Positions 1 to 64,000 of a stretch of 64,000 nt of DNA are shown in pieces; position 1 is the stretch's first letter; the number at the start of each line of letters is the position of its first letter. Where the stretch lies: contig NZ_AEMI01000015.1 of NCBI RefSeq assembly GCF_000166715.1, forward strand, positions 62,001 to 126,000, in the 5' to 3' direction. The notes beneath the pieces are model-generated. The model did no database searches, had not been told where the DNA came from, and was given only the letters and a program-made list of their open reading frames with translations. The position numbers and the translations under genes were made by a program. Source of the DNA: Leuconostoc gelidum subsp. gelidum KCTC 3527 (lineage in GTDB: Bacteria > Bacillota > Bacilli > Lactobacillales > Lactobacillaceae).

Positions 1-969
1 TGTACGACGCTTGAATCTATCCGCAATGACAATGTAAAGTAGCGCACCAAGCACAAGAATGACACCTTGAATAATAGGCCACAATAGTGCGCTAGAAGCC
101 GCTTGTCCACTGGCTCTTTCAACAATCAAAGGAATATAGTAGAAGATAGCGTTTGCTCCCATAAACTGTTGAAAAGCTGCTACACCAATCCCAGCTGTTA
201 CAAGATAACGATACTTACTTGAAAACAACGTTCCCAAGGTAATATTTTTTTGAGCACCTGCTTCAAGCGCTACAGTTTTTTGAATGTCCTTTAATTCTGG
301 ATCAACTTCTTTATCCGGACGAATATAAGTTAAGACTTGACGCGCTTCTTTTAATTTATTAGTTTTGACCAAAAATCGTGGTGATTCAGGTAACCGTAAA
401 ACACCAAAGAAGAGTATAATGGCAGGCACTGCTGCTAACCCTAACATTAGGCGCCACGCAATTGTGTGAGGTAACCCTTGCAATAAATAGTCAACAATAT
501 AGGATAAAAGCATACCAGACACAATCATCAGCTGGTTTAATCCTGATAAGCGACCACGCGTTTTAGCAGGAGCCATTTCAGACATATAGGATGGTACTAA
601 AGCCGAAGCGGCTCCTACTGCCAAGCCAAGTAACACACGTGCACACAACAACCAAGCAACACCATTATTTGGCGAAAATCCCGCCATTATGGCACCAATG
701 GCAAATACAAATGATGATGCAAGAATCATGCGACGACGGCCTAATTTATCAGATAATTGACCGGCCAATGCGCCACCGACAATTGCTCCTAACATGAGTG
801 TTGATGTTATCCAACCAATTGTACCAGCATCAGTTAAATGCCAATCCCTTTGTAAAAACGGCAAAGCACCTGTCATAACGCCGATGTCATAACCAAATAA
901 AATGCCACCAAAAGCACCGAAGAAATAAATGAAGGCACTTCCTATTTTTTTTGTAGCTCTATTTTCCAT
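1..969 (-). CDS. Sugar:H+ symporter (MFS sugar porter family), 3' end cut by the window
   Basis: The first 323 codons of a major facilitator permease; the C-terminal part lies beyond position 1. The start MENRATKKIGSAFIYFFGAF leads into the first membrane helix with FGYDIGVMTG. A LGRRRM motif follows between helices 2 and 3, and PESPRFLV marks the central cytoplasmic loop, both classic for sugar porters of the AraE/XylE/GalP type. The stop of araA upstream is only 10 bp from the start codon, so the two are co-transcribed. That context favours L-arabinose (AraE-like) or another pentose as substrate, by inference. An MFS drug exporter is unlikely because of the sugar-porter signatures. Confidence 0.85.
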   Translation of the reverse strand, partial: MENRATKKIGSAFIYFFGAFGGILFGYDIGVMTGALPFLQRDWHLTDAGTIGWITSTLMLGAIVGGALAGQLSDKLGRRRMILASSFVFAIGAIMAGFSPNNGVAWLLCARVLLGLAVGAASALVPSYMSEMAPAKTRGRLSGLNQLMIVSGMLLSYIVDYLLQGLPHTIAWRLMLGLAAVPAIILFFGVLRLPESPRFLVKTNKLKEARQVLTYIRPDKEVDPELKDIQKTVALEAGAQKNITLGTLFSSKYRYLVTAGIGVAAFQQFMGANAIFYYIPLIVERASGQAASSALLWPIIQGVILVLGALLYIVIADRFKRRT

Positions 970-979
970 GTTTACACCA

Positions 980-2404
980 TTACTTAATATCTACGAATGT
1001 CAGATCAAATAACTTCGCTAAATCAGTCAATTGTTCAGTATCCACTGCAAAACTCAACGTTGTATGATGGCCACCACCAACTGTTAACCAGCCTTCTGCA
1101 CCAGCTTTAAGCCCTGATTTTGGTGTCCAAAGTTGCTTAGCAACAGGCAAAAATGGGGTTTCAGATTCAGGTTTATTCCCGGTAACTTCATAACTAATCA
1201 ATTTAAATTCATCGCCAAAGTCAGCTAACGTGACATCAATCGCATCACCTGTGCGTCCAGTAAAGACCAAACGTGCAGGATCTTCTTTACCACCAATATC
1301 TAGTGGATGCACTTCAATACGTGGCTTATCTGAGGCAATTGTTGGGTCAACCTCTAACATATGTGATCCCAAAATTGCTTCATGCCCCTTACGCAGATCC
1401 AGTGTGTAGTCTTCCATAAAGGCTGTTGCCTGGTTATGAGAAACAATTTTTAGTAAACGCGTTAGGGCTGCTGTTTTCCAATCACCCTCACCGGCAAATC
1501 CATAACCATCAGCCATCAACAGTTGAACAGCCAAGCCAGGTAATTGTTCCAAACCAACTAGGTCCTCAAAGTTAGTCGTAAATCCTGAATAACCTTTGTC
1601 AGTCATAAACTTCTTAAGCGCAATATATTCACGTAATTGATATTTAACATTGTGCTCAAATTTTTCGGGCGTGTTCTTTCCTTCAATAAAATCATATTTT
1701 TCTTGTAAGTCTTCATACAGCTGGTCAATATCATCATCATTAACTGCATTAACATAGGCAACTAAGTCACCTACACCCCAATAATCTACTGTCCAACCCA
1801 ACTTGATTTGAGCTTCAATTTTATCGCCATCTGTCACCGCCACGTTACGCATTTTATCCGCAAATGTGACGATTTTAATTTTAAAACTCTCATTGTAGGC
1901 AACAGCGACATCCATCCATTTACCAATTTGCGTTTGAATATCATCATCGGCCCAGTGCCCAAAAATAATTTTGTTGTTCAAACGTAGGCGCGCATTAATA
2001 AATGCATATTCACGATCGCCATGAGCAGATTGATTTAAATTCATATAATCAAAGTCAATCGTGTCATAAGGAATCGTATTCAACATTTGTGTTGCTAAAT
2101 GCATAAGGGGTTTATTTAATAATTGCGTACCACGAATCCAATTTTTTGCTGGTGAGAATGTATGTGCCCAAGTAATAATACCGGCCACAGAATCATCATA
2201 GTTTGCTTCCATCATTGTTTTTGTAATGTTTTCCGCAGTGACACCAACCGTTTTAAATTCAATTGGATAAGGTAATTTACCTGATTCATTTAATTTGTTA
2301 ATCAGTTTTTTTGAGTCTTCTTCAACTTGTGTCAATACTTCCGGTCCGTACAAAAATTGAGATCCTGTCACAAACCAAAACTTATAATCTTTTATATCAG
2401 CCAC
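980..2404 (-). CDS. araA: L-arabinose isomerase
   Basis: Converts L-arabinose to L-ribulose, the first catabolic step; the product enters the phosphoketolase pathway as xylulose-5-phosphate. 474 residues is the normal family length. Expected metal and catalytic positions are visible: Glu in the TTNFEDL and FAGEGDW segments, His in [10 protein letters not shown] and in GGGHHTTLS near the C terminus. It begins with GTG behind an AGAGG ribosome site. It leads an operon with the sugar porter downstream. The upstream region carries cre-like and AraR-like palindromes, so both carbon catabolite repression and arabinose induction are likely. araB and araD are not in the window. Confidence 0.95.
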
Positions 2405-2480
2405 TTTAAATTCCTCTTTTTACTGGATTATTTATAATCATGTACAGCAAAATTACATTTATCTAGAATTAATAAGTTCG

Positions 2481-2496
2481 TTGTAAACGCTTACAA
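2481..2496. promoter_or_regulatory. cre-like site upstream of araA
   Basis: TTGTAAACGCTTACAA is a near-palindrome. Read on the minus strand it gives TGTAAGCGTTTACA, matching the CcpA cre consensus TGWAANCGNTNWCA at every fixed position. It lies about 80 bp upstream of the araA start codon, so CcpA-mediated repression of araA is likely. Confidence 0.7.
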
Positions 2497-2510
2497 ACAA
2501 AGTTTACAAC

Positions 2511-2526
2511 ATTTATACGTATAAGT
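2511..2526. promoter_or_regulatory. AraR-box-like palindrome
   Basis: ATTTATACGTATAAGT resembles the Bacillus AraR box ATTTGTACGTACAAAT, with an A/T pair replacing the G/C pair in each half. An AraR-type regulator is encoded 2.3 kb away, and the site sits between araA and the divergent aldolase gene. Assignment is by similarity to the published consensus as remembered. Confidence 0.5.
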
Positions 2527-2678
2527 CAAATGTATTTTATTTTATCTGATGAATTACGTTTGACTGTCATATCCAATTATGTTTCCAAAATCATGTCAAA
2601 TCACTTCAATTGGTACACATTATAAAAGTTGTTGCTTTTTAAATTTCAAAGTTGTATAATTTCACTTATACTCAAAAA

Positions 2679-2693
2679 GTAAACGCTTACAAA
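2679..2693. promoter_or_regulatory. Second cre-like site, araA/aldolase intergenic region
   Basis: AGTAAACGCTTACAA repeats the core of the site at 2481-2496 (GTAAACGCTTACAA is identical). It lies about 210 bp upstream of the aldolase gene on the other side of the intergenic region, so each divergent gene has one copy nearer to it. Confidence 0.55.
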
Positions 2694-2821
2694 AGAATTA
2701 AGTTACTCAGCTATTACTATTATTATTCCCATATACTCTAGGTGTATGTAAGATATTAATACGCTTTGTTTCTATAAATTTCTATTGAAGCCATCAACAT
2801 GAACTAACTACTAAAGAACTG

Positions 2822-2864
2822 TCAATCAAAAATTGGTATAGTCATCTAATATCTTTTTGATTGA
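2822..2864. promoter_or_regulatory. Inverted repeat in the aldolase leader
   Basis: TCAATCAAAAA (2822-2832) and TTTTTGATTGA (2854-2864) are perfect 11-bp inverted arms separated by 21 bp, ending about 36 bp before the aldolase start codon. It could be an RNA hairpin in the leader or a protein operator. Low GC makes a stable terminator unlikely. Confidence 0.35.
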
Positions 2865-2900
2865 AGCTCTAAACTAACCAAAAAAGGATGGTATCACTAA

Positions 2901-3788
2901 ATGACAATCGTTTCAGGAAAAGAAATTATTCAACAGGCACGGACTGAGCAGTACGCAGTGGGTGCCTTTAACACCAACAATCTGGAATGGACCAAAGCTA
3001 TTTTGCATATGGCAGCAACTCAAAAAGCGCCTACATTTGTAGCAGCTTCTATGGGCGCCATTAAGTATATGGGTGGTTATAAAACAGTGGCTCATTTAAT
3101 TCAAGATCTAGACGACGCACTCGATATATCAGTTCCAATTGCTATTCACCTCGATCACGGTGACTATGATGCATCTCTAGCAGCTATTGACGCTGGATTC
3201 ACATCCATTATGTTTGATGGTTCACATTTACCACTAAACGAAAATTTAGCTCGAACGCGTGAAATTGTACAAATTGCGCATGAAAAAGGTATATCAGTCG
3301 AAGCAGAAGTCGGTAGCATTGGTGGCGAAGAAGATGGTATTATCGGTAACGGTGAAATTGCCCCAATTACAGATGCAGTTGCAATGGTGAACACTCAAAT
3401 CGATTTTTTAGCCGCTGGTATTGGCAACATCCATGGCGCTTATCCAGATAATTGGCACGGCCTGAATCTTGATCATTTACAAAAATTAACAACTGCTGTT
3501 AACGATGTTGCAGGATACAATGTCCCTATTGTTTTACATGGTGGTTCCGGTGTACCCGATGACCAAATTCTGAAAGCTATTGCTTTAGGTGTCGCTAAGG
3601 TTAACGTTAATACTGAGGCACAATTAGCATTTCATCAAGCAGTTCGGGACTTTGTTTTATCGGGACAGGATTTGCAGGGTAAAAATTACGATCCTCGAAA
3701 ATTCCTGGCCCCTGGTGTCGTAGCGATAGAAAAATCATTAACTGAGCGTATGTCCATATTTGGTAGCATAGGAAAAGCAACACACTAA
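2901..3788 (+). CDS. fba: Class II (zinc) fructose/tagatose-bisphosphate-type aldolase
   Basis: Zn-dependent aldolase of 295 residues. The HLDHG motif near residue 83 supplies metal ligands; GIGNIHGAYP and VLHGGSGVPD bind metal and phosphate. The start has an AAGGATGG ribosome site. Family members cleave fructose-1,6- or tagatose-1,6-bisphosphate to DHAP and glyceraldehyde-3-phosphate; substrate cannot be decided from sequence. In a heterofermenter, which normally lacks phosphofructokinase, the enzyme may work in the gluconeogenic direction or on another sugar bisphosphate. It is divergent from araA and shares a regulatory region with cre-like sites. Confidence 0.85.
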   Translation: MTIVSGKEIIQQARTEQYAVGAFNTNNLEWTKAILHMAATQKAPTFVAASMGAIKYMGGYKTVAHLIQDLDDALDISVPIAIHLDHGDYDASLAAIDAGFTSIMFDGSHLPLNENLARTREIVQIAHEKGISVEAEVGSIGGEEDGIIGNGEIAPITDAVAMVNTQIDFLAAGIGNIHGAYPDNWHGLNLDHLQKLTTAVNDVAGYNVPIVLHGGSGVPDDQILKAIALGVAKVNVNTEAQLAFHQAVRDFVLSGQDLQGKNYDPRKFLAPGVVAIEKSLTERMSIFGSIGKATH

Positions 3789-3800
3789 TAACGCTATCAA

Positions 3801-3845
3801 AAAAGCAATTGTATTTAGGAATAAACCTAAACGCAACTGCTTTTT
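3801..3845. terminator. Bidirectional intrinsic terminator
   Basis: AAAAAGCA and TGCTTTTT form the outer stem and TTTAGG/CCTAAA the inner stem, with A-rich and T-rich flanks on both sides. It separates the convergent aldolase (+) and DUF1003 (-) genes and could serve both. Confidence 0.75.
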
Positions 3846-3864
3846 CTTTATTTAATGATGTATA

Positions 3865-4593
3865 TCACTTATTCTTCCGCTCCAACGCACTCATCTGTTG
3901 TTGCAATTCACCTAGCATTTTTGTTTGCAACTTTTGAACTTCAAATAAATCAGGATTATCCTTTTGGATAATGCGATCAATTTTCGCATGCAAAACGCGC
4001 ATTTCTTCTTCTGTTTTTAAATTAATATGAAAATCATTATCCGCATGTAACCGATCATAATCTGATGATCTATTTTGACTCATCAATATTAATGGTGCTT
4101 GTAGCGCAGCAACCATACTTAAAAACAGGTTTAATAATATAAATGGATACGAATCAAAATGCATGTTGAACAAATGAAAGACATTAATGCTAATCCACAC
4201 AATCATTGCACAAATGGATATGATGATAAACCGCCAACTACCACCAAAATGTGCAACTTTATCCGCAACTTTTTGACCAAAAGTGTAGGATTCCTTTTGA
4301 TGTTTATTGACATTGACAATTTTGAAATTTTTATCTGTTAATATATGCGTTAACCTGTTATTAACATGAATACTTTCTCTATGCTTCAGTAATATCATTT
4401 TATCAATCTTAGCTAAACGATATTTAAGTAAATGATCTAAACAAATAAAATCATTCTCTGTGCTATTAGGATAATCATGATAAATGGTATTTTGCAAATC
4501 TAAATCTAGTTCCTGTAATAAAATACCTTCTGTAATATTTTTACTCGCACCATCAACTAAACAACTTAAGCTATCATTGATTTCAGACATCAT
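3865..4593 (-). CDS. DUF1003 family membrane protein
   Basis: A protein of about 242 residues with a soluble N-terminal half, then a DUF1003 core: FGQKVADKVAHFGGSWRF, two membrane helices, and YPFILLNLFLSMVAALQAPL followed by SQNRSSDYDR. The C-terminal tail is charged and probably coiled coil (EEEMRVLHAKIDRI). Function of the family is unknown. An upstream in-frame ATG exists at 4611, but GGAGG at 4599-4603 favours the ATG pair at 4593/4590. It stands alone on its strand between two terminators or gaps. Confidence 0.8.
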   Translation of the reverse strand: MMSEINDSLSCLVDGASKNITEGILLQELDLDLQNTIYHDYPNSTENDFICLDHLLKYRLAKIDKMILLKHRESIHVNNRLTHILTDKNFKIVNVNKHQKESYTFGQKVADKVAHFGGSWRFIIISICAMIVWISINVFHLFNMHFDSYPFILLNLFLSMVAALQAPLILMSQNRSSDYDRLHADNDFHINLKTEEEMRVLHAKIDRIIQKDNPDLFEVQKLQTKMLGELQQQMSALERKNK

Positions 4594-4831
4594 GCCAACC
4601 TCCCGCATCATTATTTATGAATAAAACTACGTATAGTCATAATATCACTAATTAATGATAAAAACAGTATAGCAAACTAGGCCGAGATATGATTAGACAA
4701 AGATCACGGCATTATTACAAAAAAACTTTATCAATTGAGACTTTGAGGCATATAGAAGCAGAATGTTTTTATCGTAAATATTTTTAAAATTACAATGAAT
4801 TGATGAAAAAAATATTGTATCTGTCAAAAAA

Positions 4832-5911
4832 TCATCCTATATCTCTTACAGATTCTCGTTCTATTAACTTAGAACTATACACGACAGAATTAGTTTTATG
4901 ATGTTTTATTTTTTGCAACAACAATTGGGCCGCATCTTTTCCCATATTTTCCTTTGCATGCGTCATTGTCGTCAGTCTTGGAGACAGATACTGTGACATT
5001 TGAAAATCATCAAAGCCTATCACAGATACATCTTCTGGCACCTTTAATCCAACATCATGTATTAAATCAATCGTTCTTATCGCTAATTGATCATTATAAG
5101 CAATAATTGCGGTTGGCCTTTTCTCAGGTTTCTTTGCTAATAGTTCACTAATATCATGTAAAGCATCAGTCACTTCATCAGATTTGTACATAATTGGGGT
5201 ACAGTACGGTAAAATATTGGGATGGTCCTGATAGGCTTTTAGATAACCTGCCATACGATGAACACCTTGACTATCAGAAACTTGAAAAACACCGACAATT
5301 TTTTTGTGTCCTCTTTTAATCAGATAATTTGTCGCACGTTCAAAAGCTAACTTGTCATCACTAACGAGTTTGGTTCCCTCAAAATTGTTATAGGCTGCAT
5401 TGATAAATACCATAGGAATATTCATTTGTTCAAGCTTTTGATAGAGATCAATATTAGTTGTGTCTAATGCACTTTGAGTGGGCTCTATAATTAATCCACC
5501 TAAATTTTGACCCATGAGATTTGTGAGTGCTGTACGTTCGCGCACAGGGTCATTATGTGTGTTAGCCAAAACAAGAGAAAACCCATTTTCAGATAAAACT
5601 TGGTCTGCACCATCAATAATAGCTGGGAAAATATACGATGCCACATGCGTAGACAAGATGCCAATGACTTTTGGTGCATCTTCAAACTTTTTTGTGACCG
5701 ACCAATCGGCTACAAAAGACCCACCACCTTGCACCCGATAAACAAATTTTTCATTTTCTAAGTCCGAAATGGCACGGCGCACTGTATATCTACTTACTGA
5801 AAAGTCAGACATCATGTCACTTTCAGTAGGCAGTTGCTGATCTTTTTTATACGTACCACGCAATATTTTATCTAGAATACTTTTTTTAATAATTTCATAT
5901 TTATTTGCCAT
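4832..5911 (-). CDS. araR: AraR-type transcriptional repressor (GntR HTH + LacI/PBP sensor)
   Basis: 359 residues with a GntR winged helix at about 1-70 (LPTESDMMSDFSVSRYTVRR) fused to a periplasmic-binding-protein-like effector domain at about 85-355 (IGILSTHVASYIFP, VIGFDDFQMSQYLSPRLTT). This chimeric GntR-LacI build is characteristic of AraR, which releases its operators on binding L-arabinose. Its place beside araA supports that role. A palindrome resembling the AraR box lies at 2511-2526. Other GntR-LacI chimeras exist, so the effector is inferred. Confidence 0.85.
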   Translation of the reverse strand: MANKYEIIKKSILDKILRGTYKKDQQLPTESDMMSDFSVSRYTVRRAISDLENEKFVYRVQGGGSFVADWSVTKKFEDAPKVIGILSTHVASYIFPAIIDGADQVLSENGFSLVLANTHNDPVRERTALTNLMGQNLGGLIIEPTQSALDTTNIDLYQKLEQMNIPMVFINAAYNNFEGTKLVSDDKLAFERATNYLIKRGHKKIVGVFQVSDSQGVHRMAGYLKAYQDHPNILPYCTPIMYKSDEVTDALHDISELLAKKPEKRPTAIIAYNDQLAIRTIDLIHDVGLKVPEDVSVIGFDDFQMSQYLSPRLTTMTHAKENMGKDAAQLLLQKIKHHKTNSVVYSSKLIERESVRDIG

Positions 5912-6127
5912 AGTAACATTATTCGTGCAGAAATTTTATTTCTAACAATCATCTGCGCAAAACCCATCATTTATTTTGTATATTTTTCAAGACACTTTCA
6001 TCTTAACATATTCTCATGTGTTCATACAAAATATAGTTTGCGACATCAAATCGCCTATTCGTGCTTCTAACGTTCAAAAATTTTATGCGCGCTCATGCCA
6101 ATTAATTATTAACAATGCTTCGTGTTA

Positions 6128-7180
6128 TTATTTACCCCTATTTTCCGTTATGACACCCACGTCCTCTTTATCAGCTAATTTAAAGATGTGCCAAAATATG
6201 ATAGCAATTATCCAAGTGACTACAAACATCATGACCAAGATTAATCCCATTTTATTAAAGTCTAAAGCTGCTACCCAGCGTGTCAATACATTGTGCCAAT
6301 CAAACATGGCGCTAAATGACTGCACCAAATCAATAAAACCAATAAAGCCCGCTGCCAATATAGAAATGCCGGTAATCGTTAAATTATAATAAACTTTACG
6401 ATAGGGTGATGAAAATACCCAATTATAGGTGGTACTCATAAAAAAGCCGTCTACCGTATCCATTAAACACATACCAGCAGTAAATAACAACGGAAAAGCC
6501 ATTGTTGCATACCACGGTACACCTGCATTTGCTGCGGTAGCCGATGTTGCCAACACTGCAATTTGTGTTGCCGTATCAAATCCCAAGCCAAATAAAAAGC
6601 CAACAAAAGCTACTTGCCAATTATGTTTAATCATTCCTAATAATTTTAAAAATAAGTGATAGATTTTAGATGTCACGACCTGTTTGCCCATTTCAATGGG
6701 TTGGTTGCGCTGATGGCTCATCTTCTTAAATTTCAACCAAATGTCATGTAAAATGACACTATTAACACTAGCCAATATGAGTAACATGATTCCTGCAATC
6801 AACGTACCAATAGCACCCCCAATTTGCTCAAAAATGGGCATGGTATCCTTAGCCCACTCAACAAATACTACTGTTAATAATGCCATTAACACGACAACCA
6901 TTGAATGTCCAAATGAAAAACTAAAACCCACACCTCTTGTATTTTTACCATCATTAAGCATCTTACGTGTCATATTATCAATAGCTGCAATATGATCGAC
7001 GTCAAACGCATGATGTAAACCCATTGTAAACGACAAATAAGCCATCGCAATCATTTCAGGATACTGTGTCGCACGAGTCAGCAATAAAAGTATGCCGGCT
7101 ATTAAAAAAATCAGAATAACGCTGCCATAGCGTAAAGCATCGGACTGAATTGTCGCGTGTTTTTTTGTCATCAACATCAT
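6128..7180 (-). CDS. NiCoT-family nickel/cobalt permease
   Basis: About 350 residues with some eight predicted membrane helices. The family signature is clear: GLHHAFDVDHIAAIDNMTR (the HX4DH motif in helix 2, essential for metal selection), plus FSFGHSMVVV and GLGFDTATQIA. It imports Ni2+ and/or Co2+. The frame is open back to 7249, but AGGAG six bases before the ATG at 7180 fixes the start. No urease, hydrogenase or cobalamin gene is in the window, so the user of the metal is unknown. Confidence 0.88.
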   Translation of the reverse strand: MMLMTKKHATIQSDALRYGSVILIFLIAGILLLLTRATQYPEMIAMAYLSFTMGLHHAFDVDHIAAIDNMTRKMLNDGKNTRGVGFSFSFGHSMVVVLMALLTVVFVEWAKDTMPIFEQIGGAIGTLIAGIMLLILASVNSVILHDIWLKFKKMSHQRNQPIEMGKQVVTSKIYHLFLKLLGMIKHNWQVAFVGFLFGLGFDTATQIAVLATSATAANAGVPWYATMAFPLLFTAGMCLMDTVDGFFMSTTYNWVFSSPYRKVYYNLTITGISILAAGFIGFIDLVQSFSAMFDWHNVLTRWVAALDFNKMGLILVMMFVVTWIIAIIFWHIFKLADKEDVGVITENRGK

Positions 7181-7232
7181 AAATTTTCTCCTCGTATTGT
7201 CTAATAGTAGATTATCATGTTCGTGACTTGAT

Positions 7233-7278
7233 GGACATTTTTTGAACAAAACATGTCCTTAACGTACAAAAAATGTCC
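7233..7278. promoter_or_regulatory. 12-bp inverted repeat upstream of the Ni/Co permease
   Basis: GGACATTTTTTG (7233-7244) and CAAAAAATGTCC (7267-7278) are perfect inverted copies, and a further ATGTCC lies between them at 7253-7258. The repeated ATGTCC half-sites about 53-98 bp upstream of the start codon look like an operator for a metal-responsive or other repressor. No regulator is encoded next to it. Confidence 0.4.
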
Positions 7279-7395
7279 TTTTGCATCGTTTTTAGATGAC
7301 AAAATATCGTTACAAAAATTTTTTAAGCTTTAATAATAGGGCTGATTTGTTGCTGTTTAAGATACCACTCCTACGAGAAAATTTTAACTTTTGAA

Positions 7396-8184
7396 TCAAT
7401 AGTAGAATCCGTGCCGATAATCCCAAGACGGGAAAATGTCACTCATATTTTTCATGATTTTATCAACATCTAGTCCCTTTCTAATCAAGATTGGTGCCGG
7501 CTGAACACCAACAATACCATTTTGTTCTGGAATTAGCTGGCCTGATTCATCAACCATTGACACCATCACACCTTGTTCATAACGTGTATCCAAATTCTTA
7601 TCAGATTGAATTGATGCGACATAGTCATTTGCTTCAATGATTAGATCAGCAGCATTTTCAATTTGGTCACCAATACCAGTGACTACGCCTCGATTTCCCT
7701 TACCAGAAGGATTAGCCGAACTAGCAAATGAGAACTTACCATATTTCCCCCACATTTCTTTGGCAATATTTTCACTCGGTGTGCCAAATTTGATAACAAA
7801 GCAGCTGGTTTCGCGTTTATCCATCATTAAATCTTTTGTCCCATCATTTGGTATCTTACTCTTAGCTTCTTCTTTCCACGGCAAGATGCAACCCAACAAG
7901 ATATCCTCATCCCAATGCTTCTGATACATCTGTTCAATTTCCGGTGTCATCTGAGCTAATTCTTTTACTTGTTCTACTGAACCACATAGCACCACACCAG
8001 GCTTGTTGCGTTTACGGTTTTTAGCTGCAAATTTACGTTCCAAACCTTTGTCATCTGAAGTCATGATAATATAACCAACTTTTGTTGGGCTAACAATCAT
8101 GCCGCCATCTTCTTTCAAAATGCTAATGGCTTCACTTTGAACGCTGCCGTTCCAGTGAATCTTTGTCGTTGTTGCTTCTGTCAT
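7396..8184 (-). CDS. YrdC/Sua5-domain protein
   Basis: 262 residues with the Sua5/YciO/YrdC fold: SPTKVGYIIMTSD near residue 32 corresponds to the substrate-binding start of the domain, and FASSANPSGKGN near 152 to the conserved SANPSG loop. Bona fide Sua5/TsaC makes threonylcarbamoyl-AMP for the t6A37 tRNA modification. This protein lacks the C-terminal Sua5 domain and has a divergent N-terminal KxR region, so it may be a YciO-like paralogue rather than the essential enzyme. It lies downstream of leuD in the same direction, with an 89-bp gap. Confidence 0.7.
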   Translation of the reverse strand: MTEATTTKIHWNGSVQSEAISILKEDGGMIVSPTKVGYIIMTSDDKGLERKFAAKNRKRNKPGVVLCGSVEQVKELAQMTPEIEQMYQKHWDEDILLGCILPWKEEAKSKIPNDGTKDLMMDKRETSCFVIKFGTPSENIAKEMWGKYGKFSFASSANPSGKGNRGVVTGIGDQIENAADLIIEANDYVASIQSDKNLDTRYEQGVMVSMVDESGQLIPEQNGIVGVQPAPILIRKGLDVDKIMKNMSDIFPSWDYRHGFYY

Positions 8185-8273
8185 TATAAAATACCATCCC
8201 TTTAATATTTTGCTTTTTTTTAGTTATATTTATACGTTAGTACACACTGATTGCTTGTTTCATTAACTATTGA

Positions 8274-8858
8274 CTATAAAAAAATTGGTCGTTGCTTTTC
8301 AAAGGCAGTGATTAATTTTTCATACTTCATCGTATTATCAATATCATCTTCACCATTAATAAATTTTTCTTTCCATTGTGAATTGATATTAAAATGGAAA
8401 ATGTCATCTTTATAAGTTACAGTTTGCTTAGGCAAATCAATTCGAATATATTCATCAGCTTGAATACCACGTAATATTTGGCGATTTTCTTCTGGTAAAA
8501 CAATTGGCAACAAACCGTTTTTAGTTGCATTCATGTAAAAGATATCTGAAAATCCGCCGCCAATTACCGCTCTAAAGCCATAATCCGTCAACGCCCATAC
8601 CGCGTGTTCTCGTGATGACCCTGATCCAAAATCATCTCCTGTAATTAAAATTGAGGCCCCCTTGTGCTCTGGCTTATTCAGTTCAAATGCTTCATTCAAC
8701 GAACCGTCGGCATTGTAACGCCAATCGTAAAATAAGTCTTTGCCAAACCCCGTTTTTAAAATATTTTTCAAAAATTGTTTAGGCAAGATAATGTCAGTAT
8801 TGATGTTGTCATTTGGCATAACAACCGCTCTACCTGTCTCTCTTACAAAAGCTTCCAT
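8274..8858 (-). CDS. leuD: 3-isopropylmalate dehydratase small subunit
   Basis: Swivel-domain subunit (194 residues) of isopropylmalate isomerase, which interconverts 2- and 3-isopropylmalate in leucine synthesis together with LeuC. The conserved [16 protein letters not shown] segment, near residues 75-90, shapes substrate specificity. Normal length. Last of the four leu genes, starting 9 bp after leuC. Confidence 0.95.
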
Positions 8859-8867
8859 ACTATTCCC

Positions 8868-10244
8868 CTATACAAATTCATCTGCTGTAATATCAACGAA
8901 ATGGCCAGCTATACCTGCTGCAGCAACCATGGCTGGAGAAGCTAAGTGTGTTCTTGACCCTGCACCTTGCCGGCCAATGAAATTCCGATTTGATGTTGAA
9001 GCAACATGCTTTCCCGCTGGAATTTTATCTGGATTCATAGCTAAGCATGCTGAACATCCCGGTTCGCGCCACTCACAACCTGCGTCTTCAAATACTTTGG
9101 CAATTCCTGATTTAATTGCCCGATTTCGAATTGCCCGACTGCCAGGCACTATCCAAGCAGTGACATTAGGCGCTAAGTGATGCCCTTCCATCATGTTTGC
9201 AGCAATTTCTAGATCTTCGTAACGACTGTTCGTACAGGAACCGATGAAAATATAATCCAAATTAATGTCAGTTGCCTTCATATGGGGATGCAATCCAATA
9301 TATTCATAGGCATTTGCATCATTATCATCTTTGATTGCGGGTAATAATTGATCAACAGGTGTAGCCATGCCTGGATTTGTTCCCCATGTTACCATTGGTT
9401 TCAAATTTGATACGTCAAAAGTCAACGTCTCATCAAAATCACTTTCATCATCTGTGTAGAATTGTGACCAATAATTTTTAGCAGCTTCAAAGTCTTTTGG
9501 TGCTTGTTCACGGCCTTTAATGTAATCAAATGTCGTTTGATCTGGTTGTACCATACCAGTTCTTGAACCAGCTTCAATTGACATATTACACATCGTCATA
9601 CGGGCCTCCATTGAAAGGTTCTCAACAGTTTCTCCGTAAAATTCAATCGCATAACCGACCCCAAATGACACACCATATTTAGCAATAATGCCCATAATAA
9701 TATCTTTTGCATAAGTATTTTTGAGCAATTTTCCAGTGACCTTGATTCCCATTGTCTTTGGTTTAATTTGCCAAATCGTTTGGGTTGCTAACACATGTTC
9801 AACTTCAGAAGTGCCAATACCAAAGGCAATTGCACCAAAAGCACCATGAGTTGCCGTATGCGAATCACCACAAACAATCAACTTGGCAGGTTGTGTCAGC
9901 CCTCTTTCTGGTCCCACAACATGCACAATGCCTTGCTTATCATCTCCAATTGATGCCAATGGCACACCAAATTCTTTTGTATTTTGAACTAACGTATCCA
10001 TCTGTAATTTTGACATTTGATCTTGCACATTAAATATATCTTTCGTTGGTACATTATGATCCATGGTTGCAAAAGTCAAATCTGGTCGTCTCACACGGCG
10101 ATTCGTACTTCTTAACCCATCAAATGGCTGAGGTGAAGTCACTTCATGTATTAAATGTAAATCCACATACATCAGTTGCGCTTCACCAATTTCCCCTGTA
10201 ATGACATGTTTATCCCAAATTTTATCAAATAATGTTTTGCTCAT
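8868..10244 (-). CDS. leuC: 3-isopropylmalate dehydratase large subunit
   Basis: 458-residue aconitase-superfamily subunit carrying the 4Fe-4S cluster. Cluster ligands are the Cys in [14 protein letters not shown] and the two Cys in [34 protein letters not shown] is also typical. It overlaps the end of leuB by 4 bp, so translation is coupled. As an Fe-S enzyme it depends on a SUF system such as the one encoded 3-6 kb away. Confidence 0.96.
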
Positions 10245-11314
10245 TTTATAGCCGCCAATTCATGTTTTTTTATATAAGCAATCATTTTTTGTGTGACTTC
10301 ATCGGTCGTCATCACACCACCCATATCTGGTGTCACATAATGATTTTTAATAATATAATCCACTGCTGTAGTCATTTTAGCTGCAATACGTTTTTCATCA
10401 AAACTTTCGATCAACATCATAGCTACTGTATTTACCATTGAAATTGGGTTCGCTATGCCTTGACCAGCAATGTCTGGTGCTGATCCATGAATTGGTTCAT
10501 ACAAATTAGGACCATTTTCACCAATTGACATAGAAGGTATTTGACCGATTGAACCTGTGATTTGTGCTGCTTCATCACTTAAAATGTCCCCAAACAAATT
10601 AGGCGTAATCACAACATCAAATGTTGCAGGTTTTGACATAATAGCCATTGTCATTGCGTCAACATAATAGTAATCAATTGCAACACCTGGATAATTTTTA
10701 CCCACTTCATTTGCAATTTTTCGCCAAAATTTTGACGTAGCTAATACGTTTGATTTGTCCACAATGGTGACATGTTTATGCCGTTTCTGAGCCAGTTTAA
10801 ACCCCTGGTGCATAATTCGAGTTACTTCTTGTTCATTGTAGTAAATCGTATCAATGGCTTGATGTTCTTCAAGCTTGCGTGGTTTTCCAAAATAGGCGCC
10901 TGAAGTCAATTCACGAACAATTACGAAATCCGTATTTTTAACATATTCTGGTTTTAATGGTGACCAATCAATTTGTGCCAATGTCACTTTTGTTGGTCGT
11001 ATATTAGCAAATAAATTAAGTTGTGATCTAATTTCTAGTAGTCCTTGTTCCGGACGACGGGACATATTATCCCATTTAGGACCACCAATAGCGCTAAGTA
11101 ACACCGCATCAGCCTGTTTTGCAATATTAATAGTTGATTGTGGTAGTGGATCTCCCGCACGATCGATACCATCCCCACCAAAAGGTGCGTCTATGAGTTC
11201 ATATGCAAATGTTTCATTCCTTGTCGCTGCCTCTAATACTGCTAAACCAGCCGTCATGATTTCAGGGCCGATGTAGTCGCCTTTTAATACGACTATTTTT
11301 TTTACTGATGTCAT
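10241..11314 (-). CDS. leuB: 3-isopropylmalate dehydrogenase
   Basis: NAD-dependent oxidative decarboxylation of 3-isopropylmalate to 2-ketoisocaproate. 357 residues, with [13 protein letters not shown] (family hallmark), the [14 protein letters not shown] region, and metal-site aspartates around [10 protein letters not shown]. The start codon overlaps the leuA stop as TAATG, giving tight coupling. Confidence 0.95.
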
Positions 11315-12486
11315 TATTGATAACTCACCATTTCTTTTTCTTCAACAACTTGCATAATGACCTTTAATTGTTCATTTGTAATCAAATTTGATTCTTCTGC
11401 CACTGATTTAAAAATTGGAAAAATCACCTTCATATCATCACGTGTCACATCATAGCCTAGATTATTTAGTTTTGACATAACTGCATGTGAGCCTGATAGT
11501 TTACCCAAAGGCAAGGATGCCATTGCACCGACCATTTCCGGCTTCAAAATTTCATATGTTTCTGGATTTTTTAAGTACCCATCTTGATGAATACCAGATT
11601 CATGAGCAAACGCGTTTCGTCCCATAATTGGTTTATTACTGGCAACTGGCATATGTGTTGCGCGTGCAACAATATCAGAAATGGCCTTTGAATGTGACAA
11701 AACAATATCTGTTTCGACATTGAATTTTTCATGTCGAACATATATAGCTGCTGCCGCTTCAATCATGTCAACGTTACCAGCTCGCTCGCCGATTCCGTTA
11801 ATTGTGCCTTGAATTTCCGTTGCACCATGCGCAATACCCGCCAAGGCATTTGCCGTAGCCATTCCCAAATCGTTATGCGTATGTGTTGACCAACCAACTG
11901 TGTTAAAACCAACAATATTTCGACGCAAATTTTCAAAAACTTCACCGTATTCTTCTGGCGTATCATAACCAACAGTGTCTGGAATATTAATCATTGTTGC
12001 GCCAGCATCAATGGCTGCTTGCACACTTGCCACCAAGAAATCGGGTTCAGTGCGTGTTGCATCTTCGGGTGAGAACACAATGTCTTGGATATGTTGCTTA
12101 GTAAAAGTGACATCTGCTTTGATTTTGTCTAAAATTTCTTCTTTAGTCAAATGCAGCTTGAATTCACGATGAACCGGTGATGTAGCAATAAACACATGAA
12201 TCATTGGCTGTTTGGCACCTTTTGTTGCTTCAATTACCGCATTAATGTCATTTCTAACTAACCGTGCCAAACCAACAACTTTTGCTTTGTTCACAACTTC
12301 TGCAATACTTTTCACTGCTTCAAAATCTTTCTGAGAAGCTGCAGGAAATCCCGCTTCAATTGCTGATACGCCATAGTCATCCAAACCTTTTGCTATGGCA
12401 ATTTTTTCTTCAACTGAAAAGTTAACCCCAATTGTTTGTTCACCATCACGCATTGTTGTATCATAAAAAGTTACTTTATTTGTCAT
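11314..12486 (-). CDS. leuA: 2-isopropylmalate synthase, short form without the regulatory domain
   Basis: Condenses acetyl-CoA with 2-ketoisovalerate. The TIM-barrel core is complete: DTTMRDGEQTIGVNF at the N terminus, STHTHNDLGMATANAL with metal-binding His, and GTINGIGERAGNVDM. Part of the following subdomain remains (AFAHESGIHQDG, LPLGKLSGSHAV). The protein stops at 390 residues, whereas canonical LeuA is about 510 with a C-terminal leucine-sensing domain. The stop directly overlaps leuB, so this is not a frameshift relic. Feedback inhibition by leucine is therefore probably absent and control shifts to the transcriptional attenuator. A homocitrate or citramalate synthase is less likely given the leu operon. 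Confidence 0.9.
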   Translation of the reverse strand: MTNKVTFYDTTMRDGEQTIGVNFSVEEKIAIAKGLDDYGVSAIEAGFPAASQKDFEAVKSIAEVVNKAKVVGLARLVRNDINAVIEATKGAKQPMIHVFIATSPVHREFKLHLTKEEILDKIKADVTFTKQHIQDIVFSPEDATRTEPDFLVASVQAAIDAGATMINIPDTVGYDTPEEYGEVFENLRRNIVGFNTVGWSTHTHNDLGMATANALAGIAHGATEIQGTINGIGERAGNVDMIEAAAAIYVRHEKFNVETDIVLSHSKAISDIVARATHMPVASNKPIMGRNAFAHESGIHQDGYLKNPETYEILKPEMVGAMASLPLGKLSGSHAVMSKLNNLGYDVTRDDMKVIFPIFKSVAEESNLITNEQLKVIMQVVEEKEMVSYQ

Positions 12487-12501
12487 AATTTCCTCCTGAA
12501 A

Positions 12502-12540
12502 TTAAAAATCCCGGACTAGTCAGATTGACTAGTCCGGGAT
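12502..12540 (-). terminator. leu operon attenuator terminator
   Basis: Perfect 14-bp stem, ATCCCGGACTAGTC pairing with GACTAGTCCGGGAT around a 5-nt loop, followed on the minus strand by a run of T. It lies between the leader peptide and the leuA ribosome site (AGGAGG). The upstream segment GGCTAGT can pair with ACTAGTC in the 5' arm and could act as antiterminator. Confidence 0.88.
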
Positions 12541-12603
12541 TACGCACGCACATCCTTTAATTCACTAGCCATTAGGTAAATACCTAACAGCCAGCTTAAA
12601 AGC

Positions 12604-12687
12604 TCAACTTGCTAGGGTTTGTCTGAGCAAGTTGAGGAGAAGGGCTGAATTTATTTTATTCATTTGTACTGTAATCCGATTTATCAT
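12604..12687 (-). CDS. Leucine-rich leader peptide of the leu operon
   Basis: A 27-codon frame starting at ATG 12687, with an AAAGGAAA ribosome site. Its C-terminal half reads SALLLNLLRQTLAS: six Leu codons in eleven (CTT CTC CTC AAC TTG CTC AGA CAA ACC CTA GCA). The leucine stretch lies inside a stem (CTCAACTTGCT with AGCAAGTTGAG, 12603-12636). This is the standard layout of ribosome-mediated attenuation: ribosome stalling at Leu codons would block the first stem and let an antiterminator form before the terminator at 12502-12540. An in-frame ATG at 12663 would give a shorter version with the same Leu cluster. Confidence 0.82.
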   Translation of the reverse strand: MINRITVQMNKINSALLLNLLRQTLAS

Positions 12688-12718
12688 GTGAAAAATTTCC
12701 TTTTAATTTAATATGATA

Positions 12719-12747
12719 ATCATAACTAATGACCAGTTGAGCGTCAA
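12719..12747 (-). promoter_or_regulatory. Promoter of the leu operon
   Basis: TTGACG at 12747-12742, a 17-bp spacer and TATGAT at 12724-12719, a near-consensus sigma-A promoter. Transcription would start about 25 nt upstream of the leader peptide ATG. Confidence 0.8.
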
Positions 12748-12791
12748 ACAAAAGTTTATTTTTATTCCTATTTTATATAATTAAGATACTT

Positions 12792-13103
12792 TTATAACCC
12801 TAATGCCATTTTGGCGTATCTAGACATTCTATCAATTTTCCAAGCTGGTTCCCATGTGAATACCACTTTAGTTGTCTTCACTTCCGGTAAGATAATTAAT
12901 GCTGCATCAATCATTTCTTCCAGCACACTACTTAACGGACAACCCATTGTAGTCAGTGTCATATTTATTATCACATCACCAGTATCATTAATATCAACAC
13001 AATTAATTAATCCCAGATTAACAATATCAATTCTCAATTCTGGATCAATTACTGTTTCTAAAATAGCCATAATGTCATTTTTTATTTTTTCTGGCATATT
13101 CAC
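12792..13103 (-). CDS. MIP18/DUF59 family Fe-S assembly factor (SufT-like)
   Basis: 103-residue protein of the MIP18/PaaD-like family, with [16 protein letters not shown] and the conserved TTMGCPLS Cys motif. Such proteins act in Fe-S cluster maturation or transfer and are often the last gene of suf operons, as here. It begins with GTG overlapping the sufB stop; an ATG two codons further in (13097) is an alternative start. Confidence 0.85.
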
Positions 13104-14533
13104 CCCACCGATCCAATCATTTCAAATTTCATTAAGCGATTTAATTCTACGGCATATTCCATTGGTAATTCTTTTGTGAAAGGCTCAATAAATCCCATGA
13201 TAATCATTTCTGTGGCTTTTTCTGCAGAAATACCACGTGTCATCAAATAATATAGTTGTTCTTCAGAAACACGTGAAACTTTTGCTTCGTGTTCCATCGA
13301 TACATTGCCATTTAAAATTGTGTTATACGGGATTGTGTCTGCTGATGATTGATCATCAACCAGAATTGTGTCACATTCGACATGGGCAAACGACCCATCA
13401 GACTCACGGCCAAACTTGACCGTCCCACGATAATCTGTTTTCCCACCATCGTGTGCAATTGATTTTGAGATGATGGATGATGACGTATTTTTAGCATTAT
13501 GGATCATTTGTGCGCCAGAATCCAAATTAACGCCTTCACCAGCAACCGCAATTGACAACATAGTGCCCTTTGCGCCCTCACCATTCAAATAAACTGATGG
13601 ATATTTCATCGTTGTTTTCGATCCAAAATTACCATCGACCCATTCCATAGTCGCATTTTCATGAGCAGATGCACGTTTTGTTTCCAACGAATACACATTA
13701 TTTGACCAATTTTGAATTGTTGTGTACCGGCAATAACCATCTTTTTTGACAATAACTTCAACAACGGCTGCATGTAAAGCATCTCCAGAATACATCGGTG
13801 CTGAACAGCCTTCAACATAATCAACATGTGCACCCTCATCAACAATGATCAGCGTGCGTTCAAATTGCCCTTCGTTTTCTGTATTTATTCGAAAATATGA
13901 TTGAATTGGCGTATTAACGTGCACGCCTTTGGGGACATAAATAAAGGTGCCACCCGACCAAACCGCAGCATTTAAAGCGGCTAATTTATTATTGGTTGGT
14001 TTCACCAAAGAACCAAAATATTCTTTCATCAGTTCTGGATACTCTTGCACTGCCGTATCTGTATCAGTAAAAACAATTCCCGTTTTAGCAAATTCATCTT
14101 TCATACGATGATACACCACTTCTGATTCATACTGTGCGGAAGATCCAGCCAACCATTTCCGTTCTGCTTCGGGGACACCTAATCTTTCAAACGTTTCTTT
14201 TAGTTCAATTGGCACATCATTCCAATCACGATACTTATCGTTTGTTGGTTTATTATAATAATAAATATCTTCAAACCGAATGTCACTCAAATCTGGTCCC
14301 CAACTATGCATTGGCATATCAAGATATGTTTGATACGCTTGCAACCGATAATCTAACATCCATTCTGGCTCGTTTTTCTTAGCAGATATTTGACGAATAA
14401 TGCCCTCGTCTAATCCTTTGCCTGTCGAAAATACTGCCTTATAATCATCTTGAAAACCTAACGCCTTAGCTTTATCAACTGCAATCGCTGCACGAGTCTT
14501 ATCAATCGCCTCTTGTCTATCTATTTCCATCAT
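13100..14533 (-). CDS. sufB: Fe-S cluster scaffold subunit SufB
   Basis: Scaffold of the SufBCD complex on which Fe-S clusters are built. About 477 residues; the beta-helix core includes [18 protein letters not shown] with the conserved Cys, and [17 protein letters not shown]. The frame is open to 14548, but AGGAGG just upstream of the tandem ATG favours 14533 as start. It overlaps the end of sufU by 17 bp. Confidence 0.95.
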
Positions 14534-14978
14534 CGCACCTCCTATCATCTTTTATGACTAATAATTCATCTAAAGCATGCCATGCTAGTGTGGCACATTT
14601 GATACGCGCTGGAAATTTTGTCACACCAGCTAAAATCTGAGGTTCACCAAGAGACTTAACATCGGCTGCCTCACCACGCATCATTTTAGAAAATTCTGTC
14701 ACTAAAAGTGTAGCTTGTGCGCGCGTTTTCCCAGATACCAAATCACTCATCATAGATGCTGATGCTTTTGATATCACACAACCATCACCATAGAAATGAA
14801 TATCAGTCACTTTATCATCGACAATATCAAATGCCAAATCAATTATATCGCCACAAGTTGGATTATATTTTTGTATATGATACGTTTCTTGTCCCAACAT
14901 TTGTCGAAAATGATGCGGATATTGCGCATATGACATGATTGTCTGGCGATATAAATTATCTAAATTGTGCAAACTCAC
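14517..14978 (-). CDS. sufU: SufU Zn-dependent sulfurtransferase
   Basis: Accepts persulfide sulfur from SufS and passes it to SufB in Gram-positive SUF systems. Zn ligands are visible: Cys in NPTCGDI, Asp/Cys in [13 protein letters not shown], Cys in [12 protein letters not shown]. The start is a GTG at 14978, giving [14 protein letters not shown], the usual SufU N terminus, behind AAGGAGT. The frame extends upstream but those residues do not fit the family. It overlaps the sufS 3' end by 23 bp. Confidence 0.9.
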
Positions 14979-16191
14979 GGTTAAAATACTCCTTAATTTT
15001 TTTAAGCGCATCAATCAATCGATCAATTTCTTCACGGGTATTATACAGGTAGAAACTCACACGCACTGTTGCTGCAACACCTAAGTAATCCATAAGAGGT
15101 TGCGCACAATGATGCCCTGCCCGTACTTCTATGCCTAATTGATCCAGCGCTGTTGCTAAATCATGAGCGTGCACGCCAGCCATATTAAACGCAATCACAC
15201 CTGTATGATGCTCGCTATTTTGTGGCCCATAAATTGTAATTCCCGGCATCTTATTCAGTTGTGATAGTGCATAACCTACTAATTCATGTTCATGCTTTGT
15301 CACGTCAGCCATACCAATATGAGTTAGATAATCAATAGCTGCACCTAGTCCAATAGCACCGGCAATATTTGGTGTCCCAGCTTCAAAACGCCAAGGTATT
15401 GGTTGAAACGTGGCTTCCTGTAAATTTACGCGTTCAATCATTTCACCACCATATTGTGCTGGGGTCATTTTTTCTAATAGTTCACTTTTACCGTATAAGA
15501 CACCAATGCCTGTTGGCCCCAACATTTTATGTCCTGAAAAAACCAAAAAATCAACAGCCATATCTTGTACATCGACTGCCATATGGGGCACTGATTGTGC
15601 ACCATCTACAATCATAATAGCACCATGTTCATGAGCCATTTGGGCGAGCAATTTAATAGGATTAACAACACCTAACACATTAGAAACATGTGTCAGGGCA
15701 ACTATTTTAGTTTTGTTAGTCATTTTTTGTTTAGCATCAGTTAAATTTAATGTGCCATCATTATTGAGGGCAATGTATTTCAAACTGGCTCCAACACGTT
15801 GTGCTAGTTGTTGCCATGGTACGATATTTGAATGGTGTTCCATATATGATAAAAGGATTTCATCACCTGGTTTGAGTTGATCAACACCATATGTGCTTGC
15901 CAACCAATTCAATGATTCAGTTGTCCCACGCGTAAATAAAATTTCAGTTCTTTTTTTTGCATGAATAAACATTTGTACTTTATCACGAACTTGTTCATAT
16001 TGCTCAGTTGCACGTTGTGAGAGTTCGTAAATACCACGATGCACATTAGCATTATCATTTTGATAATAATTAACCAAGGCATCCATCATAACTTGTGGTT
16101 TTTGTGACGTCGCTGCACTATCCAAATAAATCATTTGTTGACCATTAATTTTTTGATTTAAAATCGGAAAATCAGATCTAATCGTCTTCAT
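14956..16191 (-). CDS. sufS: Cysteine desulfurase SufS
   Basis: PLP enzyme of 411 residues that converts cysteine to alanine and enzyme persulfide. PLP lysine is in FLVFSGHKMLGPTGIG; the active-site Cys is in RAGHHCAQPLMDYLG. MEHHSNIVPWQ and DGAQSVPH are also typical of the group II desulfurases paired with SufU. Its start overlaps the sufD end by 14 bp. Confidence 0.95.
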   Translation of the reverse strand: MKTIRSDFPILNQKINGQQMIYLDSAATSQKPQVMMDALVNYYQNDNANVHRGIYELSQRATEQYEQVRDKVQMFIHAKKRTEILFTRGTTESLNWLASTYGVDQLKPGDEILLSYMEHHSNIVPWQQLAQRVGASLKYIALNNDGTLNLTDAKQKMTNKTKIVALTHVSNVLGVVNPIKLLAQMAHEHGAIMIVDGAQSVPHMAVDVQDMAVDFLVFSGHKMLGPTGIGVLYGKSELLEKMTPAQYGGEMIERVNLQEATFQPIPWRFEAGTPNIAGAIGLGAAIDYLTHIGMADVTKHEHELVGYALSQLNKMPGITIYGPQNSEHHTGVIAFNMAGVHAHDLATALDQLGIEVRAGHHCAQPLMDYLGVAATVRVSFYLYNTREEIDRLIDALKKIKEYFNREFAQFR

Positions 16192-17362
16192 ATTGTAACT
16201 TTCTTTCTATTTCTGACATCACTTTTTGTTGGGCTGCCCGAGTCGGCATTTTCATTAAAACCTCTCCCATAAAGCCACGAATAACTAACTTACGAGCCAC
16301 GCGTTCACTAATGCCACGACTCATTAAATAATACATTTGCTCGTCATCCACACGGCCCACAGAAGCAGCATGCCCTGCTGTGACGTCATTTTCATCAATA
16401 AGCAATAACGGATTAGCATCCCCTCTCGCTCGACGAGATAACATCAATACGCGTGATTCTTGTTGCGCATCTGATCCCTTGGCGCCTTTAATTATTTGAC
16501 CAATACCATTAAACACCAAGGTTGAACGATTTAAAATTACACCACGTTGAAAAATATGACCAACAGTATGTCGGCCTTTATTTAGAACAGTTGTAACTAG
16601 GCCTTGCGTTTGTTTTTTTATCGTTAATCCAATGACATTAGCATGCGATGTGGCGCCTTCACCATTTAGTTGACTAGCTACTCGCATCACGACATTGCCA
16701 TCATTAAATTCCGCATTTTGCCAATCAACAGTAGCATGGTCTTTAACTAGGACCTCTCGGTTAATGAATGCGGTTGTCTGTTCCCCTAAAGAATCAATAT
16801 TAGCGTAAGTCACTTGTGCACCAACCTTAGCCAATACTTCTATTACCACAGAGGCCTTTGTTTTTTCAGAACCAATCGTATGCATTTCTTGCAGAATAGT
16901 AACTTTCGCATGCGCGCCAACACAAACAAAAATTCGAGCCACAAAATCTTGACCTGACATAGCCAAATGATTCAATGTGAGATGCAAAACATCATCAAAT
17001 TTTACTTGGTCTGGAATATATACAAATATACCAGTATTAAATTGTTCATAGTTTTGAGCAGATAAACGATCAGCGCGTTTTGAAATAACACTACCAATGA
17101 GTTTATTAACTAAGGGCCCATACACCATCTGTGCTTGTTTCATGCCCATTACAATGACACCTTGTGCTATCATATTTTCCGACAAATGTTGATACGTAGT
17201 GGATTGCCCACTCACTTCGATGCCACTGATAGTATTCTTCAGAAAGTAAGTTGTTTTAGTATTTTCTGTAGCCGGTGTCAGCTCATCAAGTTGCCAACCA
17301 CTATATCGAACTTTAGCGAACTCTGGCAATGGTAGAGATGCTATTGCAATATTATCAACCAT
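16178..17362 (-). CDS. sufD: Fe-S assembly subunit SufD
   Basis: Beta-helix partner of SufB in the SufBC2D complex; about 394 residues. C-terminal half shows FNGIGQIIKGAKGSDAQQES and the DENDVTAGHAASVGRVDDEQ segment, with the His conserved in SufD. AGGAGG placed just upstream of an ATG at 17362 fixes the start (the open frame begins at 17377, inside sufC). Only one base separates it from the sufC stop. Confidence 0.92.
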   Translation of the reverse strand: MVDNIAIASLPLPEFAKVRYSGWQLDELTPATENTKTTYFLKNTISGIEVSGQSTTYQHLSENMIAQGVIVMGMKQAQMVYGPLVNKLIGSVISKRADRLSAQNYEQFNTGIFVYIPDQVKFDDVLHLTLNHLAMSGQDFVARIFVCVGAHAKVTILQEMHTIGSEKTKASVVIEVLAKVGAQVTYANIDSLGEQTTAFINREVLVKDHATVDWQNAEFNDGNVVMRVASQLNGEGATSHANVIGLTIKKQTQGLVTTVLNKGRHTVGHIFQRGVILNRSTLVFNGIGQIIKGAKGSDAQQESRVLMLSRRARGDANPLLLIDENDVTAGHAASVGRVDDEQMYYLMSRGISERVARKLVIRGFMGEVLMKMPTRAAQQKVMSEIERKLQYEDD

Positions 17363-17363
17363 A

Positions 17364-18164
17364 TTAATCCTCCACAAAATACGAATTTGTTTCTTCGTCT
17401 GTCAGGTGAACATCCAAACCAAGTTCATCTCGCAATCCTGCGTACCCCTCAGCCTCCAATTTTTTGGCTAAGTTGGCATCGCCTGTTTTTACAATTTTAC
17501 CGTCCATCATCACATGAACAAAATCAGGTACAATGTAGTCAAGCAAACGTTGATAGTGTGTAATCATCAGTGCCCCGAATTCATTAGAACGCATACTATT
17601 AACACCACGTGAAACAACTTTTAAGGCATCAATATCTAATCCAGAATCAATTTCATCCAAAATAGCAATTTGTGGTTGAATCATCATCATCTGTAAAATT
17701 TCATTTCGCTTTTTTTCGCCACCAGAAAATCCCTCATTTAGATAACGTTCCGCCATTTCTTCAGTCATAGCCAAAAATTCACGTTTTTCATCTAGCTTTT
17801 CAATAAATGACATCACACTAATTTGATCATCTTCAGGGCGTCGCGCATTAATTGCCGCACGCATAAATTCAGTATTAGTGACACCTTGAATTTCTGAGGG
17901 GTACTGCATAGCCAAAAATAATCCCGCGCGTGCGCGTGCGTCAACTGACATTTCAGCTAAATTTTGACCGTCAATGTAAATATTGCCTTGGGTCACTTGG
18001 TATGCGGGATGTCCCATAATTGTTTGCGATAACGTTGATTTTCCGGTACCATTGGGACCCATAATTGCATGTATTTCACCTGTATTGACAATTAAATCAA
18101 GGCCTTTTAAAATTTCTTTACCTGCCACCGAAACATGTAAATTTTCTACTTTTAATGTTGTCAT
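17364..18164 (-). CDS. sufC: Fe-S assembly ATPase SufC
   Basis: ABC-type soluble ATPase driving the SufBCD scaffold. 266 residues with Walker A GPNGTGKST, the SufC-specific signature EGFSGGEKKRNEILQ, and Walker B IAILDEIDSGLDID. First of the suf genes and one base downstream of the XRE-family regulator gene, so the regulator and the suf genes form one transcript. Confidence 0.96.
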   Translation of the reverse strand: MTTLKVENLHVSVAGKEILKGLDLIVNTGEIHAIMGPNGTGKSTLSQTIMGHPAYQVTQGNIYIDGQNLAEMSVDARARAGLFLAMQYPSEIQGVTNTEFMRAAINARRPEDDQISVMSFIEKLDEKREFLAMTEEMAERYLNEGFSGGEKKRNEILQMMMIQPQIAILDEIDSGLDIDALKVVSRGVNSMRSNEFGALMITHYQRLLDYIVPDFVHVMMDGKIVKTGDANLAKKLEAEGYAGLRDELGLDVHLTDEETNSYFVED

Positions 18165-18165
18165 A

Positions 18166-19008
18166 TTATATATCCTTTTTTCGCTGATTAATTTTATTCA
18201 GCATACTTTCATTTTTATGAAATTTTGCAATCATACGGACATTATTAATCATTTCATTGACAATAAAATGTTGATTATGCCATATGTCGCCAGCTTCTAT
18301 CAGTAACCAAAATAAATTTTCTAAAAAATAAGTGCTATCACTATCATTTGTGAAATTAATTCCATAAGTTGCCAACATCATAGCATATTTATAGTTTTTA
18401 AGCGACATTTGATACTGTGCTAATAAATAGAATATTGCTGCTTGAAAACCTGATCTATCTGCTACCATTAGGTTTTTCTGATGCCGCCAGACATCATCAA
18501 ATATTTTTTCTGCTTCATTAAAAAAGCCTTGTTGATAATAATAATGGATAGTTATCGCATAAAATAATAATTGTTGTAGTTGACTAAATTGTGAAACATC
18601 AATTTTTTTGAGTAATTTTGTTGCTTTTACATCATTTTTCTGAAAAAAAACCAATGAAAAATATTGTAACAATTGATAAGTGCTTTGCTCTGAATCCAGT
18701 AGGTTATCGATGTCAACTTGTGTCATCAGCTGATGATATTTTACTAGATTTTGATAAAACAGCGCTTTCATGGCAAGTGCTAGAACCTGTTCATTAGATG
18801 TTGTTTTTAGTGTCACATGAATTGGAAAAATATCGTTGAGTGTTAATCCTAAGCGTTCACATAGTAAGATCATAATATCAACCGCTGGCACTTGTCTATG
18901 TTTTTCAAATTTAGACAAAGTAGCCTGCGTGCAAATATTGATGCAAAGTGACATTTGTGACATTTTCAAACGTTTGCGTGTATGAATAAATTTTTCTACA
19001 TTAATCAT
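18166..19008 (-). CDS. XRE-family regulator with TPR-like C-terminal domain (Rgg/MutR-like)
   Basis: 280 residues. The N-terminal 60 residues form a helix-turn-helix (LKMSQMSLCINICTQATLSK); the rest is all-helical and low in charge, as in Rgg/PlcR-type regulators whose TPR-like repeats often bind peptides. I cannot assign a ligand. It is the first gene of the suf transcript, which is an unusual place for this family, and it lies downstream of a structured leader (19043-19175). No small peptide pheromone gene was found next to it. Confidence 0.75.
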   Translation of the reverse strand: MINVEKFIHTRKRLKMSQMSLCINICTQATLSKFEKHRQVPAVDIMILLCERLGLTLNDIFPIHVTLKTTSNEQVLALAMKALFYQNLVKYHQLMTQVDIDNLLDSEQSTYQLLQYFSLVFFQKNDVKATKLLKKIDVSQFSQLQQLLFYAITIHYYYQQGFFNEAEKIFDDVWRHQKNLMVADRSGFQAAIFYLLAQYQMSLKNYKYAMMLATYGINFTNDSDSTYFLENLFWLLIEAGDIWHNQHFIVNEMINNVRMIAKFHKNESMLNKINQRKKDI

Positions 19009-19042
19009 TTTGACCTCTTTAATAGTTTATATTTTTCTATTT

Positions 19043-19087
19043 AAAAAGTGCAGACCAACTGTTTTCACAGTTGGTCTGCACTTTTTA
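19043..19087 (-). terminator. Conditional terminator in the suf leader
   Basis: A perfect stem: AAAAAGTGCAGACCAACTGT pairs with ACAGTTGGTCTGCACTTTTT around a short GAAA-type loop, ending in T. It lies 35 bp before the regulator start codon and downstream of the promoter at 19253-19281, so it would stop transcription of the whole operon unless disrupted. Symmetry makes it usable on the other strand too. Confidence 0.85.
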
Positions 19088-19095
19088 AACACATT

Positions 19096-19175
19096 ACCAA
19101 CTGTCCACTAAATTGAAAAATTTTAGTAGACAGTCACAAAAATTAGCCTACTAATCAACAGATGAGCAGTAGGTT
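19096..19175 (-). promoter_or_regulatory. Structured 5' leader of the suf operon (candidate regulatory RNA)
   Basis: Two hairpins precede the terminator. P1 (19147-19173) is CCTACT with AGTAGG. P2 (19099-19135) is a 12-bp stem, CTGTCTACTAAA with TTTAGTGGACAG. The 3' arm of P2 runs into ACAGTTGGT (19104-19096), which is perfectly complementary to ACCAACTGT (19075-19067) in the 5' arm of the terminator. P2 and the terminator can form together, or the nine-base antiterminator can form and exclude both. This switch geometry is directly visible; what triggers it is unknown. No T-box motif is present. Confidence 0.65.
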
Positions 19176-19252
19176 AACGATGGCAAAATTATTTGATTTT
19201 CTTATTGTTATTTTCATTTATTTTTCTTCTATTTTTTATATGATATATATTG

Positions 19253-19281
19253 ATTCTAATAGAAAAACATTATTATGTCAA
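19253..19281 (-). promoter_or_regulatory. Promoter of the regulator-suf operon
   Basis: Consensus TTGACA (19281-19276), a 17-bp spacer, then TAGAAT (19258-19253). It implies a leader of roughly 240 nt before the regulator gene, which contains the three hairpins. Confidence 0.75.
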
Positions 19282-19371
19282 ATTTTTTTAGCAATTTTAA
19301 TTAAATAATTTATAAAATATAACTAATCACTTATGTTTATAAGAAATAAATATGTTGCTTGTTTATCATTA

Positions 19372-20127
19372 TTATTTAATTGCTTGATACATAATAAATG
19401 GCGCTTTTGTTTTTTCATTCGTCCAACCATTATAATGATATCTTTTTTTAATCTCTTTTAATTGCGCCGTCGTAAAATCACTTAGCACCGGGTAAGTTAC
19501 CTGTATATTTAAGAATCCTGCCTTTTTTAAATTATTTTCATACATACGATTGGGCCAATGAAAATCATGCAAAATAAGATTTTCGCCCTGAGAAACATGT
19601 AATGTTTCTACTCTTGATTCACCATAACCATAATGCTTACTAGTTACCCCATTTTGAAACGTTGAAAACGGAATGCCTGTCGTATTTGGATTTGTATCTA
19701 ATATAATAAAACAACTACCTGGTTGAAGCACACGATATATTTCAGCCATAATATGTTGAATACGACTTTCAGAATGATTATTTATAAATACGTAACAAGC
19801 GATAGCGCCACCAATTGTATTTTCTTGTACATCCTTTAAACTATCATTTTCAACAACACCATAAACAACGTTTTTGTGTGATCTTTCTGTTTTAGCCAAG
19901 TTGATCATTTTTTGAGATTCATCCACCGCCAAAATATGAGCATTTGTTTGTTGTGCTAGTCTAAGCGATACTTTCCCCGGTCCACAACCGTAATCTAAAA
20001 TAGTGTCGATTGATTTTCCTGAAAAGAATGAGAATATTTTATCATATCCTAAAACTTGTTCTAACACATCATTATACCGATTAAACTGATCAGCAATTTT
20101 ATTATTTTTGAACATATTTTCTATCAT
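19372..20127 (-). CDS. SAM-dependent methyltransferase, bacimethrin-type (BcmC-like)
   Basis: Class I Rossmann methyltransferase of about 251 residues. Motif I is ILDYGCGPGK near residue 43, the acidic end of strand 2 is ILAVDESQKM, and a late motif is VLQPGSCFIILD. The start ATG at 20127 overlaps the stop of the preceding gene as ATGA; an upstream in-frame ATG at 20157 lies inside that gene. Last gene of a TPP-riboswitch operon. In the bacimethrin pathway of Clostridium botulinum (recalled from the literature) a methyltransferase O-methylates 5-hydroxymethylcytosine; that role is inferred here from the neighbours. A decayed copy of this 5' end lies at 34880-34994. Confidence 0.72.
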   Translation of the reverse strand: MIENMFKNNKIADQFNRYNDVLEQVLGYDKIFSFFSGKSIDTILDYGCGPGKVSLRLAQQTNAHILAVDESQKMINLAKTERSHKNVVYGVVENDSLKDVQENTIGGAIACYVFINNHSESRIQHIMAEIYRVLQPGSCFIILDTNPNTTGIPFSTFQNGVTSKHYGYGESRVETLHVSQGENLILHDFHWPNRMYENNLKKAGFLNIQVTYPVLSDFTTAQLKEIKKRYHYNGWTNEKTKAPFIMYQAIK

Positions 20128-21110
20128 AATTTGCCTGCTTTTATTATATTTGGCCACTTGTTATGTAAAAAAAAACGATATATTGGTAACAAATGTGCGA
20201 CTATGACGTCGTCAATTATTTTATGATAATAAATCATTTGATAAATGCTCAATAAAGCCAATACTTGTTGCCAATATACCGATAGGCCTGTTTGCTCGAT
20301 AGATTGCCAACTCATTGTCAATTGATTCTGACGTAATTGCTTTTCATATGTCATAAGTTTTTGAATCATTAACCAGTTATTTTCCTTCGGCATGCTGGGG
20401 AAAACAAATTGATTATATCGCTTTTCTTTTAATACATGAGTGACCCATTGATTATCTGGCTCATAGATATGCATGGTGCCTACACGATGATAATAATTAC
20501 CTACGGCAAGGTTAAGTTCAGTTGCCATTAACTCCTGTATAATAGTGAACGAAAACACGTCACTCACCATACCTCTAAATGCGTCATTTGCCCGCATATA
20601 GGTAATCATCTGCAATTTGTTATGACGAATTAAAAATTGCAAACCAAGCGTACATGAAACATCCAAATTGTCTGCCACCGCCAATTCATTGGCATCAAAA
20701 ATTTGAATCACAGCACGCTTAGAATCTGGATCTTTACGTAAAATTTTTTTAACATTTTCCCATTGATTCAGTTGTCCTTGTCCAAAATGAAAAATTTTAG
20801 AGCCATATGCTGTACCCGTCAGCGTTTGCTTATCCATTGAATAATTAGTCATACGTTGATTGTAATAACTAATATCGCTTAGCTTATTACTACCAGATAA
20901 GTACCACAAGGCCTCTGCAAAATTAAAAATAATATTACATTTACGTTTTGTATTATATATACCACGTTGCACTGGATTTTCAATTTCAAAATCAAACGCT
21001 AACTTTTCACGGCTTTTAAAGCCACGTGGCGCATTATAAAAATCTGCATGATAATAAAGATCATCTAATACAGACATATAGGCACTATCAAATGTTTTAT
21101 AAGTTGTCAT
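20124..21110 (-). CDS. Thymidylate-synthase-family cytidylate hydroxymethylase (BcmA/MilA-like)
   Basis: 328 residues with the thymidylate synthase fold: Glu66 in FAEALWYLSG, catalytic Cys153 in DVSCTLGLQF, His208 and the HIYE end of the nucleotide site. At the position of E. coli ThyA Asn177 (RSCDVFLGLPFN) this protein has Asp184 (RANDAFRGMVSD). That Asn-to-Asp change is the known mark of dCMP/CMP hydroxymethylases, which act on cytosine rather than uracil. It therefore probably makes 5-hydroxymethyl-CMP with methylene-tetrahydrofolate. It starts 36 bp after the NDT-fold gene behind AAGGGG and overlaps the methyltransferase. A housekeeping ThyA is less likely because of Asp184 and the operon. 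Confidence 0.8.
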   Translation of the reverse strand: MTTYKTFDSAYMSVLDDLYYHADFYNAPRGFKSREKLAFDFEIENPVQRGIYNTKRKCNIIFNFAEALWYLSGSNKLSDISYYNQRMTNYSMDKQTLTGTAYGSKIFHFGQGQLNQWENVKKILRKDPDSKRAVIQIFDANELAVADNLDVSCTLGLQFLIRHNKLQMITYMRANDAFRGMVSDVFSFTIIQELMATELNLAVGNYYHRVGTMHIYEPDNQWVTHVLKEKRYNQFVFPSMPKENNWLMIQKLMTYEKQLRQNQLTMSWQSIEQTGLSVYWQQVLALLSIYQMIYYHKIIDDVIVAHLLPIYRFFLHNKWPNIIKAGKL

Positions 21111-21146
21111 ACCAATCCCCTTAATTAATTTTAGTAACTATCTATC

Positions 21147-21584
21147 TTAGTCTAGAAAATGTTGTATTTGCGATAAACAATCAGCTGCATCTGCATAGTA
21201 CAGATATGTCACATTGCCAATTGCACCTAAACCAGTGACTAAATAAGCGTAGGTTGTATCTTTTTGTAAAAGTAAGACAATTTGCTTTTCACATGCCGAA
21301 GCCCACCCAATCTCTATATGTGTTCCTGGAGAAGCAGGTGTGCCTGGAAATGCCATAAATAACTGGCAACTTTTAATAGCTTGGAAATCTGCATGCGTAC
21401 ACTGATTTGGTGACATCATATTTCTTCCCCAATTTTCGCGTTTATGCGCATTATCAACTATAAAATGTTGATTTTCAAGTAGTTGAATCACTTTGTTGAT
21501 CATGTTCTTGTTTCGCGAGTCTATCACCTGTTCTGCCGTAAGCAGTTGTTTAAATGGTGCGGCCAAGAAAATATGTTTGTTCAA
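21147..21584 (-). CDS. NDT-fold nucleotide N-glycosidase (BcmB/MilB-like)
   Basis: 145 residues of the nucleoside deoxyribosyltransferase fold: HIFLAAPF at the N terminus, Asp66, and PGTHIEIGWASACEK, where Glu91 matches the catalytic nucleophile. Relatives MilB and BlsM hydrolyse (hydroxymethyl-)CMP to free base. With the hydroxymethylase next to it, release of 5-hydroxymethylcytosine is the likely step. The start is TTG at 21584 behind AGGAGG; the longer open frame from 21659 would begin inside the riboswitch terminator and is rejected. First gene of the TPP-controlled operon. Confidence 0.75.
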   Translation of the reverse strand: MNKHIFLAAPFKQLLTAEQVIDSRNKNMINKVIQLLENQHFIVDNAHKRENWGRNMMSPNQCTHADFQAIKSCQLFMAFPGTPASPGTHIEIGWASACEKQIVLLLQKDTTYAYLVTGLGAIGNVTYLYYADAADCLSQIQHFLD

Positions 21585-21617
21585 AAAATGCCCTCCTAAA
21601 TTTAAAAGTAACGTATA

Positions 21618-21657
21618 GAAAAAAGCATTTGTAATAACAATGGTTATCATTACAAAC
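21618..21657 (-). terminator. Expression-platform terminator of the TPP riboswitch
   Basis: TTTGTAAT-G-ATAAC pairs with GTTATTACAAA (one bulge) and is followed by TGCTTTTTT on the minus strand. It lies between the TPP aptamer and the TTG start of the NDT-fold gene, the right place for transcription-terminating control. Confidence 0.75.
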
Positions 21658-21714
21658 ACTCTAAATAGATATGGTATGGTTTTTTACGATTGTGTGAGCA
21701 GTCATCGTATGTAT

Positions 21715-21807
21715 CATACTTTCCTACGCTGTTTGCAACAGATCAGGTTCAAAGGGTTCAAAGTCTATCACTTCTCTCTCAGCTTTTTCAAAAGCACCCC
21801 TAGCATG
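21715..21807 (-). promoter_or_regulatory. TPP riboswitch (THI element)
   Basis: Minus strand carries all conserved blocks of the thiamin pyrophosphate aptamer in order: AGGGGTGC, GCTGAGA, ACCC-TTTGAACCTGATCTG, then GCAAACAGCGTAGGAAA. P1 closes with CATGCT (21807-21802) against AGTATG (21720-21715), one G-U pair. With the terminator at 21618-21657 it should shut off the downstream three-gene operon when TPP is plentiful. Confidence 0.93.
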
Positions 21808-21938
21808 TTAATTATTAATCGATTAATAACAAAATGATTCTACCACACATCATAAAAATAATGCAAACCTTAGCCACTTAATAAAATAATTTTTTTCGCT
21901 CATAGACACCTACCATGAGTGACATTATTTTATATAAT

Positions 21939-21988
21939 TCAATACCAATATTTAAATTGGTTCGGTCCAATTTAAATATTGGTATTGA
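21939..21988. repeat. Perfect 22-bp hairpin between the TPP operon and phosphoketolase
   Basis: TCAATACCAATATTTAAATT-GG and its exact reverse complement flank a 6-base TTCGGT loop. On the plus strand CTTTTT follows. It may be a terminator insulating the divergent genes or an operator for one of them. It lies about 170 bp before the phosphoketolase start and 130 bp before the TPP aptamer. Confidence 0.6.
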
Positions 21989-22160
21989 CTTTTTAAGAAA
22001 GAAACATTACGCTAAGGGTGTAAAAAAATAGTTGATGTTTGACAATTTGATTTTTAAATTTTTCATAATACTTTGCAAAGTAATGATCATACGTCGCTGT
22101 GCTTTTACATGATTATTTCATGCACGTTGTCATATATCATCATAACTTGGAGGAATAAAC

Positions 22161-24527
22161 ATGAATATTGACTCAAAAGATTATCTTCGTCATTTAGATG
22201 CTTACTGGCGAGCAGCTAATTATCTATCAGTTGGTCAGCTTTACTTGTTAGACAATCCACTACTAAAAGAAAAACTCACCGCAGATCAAATAAAAATTCA
22301 TCCTATTGGTCATTGGGGAACCATTCCTAGTCAAAATTTCATTTACGCACATTTAAACCGTGCGATTAACAAATTTGATTTAGATATGTTTTATATTGAA
22401 GGCCCTGGACATGGTGGCCAAGTCATGATTTCCAATGCCTACTTAGATGGTAGCTATACTGAAGCGTTTCCAGAGATTACACAAGATTTGACTGGCATGC
22501 AAAAAATGTTTAAACGTTTTTCATTTCCGGGCGGTGTTGCCTCACATGCCGATCCAAAGGTACCTGGTTCTATTCACGAAGGCGGTGCATTAGGTTATTC
22601 GATACTGCATGGTGCAGGTGCTGTATTAGATAATCCAAATCTTATCGCTGCTGTAGTGGTGGGAGATGGTGAAGCTGAAACCGCACCACTTGCTACATCA
22701 TGGCATGTCAATAAGTTTTTAAATCCAAAAAATGACGGCACTGTACTACCAATTTTGAATTTAAACGGCTTCAAAATTGCTAATCCAACAGTCTTGTCAC
22801 GAGAATCTGATGATACCTTAGCAGAATATTTCCATAGTCTTGGTTGGCATCCTTATTTCGTTAGTTCGTTTGATAAGTCTATCATGCAAGTTCATGAAGA
22901 AATGGCCAAAACAATGGACACTGTATTTGAAGAAATCAAACAGATTCGTGAACATGCGGCACAACAAACAAATGATAACGTTACTCGCCCAATTTGGCCA
23001 ATGATTGTTTTACGTTCACCCAAAGGCTGGACTGGTCCCAAAACTTGGGATGGTCAACCTATTGAAAATTCGTTTCGCGCGCATCAAATTCCAATTCCAG
23101 TTGACCAAAATCATCCTGAGTATATACCAGATCTCGTTAATTGGCTAAAGTCATATAGACCAGAAGAGTTATTTGATAAAAATGGTCATTTAGCAGAAGC
23201 TATTCAAGAAGTATTGCCTAAAAAAGACCTGCGTATGGCAAGTAACGCTGTTACCAACGCTGGTATCATTAAATCTTTGTCACTTCCTGATCTCGATGCT
23301 TATCTCGTTAAAGATGCTAAACCAGGAAAACGCCTAGCGCAAGATGCAACTCTGCTAGGGGAGTATATCAGAGATATTATTAAACTCAATCCTACTAATT
23401 TCCGTGGTTTTGGGCCAGATGAAACAGCCTCTAACCGTTTTCAAGACGTTTTTGAAACAACCAATCGTCAATGGTTGCTACCAATTAAAGAGCCAAATGA
23501 TCAATTTATGGCACCTGAAGGTCGTATTATTGATTCGATGCTATCTGAACACTATGACGAGGGTATGTTAGAAGCATATACTCTGACAGGTCGACATGGG
23601 TTCTTTGCAAGTTATGAAATCTTCATTCGTGAAGTTGATGATATGATTGTACAACACTTCAAGTGGCTGAACCATTCGCATGAGGTATCATGGCGTAAAG
23701 ATGTACCAGCTATAAATATCATTGCTGACTCAACAGTATTCCAACAAGATCATAATGGTTATTCACACCAAGATCCTGGTGTCACAACAATGTTATACGA
23801 AAAACAGCCTAATTTTGTTCGTGAATTCTTCCCAGCAGACGCCAATAGTTTAGTTGCAACTTTCCAACATGCTGTACAAATGACACAACAAATCAACTAT
23901 ATTGTTGCAAGTAAGCATCCCCGTCTGCAATGGTTTTCTCCTTATGAAGCACGGCAACTTGTTAAAAACGGATTGCGCATGATTGACTGGGCAAGTACTG
24001 ATCATGGTGAAAAACCTGATATCATTATTGCCTCTGCTGGCTCCGAGCCAACTACTGAAAGTTTAGCAGCGATACAAATTCTCCACCAACATATACCAAC
24101 ATTGAAAATTCGTTATATCAACGTACTCGATTTGTTTAAATTACGTGCAGACGCAACTTATGGTTTGAGTGATGATGAATTTGATAGTTACTTCACAACA
24201 GATACACCTGTCTTGTTTGCTTTTCACGGTTATGAACCTATGATTGAATCGATTTTTTTCAAGCGTCATAATCACAATCTAACAGTTCATGGCTATCGCG
24301 AATTTGGTGATATTACAACACCATTTGATATGCGTGTACTCAATCAAATTGACAGGTTTAACCTGGTCAAGTCAGTGATTACGGCACTACCACATGATGT
24401 CGCTATCAAGCATACTGGTCTTATTCAAGAAATGACAGATATGCTTGATAAACATGTTATCTATACAAGAACGAAAGGGGCTGACTTGCCCGAAATAGAA
24501 AATTGGCAGTGGCAACCTTTGAAATAA
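22161..24527 (+). CDS. xpkA: D-xylulose-5-phosphate/fructose-6-phosphate phosphoketolase
   Basis: TPP-dependent key enzyme of heterolactic fermentation, splitting xylulose-5-phosphate into acetyl phosphate and glyceraldehyde-3-phosphate. 788 residues, full family length. [13 protein letters not shown] near residue 80 and the TPP/Mg motif [17 protein letters not shown] near 167 are phosphoketolase hallmarks; SHQDPG near residue 536 is also conserved. Strong GGAGG ribosome site. A weak promoter (TTGACA at 22039, CATAAT at 22064, 19-bp spacer) lies upstream. It diverges from the TPP-riboswitch operon. Confidence 0.97.
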
Positions 24528-24563
24528 CTTTTTATATATTTTAAATAAAGCACATTTCATTTG

Positions 24564-24593
24564 AAACTCAAGTATTGTTTACTTGAGTTTTTT
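24564..24593 (+). terminator. Intrinsic terminator of xpkA
   Basis: AAACTCAAGTA and TACTTGAGTTT form a stem followed by TTTT, 37 bp after the xpkA stop. Confidence 0.85.
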
Positions 24594-24644
24594 GCGTTTT
24601 TAGTCATAATAGAATACAAATGATTGCTTAAAACAACTGCAACA

Positions 24645-24680
24645 ATTAGTAGCATACTCAGAACTATAAAACTGAATGGT
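24645..24680. repeat. 36-bp direct repeat, left copy
   Basis: Begins ATTAGTAGCATACTC and ends ACTGAATGGT. The identical 36 bases recur at 34991-35026 in the same orientation, 10.35 kb away, bracketing the polyketide-type cluster and the mobile-element relics. Neither flank is shared beyond the 36 bases. Confidence 0.9.
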
Positions 24681-25215
24681 TATAACCGTACGCCAAGCGT
24701 TGGCATCTCGTAAATGTTTGATAAATTTGGCCGTTGACGGTACGCATACACCGTAGTTGGCTGGTTAAAACGATGATTCATAACAGAAAAAATATCGAAT
24801 TCTCGAATTAAACGATGAATATGATTTGTCTCATGGTGTAAAGTTAAGACAGTTAAAATTCGTGGCACCCCATAAGCTTTTTAGTTTTTCTACTGCATTC
24901 TCAGCAAAAATCCCTTTAATAGGTTATCTTCTCGTTGTCGAATCGTCCTGCAATAATTAATCCAATCAAAATAAGTACTCTTGGATATCAGATCAGATGA
25001 AGCATTGTGTTGAGCTTAAAGTTGTGCTTCAATAACGATTAAGTAATTGGCAAATGGCTCCTTTTTGTGTCACCTGCATGTTTTCGCCCAATAAAACTGA
25101 TGCAATTGCTTATCAAGTTGTGCGTGATAAGCTCTCATTTCTTCTTTAAGTCGTGTAACTTCTTTTTGCATCTCATGAAACTCAGAACGACTAACAATCT
25201 TACCGTTCGTTGGTA
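24681..25215 (-). pseudogene. IS3-family transposase relic (OrfA tail + OrfB start)
   Basis: On the minus strand, a coiled-coil OrfA-like tail is read around 25070-25190 (EMQKEVTRLKEEMRAYHAQL), then pieces of OrfB: STYFDWINYCRTIRQRE, and IHRLIREFDIFSVMNHRF with YRQRPNL, as in the N-terminal part of IS3/IS150-type OrfB. Several stops and frame changes interrupt it, and the catalytic DDE part is missing. It is cut off at its left end by the 36-bp repeat. Confidence 0.65.
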
Positions 25216-25399
25216 TCAGCATCAATGATTTGGGCTTTTTTCACACAACAAGTACCAGTTTAAACTGCTAGGTTGTATTCAGTTCGCCGACCGTCCCTCG
25301 TTGTACAAGGCAATGCTTGATGATTTAAATTCAAGTGAGTATCTTTTAACTTTCATAAATAAAAAGCTTCTACATTTAATTCCCTCGAGTTCTGCTCTA

Positions 25400-25910
25400 G
25401 AAATAAAGCAGTTCAGATTTTCAATATGCGAGCCAATTAATGAGGAAAAAAGTATTCAGGAATTACAACTTCACGAACACAATTTAAAAAACAAGTAGAA
25501 CTTATCCAGCTAAATGACACATTGGTTGTCACAAAATTAAATCACTTTGCTCATAAAACACGAAAAACATTAAATTTAATTGATAATTTATTGAAGAAAA
25601 AGTCATCATCGCAGTTTTAAATTTGAAAAAAATTGCCGAAACCTCAATGAATAGTATGATTGTTAAAACCTTGCTATCAGCTTCTTAAATAAGACTGACA
25701 TGATTATTGAATTAACACAAGCCCGTAAAATGTTTATCAAACAACATAAACACATAAACACATAAAATTAATTATTGATCCACAAGAAAAAAGATAGCCA
25801 AAATCCAGCCATCTTTGATTATTCAATAACTCACACTAATAAATTAACAGCTGAAGTATTTAATAGTTCACCAAGAACAGTATCTTATATAAAAGCCATG
25901 TTTACTTAGT
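25400..25910 (+). pseudogene. Decayed serine recombinase (resolvase/invertase)
   Basis: Reading through shifts and stops on the plus strand gives NDTLVVTKLNHFAHKTRKTL, then MIVKTLLSAS and MIIELTQARKMF, which follow the order of conserved blocks in Tn3-type resolvases (DTLVVTKLDRLAR..., ...MLSAFAEMERD-IIERTQ). A degenerate helix-turn-helix end (TAEVFNSSPRTVSYIKAMF) closes it near 25905. The catalytic N-terminal segment is not recognisable. Points to past plasmid or transposon DNA at this edge of the island. Confidence 0.55.
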
Positions 25911-25915
25911 AAGTT

Positions 25916-26291
25916 AACATCAGAACCAGATCAATTTCTTAATTAAACTATTGCTATTCTATATTGCAATAGACCGTCCAATCAGAAAAAATTATGCTAA
26001 ATATATATTAACTAGCAAATAAATAATATTAATCCCACTAATCAAATAGTCACTTGAATCATACATTTGTATTGTAACAAATAACCAGATACTGAGGTAT
26101 TGCTTCAGATAATTGGAAATCTAGTTAATTCGGTAATATTTTCAACCATGTACTTGAATAGTACATTTCAACTATTTTAATTCCATGTTTAATTAAGTAT
26201 AATTTCTTCTTTTACCTTAGAAGTAATTTTTAAAAATAGCTACTCACTTGATATTACTTGTTCTAATGCAGATATCCACAGCTATAATAAC
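25916..26291. other. AT-rich non-coding stretch
   Basis: No reading frame, RNA gene or clear hairpin found. It follows the last gene of the polyketide-type operon and is probably decayed mobile DNA. Confidence 0.5.
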
Positions 26292-27014
26292 CTAAACACT
26301 CATACCACCATCGATTACTAATGTTTGTCCCGTAATATAACTATTAGTAATCAATAATGCTGCTGCATCAGCAACATCAGATGTTCTTCCAAACCTTTTT
26401 AAGGGTATATCATTAATAATTTTTTGTTTATTACGCTCACTAAGTTTATCGGTCATATCTGAGTGAATCATTCCAGGAGCAATTGCATTAACTCTAATAT
26501 TATACCTAGCAGCTTCCAATGAAAGTGTCTTAGTAAAACCAATAACCCCTGCTTTTGAGGTGGCATAATTAGTTTGCCCAACATGCCCCATTTTTGCCAC
26601 AACTGAAGCCATATTTAATATGCTCCCCCCTTGCTTTTTCATAATCATATTTTTATATATCAGTTGTGTAACGTTAAACATACTATGCAAATTAGTATCA
26701 ACTACTTGTATAAAATCACTTCTTGTCATAGATGAAAATAGTTTATCACTTACAATTCCTGCATTATTAACCAAAATATCAATATTTTTTTCATTTAAAA
26801 ATTTGCCCAACTGTAATTGACATTCATCAAAGTTATCCACATCAAATTTTAAAAAAATAACCGGTTTCTCAAATTCTGAAAATATCTTATTTTGCGGTTC
26901 ATTTCTTCCATTCAGAATAATATGCCCACCCATTGAATCTAGCTTCTTAGCAATCGCTAATCCAATGCCCTTTGTTGATCCAGTAACAAGGATATTTTTC
27001 CCATTTACATCCAT
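26292..27014 (-). CDS. FabG-like 3-oxoacyl-ACP reductase (SDR)
   Basis: 240-residue short-chain dehydrogenase with TGSTKGIG cofactor loop, LVNNAGIVSD, catalytic Ser in MASVVAKMG and YATSK, and the C-terminal ITGQTLVIDGGMSV. Sequence type is that of FabG, reducing 3-oxoacyl groups on ACP with NADPH. Last gene of the polyketide-type operon, 5 bp after the PadR gene, with AAGGAAG ribosome site. In the cluster it would supply the ketoreduction between the KS and the dehydratase. Confidence 0.85.
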   Translation of the reverse strand: MDVNGKNILVTGSTKGIGLAIAKKLDSMGGHIILNGRNEPQNKIFSEFEKPVIFLKFDVDNFDECQLQLGKFLNEKNIDILVNNAGIVSDKLFSSMTRSDFIQVVDTNLHSMFNVTQLIYKNMIMKKQGGSILNMASVVAKMGHVGQTNYATSKAGVIGFTKTLSLEAARYNIRVNAIAPGMIHSDMTDKLSERNKQKIINDIPLKRFGRTSDVADAAALLITNSYITGQTLVIDGGMSV

Positions 27015-27019
27015 TTATT

Positions 27020-27547
27020 CTACTTCCTTTTATTGTAGCTATCCAACTGTAGTTGAATTACTTCAATTACTGCTTTATAATATGCCATTCCATATGTTAC
27101 CGTAAAGTTCTGATGATCTGTTATTCCATTACTATCCCAGTCTGACATATTACTTAGTAAGTCATTTAAATCAGATTTTTTCCTGTTTAACTCCTCTTTC
27201 AAAAAATCAATTTGTTTCCCAGGTAATAATGAATCACCAAAATAAATCTTCATCAAAAAATCAGACTTTAAAATTTCTGGCTCTGTTTTCTCATTTACAG
27301 ATTTTTTAAACTCAATTTTACCAGAATCGGTAATAAAAAAAATATTTTTGTTTGGTTTATCATCTTGATTAATTCTTTTTTTAGAAACCAAGCCATCTTT
27401 TTCAAGATTCTTTAGAGTTGGATATATCATTCCAAACCCACCATCATAAAAATGGCGCAAATGAATTTGCAAAATATCGTTTATTTGATAACCTGTAAGT
27501 CCACATTTAGTATTTAATAATCCTAAAATTACCTCTTTACCTTTCAT
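27020..27547 (-). CDS. PadR-family transcriptional regulator
   Basis: 175 residues: a winged helix (ILGLLNTKCGLTGYQINDIL, GMIYPTLKNLEKDGLVSK) followed by a helical C-terminal dimerisation domain of the Vir_act_alpha_C type. PadR proteins are usually repressors released by small phenolic or lipophilic ligands. Its gene overlaps the PPTase end by 11 bp. The palindrome inside the operon promoter (33498-33520) is a candidate binding site, so it may sense the product or a precursor. Confidence 0.85.
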   Translation of the reverse strand: MKGKEVILGLLNTKCGLTGYQINDILQIHLRHFYDGGFGMIYPTLKNLEKDGLVSKKRINQDDKPNKNIFFITDSGKIEFKKSVNEKTEPEILKSDFLMKIYFGDSLLPGKQIDFLKEELNRKKSDLNDLLSNMSDWDSNGITDHQNFTVTYGMAYYKAVIEVIQLQLDSYNKRK

Positions 27548-28070
27548 AATTTATCCTTTCCACATTATAAATTATAGAAATAATATACTTTTTTACTTTA
27601 AAAATATAATATCTTCCCATATACTGAAAACCTGTTTTTGTACTAATAAATTCTACACATTTTTTATCTATAAGATATATATATACTGAATTAATTCCAA
27701 ATGTTAAGCCCAAACCAATGCTCTTTGCAGCAGCCTCCTTCAATGTCCACATTAATGTTAAGGAAATTGATTCATGGTTATTCATAAGCATTTGTTCCGC
27801 ATTATGAAATAAGTAACTAAGTTCAGATTTAATAATCTTTGATTCTACATCAATTCCAATCACTGAATCACTCAAGACAATTAATTTTAATATTTCTTTA
27901 TGAGAAATAGAGCACCAAATTTTTTCTTTACCGTTTGCAAATATATGCGGCTTATTAAATCTGTCCTTAAAAAATTTAATATCATGTAAATCTGGGTAAA
28001 TTAAAGAAATTTCATTTAAAATCAATCTTTCAGAATTTTCATTTATATCTTCAATCATCAAATGAATCAT
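27537..28070 (-). CDS. Sfp-type 4'-phosphopantetheinyl transferase
   Basis: 177-residue protein with the core motifs of the family: SISHKE, IGIDVE (Mg2+ ligands) and WTLKEAAAKSIGLGL. It loads the phosphopantetheine arm onto a carrier protein, here most likely the ACP of the same operon. Shorter than Sfp itself (about 224), nearer in length to compact PPTases. It overlaps the hydrolase gene by 20 bp; an ATG at 28058 overlapping the hydrolase stop is an alternative start. Confidence 0.85.
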   Translation of the reverse strand: MIHLMIEDINENSERLILNEISLIYPDLHDIKFFKDRFNKPHIFANGKEKIWCSISHKEILKLIVLSDSVIGIDVESKIIKSELSYLFHNAEQMLMNNHESISLTLMWTLKEAAAKSIGLGLTFGINSVYIYLIDKKCVEFISTKTGFQYMGRYYIFKVKKYIISIIYNVERINYER

Positions 28071-28959
28071 AATTGTTATCCAAATAAATATTCAATACTT
28101 CGGAAAAGGGCAGAAAATAGTCATAGGAAATAAATGTTTTGAATATTTCTTCTGCAGTTTGCGCAACTGGTTTCAAACGGTCCGTCTCAAATATGTTATT
28201 AACTTTTTTTTCTGTTCTCTTTCTACGTCGTATTGTATTTTTTATATTAATTTTTAATCCATCTAATTCAAACGGCTTTCCATGGCCAATAAATATTTCG
28301 ATAGGTTGTAAATCAACCAATTTTTTCATTTCACCTATAGACATTTTTCTAAAGCTAACCAATTTATTTTGTGTTTTATCCATTTCAATAATATTATTAA
28401 AAAATACATTATGTAAAATGATGTCTCCAGATACAATTTCGGCATTCTTTCTTCGATAACATATTAAATCACTTGATGAATGCCCCTCAACTGGTATAAA
28501 TGTCCATTCTCCAAAACTCGATGTTTCAGTTGATGCTTTAATAGGAAATCCTCTACGTTTTTTTACCGAGTATGAATCGTCATATTCCATCAACATTCTA
28601 TTTAGGATTTGTACTTTATACTCGTCCTTAATTATAAATCTATCAATAAGTCTTTCATTATTTTTGATAGTATTCCACTGAATTCCTTGAAAATTCAAAA
28701 TATTCTCGTTATAAATAACAGGAATACTTTCCGGGAAAAATTTCAATCCACCGATATGATCAATATGATGATGAGTTAGAACTATATATTTTATATCGTC
28801 TAGCTCATTACCTGCATTCCTAAACATCCTTAAAAATACCAAAAAAGATTGCAATCTATCAGGCCCGCAATCAAACAATATTTTGTTTTCATTATCCCAA
28901 TATATGTTAACATCCGGTAACAATTCATCTCCTTGTGAGACCGTGAATTGTTTTAGCAT
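28051..28959 (-). CDS. Metallo-beta-lactamase-fold hydrolase (possible chain-release thioesterase)
   Basis: 302 residues. The metal-binding HxHxDH motif is LTHHHIDHIGG near residue 62, with further ligands in VEGHSSSD, SGDIILH and FIGHGKP. MBL-fold thioesterases release chains from ACP in several type II polyketide systems, which is the likely role beside an ACP and KS, but the fold also serves lactonases and other hydrolases. It starts 4 bp after the dehydratase stop. A basic KNTIRRRKRTEKK stretch precedes a C-terminal helical tail. Confidence 0.75.
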   Translation of the reverse strand: MLKQFTVSQGDELLPDVNIYWDNENKILFDCGPDRLQSFLVFLRMFRNAGNELDDIKYIVLTHHHIDHIGGLKFFPESIPVIYNENILNFQGIQWNTIKNNERLIDRFIIKDEYKVQILNRMLMEYDDSYSVKKRRGFPIKASTETSSFGEWTFIPVEGHSSSDLICYRRKNAEIVSGDIILHNVFFNNIIEMDKTQNKLVSFRKMSIGEMKKLVDLQPIEIFIGHGKPFELDGLKINIKNTIRRRKRTEKKVNNIFETDRLKPVAQTAEEIFKTFISYDYFLPFSEVLNIYLDNNYDSFDD

Positions 28960-28963
28960 CGAA

Positions 28964-29404
28964 CTACTCCCCTGCTTTTAATAATAATGTGGCTTTAGCT
29001 ACTTTCTTATTAGTTTCAAATTTAATTTTCAAACTAACTTCCCAAAAATTTCCTTTTAAAGTCATATCAGTGCTTTCAATAAAAATATTATCATTTGGTT
29101 TTACTATACTGTAAAATGTCGAAACTACTACTTTTACTAAATAAGCCTCATGCATTTCAATATCAAGAACCTTCTGCAGTAAAATCAAAGCCGTCTGTGC
29201 CATGCATTCTATCAGTAAAACACCTGGTACTATTGGCTTATTTGGAAAATGGCCCTGAAAAAAAATTTCATTTTTTCCAAATATTTGATGCGCCTTTATA
29301 TGATTTAAATCAAGATCTAATTCAATTACATCAGTCACAAATCTAAATGGTTCTTTTTGAGGAAGAAGTTCTGAAACCTGTTTCGAGTTTAAATTAGTCT
29401 GCAT
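28964..29404 (-). CDS. FabZ-like 3-hydroxyacyl-ACP dehydratase
   Basis: Hot-dog-fold dehydratase. The FabZ/FabA core FFQGHFPNKPIVPGVLLIE holds the catalytic His, and ECMAQTALILLQ follows in the place of the active-site acidic residue. An upstream in-frame ATG at 29443 exists inside the ACP gene; the ATG at 29404 gives MQTNLNSKQVSELLPQKEPF, which fits the normal FabZ start. It would create the trans double bonds of a growing chain. No enoyl reductase is encoded, so double bonds should persist. Confidence 0.85.
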   Translation of the reverse strand: MQTNLNSKQVSELLPQKEPFRFVTDVIELDLDLNHIKAHQIFGKNEIFFQGHFPNKPIVPGVLLIECMAQTALILLQKVLDIEMHEAYLVKVVVSTFYSIVKPNDNIFIESTDMTLKGNFWEVSLKIKFETNKKVAKATLLLKAGE

Positions 29405-29690
29405 CTCTATTTCCCATTTTGTAAATGTAATTTGCAATTTCATTTACTGTTTGAAAATTATTTTCTTCTCCACTATTCATGACAGCCTCAACATCTAACT
29501 TAAACACGTTAGATATTCCATCAACAATATCTAATGCTTCAACTGAATCTAATGCTAACCCCTCTTCATTGTATAAATTTTCATCATCATCAATTTCATT
29601 TTCAATAACATCTTCAAGTTCCAAACGATTAATTAGAATTTCTTCCTTAATTAAATGTTTAATTTCTTCTAAGCTCATAAATCTATTCAT
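29394..29690 (-). CDS. Acyl carrier protein
   Basis: 98-residue acidic helical protein with the phosphopantetheine motif LALDSVEALDIV (Ser49), preceded by an acidic stretch IENEIDDDENLYNEEGL. The DSVE form differs from the DSLD of housekeeping fatty-acid ACPs and is met in specialised polyene-type carriers. Starts 14 bp after the ketosynthase stop; 3' end overlaps the dehydratase gene. Confidence 0.88.
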   Translation of the reverse strand: MNRFMSLEEIKHLIKEEILINRLELEDVIENEIDDDENLYNEEGLALDSVEALDIVDGISNVFKLDVEAVMNSGEENNFQTVNEIANYIYKMGNRDAD

Positions 29691-29704
29691 AATTTTCGAA
29701 TCTC

Positions 29705-31816
29705 CTAATAATTTTTTAAACTGTTAACATCAAGAACTGTCAGTTCGTTATTTATACTTAACTCCAGTATCAAAACTCTATCCCATTTTTTCGCAATACT
29801 ATCTAGTAAAGCTTTGATTCCCTGGACCCCCGTTCCATCCTCTAATATAAAATCAACATTTTTACTGCTAATAAAATTATTAATTTTATTGGGTGCAATT
29901 AATAATACTTTAGTTTTATCTTGTTTCGTCGCGTTATCAACTGTTTTTTTAACAATCTTTCTAGTTGTAGCATTAACTTGATACGACCTAACTTCATTTA
30001 CTTTTAGTATAGATGTATCTGGTTTAAACTCATTAACCATCTCAATCATAACTACATCTGTTTTAACTGGATGACCTAAAATTTTTTCTGTAACTGAATT
30101 GGATTCTATTCCACTTCCACTCAATATAACGTCCGCACGATTACTTTTTAGGGCCTCAAATGCAATTTCCATTGACTTAAAATCTTCGTTACCACCTGAA
30201 CTAATTGAAGCCGAATACCCTTTTAAATTTAAAGCCCGTGATATTCTCCCTGAGGTAGAATTAACTACTAAATCAGGGAAATATATCCCGCTAGCTTTCC
30301 CAAAACCGTCTTTTCGTATTGAATCACTATATTTTGTAGTAGCATTCATACTGCCTAATGGAGTCCCAAAAATCAAACCATTTCTAGTCGGAATTGTTTG
30401 ATCCTTAAAGACTGAGATGCCTGCAATAATTGAAACTTGGCTCAGTTGATTCATTCTTCGCTGGTACAACAATTTATCAAACTCTTTTAATGGCTTTTCA
30501 GGATTTAATTTAATTCTCTCGTTAACATTTTTTAATTCATTTGTCGTCGATTCAGAAATATAATTAATATAAACAGATTTTTCATCAATTGCTTTATATG
30601 AATTTTCTGTATTATATTTATTATCTAAATTAGTTTTAAAAATGACTGCTGAGTTGTGACCACCAAATGCCGCATTGTTATTTATAAAGATAATGTCTCT
30701 AGTCTTCTGATTTGATAGATCAATGTGTTCTCTAAAAATTTTTTTGTTCCGTGTTTCTTCACGATAATCTTGAAAAGGAAAATTACAATACAATACATTA
30801 TTTTTTAAGCCAATCAAAGTTAAAGCTAATTCCGTACTTGCTGCAGCACCTAAATTATGACCCATATAGCCCTTTAATGAACTGATAAGAGGAACATTTT
30901 TACCAAATACTTGTTCTATTCCCTTTAACTCAGCAACATCATTAGCTTTGGTTCCTGTTCCATGAGAATTTATATAAAATATTTGATCACTTTCAAGACC
31001 ACTGCTTTTAATTGCTTCTCGAATAGCAAATGAAATCCCATTTCCCTCTGCATCAGGTGCTGTTGGATGATGGGCATCGTTAGAAAAACCATATCCCAGT
31101 ATCTCACAAAGAATATCATCACCATCGCGCAATGCTTCCTCTTTGTCTTTAATGATAAAAAATGTCGCAGCCTCTCCTAAATTAAGTCCATAATCATTTC
31201 CATACGGAGTAGCATTTTGTGTATTAAAAGTTTTCAAAGCATTAAATCCAGCATATACCCACTTAGACATTGGATCTGAACCACCGGCAATAACTGTTTT
31301 AGCCTTTCCACTTTCAATCATCTGAGACGCATAAGCAATTGCAGCTGAACTGGCTGCACAAGCTGAATTAAATGAGAATCGTGGTCCCTCAAATCCAAAG
31401 TAGTTACTTAGATCAAACATTTGTTTATATAAAGGATAATTTTTCAAATTATCCTTACCCGATTGACCGGCATCAATGTCATCAAAGTAATCAGACATCG
31501 ATTGAATTCCACCATTACATGTACCTAGAGATAAACCAACATTTTGATAATTGAAGCGTGTATTCTTCAAAAGTTTATTTACTGTATAAATCGTGAGAGC
31601 TGAGCTATTATCAACATTTTCATCAATTGCGATTTTTCTCACTTTTTCCCACGTTTCATGATTCAAGTTTCCAGCAATACTTGACATAAATTCATCTGTA
31701 TCAAAATAATCAATAGTTGATATCCCAGAATTAAATTTCATAATTCTTTCGTGAATTTCATCCTCATTCTCGCCTAGTGAAGACGTCACAGCCATTTTTG
31801 TAATTACAGCAGTCAT
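29705..31816 (-). CDS. Ketosynthase fused to a degenerate KS/chain-length-factor-like half
   Basis: 703 residues. Residues about 1-395 are a complete FabF-like ketosynthase with the Cys-His-His triad: Cys153 (FSFNSACAASSAA), His285 (INSHGTGTKAND) and His320 (LKGYMGHNLGAA). Residues about 440-703 follow a second ketosynthase fold (LIFGTPLGSMNATTKYSDS, FPDLVVNSTSGRISRALN), but the nucleophile site reads SISSGGNEDF, with Gly near 541 in place of Cys, and the two His are not recognisable; it is also shortened. This is the logic of a type II KS-CLF pair on one chain. It would elongate malonyl units on the neighbouring ACP. No malonyltransferase is in the cluster, so FabD is probably borrowed. Confidence 0.85.
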   Translation of the reverse strand: MTAVITKMAVTSSLGENEDEIHERIMKFNSGISTIDYFDTDEFMSSIAGNLNHETWEKVRKIAIDENVDNSSALTIYTVNKLLKNTRFNYQNVGLSLGTCNGGIQSMSDYFDDIDAGQSGKDNLKNYPLYKQMFDLSNYFGFEGPRFSFNSACAASSAAIAYASQMIESGKAKTVIAGGSDPMSKWVYAGFNALKTFNTQNATPYGNDYGLNLGEAATFFIIKDKEEALRDGDDILCEILGYGFSNDAHHPTAPDAEGNGISFAIREAIKSSGLESDQIFYINSHGTGTKANDVAELKGIEQVFGKNVPLISSLKGYMGHNLGAAASTELALTLIGLKNNVLYCNFPFQDYREETRNKKIFREHIDLSNQKTRDIIFINNNAAFGGHNSAVIFKTNLDNKYNTENSYKAIDEKSVYINYISESTTNELKNVNERIKLNPEKPLKEFDKLLYQRRMNQLSQVSIIAGISVFKDQTIPTRNGLIFGTPLGSMNATTKYSDSIRKDGFGKASGIYFPDLVVNSTSGRISRALNLKGYSASISSGGNEDFKSMEIAFEALKSNRADVILSGSGIESNSVTEKILGHPVKTDVVMIEMVNEFKPDTSILKVNEVRSYQVNATTRKIVKKTVDNATKQDKTKVLLIAPNKINNFISSKNVDFILEDGTGVQGIKALLDSIAKKWDRVLILELSINNELTVLDVNSLKNY

Positions 31817-31886
31817 TTTTTCTCCTAATATACTTCATTATTTATTTTATTGCTACATTATATTAATCAACTTAAAAACATTGGCT

Positions 31887-33440
31887 CTAAAATTTGTTCT
31901 TCCAGAACAGTAATGTCAAAACTATAGTAACTATCAGAAAAGGTATTGCTTCTCGATACAAACGTTTGAAAGCATTCAAAACATTACTTTGTGCCGTATT
32001 TTTTATATCTAATAATGCCTTGTTTATCCTTTTATCAATTTTAATATTACCAGTATGCCTTTTAGGTATTTTTGCTGATTTTTGGTTCTTAAGACCTTCA
32101 TTAGATTTTTTAATCAAATGTGGTTTTATTTCTTCAGGAACATTTAATTTTGATACAGTTGATGAAATATAACTTTCAGATTCAATCTGTGCATCATTTA
32201 AATTTGAGTATAAACCAGATACAAAAAGTGCAACTGCTAAGACGATACCAATTTGTCGCAATACCCCAGTTACACTCTGTGATGAGGAAAGTAATTCACC
32301 AGTGAAGTCAGAGGCAGCAATAACAGTTATTGGTCCTGTAATCAACCCATATCCAGCCCCCACAAGGGCGCCATAAAAGCAAGAATATAACTGAATATTT
32401 AGTCCATTATACGTGTAGCCAATGTACCCAATCATCATTAATGAAAACCCAAATGAAATCAGAATTCTTGGACCAACTTTATTTAATGCAAAGCCCGCAA
32501 TAGGTGATGTAATGAAAATAAATAAGGTAATTGGTATTAGCATAAATGAAGCATTTAAGGCATCGAAATTTTTAACATTAGTGTAATAAGTTGGTAATAT
32601 GACGGTAACTGCCACTAAAAATAGATTACTAAAAATTATTACAATAGATGCACCCATAAAATTTCTATTTTTAAATAATTTCAATGGAATCATAGGTTTT
32701 TCTACTTTAAGTTCAACAAACAAAAAACTGACAAGAAAAACTACTGAACTAAACATAAATATCAATGAAGTTGTTGATGCCCATCCCCAATTTCTTCCTT
32801 GTGTTAGAACCGTTGTTAAGCTTAAAAGAAATGAGATACTTAGACTTGATCCCAAAATGTCGAAATTGTGAATGTCGTCATTTTTTTCACTAAAATCGAG
32901 TAAATTACATCCAATAATTAAAATGAAAATCACAATTGGCAAGTTAACAAAGAAGATCCATCTCCAAGTTAAATATTGTGTAATAACTCCACCAATTACT
33001 GGTCCTAATGCGGCAGCAAGTCCTTGTGTAACACCCAATACCGCTATAACACCAGTTCTTTTATCAGTTTCTACTAATTTAATTCCAAGTATCATCGAAA
33101 GTGGAAAGACTAAAGCAGCACCAATACTCTGAATAGCACGGCCAAACACCAATATTTCTATCCCATTGGACAATCCTGAAATCAGTGAACCAATACCGAA
33201 TAATATGAAACCTAACATTATCACTTTATTCATACCAAACTTTTCAGCTACTCTCGTTAAAGGAATAGTCAAAGCGGCAAATAAAATTGTATAAATGTTT
33301 AGAGCCCAAGATAAATTGTTTAGAGAAGTAGAGAACGCAACACTAATCTCTGGTAACGCTACATTCATTACCGTAGTATCAAGCATGCATATGAATATTC
33401 CACAAACAAAAATTGTAAGTTTTAATCTGGTTCTGTTCAT
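31887..33440 (-). CDS. MFS exporter, DHA2 (14-helix) family
   Basis: 517-residue permease of the EmrB/QacA type. CMLDTTVMNVALPEIS in helix 1, GRAIQSIGAALVFP, and the antiporter motif ALGPVIGGVIT with TWRWIFFVNLP are diagnostic. A longer loop of charged residues (about 425-480) precedes the last helix. As first gene of the operon, it most likely exports the cluster product and gives self-protection. Ribosome site TAAGGAAA. It replaces the ABC exporter seen in cyl-type polyene clusters. Confidence 0.85.
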   Translation of the reverse strand: MNRTRLKLTIFVCGIFICMLDTTVMNVALPEISVAFSTSLNNLSWALNIYTILFAALTIPLTRVAEKFGMNKVIMLGFILFGIGSLISGLSNGIEILVFGRAIQSIGAALVFPLSMILGIKLVETDKRTGVIAVLGVTQGLAAALGPVIGGVITQYLTWRWIFFVNLPIVIFILIIGCNLLDFSEKNDDIHNFDILGSSLSISFLLSLTTVLTQGRNWGWASTTSLIFMFSSVVFLVSFLFVELKVEKPMIPLKLFKNRNFMGASIVIIFSNLFLVAVTVILPTYYTNVKNFDALNASFMLIPITLFIFITSPIAGFALNKVGPRILISFGFSLMMIGYIGYTYNGLNIQLYSCFYGALVGAGYGLITGPITVIAASDFTGELLSSSQSVTGVLRQIGIVLAVALFVSGLYSNLNDAQIESESYISSTVSKLNVPEEIKPHLIKKSNEGLKNQKSAKIPKRHTGNIKIDKRINKALLDIKNTAQSNVLNAFKRLYREAIPFLIVTIVLTLLFWKNKF

Positions 33441-33497
33441 AAATATATTTCCTTAATTTTATTATTAACATTGTTAATACAATCATGTTAACAATAT

Positions 33498-33527
33498 ACA
33501 TATTAACACAGTTAATATGTATGTCAA
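33498..33527 (-). promoter_or_regulatory. Promoter with embedded operator of the polyketide-type operon
   Basis: TTGACA (33527-33522), 16-bp spacer, TAATAT (33505-33500). Between and over these lies a near-perfect palindrome ACATATTAAC-TGT-GTTAATATGT (33520-33498). A second TTAACA-type palindrome, ATTAACATTGTTAAT, lies at 33464-33478 just downstream. The layout suits repression by a dimeric regulator, most simply the PadR protein of this operon. Confidence 0.65.
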
Positions 33528-33540
33528 CATTTTTCACTTA

Positions 33541-34683
33541 AAAAAATATAGGAATATTTTTTGACTATGTTGACATATTGTTTACTGATGCTACCACCTC
33601 TTGAATCCCTTATCTTTTATTACGTATAAATCTAGCATTGATGAATGATAAATACTTACTAAGTATTTTACACATCCAGACAATTTAACATATTTGTATT
33701 CAGTTTTTTATTACTAAATTGTTACCCATACATCAATATACCCTGATGATAACTTATTTTATATCATAGTTTCTCACTATTATGATTAATAAAAAAATGA
33801 TACAGCTATTAAGTTATTTCACCTTAGCTTGTTGATTTATAAAAGAAGATTGAACGTTGAAATTATTTAAAATAAATGTTAGAGAGGTTAAATAAAATCT
33901 TAAAAATACCAAACATTCCAGATGAATGATAGTCAATATGGTATTGCCTTCGAATTAGGAACCACGAAATTTCAATTATAGGGTCTAGCAAATAAAAAAC
34001 AGAAAAATTTACTTCACTTAATCAACATATCCCATGAGATAATTATATTTAGAACTTTTTTGCTAACATCCATTCACAATCATTAAAACTTTATGGCGAA
34101 GTTGCATTGTATTTTGATAACCAAGGCATGTAAGACCTTCTTGTTGAACGCTTTTTAAAAGATACTATTAATTGCATTAAAATATATTAAAAGTTATCTT
34201 GTGTTTCGAAAAGATTACAATCATGTATTTTGCCATATTAGTAATGATTTTGATAATTTTTGACGTTTTATTCAGTATAAGCTGTGGTCGAAATTTAAGT
34301 CATTCGTCTTTTTAATTATCTCTACATATAACTTAATTTTATAATTGTTACGTTGTGAATTTTTTGGACCAACACCCTATAATTACTAGATCAGGTTACT
34401 TTTCTAGTATAAGAAAAGTACAAATTTTTTTTAAACGTTACTTAGTCATAATAGAAGAAGAAAAGACCTCGTTAGGGAGAAGACATTTTTTTGGTTTGAG
34501 AGATAATATTTTATCGTGAAAGTTAGTAAAAATATATGTTTTTTATTTTTCTGAACTGTTTAGATTTATTATTATAATTATTTTTTAAATTATTTACAAG
34601 TTGTATCCTTTACTCGCGAGATTAATTATTATGATAAATTGAAAGAAAACTACTATTTGCCCAATTGTAAATCGTTTTGAAAG
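33541..34683. other. AT-rich non-coding stretch with gene debris
   Basis: No intact frame over about 1.1 kb. Around 33945-34190 plus-strand frames give fragments such as YGIAFELGTTKFQL and SLKLYGEVALYFDNQGM separated by stops, suggesting a decayed gene of the sugar-kinase/ASKHA type, but too little remains to identify it. The rest shows nothing recognisable. Confidence 0.4.
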
Positions 34684-34801
34684 CAGTAACTAAAACATAA
34701 GCAACTATTTCTGATGACGAATTCAGAAAACGAGCAATTTCACGCATTGAATGATTGAATTAAGACATTGTTTCGATAGCAGAGAGTTCATGGGAAGACA
34801 T
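34684..34801 (-). pseudogene. IS30-family transposase N-terminal relic
   Basis: Minus-strand translation from ATG 34801 reads MSSHELSAIETMS, a stop, then FNHSMREIARFLNSSSEIVAY, which follows the helix-turn-helix start of IS30 transposases (...ELxxIE...SxREIAxxLxRSxSTISRE). The remaining 250 or so codons are missing. Confidence 0.6.
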
Positions 34802-34879
34802 AAGCTGCGGGTTCTTATGTTTGTTTTAGACAATTACCATTAAAATCACTGAATTTTTTTCAAAATGCTCAGTTCAATT

Positions 34880-34994
34880 TTGCAATCTGCCATATTCTAA
34901 AACGTGTCATAATACCTTATGATTCTGGTCAAATTAATTAACAATTTTATTATTTTTGAACATTTTTTCTATTATGATTTACCTACTTTTATTA
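34880..34994 (-). pseudogene. Decayed duplicate of the BcmC-like methyltransferase 5' end
   Basis: Aligns with 20045-20145 on the same strand: CAATTTTATTATTTTTGAAC is identical, and the flanks match with scattered changes and small indels (plus-strand CCTACTTTTATTA versus CCTGCTTTTATTA; CATATTCTAAAAC versus CATATCCTAAAAC). It covers the end of the hydroxymethylase gene and the first ~30 codons of the methyltransferase, with an in-frame stop. Its right end touches the 36-bp repeat at 34991. Confidence 0.75.
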
Positions 34995-35026
34995 GTAGCA
35001 TACTCAGAACTATAAAACTGAATGGT
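34991..35026. repeat. 36-bp direct repeat, right copy
   Basis: Identical to 24645-24680 and in the same orientation. Marks the right boundary of the island; beyond it the sequence returns to ordinary genes (YjbR protein, tRNAs). Confidence 0.9.
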
Positions 35027-35135
35027 GATGATAAATGACACTATTTTTGCTGGCCTAGATTTTAAATTTTCAACACTTATTCATTTTTTAATTTGATATA
35101 ATAAACATAAACTAGCGGTCAAAGGACACTCACTT

Positions 35136-35522
35136 ATGGTTAATCAAACAGTCACTAAACGGATAAAACACTTTCAAGACTTTGGAAATAGTTTACCCCA
35201 TGCCAAAGCATATTTTCGTGATGATTGGAAAATAATTTATTTTGACCTATCTGGGAAAATGTTTGGATTGCTGTCTCCTACTGCATCTGAAACATCGATT
35301 ATTACACTAAAAGGTGATCCAGAGTCTAATGTTGCGCTTCGTGAGATATATTCTGATATTACTGCAGGTTATTATGCAAATAAAAAACATTGGAACACAA
35401 TAAAACTCTCAACATCAGAATTATCAGATCAAGAAATTGAAAAAATGATTACGCATTCCTATAAACTTGTGTATGAAAATTTACCACTTTATGTTCGGAA
35501 AGCATTTGCGGCGTCGGATTAA
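35136..35522 (+). CDS. MmcQ/YjbR family protein
   Basis: 128-residue protein of the YjbR fold (CyaY-like). The C-terminal block HWNTIKLSTSELSDQEIEK followed by HSYKLVYENLP is characteristic. Some members bind DNA, but the cellular role is not established. Single gene with its own terminator, just outside the island boundary. Confidence 0.8.
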   Translation: MVNQTVTKRIKHFQDFGNSLPHAKAYFRDDWKIIYFDLSGKMFGLLSPTASETSIITLKGDPESNVALREIYSDITAGYYANKKHWNTIKLSTSELSDQEIEKMITHSYKLVYENLPLYVRKAFAASD

Positions 35523-35621
35523 TTTTTGTCAATAAGATGCTTTGCATTGTTTAGGCTAAGCATGTCAAACGCTTATGTCATCTGTTTTCAGAGCAATCTT
35601 TTGATGACAAATATATCATAC

Positions 35622-35652
35622 AAAAAAAGAAATCCAAATTGGATTTCTTTTT
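35622..35652. terminator. Intrinsic terminator between YjbR gene and tRNAs
   Basis: AAAAAGAAATCC-AAATT-GGATTTCTTTTT stem with A and T tracts on both sides; can end the YjbR transcript (+) and the tRNA transcript (-). Confidence 0.82.
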
Positions 35653-35660
35653 AATTTATA

Positions 35661-35733
35661 TTGCCCCTGCTGGATTCGAACCAGCGCATAGCGGTACCAA
35701 AAACCACTGCCTTACCACTTGGCGAAGGGGCAA
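35661..35733 (-). tRNA. tRNA-Gln (UUG)
   Basis: 73 nt cloverleaf on the minus strand: acceptor TTGCCCC/GGGGCAA, D arm GCC/GGC, anticodon stem GTGGT/ACCGC with loop TTTTGGT (anticodon TTG), T arm CTGG-TTCGAAT-CCAG. CCA is not encoded. Confidence 0.95.
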
Positions 35734-35771
35734 TAGTTAATCTTTTTAGCCGTTAACTATTAAATCGGCTA

Positions 35772-35855
35772 TGGGAGCGGTAGGATTCGAACCTACGAAC
35801 CCGAAGGAACGGAGTTACAGTCCGTCGCGTTTAGCCAGACTTCGCTACACTCCCA
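35772..35855 (-). tRNA. tRNA-Tyr (GUA)
   Basis: 84 nt with the long variable arm of class II tRNAs. Acceptor TGGGAGT/GCTCCCA, anticodon GTA in the loop of GACGGACTGTAACTCCGT, variable arm TCCTTCGGGT, T arm GTAGG-TTCGAAT-CCTAC. 38 bp upstream of tRNA-Gln, probably one transcript. Confidence 0.95.
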
Positions 35856-36001
35856 TATCTCAAACAACTATATAATAATACCAAATTTCTCAAGAGTTAG
35901 CAAGCATTTTCGAAATTTTATATTCATTATTTGCCTATAAATCACAAAAGAGCATGTCATACGTGCACAATAAAAAGCGATTTTTTAAATTTTATGTTAA
36001 A

Positions 36002-36048
36002 AAGCATTGCTTGCTAAACTAGGAATCCTAGCTTAGTGAGCAATGCTT
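36002..36048 (-). terminator. Intrinsic terminator of the 36.1-kb membrane protein gene
   Basis: Long stem: AAGCATTGCT/AGCAATGCTT outer, CTAA/TTAG and CTAGGA/TCCTAG inner. On the minus strand it ends in CTTTTTAAC, 12 bp after the stop of the upstream gene. Confidence 0.82.
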
Positions 36049-36059
36049 AATTATACAAT

Positions 36060-37757
36060 TTATGATCTTCTATAGATATATGGAAAGACAAGAATAACCA
36101 ATGTAGCCATAATGCTGACGAGAAGCATAACCTGAAACTTCTTATCCGCTTTTGTACTTACCCTAATTACATGATGACCTTTAGTTACAGATACTGCGAG
36201 CGTACCTCGCTTTGACAATAACGATTCCACTGGTGTGTCATCGACGGTAACCGTATAGCTAACACCGTTATACTTTAGAAATGGTAAATCCAATTGTTGT
36301 CCAGTAGGGTTAATAACATCATAACCTATACCTGATTTCTTTAAAATTGTCTTAGAAAAAATTGGTTTGCCAGTACTATCCAAAACTTTATGACTAATGA
36401 TTGTACTTTTATTTTTAAGCGCTAATGCCGTCCAATAATCAAAGGCACCATAAGTATTGAAAGAATTGTTATATTGCTTATCAAAAGTTAATTGATTAAC
36501 TCGATAGGACGCAAATGGTGTATAATTCAAATGCCCTGTCTGTACTTTCTCAACTTTAAAAGTATCATCCATACTTTTTTTATACTTATGAACACTAACA
36601 ATCGTCGTTATCATTGTGATCATAATTAACACTATAACCACTCTCGATTTAGTATATCCTTTCTCTTTTGTAACTGAATCAGAAGTAATATCATTAACGC
36701 CAGACACTATAGCCAGCGTTAAAAATAAGATTGCAAACGGCAGAATCCGATATGGGAATTGCAAAATGGACATAACGCTATGTTCTACCAAGTGCCATGG
36801 GAAATCTGACGAAGAAATAAAAACCAAAAATGTGCCTATCCAAAAATAAAGACGCGTTTTTTTCGATAGATAACCCCAAAGCGTAAACATACCGATCAAT
36901 GTAACAACAAAAACAAATCCAAGTGTTCTTGCTGATAACAATTGCATACTAGAAACATAATAACCAGCAAAACTTTTAGCCCATTGATAATGCAATACGC
37001 TTTCAGGGGAAATAATTTGATTTCCACTTGTCAGAATTAAAAAAGGTCCCAAAAATGCCAAAAAGCTCAAAGAAAAAGACGCTACAGCTTTAATATAATC
37101 TAATAGTTCACCAATTACGGATTTATAGTTTAGTAATAGTCGTACAAATGTTACTACCGTTAACAGTAATACTGTCAAAAACAAACTCAATAAATGTGTA
37201 TAAGCCATCAATGTCATTGCAATCCAAAGTGTTCGCCAACCTCTTTTTTGAATAACACGACAATAACCTAAAAATACTAATGGCATCCAAGCAATAGCCA
37301 AAAACTCACCAAAAGCTGATACGCCTATAATTGAAAAAACGCGATAAGCAGATAAAGAAAACATAGTACTCGATAATGTGGATAACCACTTATCTTTCAG
37401 TACAGAATTAAAAGCAAATTGTGCAACAGCAAAAGTAATTAATCCGTAGACTAACAAAGTAACATAGTAGGCTGTCACACTATTTTTGATTACTAGAAAT
37501 ATTAAAACTGCTGGCGTCAGAGTCAATGACGGATAAAAATATTCTACCCCGCTACCCACTGAATTAAATGAGGAATAGGAGATCAAACTAACATGACCTG
37601 ATTGCAATTGGTTAACTATTTCATGGATACGATTAAGGTGAAATTGCAAATCCGAGCCAGAATAAACGGTTTGGCTATGCCACAACTCAAAAATAGGTAT
37701 TCCGGCAACTAGTAACGCCATAGTCAAATTAATTAACCATGTTCTCTTTATATGCAT
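36060..37757 (-). CDS. Large multi-spanning membrane protein (glycosyltransferase/YfhO-like class)
   Basis: About 565 residues with some 11-12 predicted membrane helices followed by an extracellular domain and a last C-terminal helix (VMLLVSIMATLVILVFPYIYR). SGSDLQFHLNRIHEI after the first helix resembles the acidic loop of membrane glycosyltransferase-like proteins of the COG5617 kind. Substrate is unknown. The ATG at 37757 (MHIKRTWLINLT) is preferred; the frame is open to 37805 but has no ribosome site there. Possibly acts in cell-wall or membrane glycan assembly, by class only. Confidence 0.6.
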   Translation of the reverse strand: MHIKRTWLINLTMALLVAGIPIFELWHSQTVYSGSDLQFHLNRIHEIVNQLQSGHVSLISYSSFNSVGSGVEYFYPSLTLTPAVLIFLVIKNSVTAYYVTLLVYGLITFAVAQFAFNSVLKDKWLSTLSSTMFSLSAYRVFSIIGVSAFGEFLAIAWMPLVFLGYCRVIQKRGWRTLWIAMTLMAYTHLLSLFLTVLLLTVVTFVRLLLNYKSVIGELLDYIKAVASFSLSFLAFLGPFLILTSGNQIISPESVLHYQWAKSFAGYYVSSMQLLSARTLGFVFVVTLIGMFTLWGYLSKKTRLYFWIGTFLVFISSSDFPWHLVEHSVMSILQFPYRILPFAILFLTLAIVSGVNDITSDSVTKEKGYTKSRVVIVLIMITMITTIVSVHKYKKSMDDTFKVEKVQTGHLNYTPFASYRVNQLTFDKQYNNSFNTYGAFDYWTALALKNKSTIISHKVLDSTGKPIFSKTILKKSGIGYDVINPTGQQLDLPFLKYNGVSYTVTVDDTPVESLLSKRGTLAVSVTKGHHVIRVSTKADKKFQVMLLVSIMATLVILVFPYIYRRS

Positions 37758-37838
37758 AACAGCTTCTCTTTTCAATAAGTCTAAATACAAGTATATCAAA
37801 AGCAAAAGGCATCTTGATAACTTTTTACTAAAATGGCC

Positions 37839-39731
37839 TTACCAAATCTGCACGCGATCATTTGAAGCTAGCCACATTTTGTCATCAGGTCTCACATCAA
37901 ATGCATCAAAGAATTCATCAAAATTTTTGACTTGTACATTAACACGTAGTGCTGCTGGCCCATGGGGGTCGGACGCAGCCAATAAGCGCATATATTCTGG
38001 ACGTGCTTTCATACGCCAAATTGTGGCCCAACTCTCAAAAAAGGCTGTTGCCGAGAAATCTGAATCTAATTTAGCAGCTGCTAATGCTGCACCTAAGCCA
38101 CCCAAATCCGCAACATTTTCAGATACAGTTAACTTGCCATTCACTTTGGCGCCATATGAATCTAGACCATCGAATTGTTTGACGATTTGATCTGTGCGTA
38201 ATTTAAACGCCGAAAAATCAGCCGTTGTCCACCAATTATTTAAACTACCATATTCATCAAATGATGCCCCGTTCGTATCAAATGCATGCGAAATTTCATG
38301 TGCAATCACCGCGCCGATACCACCATAATTAGCTGATGATGATTGTTTCAAACTGTAAAATGGCGCTTGTAAAATAGCCGCTGGAAAGACAATTTGATTT
38401 TGTTGTGGATCATAATAGGCATTGACTAAATGTGCCGGCATATGCCATTCGCTGCGGTCAACTGGTTGATGCCACTGTGACCATGTATGCGCAATTTCAA
38501 TTTGTCTAAATTGCGTCGCTGTGTCAAACAAAGTCATTCCAGGTTGTACTATTTTTTGGTACAAACGCTCTGGCAATTTCTCTGGATAGCCAATGTGAGG
38601 TACGATTGTATTAAGTTTGATCACAGCTTTCTGACGCGTTGCATCATCCAGCCACTGATTAGACTGCAGACGTTGTTTGAAAACATCAATCATTGTTGCC
38701 ACTTTATGTTCAACATCTATTTTAGCTGCTGGTGAAAAATTATCTTGTGCATAATAAACGCCAATTGCTTGGTTAAATGGCTGTGCGGCCAGATATACAG
38801 CCGCTTTTTGAGACGCCATGGCTTCTGGCAATCCAGTCAACTCACGTTGATACTGACCACCTAACACACGCAATTCGTCAGATAAATAACTGGTAAATTG
38901 ATTAGCGACCGTTACGATGAGATACGCCTTCAATAATGGCCAGGCCTTTTCTGAATAAAATTGATCAGCTGCAGCCCAAAAACGTTCTTCTGGTACAATA
39001 ATTTTATCTGGTTTTTGACCAATTAGTTCACTTAAAATATCATTGAGTGGTAATTCTGGTGCCAAATTGGTAAATTGCTGCCAGTCATATGGATGGTATA
39101 ACTTAGCATACTCATGATTTTCTTCTTGACTCAACACCACATTGGCAGCACGTGCATCAAGCGCTAGATACTGATCAATTAATTCAGTTGTTTCAGACTT
39201 TGAGAAACCAAAATGTGGTAACAGGCTTTCTTGTTCCTCACGAAACTTAGCCAACAATATTTTGCCTTGTGCATGATCCTTTTCATAGTAGGTTGTATCT
39301 GGCAAAAGAATGCTTAAAGCCCCAGCCCATAAAACATTTGTTTGCGCATCTTTGAAATCCGGTTCAACACCTAACGGTAAAGCATTAGGAAACCCTGACT
39401 TTTCTAGTTCAACAATATGACTTGCAAAATCCGAAAACGAGGTATAGCTTTGGTACTTTTTAATCAGTGGCTGCACAGGTGATGTCCCTAATTCATCTCG
39501 TGTCTTGGTATCAACGGTCAAACGATGGTACGCAACAAAATTTCTCAAAATCGGTGATTCTGGTATATCATTCCCTTTTTGCCATTTTGTTGTTGTTGTC
39601 ATCAACCATTGCTCAATTTCGTCAGACAAGTCACTAAAACCACCCGTTCGTGGTTTATCATTAGGAATGACTGCTGTTTTCTCCCAATCACCATTAATTG
39701 CTTCGAAAAAATCATCTTGTAATCGTACCAT
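37839..39731 (-). CDS. pepO: M13-family endopeptidase PepO
   Basis: Zn metallopeptidase of 630 residues, the normal length for lactic acid bacteria. HEISHAFD carries the HExxH zinc site; ENVADLGGLGAAL supplies the third ligand Glu; VNAYYDPQQNQIVFPAAIL is the substrate-binding NAYY-type motif. No signal peptide, so cytoplasmic, cutting oligopeptides. It follows the opp operon on the same strand, as in dairy lactococci, linking uptake to peptide use. Confidence 0.93.
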   Translation of the reverse strand: MVRLQDDFFEAINGDWEKTAVIPNDKPRTGGFSDLSDEIEQWLMTTTTKWQKGNDIPESPILRNFVAYHRLTVDTKTRDELGTSPVQPLIKKYQSYTSFSDFASHIVELEKSGFPNALPLGVEPDFKDAQTNVLWAGALSILLPDTTYYEKDHAQGKILLAKFREEQESLLPHFGFSKSETTELIDQYLALDARAANVVLSQEENHEYAKLYHPYDWQQFTNLAPELPLNDILSELIGQKPDKIIVPEERFWAAADQFYSEKAWPLLKAYLIVTVANQFTSYLSDELRVLGGQYQRELTGLPEAMASQKAAVYLAAQPFNQAIGVYYAQDNFSPAAKIDVEHKVATMIDVFKQRLQSNQWLDDATRQKAVIKLNTIVPHIGYPEKLPERLYQKIVQPGMTLFDTATQFRQIEIAHTWSQWHQPVDRSEWHMPAHLVNAYYDPQQNQIVFPAAILQAPFYSLKQSSSANYGGIGAVIAHEISHAFDTNGASFDEYGSLNNWWTTADFSAFKLRTDQIVKQFDGLDSYGAKVNGKLTVSENVADLGGLGAALAAAKLDSDFSATAFFESWATIWRMKARPEYMRLLAASDPHGPAALRVNVQVKNFDEFFDAFDVRPDDKMWLASNDRVQIW

Positions 39732-39808
39732 ATTATCCTACTTTCTCATTAATAACTCACACTAATTATACACATTTTTCATTTTAATTTCATGATGATG
39801 TGCAACAT

Positions 39809-39846
39809 AAAAGCTGTCATAGATGTAAAAATTCATGACAGCTTTT
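39809..39846 (-). terminator. Intrinsic terminator of the opp operon
   Basis: AAAAGCTGTCAT/ATGACAGCTTTT 12-bp stem, 7 bp after the oppF stop on the minus strand. The loop is 14 nt and the T run short, so termination may be partial with pepO downstream. Confidence 0.7.
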
Positions 39847-39852
39847 AATGAT

Positions 39853-40791
39853 TTATTTATTTTGTTGTAATTTATATAAAGCAACTTCTTCATCTGTTGC
39901 CAAAACAAAATGGCCTGGGTTTGCTTCAACCATGTGCCGTTCTTTACCATCTGTTTCAACCGTTGTATCATACTCAACGTGTTGCCTGAGACTCTCAACT
40001 TCTGGATCTGGTACAGGAATCGCTGATAACAAACTCTTAGTATACGGATGCAGTGGATGATTGTATACAGCATCTGCCGTTCCAATTTCTAATAACTTAC
40101 CCCAATGCATGACGCCAATACGATCAGAAATATACTTTACCATCGATAAATCATGGGCAATGAAGAGATAAGTTAGTGAATGTCTCTTCTGTAAATCTTT
40201 CATTAGATTAACAACTTGGGCTTGGATAGAAACATCCAACGCTGAAATAGGTTCATCAGCTATAATGAATTTAGGATCGACTGCTAATGCCCGAGCAATC
40301 CCGATACGTTGCCTTTGACCTCCTGAAAATTCATGTGGATAACGCGTCGCATGATCTTCATTTAAGCCAACCAATTTTAATAATTGTTGTACTTTATTAT
40401 CGCGATCTGTTCTATCTTTAGCCAGTTTATTGATATCAATACCTTCAGCAATGATGTCACGTACTTTCATACGTCCATTTAAACTTGCTTGCGGATCTTG
40501 AAAAATCATTTGCGCATTTTTACGAAATTCTAATAATGCTTTGCCTTTCAAGTGAGTGACATCTTCACCATTAAACAATATTTCGCCAGCAGTTGGTTCA
40601 TGCAATTTTAAAATTGTCCGACCAATTGTTGTCTTACCAGAACCCGATTCGCCGACTAAACCAAATATTTCACCTTCGTAAATATCAAAAGTTACATGGT
40701 CAATGGCGCGAACTTCATTAGCCTTCCCTTTATTAAAATAAAGTTGCAAATCCTTAAGCTCAACTAACTTCTTCGGTGTCTCTTCCGTCAT
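39853..40791 (-). CDS. oppF: Oligopeptide ABC transporter ATPase OppF
   Basis: About 312 residues: [17 protein letters not shown] Walker [21 protein letters not shown] signature, [14 protein letters not shown] Walker B, and the C-terminal [16 protein letters not shown] typical of Opp/Dpp ATPases. The ATG at 40791 overlaps the oppD stop as ATGA and has AGGAGG upstream; longer in-frame starts lie inside oppD. Confidence 0.93.
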
Positions 40792-41843
40792 GATTGAGCC
40801 TCCTGTCCTTGAATTTCTCGCCATCTTTCCCAACGTCTTTGAATTTGTACAGGCGGCGTCACTTTGGGAGCACGTTCATCAAGCAACCACGTTGCTGCAT
40901 AATGCGTATCACTTACTCGAAAGAATGGGGGCTCTTCCTTTAAATCAATAGCTAAGGCATATTCGTTACGTGAGGCAAAGGCATCACCAGTTGGTGGGTC
41001 TAACAAATCTGGTGGCGTGCCAGGAATTGCTACCAAAGAACCCACTTTAGTATCTGTTGTTGGCATTGAATTTAACAATCCCCAAGTATAAGGATGCTGT
41101 GGATTAAAGAAAATTTCGTCGACTGTACCATATTCAACAATTTTACCAGCATACATAACCGCCACACGGTTAGCCATTCCAGCAACAACACCCAAATCAT
41201 GCGTAATAAAAATAATTGAACTGCCAGTATCTTTTTGTAGTTCTTTCATTAATTTCAAAATTTGTGCTTGGATAGTCACATCCAATGCGGTTGTTGGTTC
41301 ATCAGCAATCAAGATCTCAGGATCTACTGCCAAGGCAATGGCAATCACCGCACGTTGTCGCATACCACCAGACCATTGGTGTGGATAATCATTAATATGT
41401 TCTTCAGCATTGGGAATACCAACACCTTTCATCAACTCTAATGCACGTGCCAACGCTGCTACTTTTTTCATTTTACGGTGTTTCATCAGAGGTTCAGCAA
41501 TTTGCATGCCGATCCTCATCGTTGGATCTAGACTAGTCATGGGATCCTGGAAAATCATAGCAATTTCGTTGCCACGCACAGATTGCCATTCTTCTTCCTT
41601 CAAGTCAAGTAAGTTACGATCTTTAAATATTAATCGTGAATTATCTGGAATTAAAGCGTTTTTTGCATTCAAGCCCATCAATGTTTTTGTCGTGACCGAC
41701 TTACCAGAGCCAGATTCACCAACAATGGCCAAAGTTTCACCTTTATTTAGATCAAAAGACACGTCTCGAATTGCTTGTACAGTTCCTGCATACGTGTTGA
41801 AGTTTACGTGCAAATTTTCAACTTTTAAAATTGGATTACTCAT
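40788..41843 (-). CDS. oppD: Oligopeptide ABC transporter ATPase OppD
   Basis: About 351 residues with GESGSGKSVTTKTLMGL Walker A, WSGGMRQRAVIAIALAVDPE signature and ILIADEPTTALDVT Walker B. The tail HPYTWGLLNSMPTTD is Opp-type; the usual C-terminal Cys cluster of OppD/DppD (Fe-S) is absent. Start chosen at 41843 behind AGAGGTG. Confidence 0.92.
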   Translation of the reverse strand: MSNPILKVENLHVNFNTYAGTVQAIRDVSFDLNKGETLAIVGESGSGKSVTTKTLMGLNAKNALIPDNSRLIFKDRNLLDLKEEEWQSVRGNEIAMIFQDPMTSLDPTMRIGMQIAEPLMKHRKMKKVAALARALELMKGVGIPNAEEHINDYPHQWSGGMRQRAVIAIALAVDPEILIADEPTTALDVTIQAQILKLMKELQKDTGSSIIFITHDLGVVAGMANRVAVMYAGKIVEYGTVDEIFFNPQHPYTWGLLNSMPTTDTKVGSLVAIPGTPPDLLDPPTGDAFASRNEYALAIDLKEEPPFFRVSDTHYAATWLLDERAPKVTPPVQIQRRWERWREIQGQEAQS

Positions 41844-41857
41844 AATCTGCACACCTC

Positions 41858-42889
41858 TTAGTCTTCACTCGCACGCGGATCAAAAGCATCACGTAAGCCA
41901 TCACCTAAAAGAATGAAAGCTAATGATACTAAGACCAACACTGCTGATGGAATTAATATTTGATAAGGATAGAATTGCAACATAGCTTGTGCATCAGAAA
42001 TCAATGATCCCAAAGATGCAGTTGGTGGTTTGACACCCAAGTTAATTGCCGACAATACTGCTTCAAACATAATTGCATTCGGTACTGTCATCATAATTTG
42101 AACAATAATCGTGCCAGCCATATTTGGAATTAAATGTTTGATGGCAATCTTAAGTGAACTTTCACCCAACGATTTAGCTGCCAAAACATAATCACGTTCT
42201 TTCAGTGTTAGCGTCATGTTACGTACCTGACGTGCCATGCCAAGCCAACCTGTCATAGCAATAGCTAAGATAATTGACAACACACCACCACCCAGCAACA
42301 GACCGAGCATAGTAACAATAATTAAATTCGGAATGGATGATAATATTTCAATAATACGTTGCATCACATTATCAATCCAACCGCCCTTCCATCCAGAAAA
42401 CACACCATAGGCGACACCAATAAGTAAATCAATCAAAGTGGCAACAATAGCAACCAACAATGAAATACGTAAACCAACTGTCACACGCTTAGCGACTGAA
42501 CGGCCGATATTGTCCGTTCCCAAAATAAACTTTTTATTTTCAGGCACACCTTGCGACTCATAGACATTAGTCGCTGTTGTATCGCCAGGTGCCTTTATTT
42601 TCCCATTCCAACCAGGAATTGGTAAGCCAGAATTAGGCGGTAAGTTCTTATATACGCCAACTTTGTCAGAGTTGAATGCGTTAGCATTTTTTTGTGGTAC
42701 AAATATATTTGATAAGACCGCAAAAGCCAAAATAAATATTAAGAACCACAATGAGATAACCGCAAGCTTATTAAGCTTGAGTCGACGCCAAGCATCTTGC
42801 CAAAATGACAAGGCCGGCTTTGAGATATGTTCGTTGGCTTTAGAATTTTGTGCGCCAACGATGACAAAATCTTCAGTATTTGCTGCCAT
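41858..42889 (-). CDS. oppC: Oligopeptide ABC transporter permease OppC
   Basis: About 343 residues, N-terminal helix, large extracellular loop, then the BPD permease domain: FILGTDNIGRSVAKRVTVG and the EAA loop VLAAKSLGESSLKIAIKHLIPN. GGAGG six bases before the second ATG of a tandem pair (42889) fixes the start. Confidence 0.92.
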   Translation of the reverse strand: MAANTEDFVIVGAQNSKANEHISKPALSFWQDAWRRLKLNKLAVISLWFLIFILAFAVLSNIFVPQKNANAFNSDKVGVYKNLPPNSGLPIPGWNGKIKAPGDTTATNVYESQGVPENKKFILGTDNIGRSVAKRVTVGLRISLLVAIVATLIDLLIGVAYGVFSGWKGGWIDNVMQRIIEILSSIPNLIIVTMLGLLLGGGVLSIILAIAMTGWLGMARQVRNMTLTLKERDYVLAAKSLGESSLKIAIKHLIPNMAGTIIVQIMMTVPNAIMFEAVLSAINLGVKPPTASLGSLISDAQAMLQFYPYQILIPSAVLVLVSLAFILLGDGLRDAFDPRASED

Positions 42890-42900
42890 CATAAGCCTCC

Positions 42901-43818
42901 TTATTGCAAACGAACACGCGGATCAATAATTGCTGTCAAAATATCCGTGATCAAAATCATAACCATCAACATAGCTGAATAAACGATCGTAGTTCCCATA
43001 ATAACTGGAAAATCCTTTGACGGAATCGACAAAACGAATTGTTGACCAATACCAGGGATTGAGAAAATTTGCTCGATTAACGTTGATCCCGTCAATAAAC
43101 CTGCAGCCATTGGTCCAATCAGTGTCAAAACTGGAATCATAGAATTACGATAGGCATGTTGATTAACGACTTCTTTAGCACTCAATCCTTTAGCTTTAGC
43201 CAACTGTACATAATCTGAACTTAACGATTCAATCATCTCTGAACGAACAAAACGTGTCGTAATAGCTGCTGGACTCATAGCTAAAGCAAGAGTTGGTAAA
43301 ATAGTTTGTGAAAATGAATCACCCCATCCTGAAACTGGGAAAAGTGGCCATTTAAATCCAAACAAATAAACCAAAATAATTCCTAAGATAAAACTTGGTA
43401 TTGAGATACCAAGTGTTGAGATAATACCTAACGTACCATCAATTTTATTGTTTTTATTACGTGCAGATGCAGCACCCATAAATAGTCCTGCAATCACACC
43501 AACCACCAATGCTTGCGCACCCAACTGCGCTGAGATAGGCAAGCGTTGACCAATTAACATGCTAACTGGCTGATTTTGATATTGAAATGATATGCCAAAA
43601 TCACCATGAGCCGCACCAATTAAGTAATTCAAATATTGTTGCCAAAGTGGTAAATCTAAACCGTACGTTGACTTCAACTGCGCTATTGCTTCTGGTGTTA
43701 ATTTAGGGTTAGTAAACGGCGTTCCAGGCATGATTTGCATCAAGAAGAAGGTCGCAGTAACCACTAAGAAAAGCGTAAAGATAAGTAACAGCAGTCGTTT
43801 TAAAATATATTTCCACAT
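42901..43818 (-). CDS. oppB: Oligopeptide ABC transporter permease OppB
   Basis: 305 residues, six helices; FFLMQIMPGTPF after helix 1 and the EAA loop YVQLAKAKGLSAKEVVNQHAYRN are standard for OppB. Twelve bases upstream of oppC. Confidence 0.93.
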   Translation of the reverse strand: MWKYILKRLLLLIFTLFLVVTATFFLMQIMPGTPFTNPKLTPEAIAQLKSTYGLDLPLWQQYLNYLIGAAHGDFGISFQYQNQPVSMLIGQRLPISAQLGAQALVVGVIAGLFMGAASARNKNNKIDGTLGIISTLGISIPSFILGIILVYLFGFKWPLFPVSGWGDSFSQTILPTLALAMSPAAITTRFVRSEMIESLSSDYVQLAKAKGLSAKEVVNQHAYRNSMIPVLTLIGPMAAGLLTGSTLIEQIFSIPGIGQQFVLSIPSKDFPVIMGTTIVYSAMLMVMILITDILTAIIDPRVRLQ

Positions 43819-43897
43819 AATATCATCTTCCTAAACAAATAAGAACCAATCCAAACTAATTCTTATTTGAAATTAAATATTTTTTTACGATCTATTA

Positions 43898-45532
43898 TTA
43901 CTTGCGATATGCGTACTTGAAGTCTTGAATCAAACCTGTTGTATTTGTCACAACGCCTTTGACATCAGAATTCTGCAAAGCGTAATGTGCCCTGAACATC
44001 AATGGACTATAATTAGAATTTTTAAACAAAGCTGCTTCTGCATTTTTATAATCCATATCACGATCCGACTGGTCTAGTGCATCTTTTGTTTCAGCCTTAT
44101 TAACGGCATCAGTATATGCGTCATTTATAAACTTGCCATCATTGTAAGAACCATTATTTTTAAACAAATCATAGAAAGTCGAACCCTCAGGATAATCACC
44201 ACCCCATGCAGTTAACAATATCTCAAAGTTTTGAGTCTGAGCATCTTGTAATCGTTGCTTAAATGGTACAAATTTTTGATTGATTGTCAGACCTGGCAAA
44301 TCTTTCTGCCAAGAACCTTGCAAATAATCAACAACTACTTTGTTAGCTGGTTGATCCGAAGCTGCTTCGATTGTCAAAGTTGCTTTTGTTTCGCCAATTT
44401 CTTTCAATCCTTCAGCAAACAATTTGGCTGCTTTGTTTTTATCGTATGTATATCCAGGCGCAACATACTGAGCTAAGTCTTTACCACTTGCTGTTTTAGC
44501 TAATCCTGTTGGTACCAAAGCTATACCAGCTGTAGATACACCGCCAGTGACCTCTTTAACAAGTTCAGCACGGTTTGTAGCCAAATTCAAAGCCTCTCGA
44601 ATTTTAGTATTTGCCAAAAATTTGTTTGTTCCTGTTTGGTTATACTCAATATAATCCGTTCGTGCTTCTGGTACCTTAACACTGTCTTTACTACCCTTAT
44701 TGGCACTATAAAGCTCTGTTGTTGTTAAGGGGGCTTCATCTAATTTACCTTGTTTATAAAGTTGCACAGCCGTTTCAGGTTTTTTGACAACTTGATATGT
44801 TAATGTTTGTGTTTTGACACTTTTAGCATCCCAGTAATTTTTGTTCTTCACAAGTTCAAATGTACCATTAGTCCCATTCCAACCCTTAAAGGTATAAGGG
44901 CCTGAATACAATTGCTTTTCGGATGTTGTGCCATAGGACTTACCTTGCTTAGCAACAAATGATTCCTTTTGAGGCATGAAATTTGAGAAAGTCAATAGGT
45001 ATTCAAAATGTGGCATTGGATGTGCTAAATTAAAGGTCACTGTGTTTCCTTTAGAGGTAACACCTAATTTACTTACTTTTTCTTTACCTGCAACAATTTC
45101 ATCTGCATTTTTAACACCTGATGCAAGATAAGCATATTGTGAAGCTGTCTTAGGGTCGACAATTCGTTGCCATGAATAAACAAAATCCTGTGCTGTTAAC
45201 TTTGATCCGTCAGACCACTTTAAACCACTACGTAATTGAGCAGTGTATGTTAGTCCATCACTTGACACTTTAATCGATTTAGCTAAATCAGGGATAGCCT
45301 TCCCCTTTGCATCAACTCGCAACAAGTTAGATCCAGAATTACCAATAATCTGATTAGAATATTGGTCTGTATTTTTTGAAATATCTAACGTTTGAATATC
45401 TGTTGGTAATGAATAATTCAATGTCCCTTTTGCGGCAGATTTTTCACCGCCCCAAAGACCTACAGCACGTGTACCACCACCGACAACAACAACTGCTGCT
45501 GCGCCGATAGCCACCTTTTTCCATGTATCCAT
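43898..45532 (-). CDS. oppA: Peptide-binding protein OppA, copy 1
   Basis: SBP family 5 protein of about 544 residues: LKWSDGSKLTAQDFVYSWQR and TAWGGDYPEGSTFYDLF are family blocks. The N terminus MDTWKKVAIGAAAVVVVGGG is a hydrophobic helix with no Cys, so no lipobox; it would be held as an uncleaved anchor or released rather than lipidated. Start at ATG 45532 behind GGGAGG; frame open to 45562. Closely similar to the next gene upstream, including the promoter region, so a tandem duplication. Confidence 0.92.
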   Translation of the reverse strand: MDTWKKVAIGAAAVVVVGGGTRAVGLWGGEKSAAKGTLNYSLPTDIQTLDISKNTDQYSNQIIGNSGSNLLRVDAKGKAIPDLAKSIKVSSDGLTYTAQLRSGLKWSDGSKLTAQDFVYSWQRIVDPKTASQYAYLASGVKNADEIVAGKEKVSKLGVTSKGNTVTFNLAHPMPHFEYLLTFSNFMPQKESFVAKQGKSYGTTSEKQLYSGPYTFKGWNGTNGTFELVKNKNYWDAKSVKTQTLTYQVVKKPETAVQLYKQGKLDEAPLTTTELYSANKGSKDSVKVPEARTDYIEYNQTGTNKFLANTKIREALNLATNRAELVKEVTGGVSTAGIALVPTGLAKTASGKDLAQYVAPGYTYDKNKAAKLFAEGLKEIGETKATLTIEAASDQPANKVVVDYLQGSWQKDLPGLTINQKFVPFKQRLQDAQTQNFEILLTAWGGDYPEGSTFYDLFKNNGSYNDGKFINDAYTDAVNKAETKDALDQSDRDMDYKNAEAALFKNSNYSPLMFRAHYALQNSDVKGVVTNTTGLIQDFKYAYRK

Positions 45533-45725
45533 ACTAATATCCTCCCAAGATATGCCAGTCATTTTTTAAATACATATTAATAAATAATACTATATCATTT
45601 AATATTCTCATATACAACTAATATTCAATCGTTATATCTTGTGAGATCATTTTTAAATAAAATAAGAATCAACTAACGTCAATTCTTAATCTACTCATTC
45701 AAACTGATTTGTTATTAAGCAATAT

Positions 45726-47363
45726 TTACTTCTTAACTGCTAATTTCCAGTCTTGATTCAATCCAGTTGAATTAAGAACAATACCGGTCACCTTAGGATT
45801 TTGTAATGCATAACCTGCACGGAAATATAATGGGTTGAAGTTGCTATCCTTTAACAATGCTGCCTCAGCCATTTTATAGTCGTTATCACGAGCTGATGCC
45901 TTCAATGCATCAGTTGATTCAGCCTTATTAACTAAAGCGTCATAAGCTTCATTCTTGAACTGGCCATTATTATTTGAGGCATCTGTTTTAAAGATATCGT
46001 AGTATGTTGATCCCTCTGGATAATCGCCACCCCACAATGACACAACAATGTCAAAGTTTTGTGTTTGTGAATCTTTAATACGTTGTGAAAATGGTACAAA
46101 CTTTTGGTTGATCTTCAAACCTGGCAAAGCCTTTTCCCATGATCCCTGCAAATAATCCAAAGTTGACTTAGCTGCTGGTGAGTCTGCGTCTGAGGTAACA
46201 GTAATCGTTGCCTGACTCTCACCAACTTCTTTCAATCCCTCTTGGAACAAAGTGGCTGCCTTTTTAGGGTCAAACTTATAACCCGGCGCAACAAACTTAG
46301 CTAAATCTTCACCAGAAGCTGTCTTAGCCAGACCTTCTGGTGCCAAACCAGTTGCTGGCGTTGAAATTCCTGCAGTCACTTGATCTGTTAATTCTTTACG
46401 ATTAGTTGCTAAGTTTAAAGCTTCACGAATCTTAGCATTGGCTAAGAATTTGTTCTTACCTGTTTGATTATATTGCAAGTAAGCTGTGGTTGCTTCTGGT
46501 GCCTTTGATACATTTTTATCATTCTTGTTAGCTTTGTATAGTTCAGGTGTACCAGAGATAAGTACACGATCAATCTTTCCTTGCTTATAAAGCTGAACTG
46601 CTGTTTCCGGCTTTTGAACGACTTGCACATCAATTTGTTTTGTCTTAATATTTTTGGCATCCCAATAATTATCATTCTTAATTAACTTAAAACTATTGTT
46701 AGTACCATTCCAGCCTTCAACTTTATAAGGGCCTGAATAAAGTGATGTTGCTGCAGTTGTTGCATATTTTTTACCTTCTTTAGTCACAAAACTTTGTTTT
46801 TGTGGCATAAAGTTAGAGAATGTTAATAGATATTCAAACTGTGGTAATGGTCGTTCTAAGTCAAATGTAATTGTGTTTCCCTTAGCTGTTACACCAAGTG
46901 TATCAACATCGGCTTTCCCTGCTGCAATTTTGTCAGCATTCTTTACGCCTGACGCAAGATAGGCATATTGAGAAGCTGTCTTAGGATCAACAATTCGTTG
47001 CCATGAATAAACAAAATCTTGTGCTGTTAACTTTGACCCGTCAGACCACTTTAAACCATTTTTCAAAACAACTGTGTATTTCAAACCATCATCAGAGACT
47101 TTCACTGACTTAGCCAACTCTAACTGTGCTTTTCCTTTAGAATCGACACGCATTAAGTTTGAGCCTGAATTACCAATAATTGCTCCAGAATACGTATCCG
47201 TATTCTTAGAAATATCCAACGTTTGAATAGGCGTTGGCAACTGAAATGACAAATTCTTACTATTTCCTGATGAGCTTCCGCCCCAGAGACCTGCTGCACG
47301 TGTACCGCCAACAACAACCACAACAGCTGCTGCGCCGATAGCCACTTTTTTCCATGTATCCAT
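45726..47363 (-). CDS. oppA: Peptide-binding protein OppA, copy 2
   Basis: 545 residues, same build as copy 1 with long identical stretches (RIVDPKTASQYAYLASGVKN). Same N terminus MDTWKKVAIGAAAVVVVVGG without a lipobox Cys. Differences concentrate in the mature binding regions, suggesting distinct peptide preferences feeding the same permease. The leader sequences of both copies (TTAATATTCTCATATACAAC and CATACTAATATCCTCCC on the plus strand) are nearly identical. Confidence 0.92.
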   Translation of the reverse strand: MDTWKKVAIGAAAVVVVVGGTRAAGLWGGSSSGNSKNLSFQLPTPIQTLDISKNTDTYSGAIIGNSGSNLMRVDSKGKAQLELAKSVKVSDDGLKYTVVLKNGLKWSDGSKLTAQDFVYSWQRIVDPKTASQYAYLASGVKNADKIAAGKADVDTLGVTAKGNTITFDLERPLPQFEYLLTFSNFMPQKQSFVTKEGKKYATTAATSLYSGPYKVEGWNGTNNSFKLIKNDNYWDAKNIKTKQIDVQVVQKPETAVQLYKQGKIDRVLISGTPELYKANKNDKNVSKAPEATTAYLQYNQTGKNKFLANAKIREALNLATNRKELTDQVTAGISTPATGLAPEGLAKTASGEDLAKFVAPGYKFDPKKAATLFQEGLKEVGESQATITVTSDADSPAAKSTLDYLQGSWEKALPGLKINQKFVPFSQRIKDSQTQNFDIVVSLWGGDYPEGSTYYDIFKTDASNNNGQFKNEAYDALVNKAESTDALKASARDNDYKMAEAALLKDSNFNPLYFRAGYALQNPKVTGIVLNSTGLNQDWKLAVKK

Positions 47364-47544
47364 ACTAATATCCTCCCGAGATATGTCAGTTATTTTTTAA
47401 ACACACATTAATGAAATTAGTATATCACTTAATATTCTCATATACAACTAATATTTAATCGTTATATTTCACAATACTATTTTAAAATAGATTGATTACA
47501 TAGTTAACAGAGAGCGATAACTAACCTTAGTAGCATTATTGTAT

Positions 47545-48204
47545 CTAAGCCAATTTGTGATCAGCCCATTTTGCTAATAGTGATAAGCCATAGTTTAGCA
47601 AGAAATAAACCAACGTAATTGCAATTAGTACAGGAACTATATATGTTGAATTTTGTGCATAAACAATTTGACCACGATAAGTCATTTCAGATAGCACAAT
47701 TCCCAATGCCAAGCTGGTGTCTTTTACCAATGAAATTAATTGAGAAATAATTGGTGGTATCATTTTTTTGTAGGCTTGTGGCAAAACAATATAAACCATT
47801 GTTTGCATATTACTCAAGCCATTCGCTCGTGCACCTTCAAACTGACCATTATCAACTGATTCCAGACCACCACGCACAATTTCTGCTAGCATAGCTGACT
47901 CAAATGTACTCATTGCAATAACTGTGGCCCAAAAGATTGGTAAATGAATGCCAATTTTAGGTAGTGCAAAATAAACAAAAAATATAATTAATAACAATGG
48001 TAAATTACGAATGATATTGTTAATTGTACCCACAAATGTAGAAAAATAAGGTAAACGTTCAAATTGAATAATGCCAACAATAGAACCAAAAATCAAACTC
48101 AAAATAACTGATATAACTGATACACCCACAGTAATACCCAAACCACCCAACAGATAAAGGACGTTTTGTGGTGTGAAGGCGCTAAATATTCCTAATGTAA
48201 CCAT
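47545..48204 (-). CDS. Polar amino-acid ABC transporter permease
   Basis: 219-residue HisM/GlnP-type permease with the EAA loop FEGARANGLSNMQTMVYIVLPQAYKKMIPP and five helices. Forms a heterodimer with the next permease in a glutamine/glutamate/aspartate-type system. Substrate cannot be fixed from the permease. Confidence 0.9.
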   Translation of the reverse strand: MVTLGIFSAFTPQNVLYLLGGLGITVGVSVISVILSLIFGSIVGIIQFERLPYFSTFVGTINNIIRNLPLLLIIFFVYFALPKIGIHLPIFWATVIAMSTFESAMLAEIVRGGLESVDNGQFEGARANGLSNMQTMVYIVLPQAYKKMIPPIISQLISLVKDTSLALGIVLSEMTYRGQIVYAQNSTYIVPVLIAITLVYFLLNYGLSLLAKWADHKLA

Positions 48205-48213
48205 AATTCCTCC

Positions 48214-48855
48214 TTACAATGCGCGCTTAAGCTTACGCTCAAGGTGTTGTATATAGTAGCTTAACGGTAATGTGAGAATTAAGTAGAAGATTGCCACAAT
48301 AATATACGTACTGAATGTGTCAAATGTATTTGCCGCAACCATATTTCCTTGATACATCAAGTCTAATCCACCAACAAACGCGAGGATAGATGAATTTTTT
48401 ACCAAATTAATAAACTGATTTCCCAATGAAGGTAAAGCAATTCGAAATGCTTGAGGTAAGATAATATACTGCATTGCTTGTCCAAACGACAAACCATTGG
48501 CACGTGCACCTTCCATTTGTCCACCATCAACTGCTAAAATACCCGCTCTAACAGTTTCGGCAATAAATGCTGACGTATACAACATTAAAGCGACCGTTCC
48601 AGAAGTGAATCCACTCATCTTAACGTACTTTGAAACAACTAGAAAAAAGAAGAAGGTAATAATTAACAAGGGAATATTTCGAAAGACCTGAACATAAACG
48701 TTTCCTATTACTTGCGCCCATTTTTGTGGGACAATCTGCATAATTGCAAAGCCTGTTCCAAGAATCATTGATCCAATCAATGCAATTATACTAGACAGTA
48801 ATGTATAACCAAATCCTTGCAAGAATGTTGGGAAATTATTTTGTAATAATGCCAT
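48214..48855 (-). CDS. Polar amino-acid ABC transporter permease
   Basis: 213-residue permease of the same family with EAA loop MEGARANGLSFGQAMQYIILPQAFRIALPS. The ATG at 48855 overlaps the stop of the binding-protein gene (TAATG) behind GGAGG. Second half of the permease heterodimer. Confidence 0.9.
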   Translation of the reverse strand: MALLQNNFPTFLQGFGYTLLSSIIALIGSMILGTGFAIMQIVPQKWAQVIGNVYVQVFRNIPLLIITFFFFLVVSKYVKMSGFTSGTVALMLYTSAFIAETVRAGILAVDGGQMEGARANGLSFGQAMQYIILPQAFRIALPSLGNQFINLVKNSSILAFVGGLDLMYQGNMVAANTFDTFSTYIIVAIFYLILTLPLSYYIQHLERKLKRAL

Positions 48856-49721
48856 TATTTCGCCTCCAAACTGCGCCAATCAAGACCTGGAACGTGACTA
48901 AACCACTTCTTAATGAGCTGATTATAAATACCATTTTGTTTAATCGTAGCCAATGCCGCATTCGTTTCTTTAATCATTGGCTTTTGATTATTATCAAAAG
49001 CAATCCCATAAGGGCCATGTGTGAATGTTCCACCAGCAATATGATACTCAGGGTTTTCCGTGGCAAAACCATACAAAATAGCATTATCCGTTGACATCGC
49101 TTGCCCTTGACCACTTTTTAGAGCTTGCATCCCTGTCGCATAGTCCTGAACAGCTAGTAGTTTTGCTTTTGGCGCAAATTTTGCCGTTTCAGTGGCCGCT
49201 GTTGTGCCAACAACCACAATGACCGTGTATTTAGAACTGTTCATATCTTTTATTGAATTAATACCAGAATCTTTTTTAACTAAGATTGACTGGCCAGCAT
49301 CAAAATACTGATTGGTAAAATCAATAATTTTTTCACGTTCTGGCGTAATTGTCATTGTTGATACAGAACCATCAATATTTGTGTTTTTCAGTAACTGCAT
49401 CTTTGATGCTGTTGAAACTGGCACAAACTCAGCAGACATTGGTACACCAGTTTGCTTTGAAATTTGAACTGTCAGTGCTCTAGCAATGTCAATATCAAAT
49501 CCTTGAGATATACCCGTTTTTGTATCCATCAGTCCAAATAAACGTGTATCAGCTTTCACACCCCACACAATTCGGCCTAATTTTTCCACACGAGCGAGTG
49601 TATCTTGATGTTCTGCATTTCTATTGGCTGTTGCTGTTGCCCACATTAAACCAAGGACAATAACGGCAGCCAAGACAATTGTAGCTATAATGCCAAATTG
49701 TCGCTTTTTAGCTTTTTCCAT
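48855..49721 (-). CDS. Polar amino-acid ABC transporter substrate-binding protein
   Basis: 288 residues, SBP family 3: FGLMDTKTGISQGFDIDIARAL, STMTITPEREKIIDFTNQYF. The N-terminal helix FGIIATIVLAAVIVLGLMWA lacks a lipobox Cys, like the two OppA proteins, so it seems membrane-anchored by the uncleaved helix. Probable ligands are glutamine, glutamate or aspartate. Confidence 0.88.
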   Translation of the reverse strand: MEKAKKRQFGIIATIVLAAVIVLGLMWATATANRNAEHQDTLARVEKLGRIVWGVKADTRLFGLMDTKTGISQGFDIDIARALTVQISKQTGVPMSAEFVPVSTASKMQLLKNTNIDGSVSTMTITPEREKIIDFTNQYFDAGQSILVKKDSGINSIKDMNSSKYTVIVVVGTTAATETAKFAPKAKLLAVQDYATGMQALKSGQGQAMSTDNAILYGFATENPEYHIAGGTFTHGPYGIAFDNNQKPMIKETNAALATIKQNGIYNQLIKKWFSHVPGLDWRSLEAK

Positions 49722-49807
49722 AATATATATACGTCACCCATCTAGTTCATAGCTTGATTGTATACCCCTCAAGCCATGGGCCTCAGTAAACGCAATTCCT
49801 CCCTATT

Positions 49808-50545
49808 TTAGTGATGTTCAACTTGACTCAAAAACTTTTGTGCACGAACTTCCTTTGGCTTTTCAAAGAATTCCTTCGTTGTGCTATCTTCTAAAATTTC
49901 TCCCTCAGCCATAAAAATAACACGATCTGCAACGGCTTTCGCAAAACTCATTTCATGTGTGACAACAAGCATTGTCATTGACGAATCTTTAGCAATGTCT
50001 CGCATAACATCTAATACATCCCCAACCATTTCAGGATCTAAAGCGGAGGTTGGTTCATCAAACAATAGTGCTTTTGGTTGCATAGCTAATGAACGCGCAA
50101 TTGCTGCACGTTGTTTTTGACCACCAGATAATTCTGATGGCATATTAGCCGCTTTATCAGCTAAACCAACTTTTTCCAACAACTCCATCGCTAATTTCTT
50201 ATTTTCAGCCTCATCTCGCTTCAAAACCAAACGTGGTGCTAACATTACATTTTCTAAGGTTGTTTTATTATCATACAAATTAAAATGTTGAAACACCATG
50301 CCAACATTTTTACGAATACGATTCATATCTGTTTTTGGGTCGTGCAAGTCAAATCCGTTGACTAGTAACTGTCCTTCTTCGATTTCTTCCAAACCATTAA
50401 CAGTACGAATCAATGTTGACTTTCCTGACCCAGAAGGGCCAATTAAAACAACTGTCTCACCTTCATCAATTGTTAAATTAACGTTTTTTAGTGCGTGAAA
50501 GTTACCATAGTACTTTTCTACATTTTTAAACTCAATCATTGACAT
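49808..50545 (-). CDS. glnQ: Polar amino-acid ABC transporter ATPase (GlnQ-like)
   Basis: 245 residues: [72 protein letters not shown]. The typical GlnQ/HisP sequence. First gene of the four-gene operon. Confidence 0.92.
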
Positions 50546-50764
50546 ACGTAAATCTCTCCTTATTCATGCGTATTCACCATATCGCACACATATATTAACT
50601 GTAAAAAGATGACAATTAAAATACTTTTTCGTATTTTAAGTCTGTTCACCTGATTATGTTCTATTTCTATTGTACCCGTTTTAACTCATTGTCACCATAT
50701 TCATGGCAGAAAACATAACATACAAATGTGAACTATTTAACATTTTACACACATTACTTTATTT

Positions 50765-52561
50765 TCAATTACTATCATTAGTTATACCTTGTAAGCGATA
50801 TAAGTCATAGTATTGTCCCTGCAACTGCAGTAATTCCTCATGTGTTCCATGTTCAACAACCTCACCTTTATCTAACACTAAAATCAAATCAGCATCTTTA
50901 ATTGTCGATAACCGATGTGCAATAGCAATAGTGGTACGATTTTGACGCATTTTTAATAGTGATTTTTGAATCAAAGCCTCCGTCTCAGTATCAACATTTG
51001 CTGTTGCTTCATCCAATATTAAAATTTTGGGATCTCTAACAATTGCCCGTGCAAAACTAATTAATTGTTTTTCCCCAGCAGAAAATCCTGATCCGCCTTC
51101 TTGCACTTTTGCATGATAATTACCTGGCAATGCAGATATAAACTTATCAGCCCCAACAAACTCGGCAGCTGCCTTAACTTGTTCATCTGTAATCGTATCA
51201 TCATACATACGAATATTAGATGAAATATCACCAAAAAACATGAACGGATCTTGCAAAACCAATCCCATTTTTTGACGAATATTTTTTAAAGCAATGTCTC
51301 GAATATCATGATCATCAATTAAAATATTTCCAGATTGAAACTCATAGAATCGCATCAGTGCATTGATTGTTGAAGATTTACCAGACCCAGTGTGACCAAC
51401 AAGTGCCACCGTATCACCCGGATTAGCCGTAAAATTGAGATCTTTTAATATTTGATGTTGCCCATCATAACTAAAATCAACATGCTGAAACGCGATTTTT
51501 CCTGCTGTAATATCTTGCTTGGCATCCACATTCTGTGCTGGCGCATAAGTATCATCAGCTAAAATACCTAAAATGCGATAACCTGACACAAGTCCTTCTT
51601 GAAATGGACTAAATAAGTTCATAACACTTTCTAATGGACTAAATATGTTGTTTAAATACGTGGTAAAAGCATAAATGACACCTGCAGAAACAACTGTTGA
51701 CATGGACATCACACCAAAGTACCAAAATACGAGTACCATGGCTGCGCCCAGCAACATATCGACCATTGGCTCCAGCAATAAAGCATCTGCCTTTACCATA
51801 CGAAAACGGGCATTAAAATATTCACCATTGACTTTAGCAAACGACTTTTTAAAACGATCTTCTTGATAAAACTCCTGAATAACATCAATACCTGTAATAC
51901 TTTCAGCAATTTTAGCATTTAAATGTGATAGCCGTTCACGCATATGTCGAAACAAGCTAGATGAAAAACGTTGATATAAAATCACTGACCCGACAATAAA
52001 CGGCACAACAATAAGCATCAGCAAAGTTGCTTTGACGCTCACCGTCAACATACCAATGTAGGCACCAATCATGCTCATAACAACAAATGTTAATTGCATG
52101 AAAAACCGCCAAAAATCAGCAAGCGAGGCTGTGTCATTGTTAACACGAGTGACTAACGAACCAGCTGGCACTTGGTCAAAAAATCTCATACCTAAGGTAT
52201 GTAACTTACGAAATACTTGCACTCTTATATCTTCTAGTGCATATTCAGCAGCTACTGTGAAATAATAGGCATTTAATGCATCTGCCACAGCTTGACTGAC
52301 CCGGATGACTGCTACTAAGACTGCAAAACTAATCATTACTTGTAAAGTAACGCTATCACGCTGTTGCAAATACGTCGTCATATAGTAAGCAATAATACGA
52401 GGTGCTGCTGCTTGCAGTAAAGCAAATGCAGCGCCAATGGCTAATGCACCAAAAAACATTTTTCGAAAGGGTTTGGCCATTCTAACCAGTGTCACAATAA
52501 CTCTTATCTGTTCTTTAATCGGGATACTTTTTGCCCACACAGAACTATTTTTTCCAGACAT
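50765..52561 (-). CDS. ABC exporter half, catalytic subunit of a heterodimer
   Basis: About 598 residues: six-helix exporter domain then NBD with GHTGSGKSSTINALMRF, FSAGEKQLISFARAIVRDPK and an intact Walker B Glu in ILILDEATANVDTETE. Pairs with the gene directly upstream, whose stop it overlaps by 17 bp, as in LmrCD/BmrCD-type multidrug exporters. Start at ATG 52561 behind GGGGG. Substrate unknown. Confidence 0.88.
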   Translation of the reverse strand: MSGKNSSVWAKSIPIKEQIRVIVTLVRMAKPFRKMFFGALAIGAAFALLQAAAPRIIAYYMTTYLQQRDSVTLQVMISFAVLVAVIRVSQAVADALNAYYFTVAAEYALEDIRVQVFRKLHTLGMRFFDQVPAGSLVTRVNNDTASLADFWRFFMQLTFVVMSMIGAYIGMLTVSVKATLLMLIVVPFIVGSVILYQRFSSSLFRHMRERLSHLNAKIAESITGIDVIQEFYQEDRFKKSFAKVNGEYFNARFRMVKADALLLEPMVDMLLGAAMVLVFWYFGVMSMSTVVSAGVIYAFTTYLNNIFSPLESVMNLFSPFQEGLVSGYRILGILADDTYAPAQNVDAKQDITAGKIAFQHVDFSYDGQHQILKDLNFTANPGDTVALVGHTGSGKSSTINALMRFYEFQSGNILIDDHDIRDIALKNIRQKMGLVLQDPFMFFGDISSNIRMYDDTITDEQVKAAAEFVGADKFISALPGNYHAKVQEGGSGFSAGEKQLISFARAIVRDPKILILDEATANVDTETEALIQKSLLKMRQNRTTIAIAHRLSTIKDADLILVLDKGEVVEHGTHEELLQLQGQYYDLYRLQGITNDSN

Positions 52562-54332
52562 CGTTAACCCCCTTTCCACTTAATTTATCTTCAAGTTCCG
52601 TTGCTAATTGCTGTTGTTGATACATTTCTGCATACCAGCCATTTCGCGCAATTAAAGACGCATGCGTCCCACGTTCTTTAATTTCACCATGGTCAAACAC
52701 AATAATTTCATCCGCGTTCATCACTGAACTAATACGGTGTGCAGCAATAATGGTTGTTTTTTCGCGACGCTCAGACTTTAAGGTCCCCAAAATATGTTTT
52801 TCCGTCAATGCATCAACTGCTGAAAGTGCATCATCCAAAATCAATATTTCTGGATCAGTAATCAATGCGCGCGCAATAGCTAATCGCTGTTTCTGACCAC
52901 CAGACAGGCTAACTCCCTGCTCACCAACTTCAGTATCATATCCATCTGGCAATGACAAGACATCTTCATTAAAATCAGCTTTTTTAGCAGCTAACATCAC
53001 ATCACGCTGATTTTTATTGATATCAGAAAATCGAATATTATCTCGAACCGTTGTTGAGAACAAAAAATTCTCTTGTGCTACGTAGCCAATTGATTTTAAA
53101 TAAGCGCTAAATGTATACGCTTTAATATTCACATCACCCACTCGAATATCACCGGTGTAGCCATCAAATTGACGTAATAGTAGTTTAATTAAGGTTGTTT
53201 TGCCAGCACCAACACGACCAACAATGCCAAGCGTCTCCCCTGCCTTAACCATGATATGGACATTGTGTAACGCCGGCTTTGTAGGATCCCCGTCTGGATA
53301 AGTAAACTGATCAATATTAATATTTAAATCACCTTTTGCCTGCTCAACAACACCATCTTCATCTTCAATAATGGCTGATTTTTCTGACAAAATACTTTGT
53401 ACACGTGTATATGATGCGTTTCCACGTTCCAAAACATTGAACAGTTGACCTAATCCAAACATTGGCCATACGAGCAAACCTAAATATGTCGAAAATGATA
53501 CCAGTTGACCAATTGTAATTTGATCGTTAAGTACAAGTGACCCACCATATGTCATCATAATAACGAAACTAATTGTCATTATAACGGTAGCCATTGGTCC
53601 AAATAATGAATCGATTAATGCCACCCTTTTATTGATTTGAATTGTATCTTTAACTTGAGACTCAAAAACGGCAACATCGGCCATTTCTTGTCCTAAAGTT
53701 TTAATGGCTTTAACACCAGCAATTGATTCTTGAGACTTGTTTGATAAACGTGAAAAAGCTTCTTGTGCTGATGTAAATGCCTGACGCATTTTTGGTGACA
53801 AATATCGCACACCTAAAACTAAAAGTGGTAAAGGTAAGACACCTATCAAGGTCAATCGCCAATCAACAACAATCACCATTGAAATGACGGTAAAAATAAT
53901 CACAACAACTGAATCAACTAACATTAAAATGCCACCAGATGCAACGCGTTGTATAGCTGACAAATCATTTGTAGCATGTGCCATCAAGTCACCTGTTCGA
54001 TGTCGCTGATAAAAAGTGGTATCCATCTTCATATAATGATCAAACAATTGCTGACGCAATGTTTTTTCAAGTAAAGCAGACCCTTGAAAAATATGCGTAA
54101 TCCAAGCGTATCTAAAAACATACATCAACAGCGCAAATAAAAAAATGCCACCAGCATAAAACACTAAGTTTTCTACTGTTAGCGTCCGTGATACAACTTG
54201 ATCTGTAAAACGGCCAATTAAGGCTGGTGACACCATTTGAGAAATTTCCGTCAAAAACAAAAAAGACAGTCCCACAATATAAAGTCGCTTATTTTGACGG
54301 AAAAACCACATTAATTTTCCAAAAATATTCAT
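52545..54332 (-). CDS. ABC exporter half, degenerate-site subunit
   Basis: About 595 residues, exporter domain plus NBD with [38 protein letters not shown]. Walker B ends ILILDDALSAVD, with Asp in place of the catalytic Glu, the usual asymmetry of heterodimeric exporters. Start ATG 54332 behind GGAGATG. Confidence 0.88.
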   Translation of the reverse strand: MNIFGKLMWFFRQNKRLYIVGLSFLFLTEISQMVSPALIGRFTDQVVSRTLTVENLVFYAGGIFLFALLMYVFRYAWITHIFQGSALLEKTLRQQLFDHYMKMDTTFYQRHRTGDLMAHATNDLSAIQRVASGGILMLVDSVVVIIFTVISMVIVVDWRLTLIGVLPLPLLVLGVRYLSPKMRQAFTSAQEAFSRLSNKSQESIAGVKAIKTLGQEMADVAVFESQVKDTIQINKRVALIDSLFGPMATVIMTISFVIMMTYGGSLVLNDQITIGQLVSFSTYLGLLVWPMFGLGQLFNVLERGNASYTRVQSILSEKSAIIEDEDGVVEQAKGDLNINIDQFTYPDGDPTKPALHNVHIMVKAGETLGIVGRVGAGKTTLIKLLLRQFDGYTGDIRVGDVNIKAYTFSAYLKSIGYVAQENFLFSTTVRDNIRFSDINKNQRDVMLAAKKADFNEDVLSLPDGYDTEVGEQGVSLSGGQKQRLAIARALITDPEILILDDALSAVDALTEKHILGTLKSERREKTTIIAAHRISSVMNADEIIVFDHGEIKERGTHASLIARNGWYAEMYQQQQLATELEDKLSGKGVNDVWKK

Positions 54333-54427
54333 ACACATCTCCAATTTTATATTTAAAATTTATAACAAAATAATGCGCGTCAAAACTTAAATATCTCTCA
54401 AAACAAGATAAAAAATGTAACATACGA

Positions 54428-55378
54428 TTAGTATGTCATTATTTGATTAGCCACAAATGCAATTGCACCCCAAACTAACGCCCACAATATTTGACGTTTT
54501 ATATTCATACTCATTACACCAGCGAATTCTCTAAAAAAAGCCGGTACACGATAAACTAAAGGCACAAATCCCCCACGTCCTTGCGCATCAATATTTTGTT
54601 TTTTAGCTAACAAAACACCTCTAAAAACATGATAACCACTTGTATAAAATGTAAATGGTTGCTGAGAAAGTAATTGTGACGTATATTTTAAATTTTGATA
54701 GGTATTTCGTGAACGGTTTTCTAGTTGTGTTTTCTCAAGTGGTACATCATAATGTGATACAGACCAGTCGCGCATCGCTTCAGCTTCACTAATTAACTGA
54801 TCTTCCCCCTGTCCACCAGAAAAAACAATCATCGGATATTCCGACATTTTGTTGGCATCTGCTACTGCTGCTTGAATACGTTTATCGACTATGTTCCCGA
54901 CTCTATATCCTTCTGCCAAACCGCCACCAAGCACTACCAATGGCCCGTGAGTTGGTGCTTTGCTTTGATAACCGTAGATTACACTGCTCACTATAAACCG
55001 ACAAAATTGCCATACAAAATATAACATCAACCATGGTGCACTCAACCACCATAATGACCACTGACTAAACAATAATAAACACATCAGATAAACACCAACT
55101 AACAGCGGCAATCCCCACTGATGTGACTTTTTCCAACTATGTCGTACCATACTTAATAACAACAAAATACCAAAAAAAACAGCCATACTATAACCAATAT
55201 GAACAGTTAATTTTAAAACTTTTGGTGTAACATTTAAAAAATGGTACATAAAAATAACGACACCAATAACAATGAAAACCCCAAACGTGCCAATTCTCAT
55301 TGTCGCAGGATTTTGTTGCACTTGGTAGTGCAACAAAATTCCTAATACAATTATCGTTAAAAATAAAAAGATTTCCAT
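54428..55378 (-). CDS. DUF218/YdcF-like membrane protein
   Basis: 316 residues: about four or five N-terminal helices, then the DUF218 (SanA/ElyC/YdcF) domain with LVVLGGGLAEGYRVG, VFSGGQGEDQLISEAEAM, ENRSRNTYQNLKY and TSGYHVFRG. Relatives are linked to envelope integrity, but the reaction is not known. Confidence 0.82.
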   Translation of the reverse strand: MEIFLFLTIIVLGILLHYQVQQNPATMRIGTFGVFIVIGVVIFMYHFLNVTPKVLKLTVHIGYSMAVFFGILLLLSMVRHSWKKSHQWGLPLLVGVYLMCLLLFSQWSLWWLSAPWLMLYFVWQFCRFIVSSVIYGYQSKAPTHGPLVVLGGGLAEGYRVGNIVDKRIQAAVADANKMSEYPMIVFSGGQGEDQLISEAEAMRDWSVSHYDVPLEKTQLENRSRNTYQNLKYTSQLLSQQPFTFYTSGYHVFRGVLLAKKQNIDAQGRGGFVPLVYRVPAFFREFAGVMSMNIKRQILWALVWGAIAFVANQIMTY

Positions 55379-55398
55379 AAGCTTATTGTAACATGCTG

Positions 55399-56493
55399 TT
55401 AGATCTCAAATTTACCTGCAGCACCTACTGGCACCCGAACTAAATCTAAATCGACCAGCCGTTCAGCAATTTGAACTGTATTCCAAGCAGCACCTTTTAA
55501 CAAATTATCAGATACCACCCACATATGAAAAGAATCATCGTTTTCTAAATCTGGACGGACACGACCAACAAAAGTTTCTCGTTTTCCCTCAGCATTAATT
55601 GGTTGTGGATATAACTGCTTTTTAGGATCATCTTCTAAAATAACGCCGGATGCTTGACTTAATGCCTGTTGAATGCCAGCAGACGTAGCACCAGTATTTG
55701 GCTCTGTTTCAAAATAAACTGTTTCGCCATGCCCTACTGGAACGGGTACTCGGACAGCTGTGCCTGTTACTTTAACTGACTTAGAATTTTTGTCTCCGAA
55801 CATAATTTTTTTAGTTTCATGAATCATTTTCCATTCTTCATGTGTATAACCATCGTCTTCAAACACATCAATTTGTGGCAATAAATTATAAGCTAGTGGG
55901 TAGTGTTTATCAGAACCCTTGACAGGCAAAATGTTAGCAACCATTTTTTCACCAGCATTATGAGCTTCTGTCTGAGCTACTAGTTCTTCCCATGCTGTTT
56001 GACCTGCCCCAGATGCTGCCTGATAAGTAGACACAATGACACGACGCAACCCAAACGCGCGACGTATTGGCTCCAAGGCCACGACCATTTGAGTCGTTGA
56101 ACAATTTGGGTTAGCAATAATACCGTTATGTCCTTGTAAATCAGCTTCGTTAACTTCAGGCACGACAAGTGGTACATTATCATTCATACGCCAATAACTT
56201 GAATTATCCACCACAACTGCGCCACGTTTAACTGCTTCCGGTGCAAAACGTTGCGATACAGAACCACCTCCAGAAGCCAATACCAAATCAATGCCACTAA
56301 AACTGTCTGCTGTCGCTTCTTCAACAGTTAATTCTTGTCCTTTGAAAGTAAGTTTTTTACCAGCTGATCGCGCTGAAGCGAGTAATTTCAAACTGTTAAC
56401 TGGTATCGTTGATTCTTCAAGTTGTGACATCAACCGTGTACCAACTGCTCCGGTTGCGCCAAGTATTGCAATGTTATATGTACGTTCTGTCAT
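55399..56493 (-). CDS. asd: Aspartate-semialdehyde dehydrogenase
   Basis: Makes aspartate semialdehyde for lysine/diaminopimelate, threonine and methionine. 364 residues: ILGATGAVGTRLMSQL NADP loop, catalytic Cys in ANPNCSTTQMV, GHGETVYFETEP near the His site. Lies 53 bp after alr in the same direction, both downstream of a lysine riboswitch, consistent with its role in lysine supply. Confidence 0.95.
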   Translation of the reverse strand: MTERTYNIAILGATGAVGTRLMSQLEESTIPVNSLKLLASARSAGKKLTFKGQELTVEEATADSFSGIDLVLASGGGSVSQRFAPEAVKRGAVVVDNSSYWRMNDNVPLVVPEVNEADLQGHNGIIANPNCSTTQMVVALEPIRRAFGLRRVIVSTYQAASGAGQTAWEELVAQTEAHNAGEKMVANILPVKGSDKHYPLAYNLLPQIDVFEDDGYTHEEWKMIHETKKIMFGDKNSKSVKVTGTAVRVPVPVGHGETVYFETEPNTGATSAGIQQALSQASGVILEDDPKKQLYPQPINAEGKRETFVGRVRPDLENDDSFHMWVVSDNLLKGAAWNTVQIAERLVDLDLVRVPVGAAGKFEI

Positions 56494-56546
56494 GTTTATT
56501 TTCTCTCCTCAATTTTTCAATATTTCCCTTGAGTTAGCTAATTATA

Positions 56547-57659
56547 TTAATCAACAAGAATGCGATGTAACCGATCTTGCATACCCGTCATAATCTCCCA
56601 TGGTGCTAAATTAGCGTGTTGTGCAACATTCTCGAGCGTATTTTCAAGATCGCCGTCCTTACCTATGAGTGTCACTTTTGTCCCAACAGGATACTCATGT
56701 GGTAACTTAATCATCAATTGATCCATTGCAACTTGACCAACTATTGGTGCATATTGTCCGTCAACAATGACGCTAAAGCCAGTCATTTTACGTAACCAGC
56801 CATCACCGTATCCAATTGGTACTGTGCCTATCCATTCGTCACCACTCGTTGTATATTTATGTGAATAACTAATACCTTCTCCAGCTGGTAACTGTTTGAC
56901 AAAATTCATCTCGCTACGTAACGACATGACTGGTTGCAAATTTTTGCCATCTGCCAACTCACCGCGAGAAGGTTCAACGCCATATAACACAGTTCCAACA
57001 CGGATCACCTCATGTGGTACTTCATCAGCGTGATACATTGCCGCACCTGAATTAGCCACATGATAGTATTTAGGTTCTGGTAAACCATCAGTTAAATCGT
57101 GCCACCGTTTAAGTTGCATATAAAAATAGTCCGTTTGAACTGAATCTGATTCAGCAAAGTGTGTTGCTAAGCCAACATAGTCAAAAATATCCTTGTGTGC
57201 CTGCAAATAGGTAATTGCTTGCGCCAAGGACTCTCGGGTTCGAAATCCGATTCGCCCCATGCCTGTATCAACACCTAACGAGACTTGTAGACGTTGTTCA
57301 CCAGTGAGAGATTGAGCCGCTTCTTTTAGCCATGATAGTGATACAACGGTTGCCATAATGTGTTGTACTGCCATCAATTCAGCATACTTTGCTTGTGAAA
57401 TACCCAATACCAAAATTGGTTCAGTAATACGTTCATGTCGTAGTGCTAACGCCTCATCAATGACGGCCACAGCCAAGCCATAAACGCCACCCGCAACAGC
57501 TGCCTGAGATGTTGGCACCAAACCCAAACCATACGCGTTTGATTTAACAGCCAAAAATATTTTATCGGCGCCAGATGTTTGCTTGACAACAGCGACATTA
57601 TGTTTTAAGGCTTTTTTAGAAATTTCTATTTGTGTTGGTCGCGTAATTGCTTCTACCAT
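56547..57659 (-). CDS. alr: Alanine racemase
   Basis: PLP enzyme of 370 residues giving D-alanine for peptidoglycan. Lys in FLAVKSNAYGLG binds PLP; Tyr in GISYSHKYTT is the second base region; VDTGMGRIGF is conserved. First gene after the lysine riboswitch, which is an unusual controller for alr itself; co-transcription with asd explains it. Confidence 0.95.
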   Translation of the reverse strand: MVEAITRPTQIEISKKALKHNVAVVKQTSGADKIFLAVKSNAYGLGLVPTSQAAVAGGVYGLAVAVIDEALALRHERITEPILVLGISQAKYAELMAVQHIMATVVSLSWLKEAAQSLTGEQRLQVSLGVDTGMGRIGFRTRESLAQAITYLQAHKDIFDYVGLATHFAESDSVQTDYFYMQLKRWHDLTDGLPEPKYYHVANSGAAMYHADEVPHEVIRVGTVLYGVEPSRGELADGKNLQPVMSLRSEMNFVKQLPAGEGISYSHKYTTSGDEWIGTVPIGYGDGWLRKMTGFSVIVDGQYAPIVGQVAMDQLMIKLPHEYPVGTKVTLIGKDGDLENTLENVAQHANLAPWEIMTGMQDRLHRILVD

Positions 57660-57680
57660 GTTTGTACTCTTTTCATCTAA

Positions 57681-57720
57681 AATAAAAATCCGCTTCTGCC
57701 AAGTGTGGCAGTTACGGATC
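57681..57720 (-). terminator. Expression-platform terminator of the lysine riboswitch
   Basis: ATCCG...CTGCCA/TGGCAG...CGGAT stem followed by TTTTTATTTT on the minus strand, 22 bp before the alr start codon. Confidence 0.82.
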
Positions 57721-57741
57721 GCAATAAAACAATCGTTTCTG

Positions 57742-57899
57742 TCATAGCACCCCGCAATTGCGACAGTTCATTAGCTATTAACTAATGCCCCAGCTTGCTG
57801 ACATGACAGTATCAGTGCTTCGGCCACAACCCCTTTTACTCGTTTCACAGTATCTATCAATACTCCGCGAGTGACTCATGGTTACAGCAACCTCTATGA
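57742..57899 (-). promoter_or_regulatory. Lysine riboswitch (L box)
   Basis: Minus strand shows the conserved blocks in order: ATAGAGGTTGC, GGAGTATTGATAG, TACTGTGAAACGAG, AAAAGGGG, GGCCGAAGC, GCTGG, and a final GGGTGCTATGA. P1 closes with TCATAG (57899-57894) and CTATGA (57747-57742). A terminator follows. High lysine should stop transcription of alr-asd. Confidence 0.85.
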
Positions 57900-57915
57900 T
57901 TTTCTCATTGTTTTT

Positions 57916-57944
57916 ATTTTATTCTAATTTTTCTATTTTGTCAA
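57916..57944 (-). promoter_or_regulatory. Promoter of the lysine riboswitch-alr-asd transcript
   Basis: TTGACA (57944-57939), 17-bp spacer, TAAAAT (57921-57916). Predicted start near 57909, about ten bases before the aptamer P1. The -35 box overlaps the stop codon of the preceding gene. Confidence 0.75.
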
Positions 57945-58405
57945 ACTTTGTTTTTTCGTATAATTATTACTTTTTTATTATAAGGTTTTAATAGCCAATA
58001 TATGTCATCACGAGTATTTGTACGCCATTTATTTTGCCATTTTAAAAATAACCATAAGTTTCGGTACTGTTTTGGCCCACCGTGTAAACGATTGTTGAAC
58101 CACCTTTTCAATATATAATATACATTTTTGTAATAAGGCAGATCCAAAATATAAATCACATCAGCCAACGCAAAGCAATCTTGTCCTTCACGGAACTGTG
58201 TTCCTTCAATTATCCAGTCATTTTGCTGGATAACCACCTGTAGTAAAACTTGTCTTTCTGATGGCGTACGATGCCTATCTCCTGTTGCTTGCCGTACCCA
58301 GTTTAAATCATCTAGTGATGTCACTGGATAATGCTTAATACTTGCTATTTTACGTGCAAAAGTTGTTTTCCCACTGCCCACTGGCCCAATAATTCTAACT
58401 TTCAT
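57941..58405 (-). CDS. Small P-loop NTPase (FlaR/adenylate-kinase-like)
   Basis: 154 residues with Walker A GPVGSGKTTFARKIA, SLDDLNW and WIIEGTQFREG, DVIYILDLPYYKNVYYILKRW, as in proteins annotated as topology modulation/FlaR-type kinases. Substrate unknown. Overlaps the gene before it by 11 bp, last of the birA-bioY operon direction. Confidence 0.75.
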   Translation of the reverse strand: MKVRIIGPVGSGKTTFARKIASIKHYPVTSLDDLNWVRQATGDRHRTPSERQVLLQVVIQQNDWIIEGTQFREGQDCFALADVIYILDLPYYKNVYYILKRWFNNRLHGGPKQYRNLWLFLKWQNKWRTNTRDDIYWLLKPYNKKVIIIRKNKV

Positions 58406-58922
58406 CTCTTTCGCCTAAACCAATAGTAGCGAGAACAACTGAATCACCGTTTTCTAATATATGTTCGATGGCTACTTCTGTGATTGTCGCTGTTAGATCA
58501 TAAGTTTCATTTTGCAGTTCTATCAAGAGTTGTTCAGCTTGTAGTTGCGATAAACCTTGTGCAACAGTGACATGCGGCTGATAAGGCAGATCTTCTCGAT
58601 AATAAGGATTAAGGATTGGTTCAGCATATAAGGCATCATGTAACTCGGTTAATATTTTTGATCCTTGATCAACCACTAACCAAACATAACCATTCTTGGG
58701 GTCTCCTGAAACGACTGTTAGTCGCAATTTAAATTGTTGTTGTTTTTTAATGACATCGGAAACGACTTGAATGATTGTTTCATCTGTTAACTCATTATCA
58801 AAAGGAAAAACAAGGGATATATGTGGTGCAATATGTTCGTATAAATCATCATAACGTTGACGTATCCGATTAATAGTAAACCTATCATTCAACTGTGGGA
58901 AAATCAAAACAGAACGTAACAT
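58395..58922 (-). CDS. 2H phosphoesterase (2'-5' RNA ligase family)
   Basis: 175 residues with the two HxS/T motifs of the family: HISLVFPF near residue 34 and HVTVAQGLS near 130. Such proteins act on 2'-5' or cyclic phosphodiesters; the substrate here is not known. Coupled to the kinase-like gene downstream. Confidence 0.78.
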   Translation of the reverse strand: MLRSVLIFPQLNDRFTINRIRQRYDDLYEHIAPHISLVFPFDNELTDETIIQVVSDVIKKQQQFKLRLTVVSGDPKNGYVWLVVDQGSKILTELHDALYAEPILNPYYREDLPYQPHVTVAQGLSQLQAEQLLIELQNETYDLTATITEVAIEHILENGDSVVLATIGLGERDES

Positions 58923-58960
58923 ACTTCCACCCCACTTTTTCTAATTAGTATACCAAAAAA

Positions 58961-60109
58961 TCACGTCCAATGTTGATTCCCTATCAGCATGCTCATCCCC
59001 ATACCACCAGCAACACATAATGTCACAATTCCTAACGCAGGTTTAGGTATTTGGTTCAAGCTATTGAGTAGCCTAGCAATTAAAATAGCACCAGTTGCTC
59101 CATATGGATGGCCATACGATAAGGCACCACCCAATGGATTTAATTGATCATCTTGAATATCTAGTGCCTTTTGACAGATAATACCCTGTACTGCAAAAGC
59201 TTCATTCATCTCGATAACATCAATATCAGTTATTGACAATCGATGCTTAACTAATAGCTTCCGTGTGGCACTGATTGGACCTAATAAAAATTGATCGGGT
59301 GCCAAACCCACAAGTTCATGGTCCAAATAATAACCTTGCACGATGTCATTTGGGTCAAATTTTTTCAGTAACACAATACCAGCACCGTCATTAATCGGGC
59401 AACTATTACCGGCCGTTACTGACCCTTGTTTAGAAAAAACAGACTTAAGTTGTGCCAATTTTTCTAAATTAGTATCAAATCTAGGGCATTGATCTTGCAT
59501 ATACTTAATATTCTCTGCCTTAAAAGCATAGCATTCTCGATTCAGTAGCCCCATCTCAAAAGCTTGTTTCGCTTTTTGATGGCTTTTGAGAGCATATGCA
59601 TCTTGTTGTTCTCTTGAAACATGATATTTTTGAGTCATATTTTCTGCTACAATACCCATATCCAAATCTAATTGACCAGCTGGCACCATTGGAAAACGTC
59701 TTAATACAGCGTTCGTATCACGATTGATAGTCATATTTGCTAGTGACGTACTTTCGATACCACCAGCTAGTACTAACGCTGATTGTCCACTAATAATCGT
59801 CTGCACACCTGAAGCAACCGCCACCAAACCAGAAGCACATTGACTATCCACTGTAAATGCTGGGGTTTCGACTGGAAAACCTGCTGCCAAGGCACAACGG
59901 CGGGCTAAGTTACCACCTTGATTGGTCACATTTCCCAAAATAACTTGATCAATCTGTTCTTTTGAATAGCCAGGCAAGTCTGCCAACTGTTGGCTAATCA
60001 AGCTTTGGAATAAAACTTCTGGTGTTTGGTGCGCAAAAATACCATTAACTTTACCAATAGGTAATCTTTTAGCACTGACAATACTTGCTCTGGGTATTAT
60101 GTGATTCAT
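58961..60109 (-). CDS. Acetyl-CoA acetyltransferase (thiolase), YhfS-like
   Basis: About 382 residues. Catalytic Cys in DSQCASGLVAVASG, His in GGALSYGHPYGATG, second Cys in VTLCVAGGMGMSM. Overlaps the acyl-CoA ligase gene at its start (ATGA); ATG 60109 gives better ribosome-site spacing than 60115. The order bioY-acyl-CoA ligase-thiolase mirrors B. subtilis yhfU-yhfT-yhfS, suggesting a link to fatty-acyl or biotin precursor metabolism rather than mevalonate alone. Confidence 0.85.
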   Translation of the reverse strand: MNHIIPRASIVSAKRLPIGKVNGIFAHQTPEVLFQSLISQQLADLPGYSKEQIDQVILGNVTNQGGNLARRCALAAGFPVETPAFTVDSQCASGLVAVASGVQTIISGQSALVLAGGIESTSLANMTINRDTNAVLRRFPMVPAGQLDLDMGIVAENMTQKYHVSREQQDAYALKSHQKAKQAFEMGLLNRECYAFKAENIKYMQDQCPRFDTNLEKLAQLKSVFSKQGSVTAGNSCPINDGAGIVLLKKFDPNDIVQGYYLDHELVGLAPDQFLLGPISATRKLLVKHRLSITDIDVIEMNEAFAVQGIICQKALDIQDDQLNPLGGALSYGHPYGATGAILIARLLNSLNQIPKPALGIVTLCVAGGMGMSMLIGNQHWT

Positions 60110-61398
60110 GACCATCGTCCTTTCATAAAATCAGTTGTTAACAATGCTCTCGAAATTTTCTGTTGTGGTGTTTTGGGTATCTCATCAACAAAAATATAAC
60201 GTGTTGGGATTTTATACTTGGGCAAATAATTAGCGACATAACTTTTCAATATCGTTTCTGTCTCATTTGTAACCACCATAGCAACTATATTCTCACCATA
60301 TACTAAATCTGGCACGCCAAAGACGACTACCGATTCTGTGAAATGAGTTAACACGTGTTCAATTTCACTTGGATAAATTTTATTACCACCATGGTTAATA
60401 ACATCACTTTTGCGCCCCAATACATATAAATGATTATCTTGATAATAGCCAACATCATCAGTCATGACTTGTGTAATTGGATGATCATTACATCCAAGAT
60501 ACCCACAAAATAGGTAAGGACTACTAACTATTAATCGCCGATGTTGGTTAACTTCTAACATCACTGCCGGAAATAATTCACCAACATCATTTGGTTTTTT
60601 ATCCTGCGTTATTTTCTGCCACGAAACCAAACTCGTTTCAGAAGAACCATATAATTCATACAAGACATGTTTTATATGATTAGTTTGCCATTGTTTAACT
60701 AATTTATTTTGTAATTCACCACCGCATGATACAATACCTCGAATATTAGGATTATATGCCCAGTTTGTGTCCTTTAGACCTAAGTAGGTTGGTACTGTGT
60801 AAACAATCGTCGACTTTAAAGGGTGCATTGGTTGATAACGTTCAAAACAATAAAATGACTTGCCAAAGTATAAACTCAATAACATTGTATGCAGACCTAA
60901 AGACGTCGCCATAGAACTAGTTGTCATAACGATCTCATCATTGTTCATCTCAAACACTTCAAAACAACGTTCAAAGCCAATTCGCCATGAATGCCAATCA
61001 CGTTGATAAATTTTAGCATTTCCTGTTGTACCTGAAGTTTTGCCTAAGAAAAGAATGCCTGTCCGTAATTGATTATTTTTGACTCCGTCCACAAATTCTG
61101 TGAGCCACTGCCACTGTCCAGCCAGTGGCTTTAGCAACCAGGGCACATTGGGTAAATCTTGCTCTGTTAAAATAATGGGGATGGCACCTGCTAGGTGTAC
61201 AGCTATAAATTCAGAAATAAAAACACGCGTTTCTTTGATGATTAAGACGACATATGGCATTTTTATGCCGTTTGTGTCACAAATATTTTGAGCACTATCA
61301 TATAAATTTTGGTAAGTATACGTGTGTTTATTATCAATAATAGCAACACGTTCCTTGTATTTTCTTGCTAATTTTTGAAAATCAAATAATTCATCCAT
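60106..61398 (-). CDS. Acyl-CoA/AMP-forming ligase, short (YhfT-like)
   Basis: 430 residues of the ANL superfamily: P-loop FLGKTSGTTGNAKIYQRD, ELYGSSETSLVSW, hinge VLGRKSDVINHGGNKIYPSEIE, and C-terminal catalytic Lys in KTPQQKISRALL. Shorter than typical FadD (about 500-560) through a trimmed N-terminal domain. Sits between bioY and the thiolase. Substrate unknown; a carboxylic acid for biotin or fatty-acid use is inferred from context. Confidence 0.82.
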   Translation of the reverse strand: MDELFDFQKLARKYKERVAIIDNKHTYTYQNLYDSAQNICDTNGIKMPYVVLIIKETRVFISEFIAVHLAGAIPIILTEQDLPNVPWLLKPLAGQWQWLTEFVDGVKNNQLRTGILFLGKTSGTTGNAKIYQRDWHSWRIGFERCFEVFEMNNDEIVMTTSSMATSLGLHTMLLSLYFGKSFYCFERYQPMHPLKSTIVYTVPTYLGLKDTNWAYNPNIRGIVSCGGELQNKLVKQWQTNHIKHVLYELYGSSETSLVSWQKITQDKKPNDVGELFPAVMLEVNQHRRLIVSSPYLFCGYLGCNDHPITQVMTDDVGYYQDNHLYVLGRKSDVINHGGNKIYPSEIEHVLTHFTESVVVFGVPDLVYGENIVAMVVTNETETILKSYVANYLPKYKIPTRYIFVDEIPKTPQQKISRALLTTDFMKGRWS

Positions 61399-61464
61399 AT
61401 CTTTAGTATAACTTTCTCAAAATTGGCACGACAACATCGCCCTTTCAATATCAAGTGATCATTT

Positions 61465-62001
61465 TTAAAACGCTAGTGCTGTCCGTGCCTGTACTTGTCT
61501 AACTGCCAAAGCAACAATCACAACAACAGTAATTTTCAAAGTGCTCGATAGAATAAACGGTGTGATCCCAGCAGCAATACCTGCTTCAACTGGTAATTGC
61601 ATACTAATGGTTAACCAAATTGTCCCAATCGTTAAGTTAACCACTGAAGCTAAAATATTTGTCACAATTAACCCCCAAACATTGGCCCATCTTTTAAAAG
61701 ATAGACCGATAATTGGTGCGAACAACAGAAATGACCATAAATAACCAGCTGTTGGTCCGGCTAATAGAACAAAACCACCTTTGAAACCAGCAAATACTGG
61801 TAAGCCAAAAGCACCCAATAATAAATACAATCCAATAGCTGTTAAACTCACACGCGTTGATGACACCGAAGCTACTAAGGCAATAATGAGTGTTTGTAAG
61901 GTCATTGGAATTGGTCCAATATTAACTGCTAATGGTCCAACAGCAATTAATAGTGCTGTTAGTACTGCTGTGATGACAATACGTTGTGTATTTGAATTCA
62001 T
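61465..62001 (-). CDS. bioY: Biotin ECF transporter S component BioY
   Basis: 178 residues, six helices, with LVASVSSTRVSLTAIGLYLLLG and LPVFAGFKGGFVLLAGPTAGYLWSF as in BioY. Works with the shared ECF module encoded elsewhere. Follows birA by 29 bp, so likely repressed by biotinyl-AMP-bound BirA. Confidence 0.93.
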   Translation of the reverse strand: MNSNTQRIVITAVLTALLIAVGPLAVNIGPIPMTLQTLIIALVASVSSTRVSLTAIGLYLLLGAFGLPVFAGFKGGFVLLAGPTAGYLWSFLLFAPIIGLSFKRWANVWGLIVTNILASVVNLTIGTIWLTISMQLPVEAGIAAGITPFILSSTLKITVVVIVALAVRQVQARTALAF

Positions 62002-62030
62002 TTTTTCTCCAATTTTTTACCCGTTGACAA

Positions 62031-63011
62031 TTAGCCATGATAACTATTATTTGGCAATTGTACTTTCAATACTTCCCCAGAATTAATCGTTCTGATAACA
62101 TCCCCTGTATCTACAAGCAATTGTCCTTGTTCATCAATCGCTTTTGCTATACCAGTTACGAGTTCTTTACCATATTTCACTGTGACGGTCTGATTTATGA
62201 CAATATTTCGTTGACGATATGCCGTTAAAAATGAGCCATCAGTGTATTCAGCATACAATTTAACAAATTCATCGAGCAACGCAGCGACAATCACATTACG
62301 TGATACAGTCAAGTGTTCAACCATGCCACCAACTTTATTTTTTAACGTGGCATCCAAATTTTGAGGCTTTTGTAAATTTAAGCCAATGCCTACAACAATT
62401 GCTGACACTTGTTGACTTTCAAAATCCATCACCGCTTCGGTTAAAATGCCACCAACTTTGTAATTTTTAAATAACAAGTCATTAACCCATTTAAAGTCTA
62501 ATTCAATGCCAATCGTTTCCTTTATAGCCCGTGAAACCGCAACGGCAGTGCCGGTTGTCAGTAATCCAGGTATCACCGATGTTCCCACAGGCAGTGGTAA
62601 AGCAAGCGATATATACAAACCCGTATCAGCTGGTGATACAAAAGTACGTCCTAAACGACCGCGTCCACCAATTTGTTGGTTAGCAATAATCATTGTCGGT
62701 TTTGTCACATCACCGCGTGTTAATGCTTCTTTTGCATAAGTATTTGTCGAGTCAATGACATCAAACAACTTTATTTGCCAGTCACTGTGCGCCAATTGTT
62801 TAATCATAGGTACACTCAAAACTTTTCCACTTTGGTAGCGATAACCAACATGGTGCTGGCTATCGATCGTGTGCCCTTGTTCTGTCAATTTTTTAATAAC
62901 TTTCCATACGGCTGCACGGCTAATATCTAAATTTTTAGCCAACGTTTCACCGCTTAAATATTCCCCTTCATGTTCAGCAAAAAAATGTAGTATACGCTCA
63001 TCTGTTTTCAT
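62031..63011 (-). CDS. birA: Bifunctional biotin ligase/biotin repressor BirA
   Basis: 326 residues: N-terminal winged helix (LSGETLAKNLDISRAAVWKVIKKL) and ligase domain with NQQIGGRGRLGRTFVSP (biotin-AMP loop) and DFKWVNDLLFKNYKVGGIL. Attaches biotin to carboxylases and represses biotin genes. A BirA-type operator lies 50 bp upstream, giving autoregulation. Confidence 0.94.
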   Translation of the reverse strand: MKTDERILHFFAEHEGEYLSGETLAKNLDISRAAVWKVIKKLTEQGHTIDSQHHVGYRYQSGKVLSVPMIKQLAHSDWQIKLFDVIDSTNTYAKEALTRGDVTKPTMIIANQQIGGRGRLGRTFVSPADTGLYISLALPLPVGTSVIPGLLTTGTAVAVSRAIKETIGIELDFKWVNDLLFKNYKVGGILTEAVMDFESQQVSAIVVGIGLNLQKPQNLDATLKNKVGGMVEHLTVSRNVIVAALLDEFVKLYAEYTDGSFLTAYRQRNIVINQTVTVKYGKELVTGIAKAIDEQGQLLVDTGDVIRTINSGEVLKVQLPNNSYHG

Positions 63012-63060
63012 ATTTTTTCCTCAAGTAATTTTTATAATATTCAAAAAATGTTATTTCAAA

Positions 63061-63088
63061 GTAAACCTATTATATAATTATGGTTTAC
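63061..63088. promoter_or_regulatory. BirA operator overlapping the birA promoter
   Basis: GTAAACC (63061-63067) and GGTTTAC (63082-63088), inverted with a 14-bp AT spacer, match the BirA half-sites (GTAAACC...GGTTTAC) known from E. coli and Firmicutes. On the minus strand it overlaps the -10 box. Confidence 0.75.
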
Positions 63089-63105
63089 TATACTCTAAAT
63101 GTCAA
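63077..63105 (-). promoter_or_regulatory. Promoter of birA-bioY operon
   Basis: TTGACA (63105-63100), 17-bp spacer, CATAAT (63082-63077). The right half of the BirA operator lies inside the spacer. Confidence 0.7.
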
Positions 63106-63113
63106 CCTATATA

Positions 63114-63136
63114 AAAAAACGCTCGAAAGCGTTTTT
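63114..63136 (-). terminator. Intrinsic terminator of the ABC-F gene
   Basis: AAAAACGCT-CGAA-AGCGTTTTT, a 9-bp stem with a tetraloop, starting 8 bp after the ABC-F stop. Confidence 0.8.
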
Positions 63137-63144
63137 AGCAACTC

Positions 63145-64000
63145 TTATTCTGATTCTTTCTTAAATGATAAAGCAGCGACGTTTAACTCACGGTCGCCAA
63201 GACCCTTAGTAAAGCTGACTTCGTGGGAAACAATAATAACGTTTCCTGGAAATTTATCGATTGCTGAACGCAGTGCATTTTTTGTACCTTCATCCAAATG
63301 GTTGGTTGGTTCGTCTAAAATTAGAAAATTACTTGGTTTCATTTCCATAATCGCCAATTTAACCTTAGTTTGCTCACCACCGGAAAGCAGTTGCATTTGT
63401 TTCTGTGCATTTTCAGCGTTGATACCAGCTGCCGCTAAACGTGTACGTAATGCCTTGGGCTCTAACTTTGGGAACCGATCTTGCATCTCTCTTAGCGGTG
63501 TTTTGGTATCGTCATCCCATTCTAAATCTTGATCAAAATAATTGACAATGGCAGACGGAGAAAACTCAGCTTCACCATGAAGTGCTGGAATAATACCTAG
63601 AATCGATTTAATCAACGTTGATTTACCAGCACCATTAAATCCTTTGAAGACAAGTTTTTGTCCTGTCGTAATCGAAAACGTGACTGGTTCCAAAACTGGT
63701 GTAACATATCCCACTGATAAATCATTTACCGCCAAAGCATTAGCAGACTGTGAATTCACATAGGGGAAATTAAACTTTGCTTGAAGTGCTTCAGATGGTG
63801 GATCAACCTTATCCATACGCGCCAACATTTTTTCACGTGACTTAGCTTGTTTAGATGTTGAAGCACGTGCTTTATTTTTAGCAATAAACTTTTGCGCTTT
63901 TTCAATCTCACCTTGTTGTTTTTCATATTGACGTAACTGTTGCTCTGAACGTTCATCTTTTTGCCGCATTGCTTTTTTGAATGAGCCACGGAATTTTGTA
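63145..64000 (-). CDS. ABC-F family ATPase, C-terminal part (5' end beyond the window)
   Basis: About 285 residues from a longer protein; the frame stays open to 64000 (KFRGSFKKAMRQKDER precedes the first internal ATG). Inter-domain linker of charged helices, then a second NBD: GFNGAGKSTLIKSILG, LLSGGEQTKVKLAIMEMKP, FLILDEPTNHLDEGTK. No membrane part. ABC-F proteins act on ribosomes (translation factors or antibiotic protection); which one cannot be told from this half. Confidence 0.85.
   Translation of the reverse strand, partial: TKFRGSFKKAMRQKDERSEQQLRQYEKQQGEIEKAQKFIAKNKARASTSKQAKSREKMLARMDKVDPPSEALQAKFNFPYVNSQSANALAVNDLSVGYVTPVLEPVTFSITTGQKLVFKGFNGAGKSTLIKSILGIIPALHGEAEFSPSAIVNYFDQDLEWDDDTKTPLREMQDRFPKLEPKALRTRLAAAGINAENAQKQMQLLSGGEQTKVKLAIMEMKPSNFLILDEPTNHLDEGTKNALRSAIDKFPGNVIIVSHEVSFTKGLGDRELNVAALSFKKESE

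Follow-up and report, generated by a model that had tools for sequence, protein, structure and literature searches.

A TPP-riboswitch-controlled, probable bacimethrin operon in Leuconostoc linked to a divergent phosphoketolase proposed as its insensitive target copy

A TPP-riboswitch-controlled set of three genes (the trio) and a divergently transcribed gene for a second phosphoketolase, xpk2, lie side by side in the window, the 64,000-nucleotide stretch of Leuconostoc gelidum subsp. gelidum DNA analysed here (Table 1). On balance, this arrangement is best explained as an antivitamin operon that brings along its own insensitive version of the target enzyme. Synthesis of the thiamin antivitamin bacimethrin is the well-supported half of this reading: judged from the sequences it is very probable, because the diagnostic residues are kept and a trio of the same genes, in the same order, stands behind a TPP riboswitch on a Priestia megaterium plasmid. 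Self-resistance through Xpk2 is the proposed half, which we infer from the sequence of the enzyme and its linkage to the trio.

Table 1 Features of the trio-xpk2 region (positions in the window)
Feature	Position	Strand	Evidence
SAM methyltransferase (MT), predicted O2 methylation of hydroxymethylcytosine	19372..20127	-	Pfam Methyltransf_25 1.4e-14
CMP 5-hydroxymethylase, BcmA/MilA type (TS)	20124..21110	-	5jnh 1.7e-97 versus ThyA 5.5e-14; specificity residues
CMP/hmCMP N-glycosidase, BcmB/MilB type (NDT), TTG start	21147..21584	-	PDB matches 4jen 1.1e-45, MilB 4jem 6.6e-35; motif FLAAPFKQL
Riboswitch terminator hairpin and U run	21619..21662	-	Fold: 19-bp stem 21662-21622, U6 21624-21619
TPP riboswitch aptamer	21704..21811	-	Rfam RF00059, 62.4 bits versus gathering score 54.3, E 7.6e-10
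Likely trio promoter TTGCAT-N18-TAGAAT	21837..21866	-	By eye, conserved block upstream of aptamer, 9 aligned intergenic regions
Tandem dyad CCAATN6ATTGG-N6-CCAATN6ATTGG, candidate shared operator	21945..21982	.	Between trio and xpk2
Likely xpk2 promoter TTGACT-N17-TACGCT, starting 2 bp past the tandem dyad	21985..22013	+	By eye, alignment of 9 loci
Second conserved dyad ACTTTGCAAAGT, xpk2 leader	22070..22081	+	Exact in 9/9 xpk2 leaders
Second phosphoketolase Xpk2, proposed target copy insensitive to the antivitamin	22161..24527	+	NCBIfam NF003618 1360.9 bits, cut-off 1199
Stretch missing from close relative G054, 15.6 kb	19307..34893	.	blastn versus L149: flanks 98-99% identical, 43 bases apart

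PDB and Pfam matches agree with the protein families of the original prediction, an NDT-fold N-glycosidase, a thymidylate-synthase-family protein and a SAM methyltransferase. The glycosidase has 4jen as its top PDB match and carries the hmCMP glycosidase motif FL(G/A)(G/A)PF(R/K)XL, which reads FLAAPFKQL in all nine trio-bearing Leuconostoc genomes; its TTG start (21584) was preferred over the mechanically assigned GTG (21659), as GGAGG lies 7 nt ahead and residue 1 aligns to the 4jen match. The prediction had staked itself on the synthase not siding with true ThyA, and the protein scores 329.6 bits against MilA versus 55 bits against ThyA. Its K131, A174 and D184 correspond to MilA K133, A176 and D186, described as determining CMP preference (PMC5175136, PMC4081090). 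These three residues, together with C153, E66, H214 and Y216, are invariant in all 11 rows of an alignment of eight of the nine Leuconostoc synthases (G280 omitted) and three plasmid sequences, and the motifs around K131, C153, A174 and D184 are kept in 9/9 Leuconostoc. An ordinary thymidylate synthase was rejected on the MilA-type scores and because all seven listed NCBIfam thymidylate synthase models fell below cut-off (best 73.3 versus 327 bits). The companion stake, that the methyltransferase should not fall in a clade with a different known substrate, was assessed in part, by pairwise identity: the protein is 50% identical to its counterpart in the Priestia trio and 37% to that in the Streptomyces microflavus trio. 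The MilA-type synthase and the hmCMP glycosidase motif support the predicted enzyme set for bacimethrin, in which the methyltransferase is the putative last enzyme.

The trio genes, all on the minus strand in the order NDT-TS-MT, overlap (by 4 bp between TS and MT) or are tightly spaced, and the full TPP aptamer and terminator claimed upstream of them were both recovered. An RF00059 aptamer was found at 9/9 trio-bearing Leuconostoc loci, and by eye the nine leaders, as well as that of Priestia, each show a stem with a U run behind it in the interval from the aptamer to NDT; a terminator consensus scan listed none on the minus strand between aptamer and NDT, where folding shows the stem. This arrangement is not due to chance, as all nine Leuconostoc loci keep aptamer and gene order although their proteins are 56-86% identical to those of the window.

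On P. megaterium plasmid pPmC-129-1 (NZ_CP069398.1), a TPP riboswitch (79.8 bits) precedes the trio in the same NDT-TS-MT order, at 48, 55 and 50% identity. Genes for a HAD-Nudix protein and transporters come next, and the incomplete gene table of the 15-kb stretch examined lists no phosphoketolase. In the mildiomycin pathway, hydroxymethylcytosine enters a nucleoside antibiotic, and neither the bacimethrin methyltransferase step nor TPP control is known there. As described, MilA and MilB have the first two reactions and the diagnostic residues in common with the trio (PMC5175136, PMC4081090). The bacimethrin operon of Clostridium botulinum A encodes a CMP hydroxymethylase, an hmCMP glycosidase and a SAM methyltransferase, to which, in the published accounts, thiaminase I, ThiD2 kinase and transporter genes are added (PMC12345177, PMC5627462), whereas in Leuconostoc the phosphoketolase is the sole other constant neighbour. 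The operons of Paenibacillus thiaminolyticus, P. apiarius and P. dendritiformis, as presented in PMC5627462, have the NDT-TS-MT order and a putative TPP riboswitch as in Leuconostoc, so that TPP-riboswitch control of a bacimethrin-type operon is already reported; unlike the Leuconostoc operons, they are embedded with thiM-thiD-thiE, thiaminase I and YzgD, a Nudix protein for which the authors propose a possible protective role. The product predicted for Leuconostoc was detected in Microcystis, where, according to PMC12345177, the synthase is at most 30% identical to a bacterial one and the cluster has an ABC transporter and ThiD2.

Thiaminase I and ThiD2 are not constant neighbours, since only four ORF families (xpk2, NDT, TS and MT) are common to all nine Leuconostoc loci, and neither is annotated beside the Priestia trio; the three reactions do not need them, and they can be regarded as accessory. 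The original prediction was right that no thiaminase or thiamin biosynthesis gene is seen beside the trio, but it left unmentioned that the divergent neighbour is a ThDP-dependent phosphoketolase, and its description of a minimal operon does not hold, as a second phosphoketolase accompanies the trio in 9/9 loci.

Beyond the source strain, the trio with its riboswitch extends to a total of nine of the 19 Leuconostoc genomes. The xpk2 gene adjoins it divergently in every case, across three chromosomal contexts, and was not found in any of the ten trio-free genomes, which include G338 (89% complete, 890 contigs); among the 19 there was neither a trio without xpk2 nor the reverse. Presence of the four genes changes at least six times on the rpoB tree. 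The co-occurrence count carries less weight than it may seem to, because the genes are neighbours and their shared loss can be one deletion. A scan of 398 genomes of the phylum with the methyltransferase alignment returned its own genome only (the alignment holds eight of the nine Leuconostoc methyltransferases, G328 omitted), and a genome-contig scan returned L. inhae alone. The stretch missing from G054 contains, besides the four-gene unit, a set of genes resembling a fatty-acid synthase, and argF-NFACT junctions without the block occur in G318, G293, G202, G085, G235 and G016 (the neighbour names argF, argH, NFACT, suf and Yko were assigned by reading of the sequences). No exporter is common to all nine trio loci; an MFS exporter was rejected as a member of the unit, as the argF-side MFS gene of two trio loci is also present in trio-free G054, G338, G219 and G160.

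Phosphoketolase is the pivotal TPP-dependent enzyme of Leuconostoc. Xpk2, about 53% identical to the housekeeping Xpk1, belongs to the family by its score, above the cut-off, and by its aligned catalytic residues: His51, His84, Gly142, Asp169 and Asn202 align with what we take to be His64, His97, Gly155, Asp182 and Asn215 of the Bifidobacterium breve enzyme, the 3ahc structure presumably carrying a 20-residue tag. It groups with phosphoketolases from other Lactobacillaceae genera, which share 66-67% identity with it and were chosen as nearest to Xpk2. Its dN/dS of 0.045-0.054 (five pairs, several with dS near saturation at 1.3-1.9) indicates strong purifying selection, a constraint resembling that on Xpk1. 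The motif changes HEGG[E>A]LGY and ET[G>A]P are found in 9/9 Xpk2 and in 0/49 other aligned phosphoketolases, a set made up of 19 of the 22 non-Xpk2 Leuconostoc copies (all except one from G112 and two fragments from G338) together with 30 of many further copies. Among the highlighted changes, at positions that presumably border the ThDP pocket, only E143A and G175A are unique, Ala 423 and Val 526 being seen in other solved phosphoketolases; E143A, G175A and perhaps Ala423 would be candidate determinants of tolerance of a 2'-methoxy cofactor. Clade-specific substitutions as proof of resistance were rejected, as Xpk1 shows as many (Xpk1 departs from 21 otherwise invariant columns, Xpk2 from 15). 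Extra phosphoketolases unlinked to the trio also occur, as two copies in G202 and a third in G112.

Self-resistance by target duplication is a known concept from antibiotic gene clusters, and Xpk2 would be analogous: an extra divergent copy of the likely target is linked to the biosynthetic genes and co-occurs with them (9/9 versus 0/10 genomes). We know of no example for a thiamin antivitamin or for phosphoketolase.

The intergenic region between trio and xpk2 holds a tandem dyad, present as one site in each trio genome (eight exact, G251 with two mismatches) and absent from 10/10 trio-free Leuconostoc genomes. At five of the nine loci each of its two 16-bp sites is the exact reverse complement of the other, while two loci have one mismatch, one has three and one has four; from the sequence it is a candidate regulator-binding site, and it may act as a hairpin instead. 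A more specific form of the reading, in which immunity is a rebuilt ThDP enzyme and both halves are under a dedicated regulator on these tandem CCAATN6ATTGG dyads, is held tentatively, as a little short of an even call. The idea that the xpk2 leader holds a known riboswitch was rejected: Rfam gave no match, and alifold of the nine leaders yields just one hairpin, of 5 bp, formed by the ACTTTGCAAAGT palindrome at -1.0 kcal/mol, which none of 200 column shuffles equalled. Nor is ACTTTGCAAAGT a unit-specific signal, as it has one site each in 3/10 trio-free genomes and more than one in 3/9 trio genomes.

Low TPP would allow read-through of the terminator, whereupon, by analogy with the enzymes of relatives, the hydroxymethylase would convert CMP to 5-hydroxymethyl-CMP, the N-glycosidase would release 5-hydroxymethylcytosine and the methyltransferase would form the 2-methoxy pyrimidine bacimethrin. 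The compound is predicted to be released and imported by thiamin-salvaging competitors, whose ThiD and ThiE would turn it into 2'-methoxy-TPP, a poison of ThDP enzymes. The producer would itself be exposed, because it has its own ThiM-ThiD-ThiE (ThiM, ThiD, ThiE and TenA each exceed an NCBIfam cut-off) and a TPP-controlled vitamin-type transporter. The divergent xpk2, with the unit-specific dyad in the common control region, would provide a still-working phosphoketolase, so that central carbon flux survives; the remaining ThDP enzymes would stay sensitive.

Several other explanations were weighed. Bacimethrin may be made while Xpk2 is a general second phosphoketolase, a low-TPP, cold or pentose-specific isoenzyme retained for the same starvation state. 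The grouping with enzymes of other genera, apparently an ordinary functional type, and the intactness of the residues taken to be catalytic and Mg-binding fit this view, yet Xpk2 without the trio was not found among the 19 genomes, the tandem dyad is unit-specific and the substitutions hit otherwise invariant motifs; we consider it rather unlikely, though a serious contender. The linkage could be an accident of ancestry if several lineages had each lost an old block in its entirety, which would account for the block-free argF-NFACT junctions. Against it stand the two further chromosomal contexts in which both halves remain together, the dyad, which among the 19 genomes is confined to the common promoter region and present there at 9/9 loci, and the Xpk1-like constraint on Xpk2, which leave it improbable.

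The product, for its part, could be a different methylated hydroxymethylcytosine, with another methyl position or as a further nucleoside, a possibility compatible with every reading of Xpk2. In its favour, the methyltransferase belongs to a generic family and has a weak top PDB match (8.2e-06), but TPP riboswitch control recurs in two genera and the trio is also found in published bacimethrin-type operons, as far as these are described, and in P. megaterium, the species that first yielded bacimethrin; we give this possibility a low probability, marginally above that of the accident of ancestry. That the genes serve thymidylate or nucleotide salvage and the riboswitch is incidental, as the Pfam Thymidylat_synt match of the synthase might suggest, is already contradicted by the missed thymidylate synthase cut-offs and by the MilA-type residues and the aptamer at 9/9 loci, and is scarcely credible.

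If the preferred reading of an antivitamin operon with an insensitive target holds, Leuconostoc, which includes some food bacteria, would produce a vitamin B1 antagonist just when B1 is scarce, with a bearing on which species win in fermentation and spoilage. To our knowledge, it would also be the first case of a producer resisting a thiamin antivitamin by replacing the target, and it would be found in common food fermenters. The linked phosphoketolase makes self-protection of producers against thiamin antivitamins directly testable, and the Xpk2 sequence offers a natural experiment on the tolerance of a ThDP enzyme for a 2'-methoxy cofactor. The trio-xpk2 unit could serve as a genome marker for producers.

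The synthase of the three-gene set (trio) finds its best match in the CMP 5-hydroxymethylase MilA (5jnh; full length, 329.6 bits, 1.7e-97), with the top thymidylate synthase in the same search at 55 bits and all seven of the NCBIfam thymidylate synthase models listed below cut-off, and is thus MilA-type rather than a true ThyA, as the original prediction had it. Specifically, the consulted part of PMC5175136 names Lys133 and Ala176 of MilA as determinants of CMP preference and Asp186 as cytosine-specific, and also gives Cys155, Glu68, His216 and Tyr218. Their counterparts in the window synthase are K131, A174, D184, C153, E66, H214 and Y216, invariant in all 11 rows of an alignment of eight of the nine Leuconostoc synthases (G280 left out) and three plasmid sequences. 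The glycosidase matches 4jen (listed as a CMP N-glycosidase; we take it to be BcmB of Clostridium botulinum) at 1.1e-45 and MilB at 6.6e-35. A short motif, FL(G/A)(G/A)PF(R/K)XL, marks specificity for 5-hydroxymethyl-CMP according to the consulted part of PMC4081090, BcmB having the Lys variant, and the glycosidases of all nine Leuconostoc trio genomes carry it with Lys as well. Judged from sequence, the methyltransferase is the weakest of the three assignments; family searches place it only generically, and it shares 50% identity with the third trio gene of a Priestia megaterium plasmid and 37% with its counterpart on a plasmid of Streptomyces microflavus. In Priestia the trio keeps the gene order seen in Leuconostoc and has its own TPP aptamer (79.8 bits); bacimethrin was reportedly first isolated from another strain of P. 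megaterium.

Related loci vary. The hydroxymethylase frame of G280, a trio-bearing Leuconostoc (locus L010), holds one in-frame TAG, the methyltransferase and phosphoketolase frames being open. On a plasmid of Streptomyces sp. 3211, a hydroxymethylase and glycosidase are followed by an annotated HMP kinase, FAD oxidoreductase and P450, and the annotation shows no methyltransferase near the pair; these genes perhaps serve a different hydroxymethylcytosine-derived product. A Leptospira interrogans plasmid encodes a synthase resembling the hydroxymethylase (38%), with hypothetical genes alongside.

Features of the locus and other elements of the window
Feature	Position	Strand	Remarks
TPP aptamer	21811-21704	-	62.4 bits (gathering score 54.3)
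NDT-fold protein, 145 aa	TTG start at 21584	-	first trio gene
Thymidylate-synthase-family protein, 328 aa		-	second trio gene
Methyltransferase, 251 aa		-	third trio gene
Tandem of 16-bp dyads	21945-21982		CCAATN6ATTGG-N6-CCAATN6ATTGG; between trio and xpk2; 22 bp centre to centre
Possible biosynthetic gene set	26292-33440	-	
Lysine riboswitch	57737-57904	-	strong, 91.2 bits

Synthase matches at 1e-30 occur in 10 of the 397 genomes searched from this family, comprising 9 of the 19 within the genus and one partial 38% match in another genus. The methyltransferase is found in the identical nine Leuconostoc genomes and, among 398 genomes sampled across the phylum, in the window's own genome only. 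The predicted TPP aptamer and terminator ahead of the operon were both recovered: the aptamer exceeds the gathering score in all nine Leuconostoc trio loci, and in the window a 19-bp stem and U run (minus strand) lie between it and the trio. Control of the trio by transcription termination fits, because a stem and U run, identified by eye, separates aptamer from first gene in all nine Leuconostoc leaders and in Priestia.

ORF clustering round the nine loci yielded exactly four families common to all, namely the three trio genes and a phosphoketolase (Xpk2) transcribed divergently from them. Xpk2 is an extra copy; the window's own genome holds another phosphoketolase at 53% identity. This linked type occurs in every trio genome (84-100% identical to the window's) and was not found in the ten trio-free genomes, where only phosphoketolase copies or fragments at 52-56% were seen (in G338, 89% complete, just two fragments). 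None of the 19 Leuconostoc genomes has one half of the unit without the other; the chance of a 9/9 against 0/10 split, ancestry ignored, is 1 in 92,378, and on an rpoB tree (single gene) the shared label changes at least six times. The nearest phosphoketolases outside the genus, from other genera of the family, are 66-67% identical, and a tree groups Xpk2 with these sequences, picked as nearest. A third phosphoketolase of L. inhae (G112:C13:6089-8461; 58% to Xpk2) lies on a contig other than the trio's, and trio-free G202 has two phosphoketolases of the housekeeping type (Xpk1).

In six of the trio genomes the unit sits between argF and an NFACT-like gene, and in two of these six an MFS gene adjoins argF; two further loci are next to the suf operon and have tRNA genes on the opposite flank, and one is elsewhere. 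Among trio-free genomes, the argF-NFACT gap is about 40 bp in G318, G293, G202, G085 and G235 and about 420 bp in G016; in G219, G160, G054 and G338 an MFS gene adjoins argF, and the stretches seen contain no trio or xpk2 match. G054 has flanks 98-99% identical to the window but is without 19307-34893. This 15.6-kb stretch also holds genes for a ketoacyl synthase, FabA-like dehydratase, metallo-beta-lactamase-fold protein, phosphopantetheinyl transferase, short-chain reductase, PadR regulator and MFS transporter, a set that resembles a small cluster for biosynthesis of the fatty-acid or polyketide type.

The tandem dyad, at up to two mismatches, has one site in each trio genome (eight exact, G251 with two mismatches) and none in the ten trio-free Leuconostoc genomes, the reversed control pattern giving no site in any of the 19. 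By eye, a conserved promoter-like TTGACT-N17-TACG of xpk2 starts 2 bp past it. The dyad may be a protein-binding site or a hairpin, either being a candidate.

Xpk2 itself looks, from its sequence, like a working but altered enzyme. Its dN/dS is 0.045-0.054 (five pairs) and that of the housekeeping copy 0.040-0.135 (the four pairs available), some dS values being near saturation, and it keeps the catalytic and Mg-binding residues of the B. breve enzyme. Two substitutions, Glu of HEGGELGY to Ala143 and Gly in GDGEAETGP to Ala175, occur in all nine Xpk2 and in none of 49 other aligned phosphoketolases (19 of the 22 remaining Leuconostoc copies and 30 from outside the genus); the Glu presumably comes right after Gly155 of the B. 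breve enzyme, which we take to contact ThDP. Divergence alone is no proof, because Xpk1, as a control, breaks 21 otherwise invariant columns against 15 for Xpk2; Ala423 and Val526 of Xpk2 also occur in other solved phosphoketolases.

The genome has five TPP aptamers, one upstream of ThiM-ThiD-ThiE and another upstream of an ECF-type (presumably Yko-type) transporter with TenA, so that this cell is probably able to take up a pyrimidine and pyrophosphorylate it. Two aptamers stand in tandem, 78 bases apart (G000:C8:114816-115084), and the first downstream ORF of at least 100 aa has 213 aa. Conversion of bacimethrin to 2'-methoxy-TPP is described in the consulted parts of PMC12345177 and PMC5627462, and the producer itself would also carry it out. 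Phosphoketolase, in the part of PMC11279345 consulted, is the pivotal enzyme of the central route in Leuconostoc, where the EMP and ED routes are incomplete. Paenibacillus operons include a Nudix protein proposed as protective by the authors (PMC5627462), and a HAD-Nudix protein follows the Priestia trio, whereas Leuconostoc has the phosphoketolase in its place. This contrast is the core of the reading in which Xpk2 would confer resistance; the rival explanations are not all mutually exclusive. In the literature searched, with subscription papers outside its scope, bacimethrin occurs in 30 papers, none of which also mentions Leuconostoc or phosphoketolase, and it shares with 'lactic acid bacteria' only a surface-sanitising paper, one mention each. 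The trio and its riboswitch are of an already known type; what is new is the phosphoketolase present at all nine Leuconostoc loci and the dyad specific to this unit.
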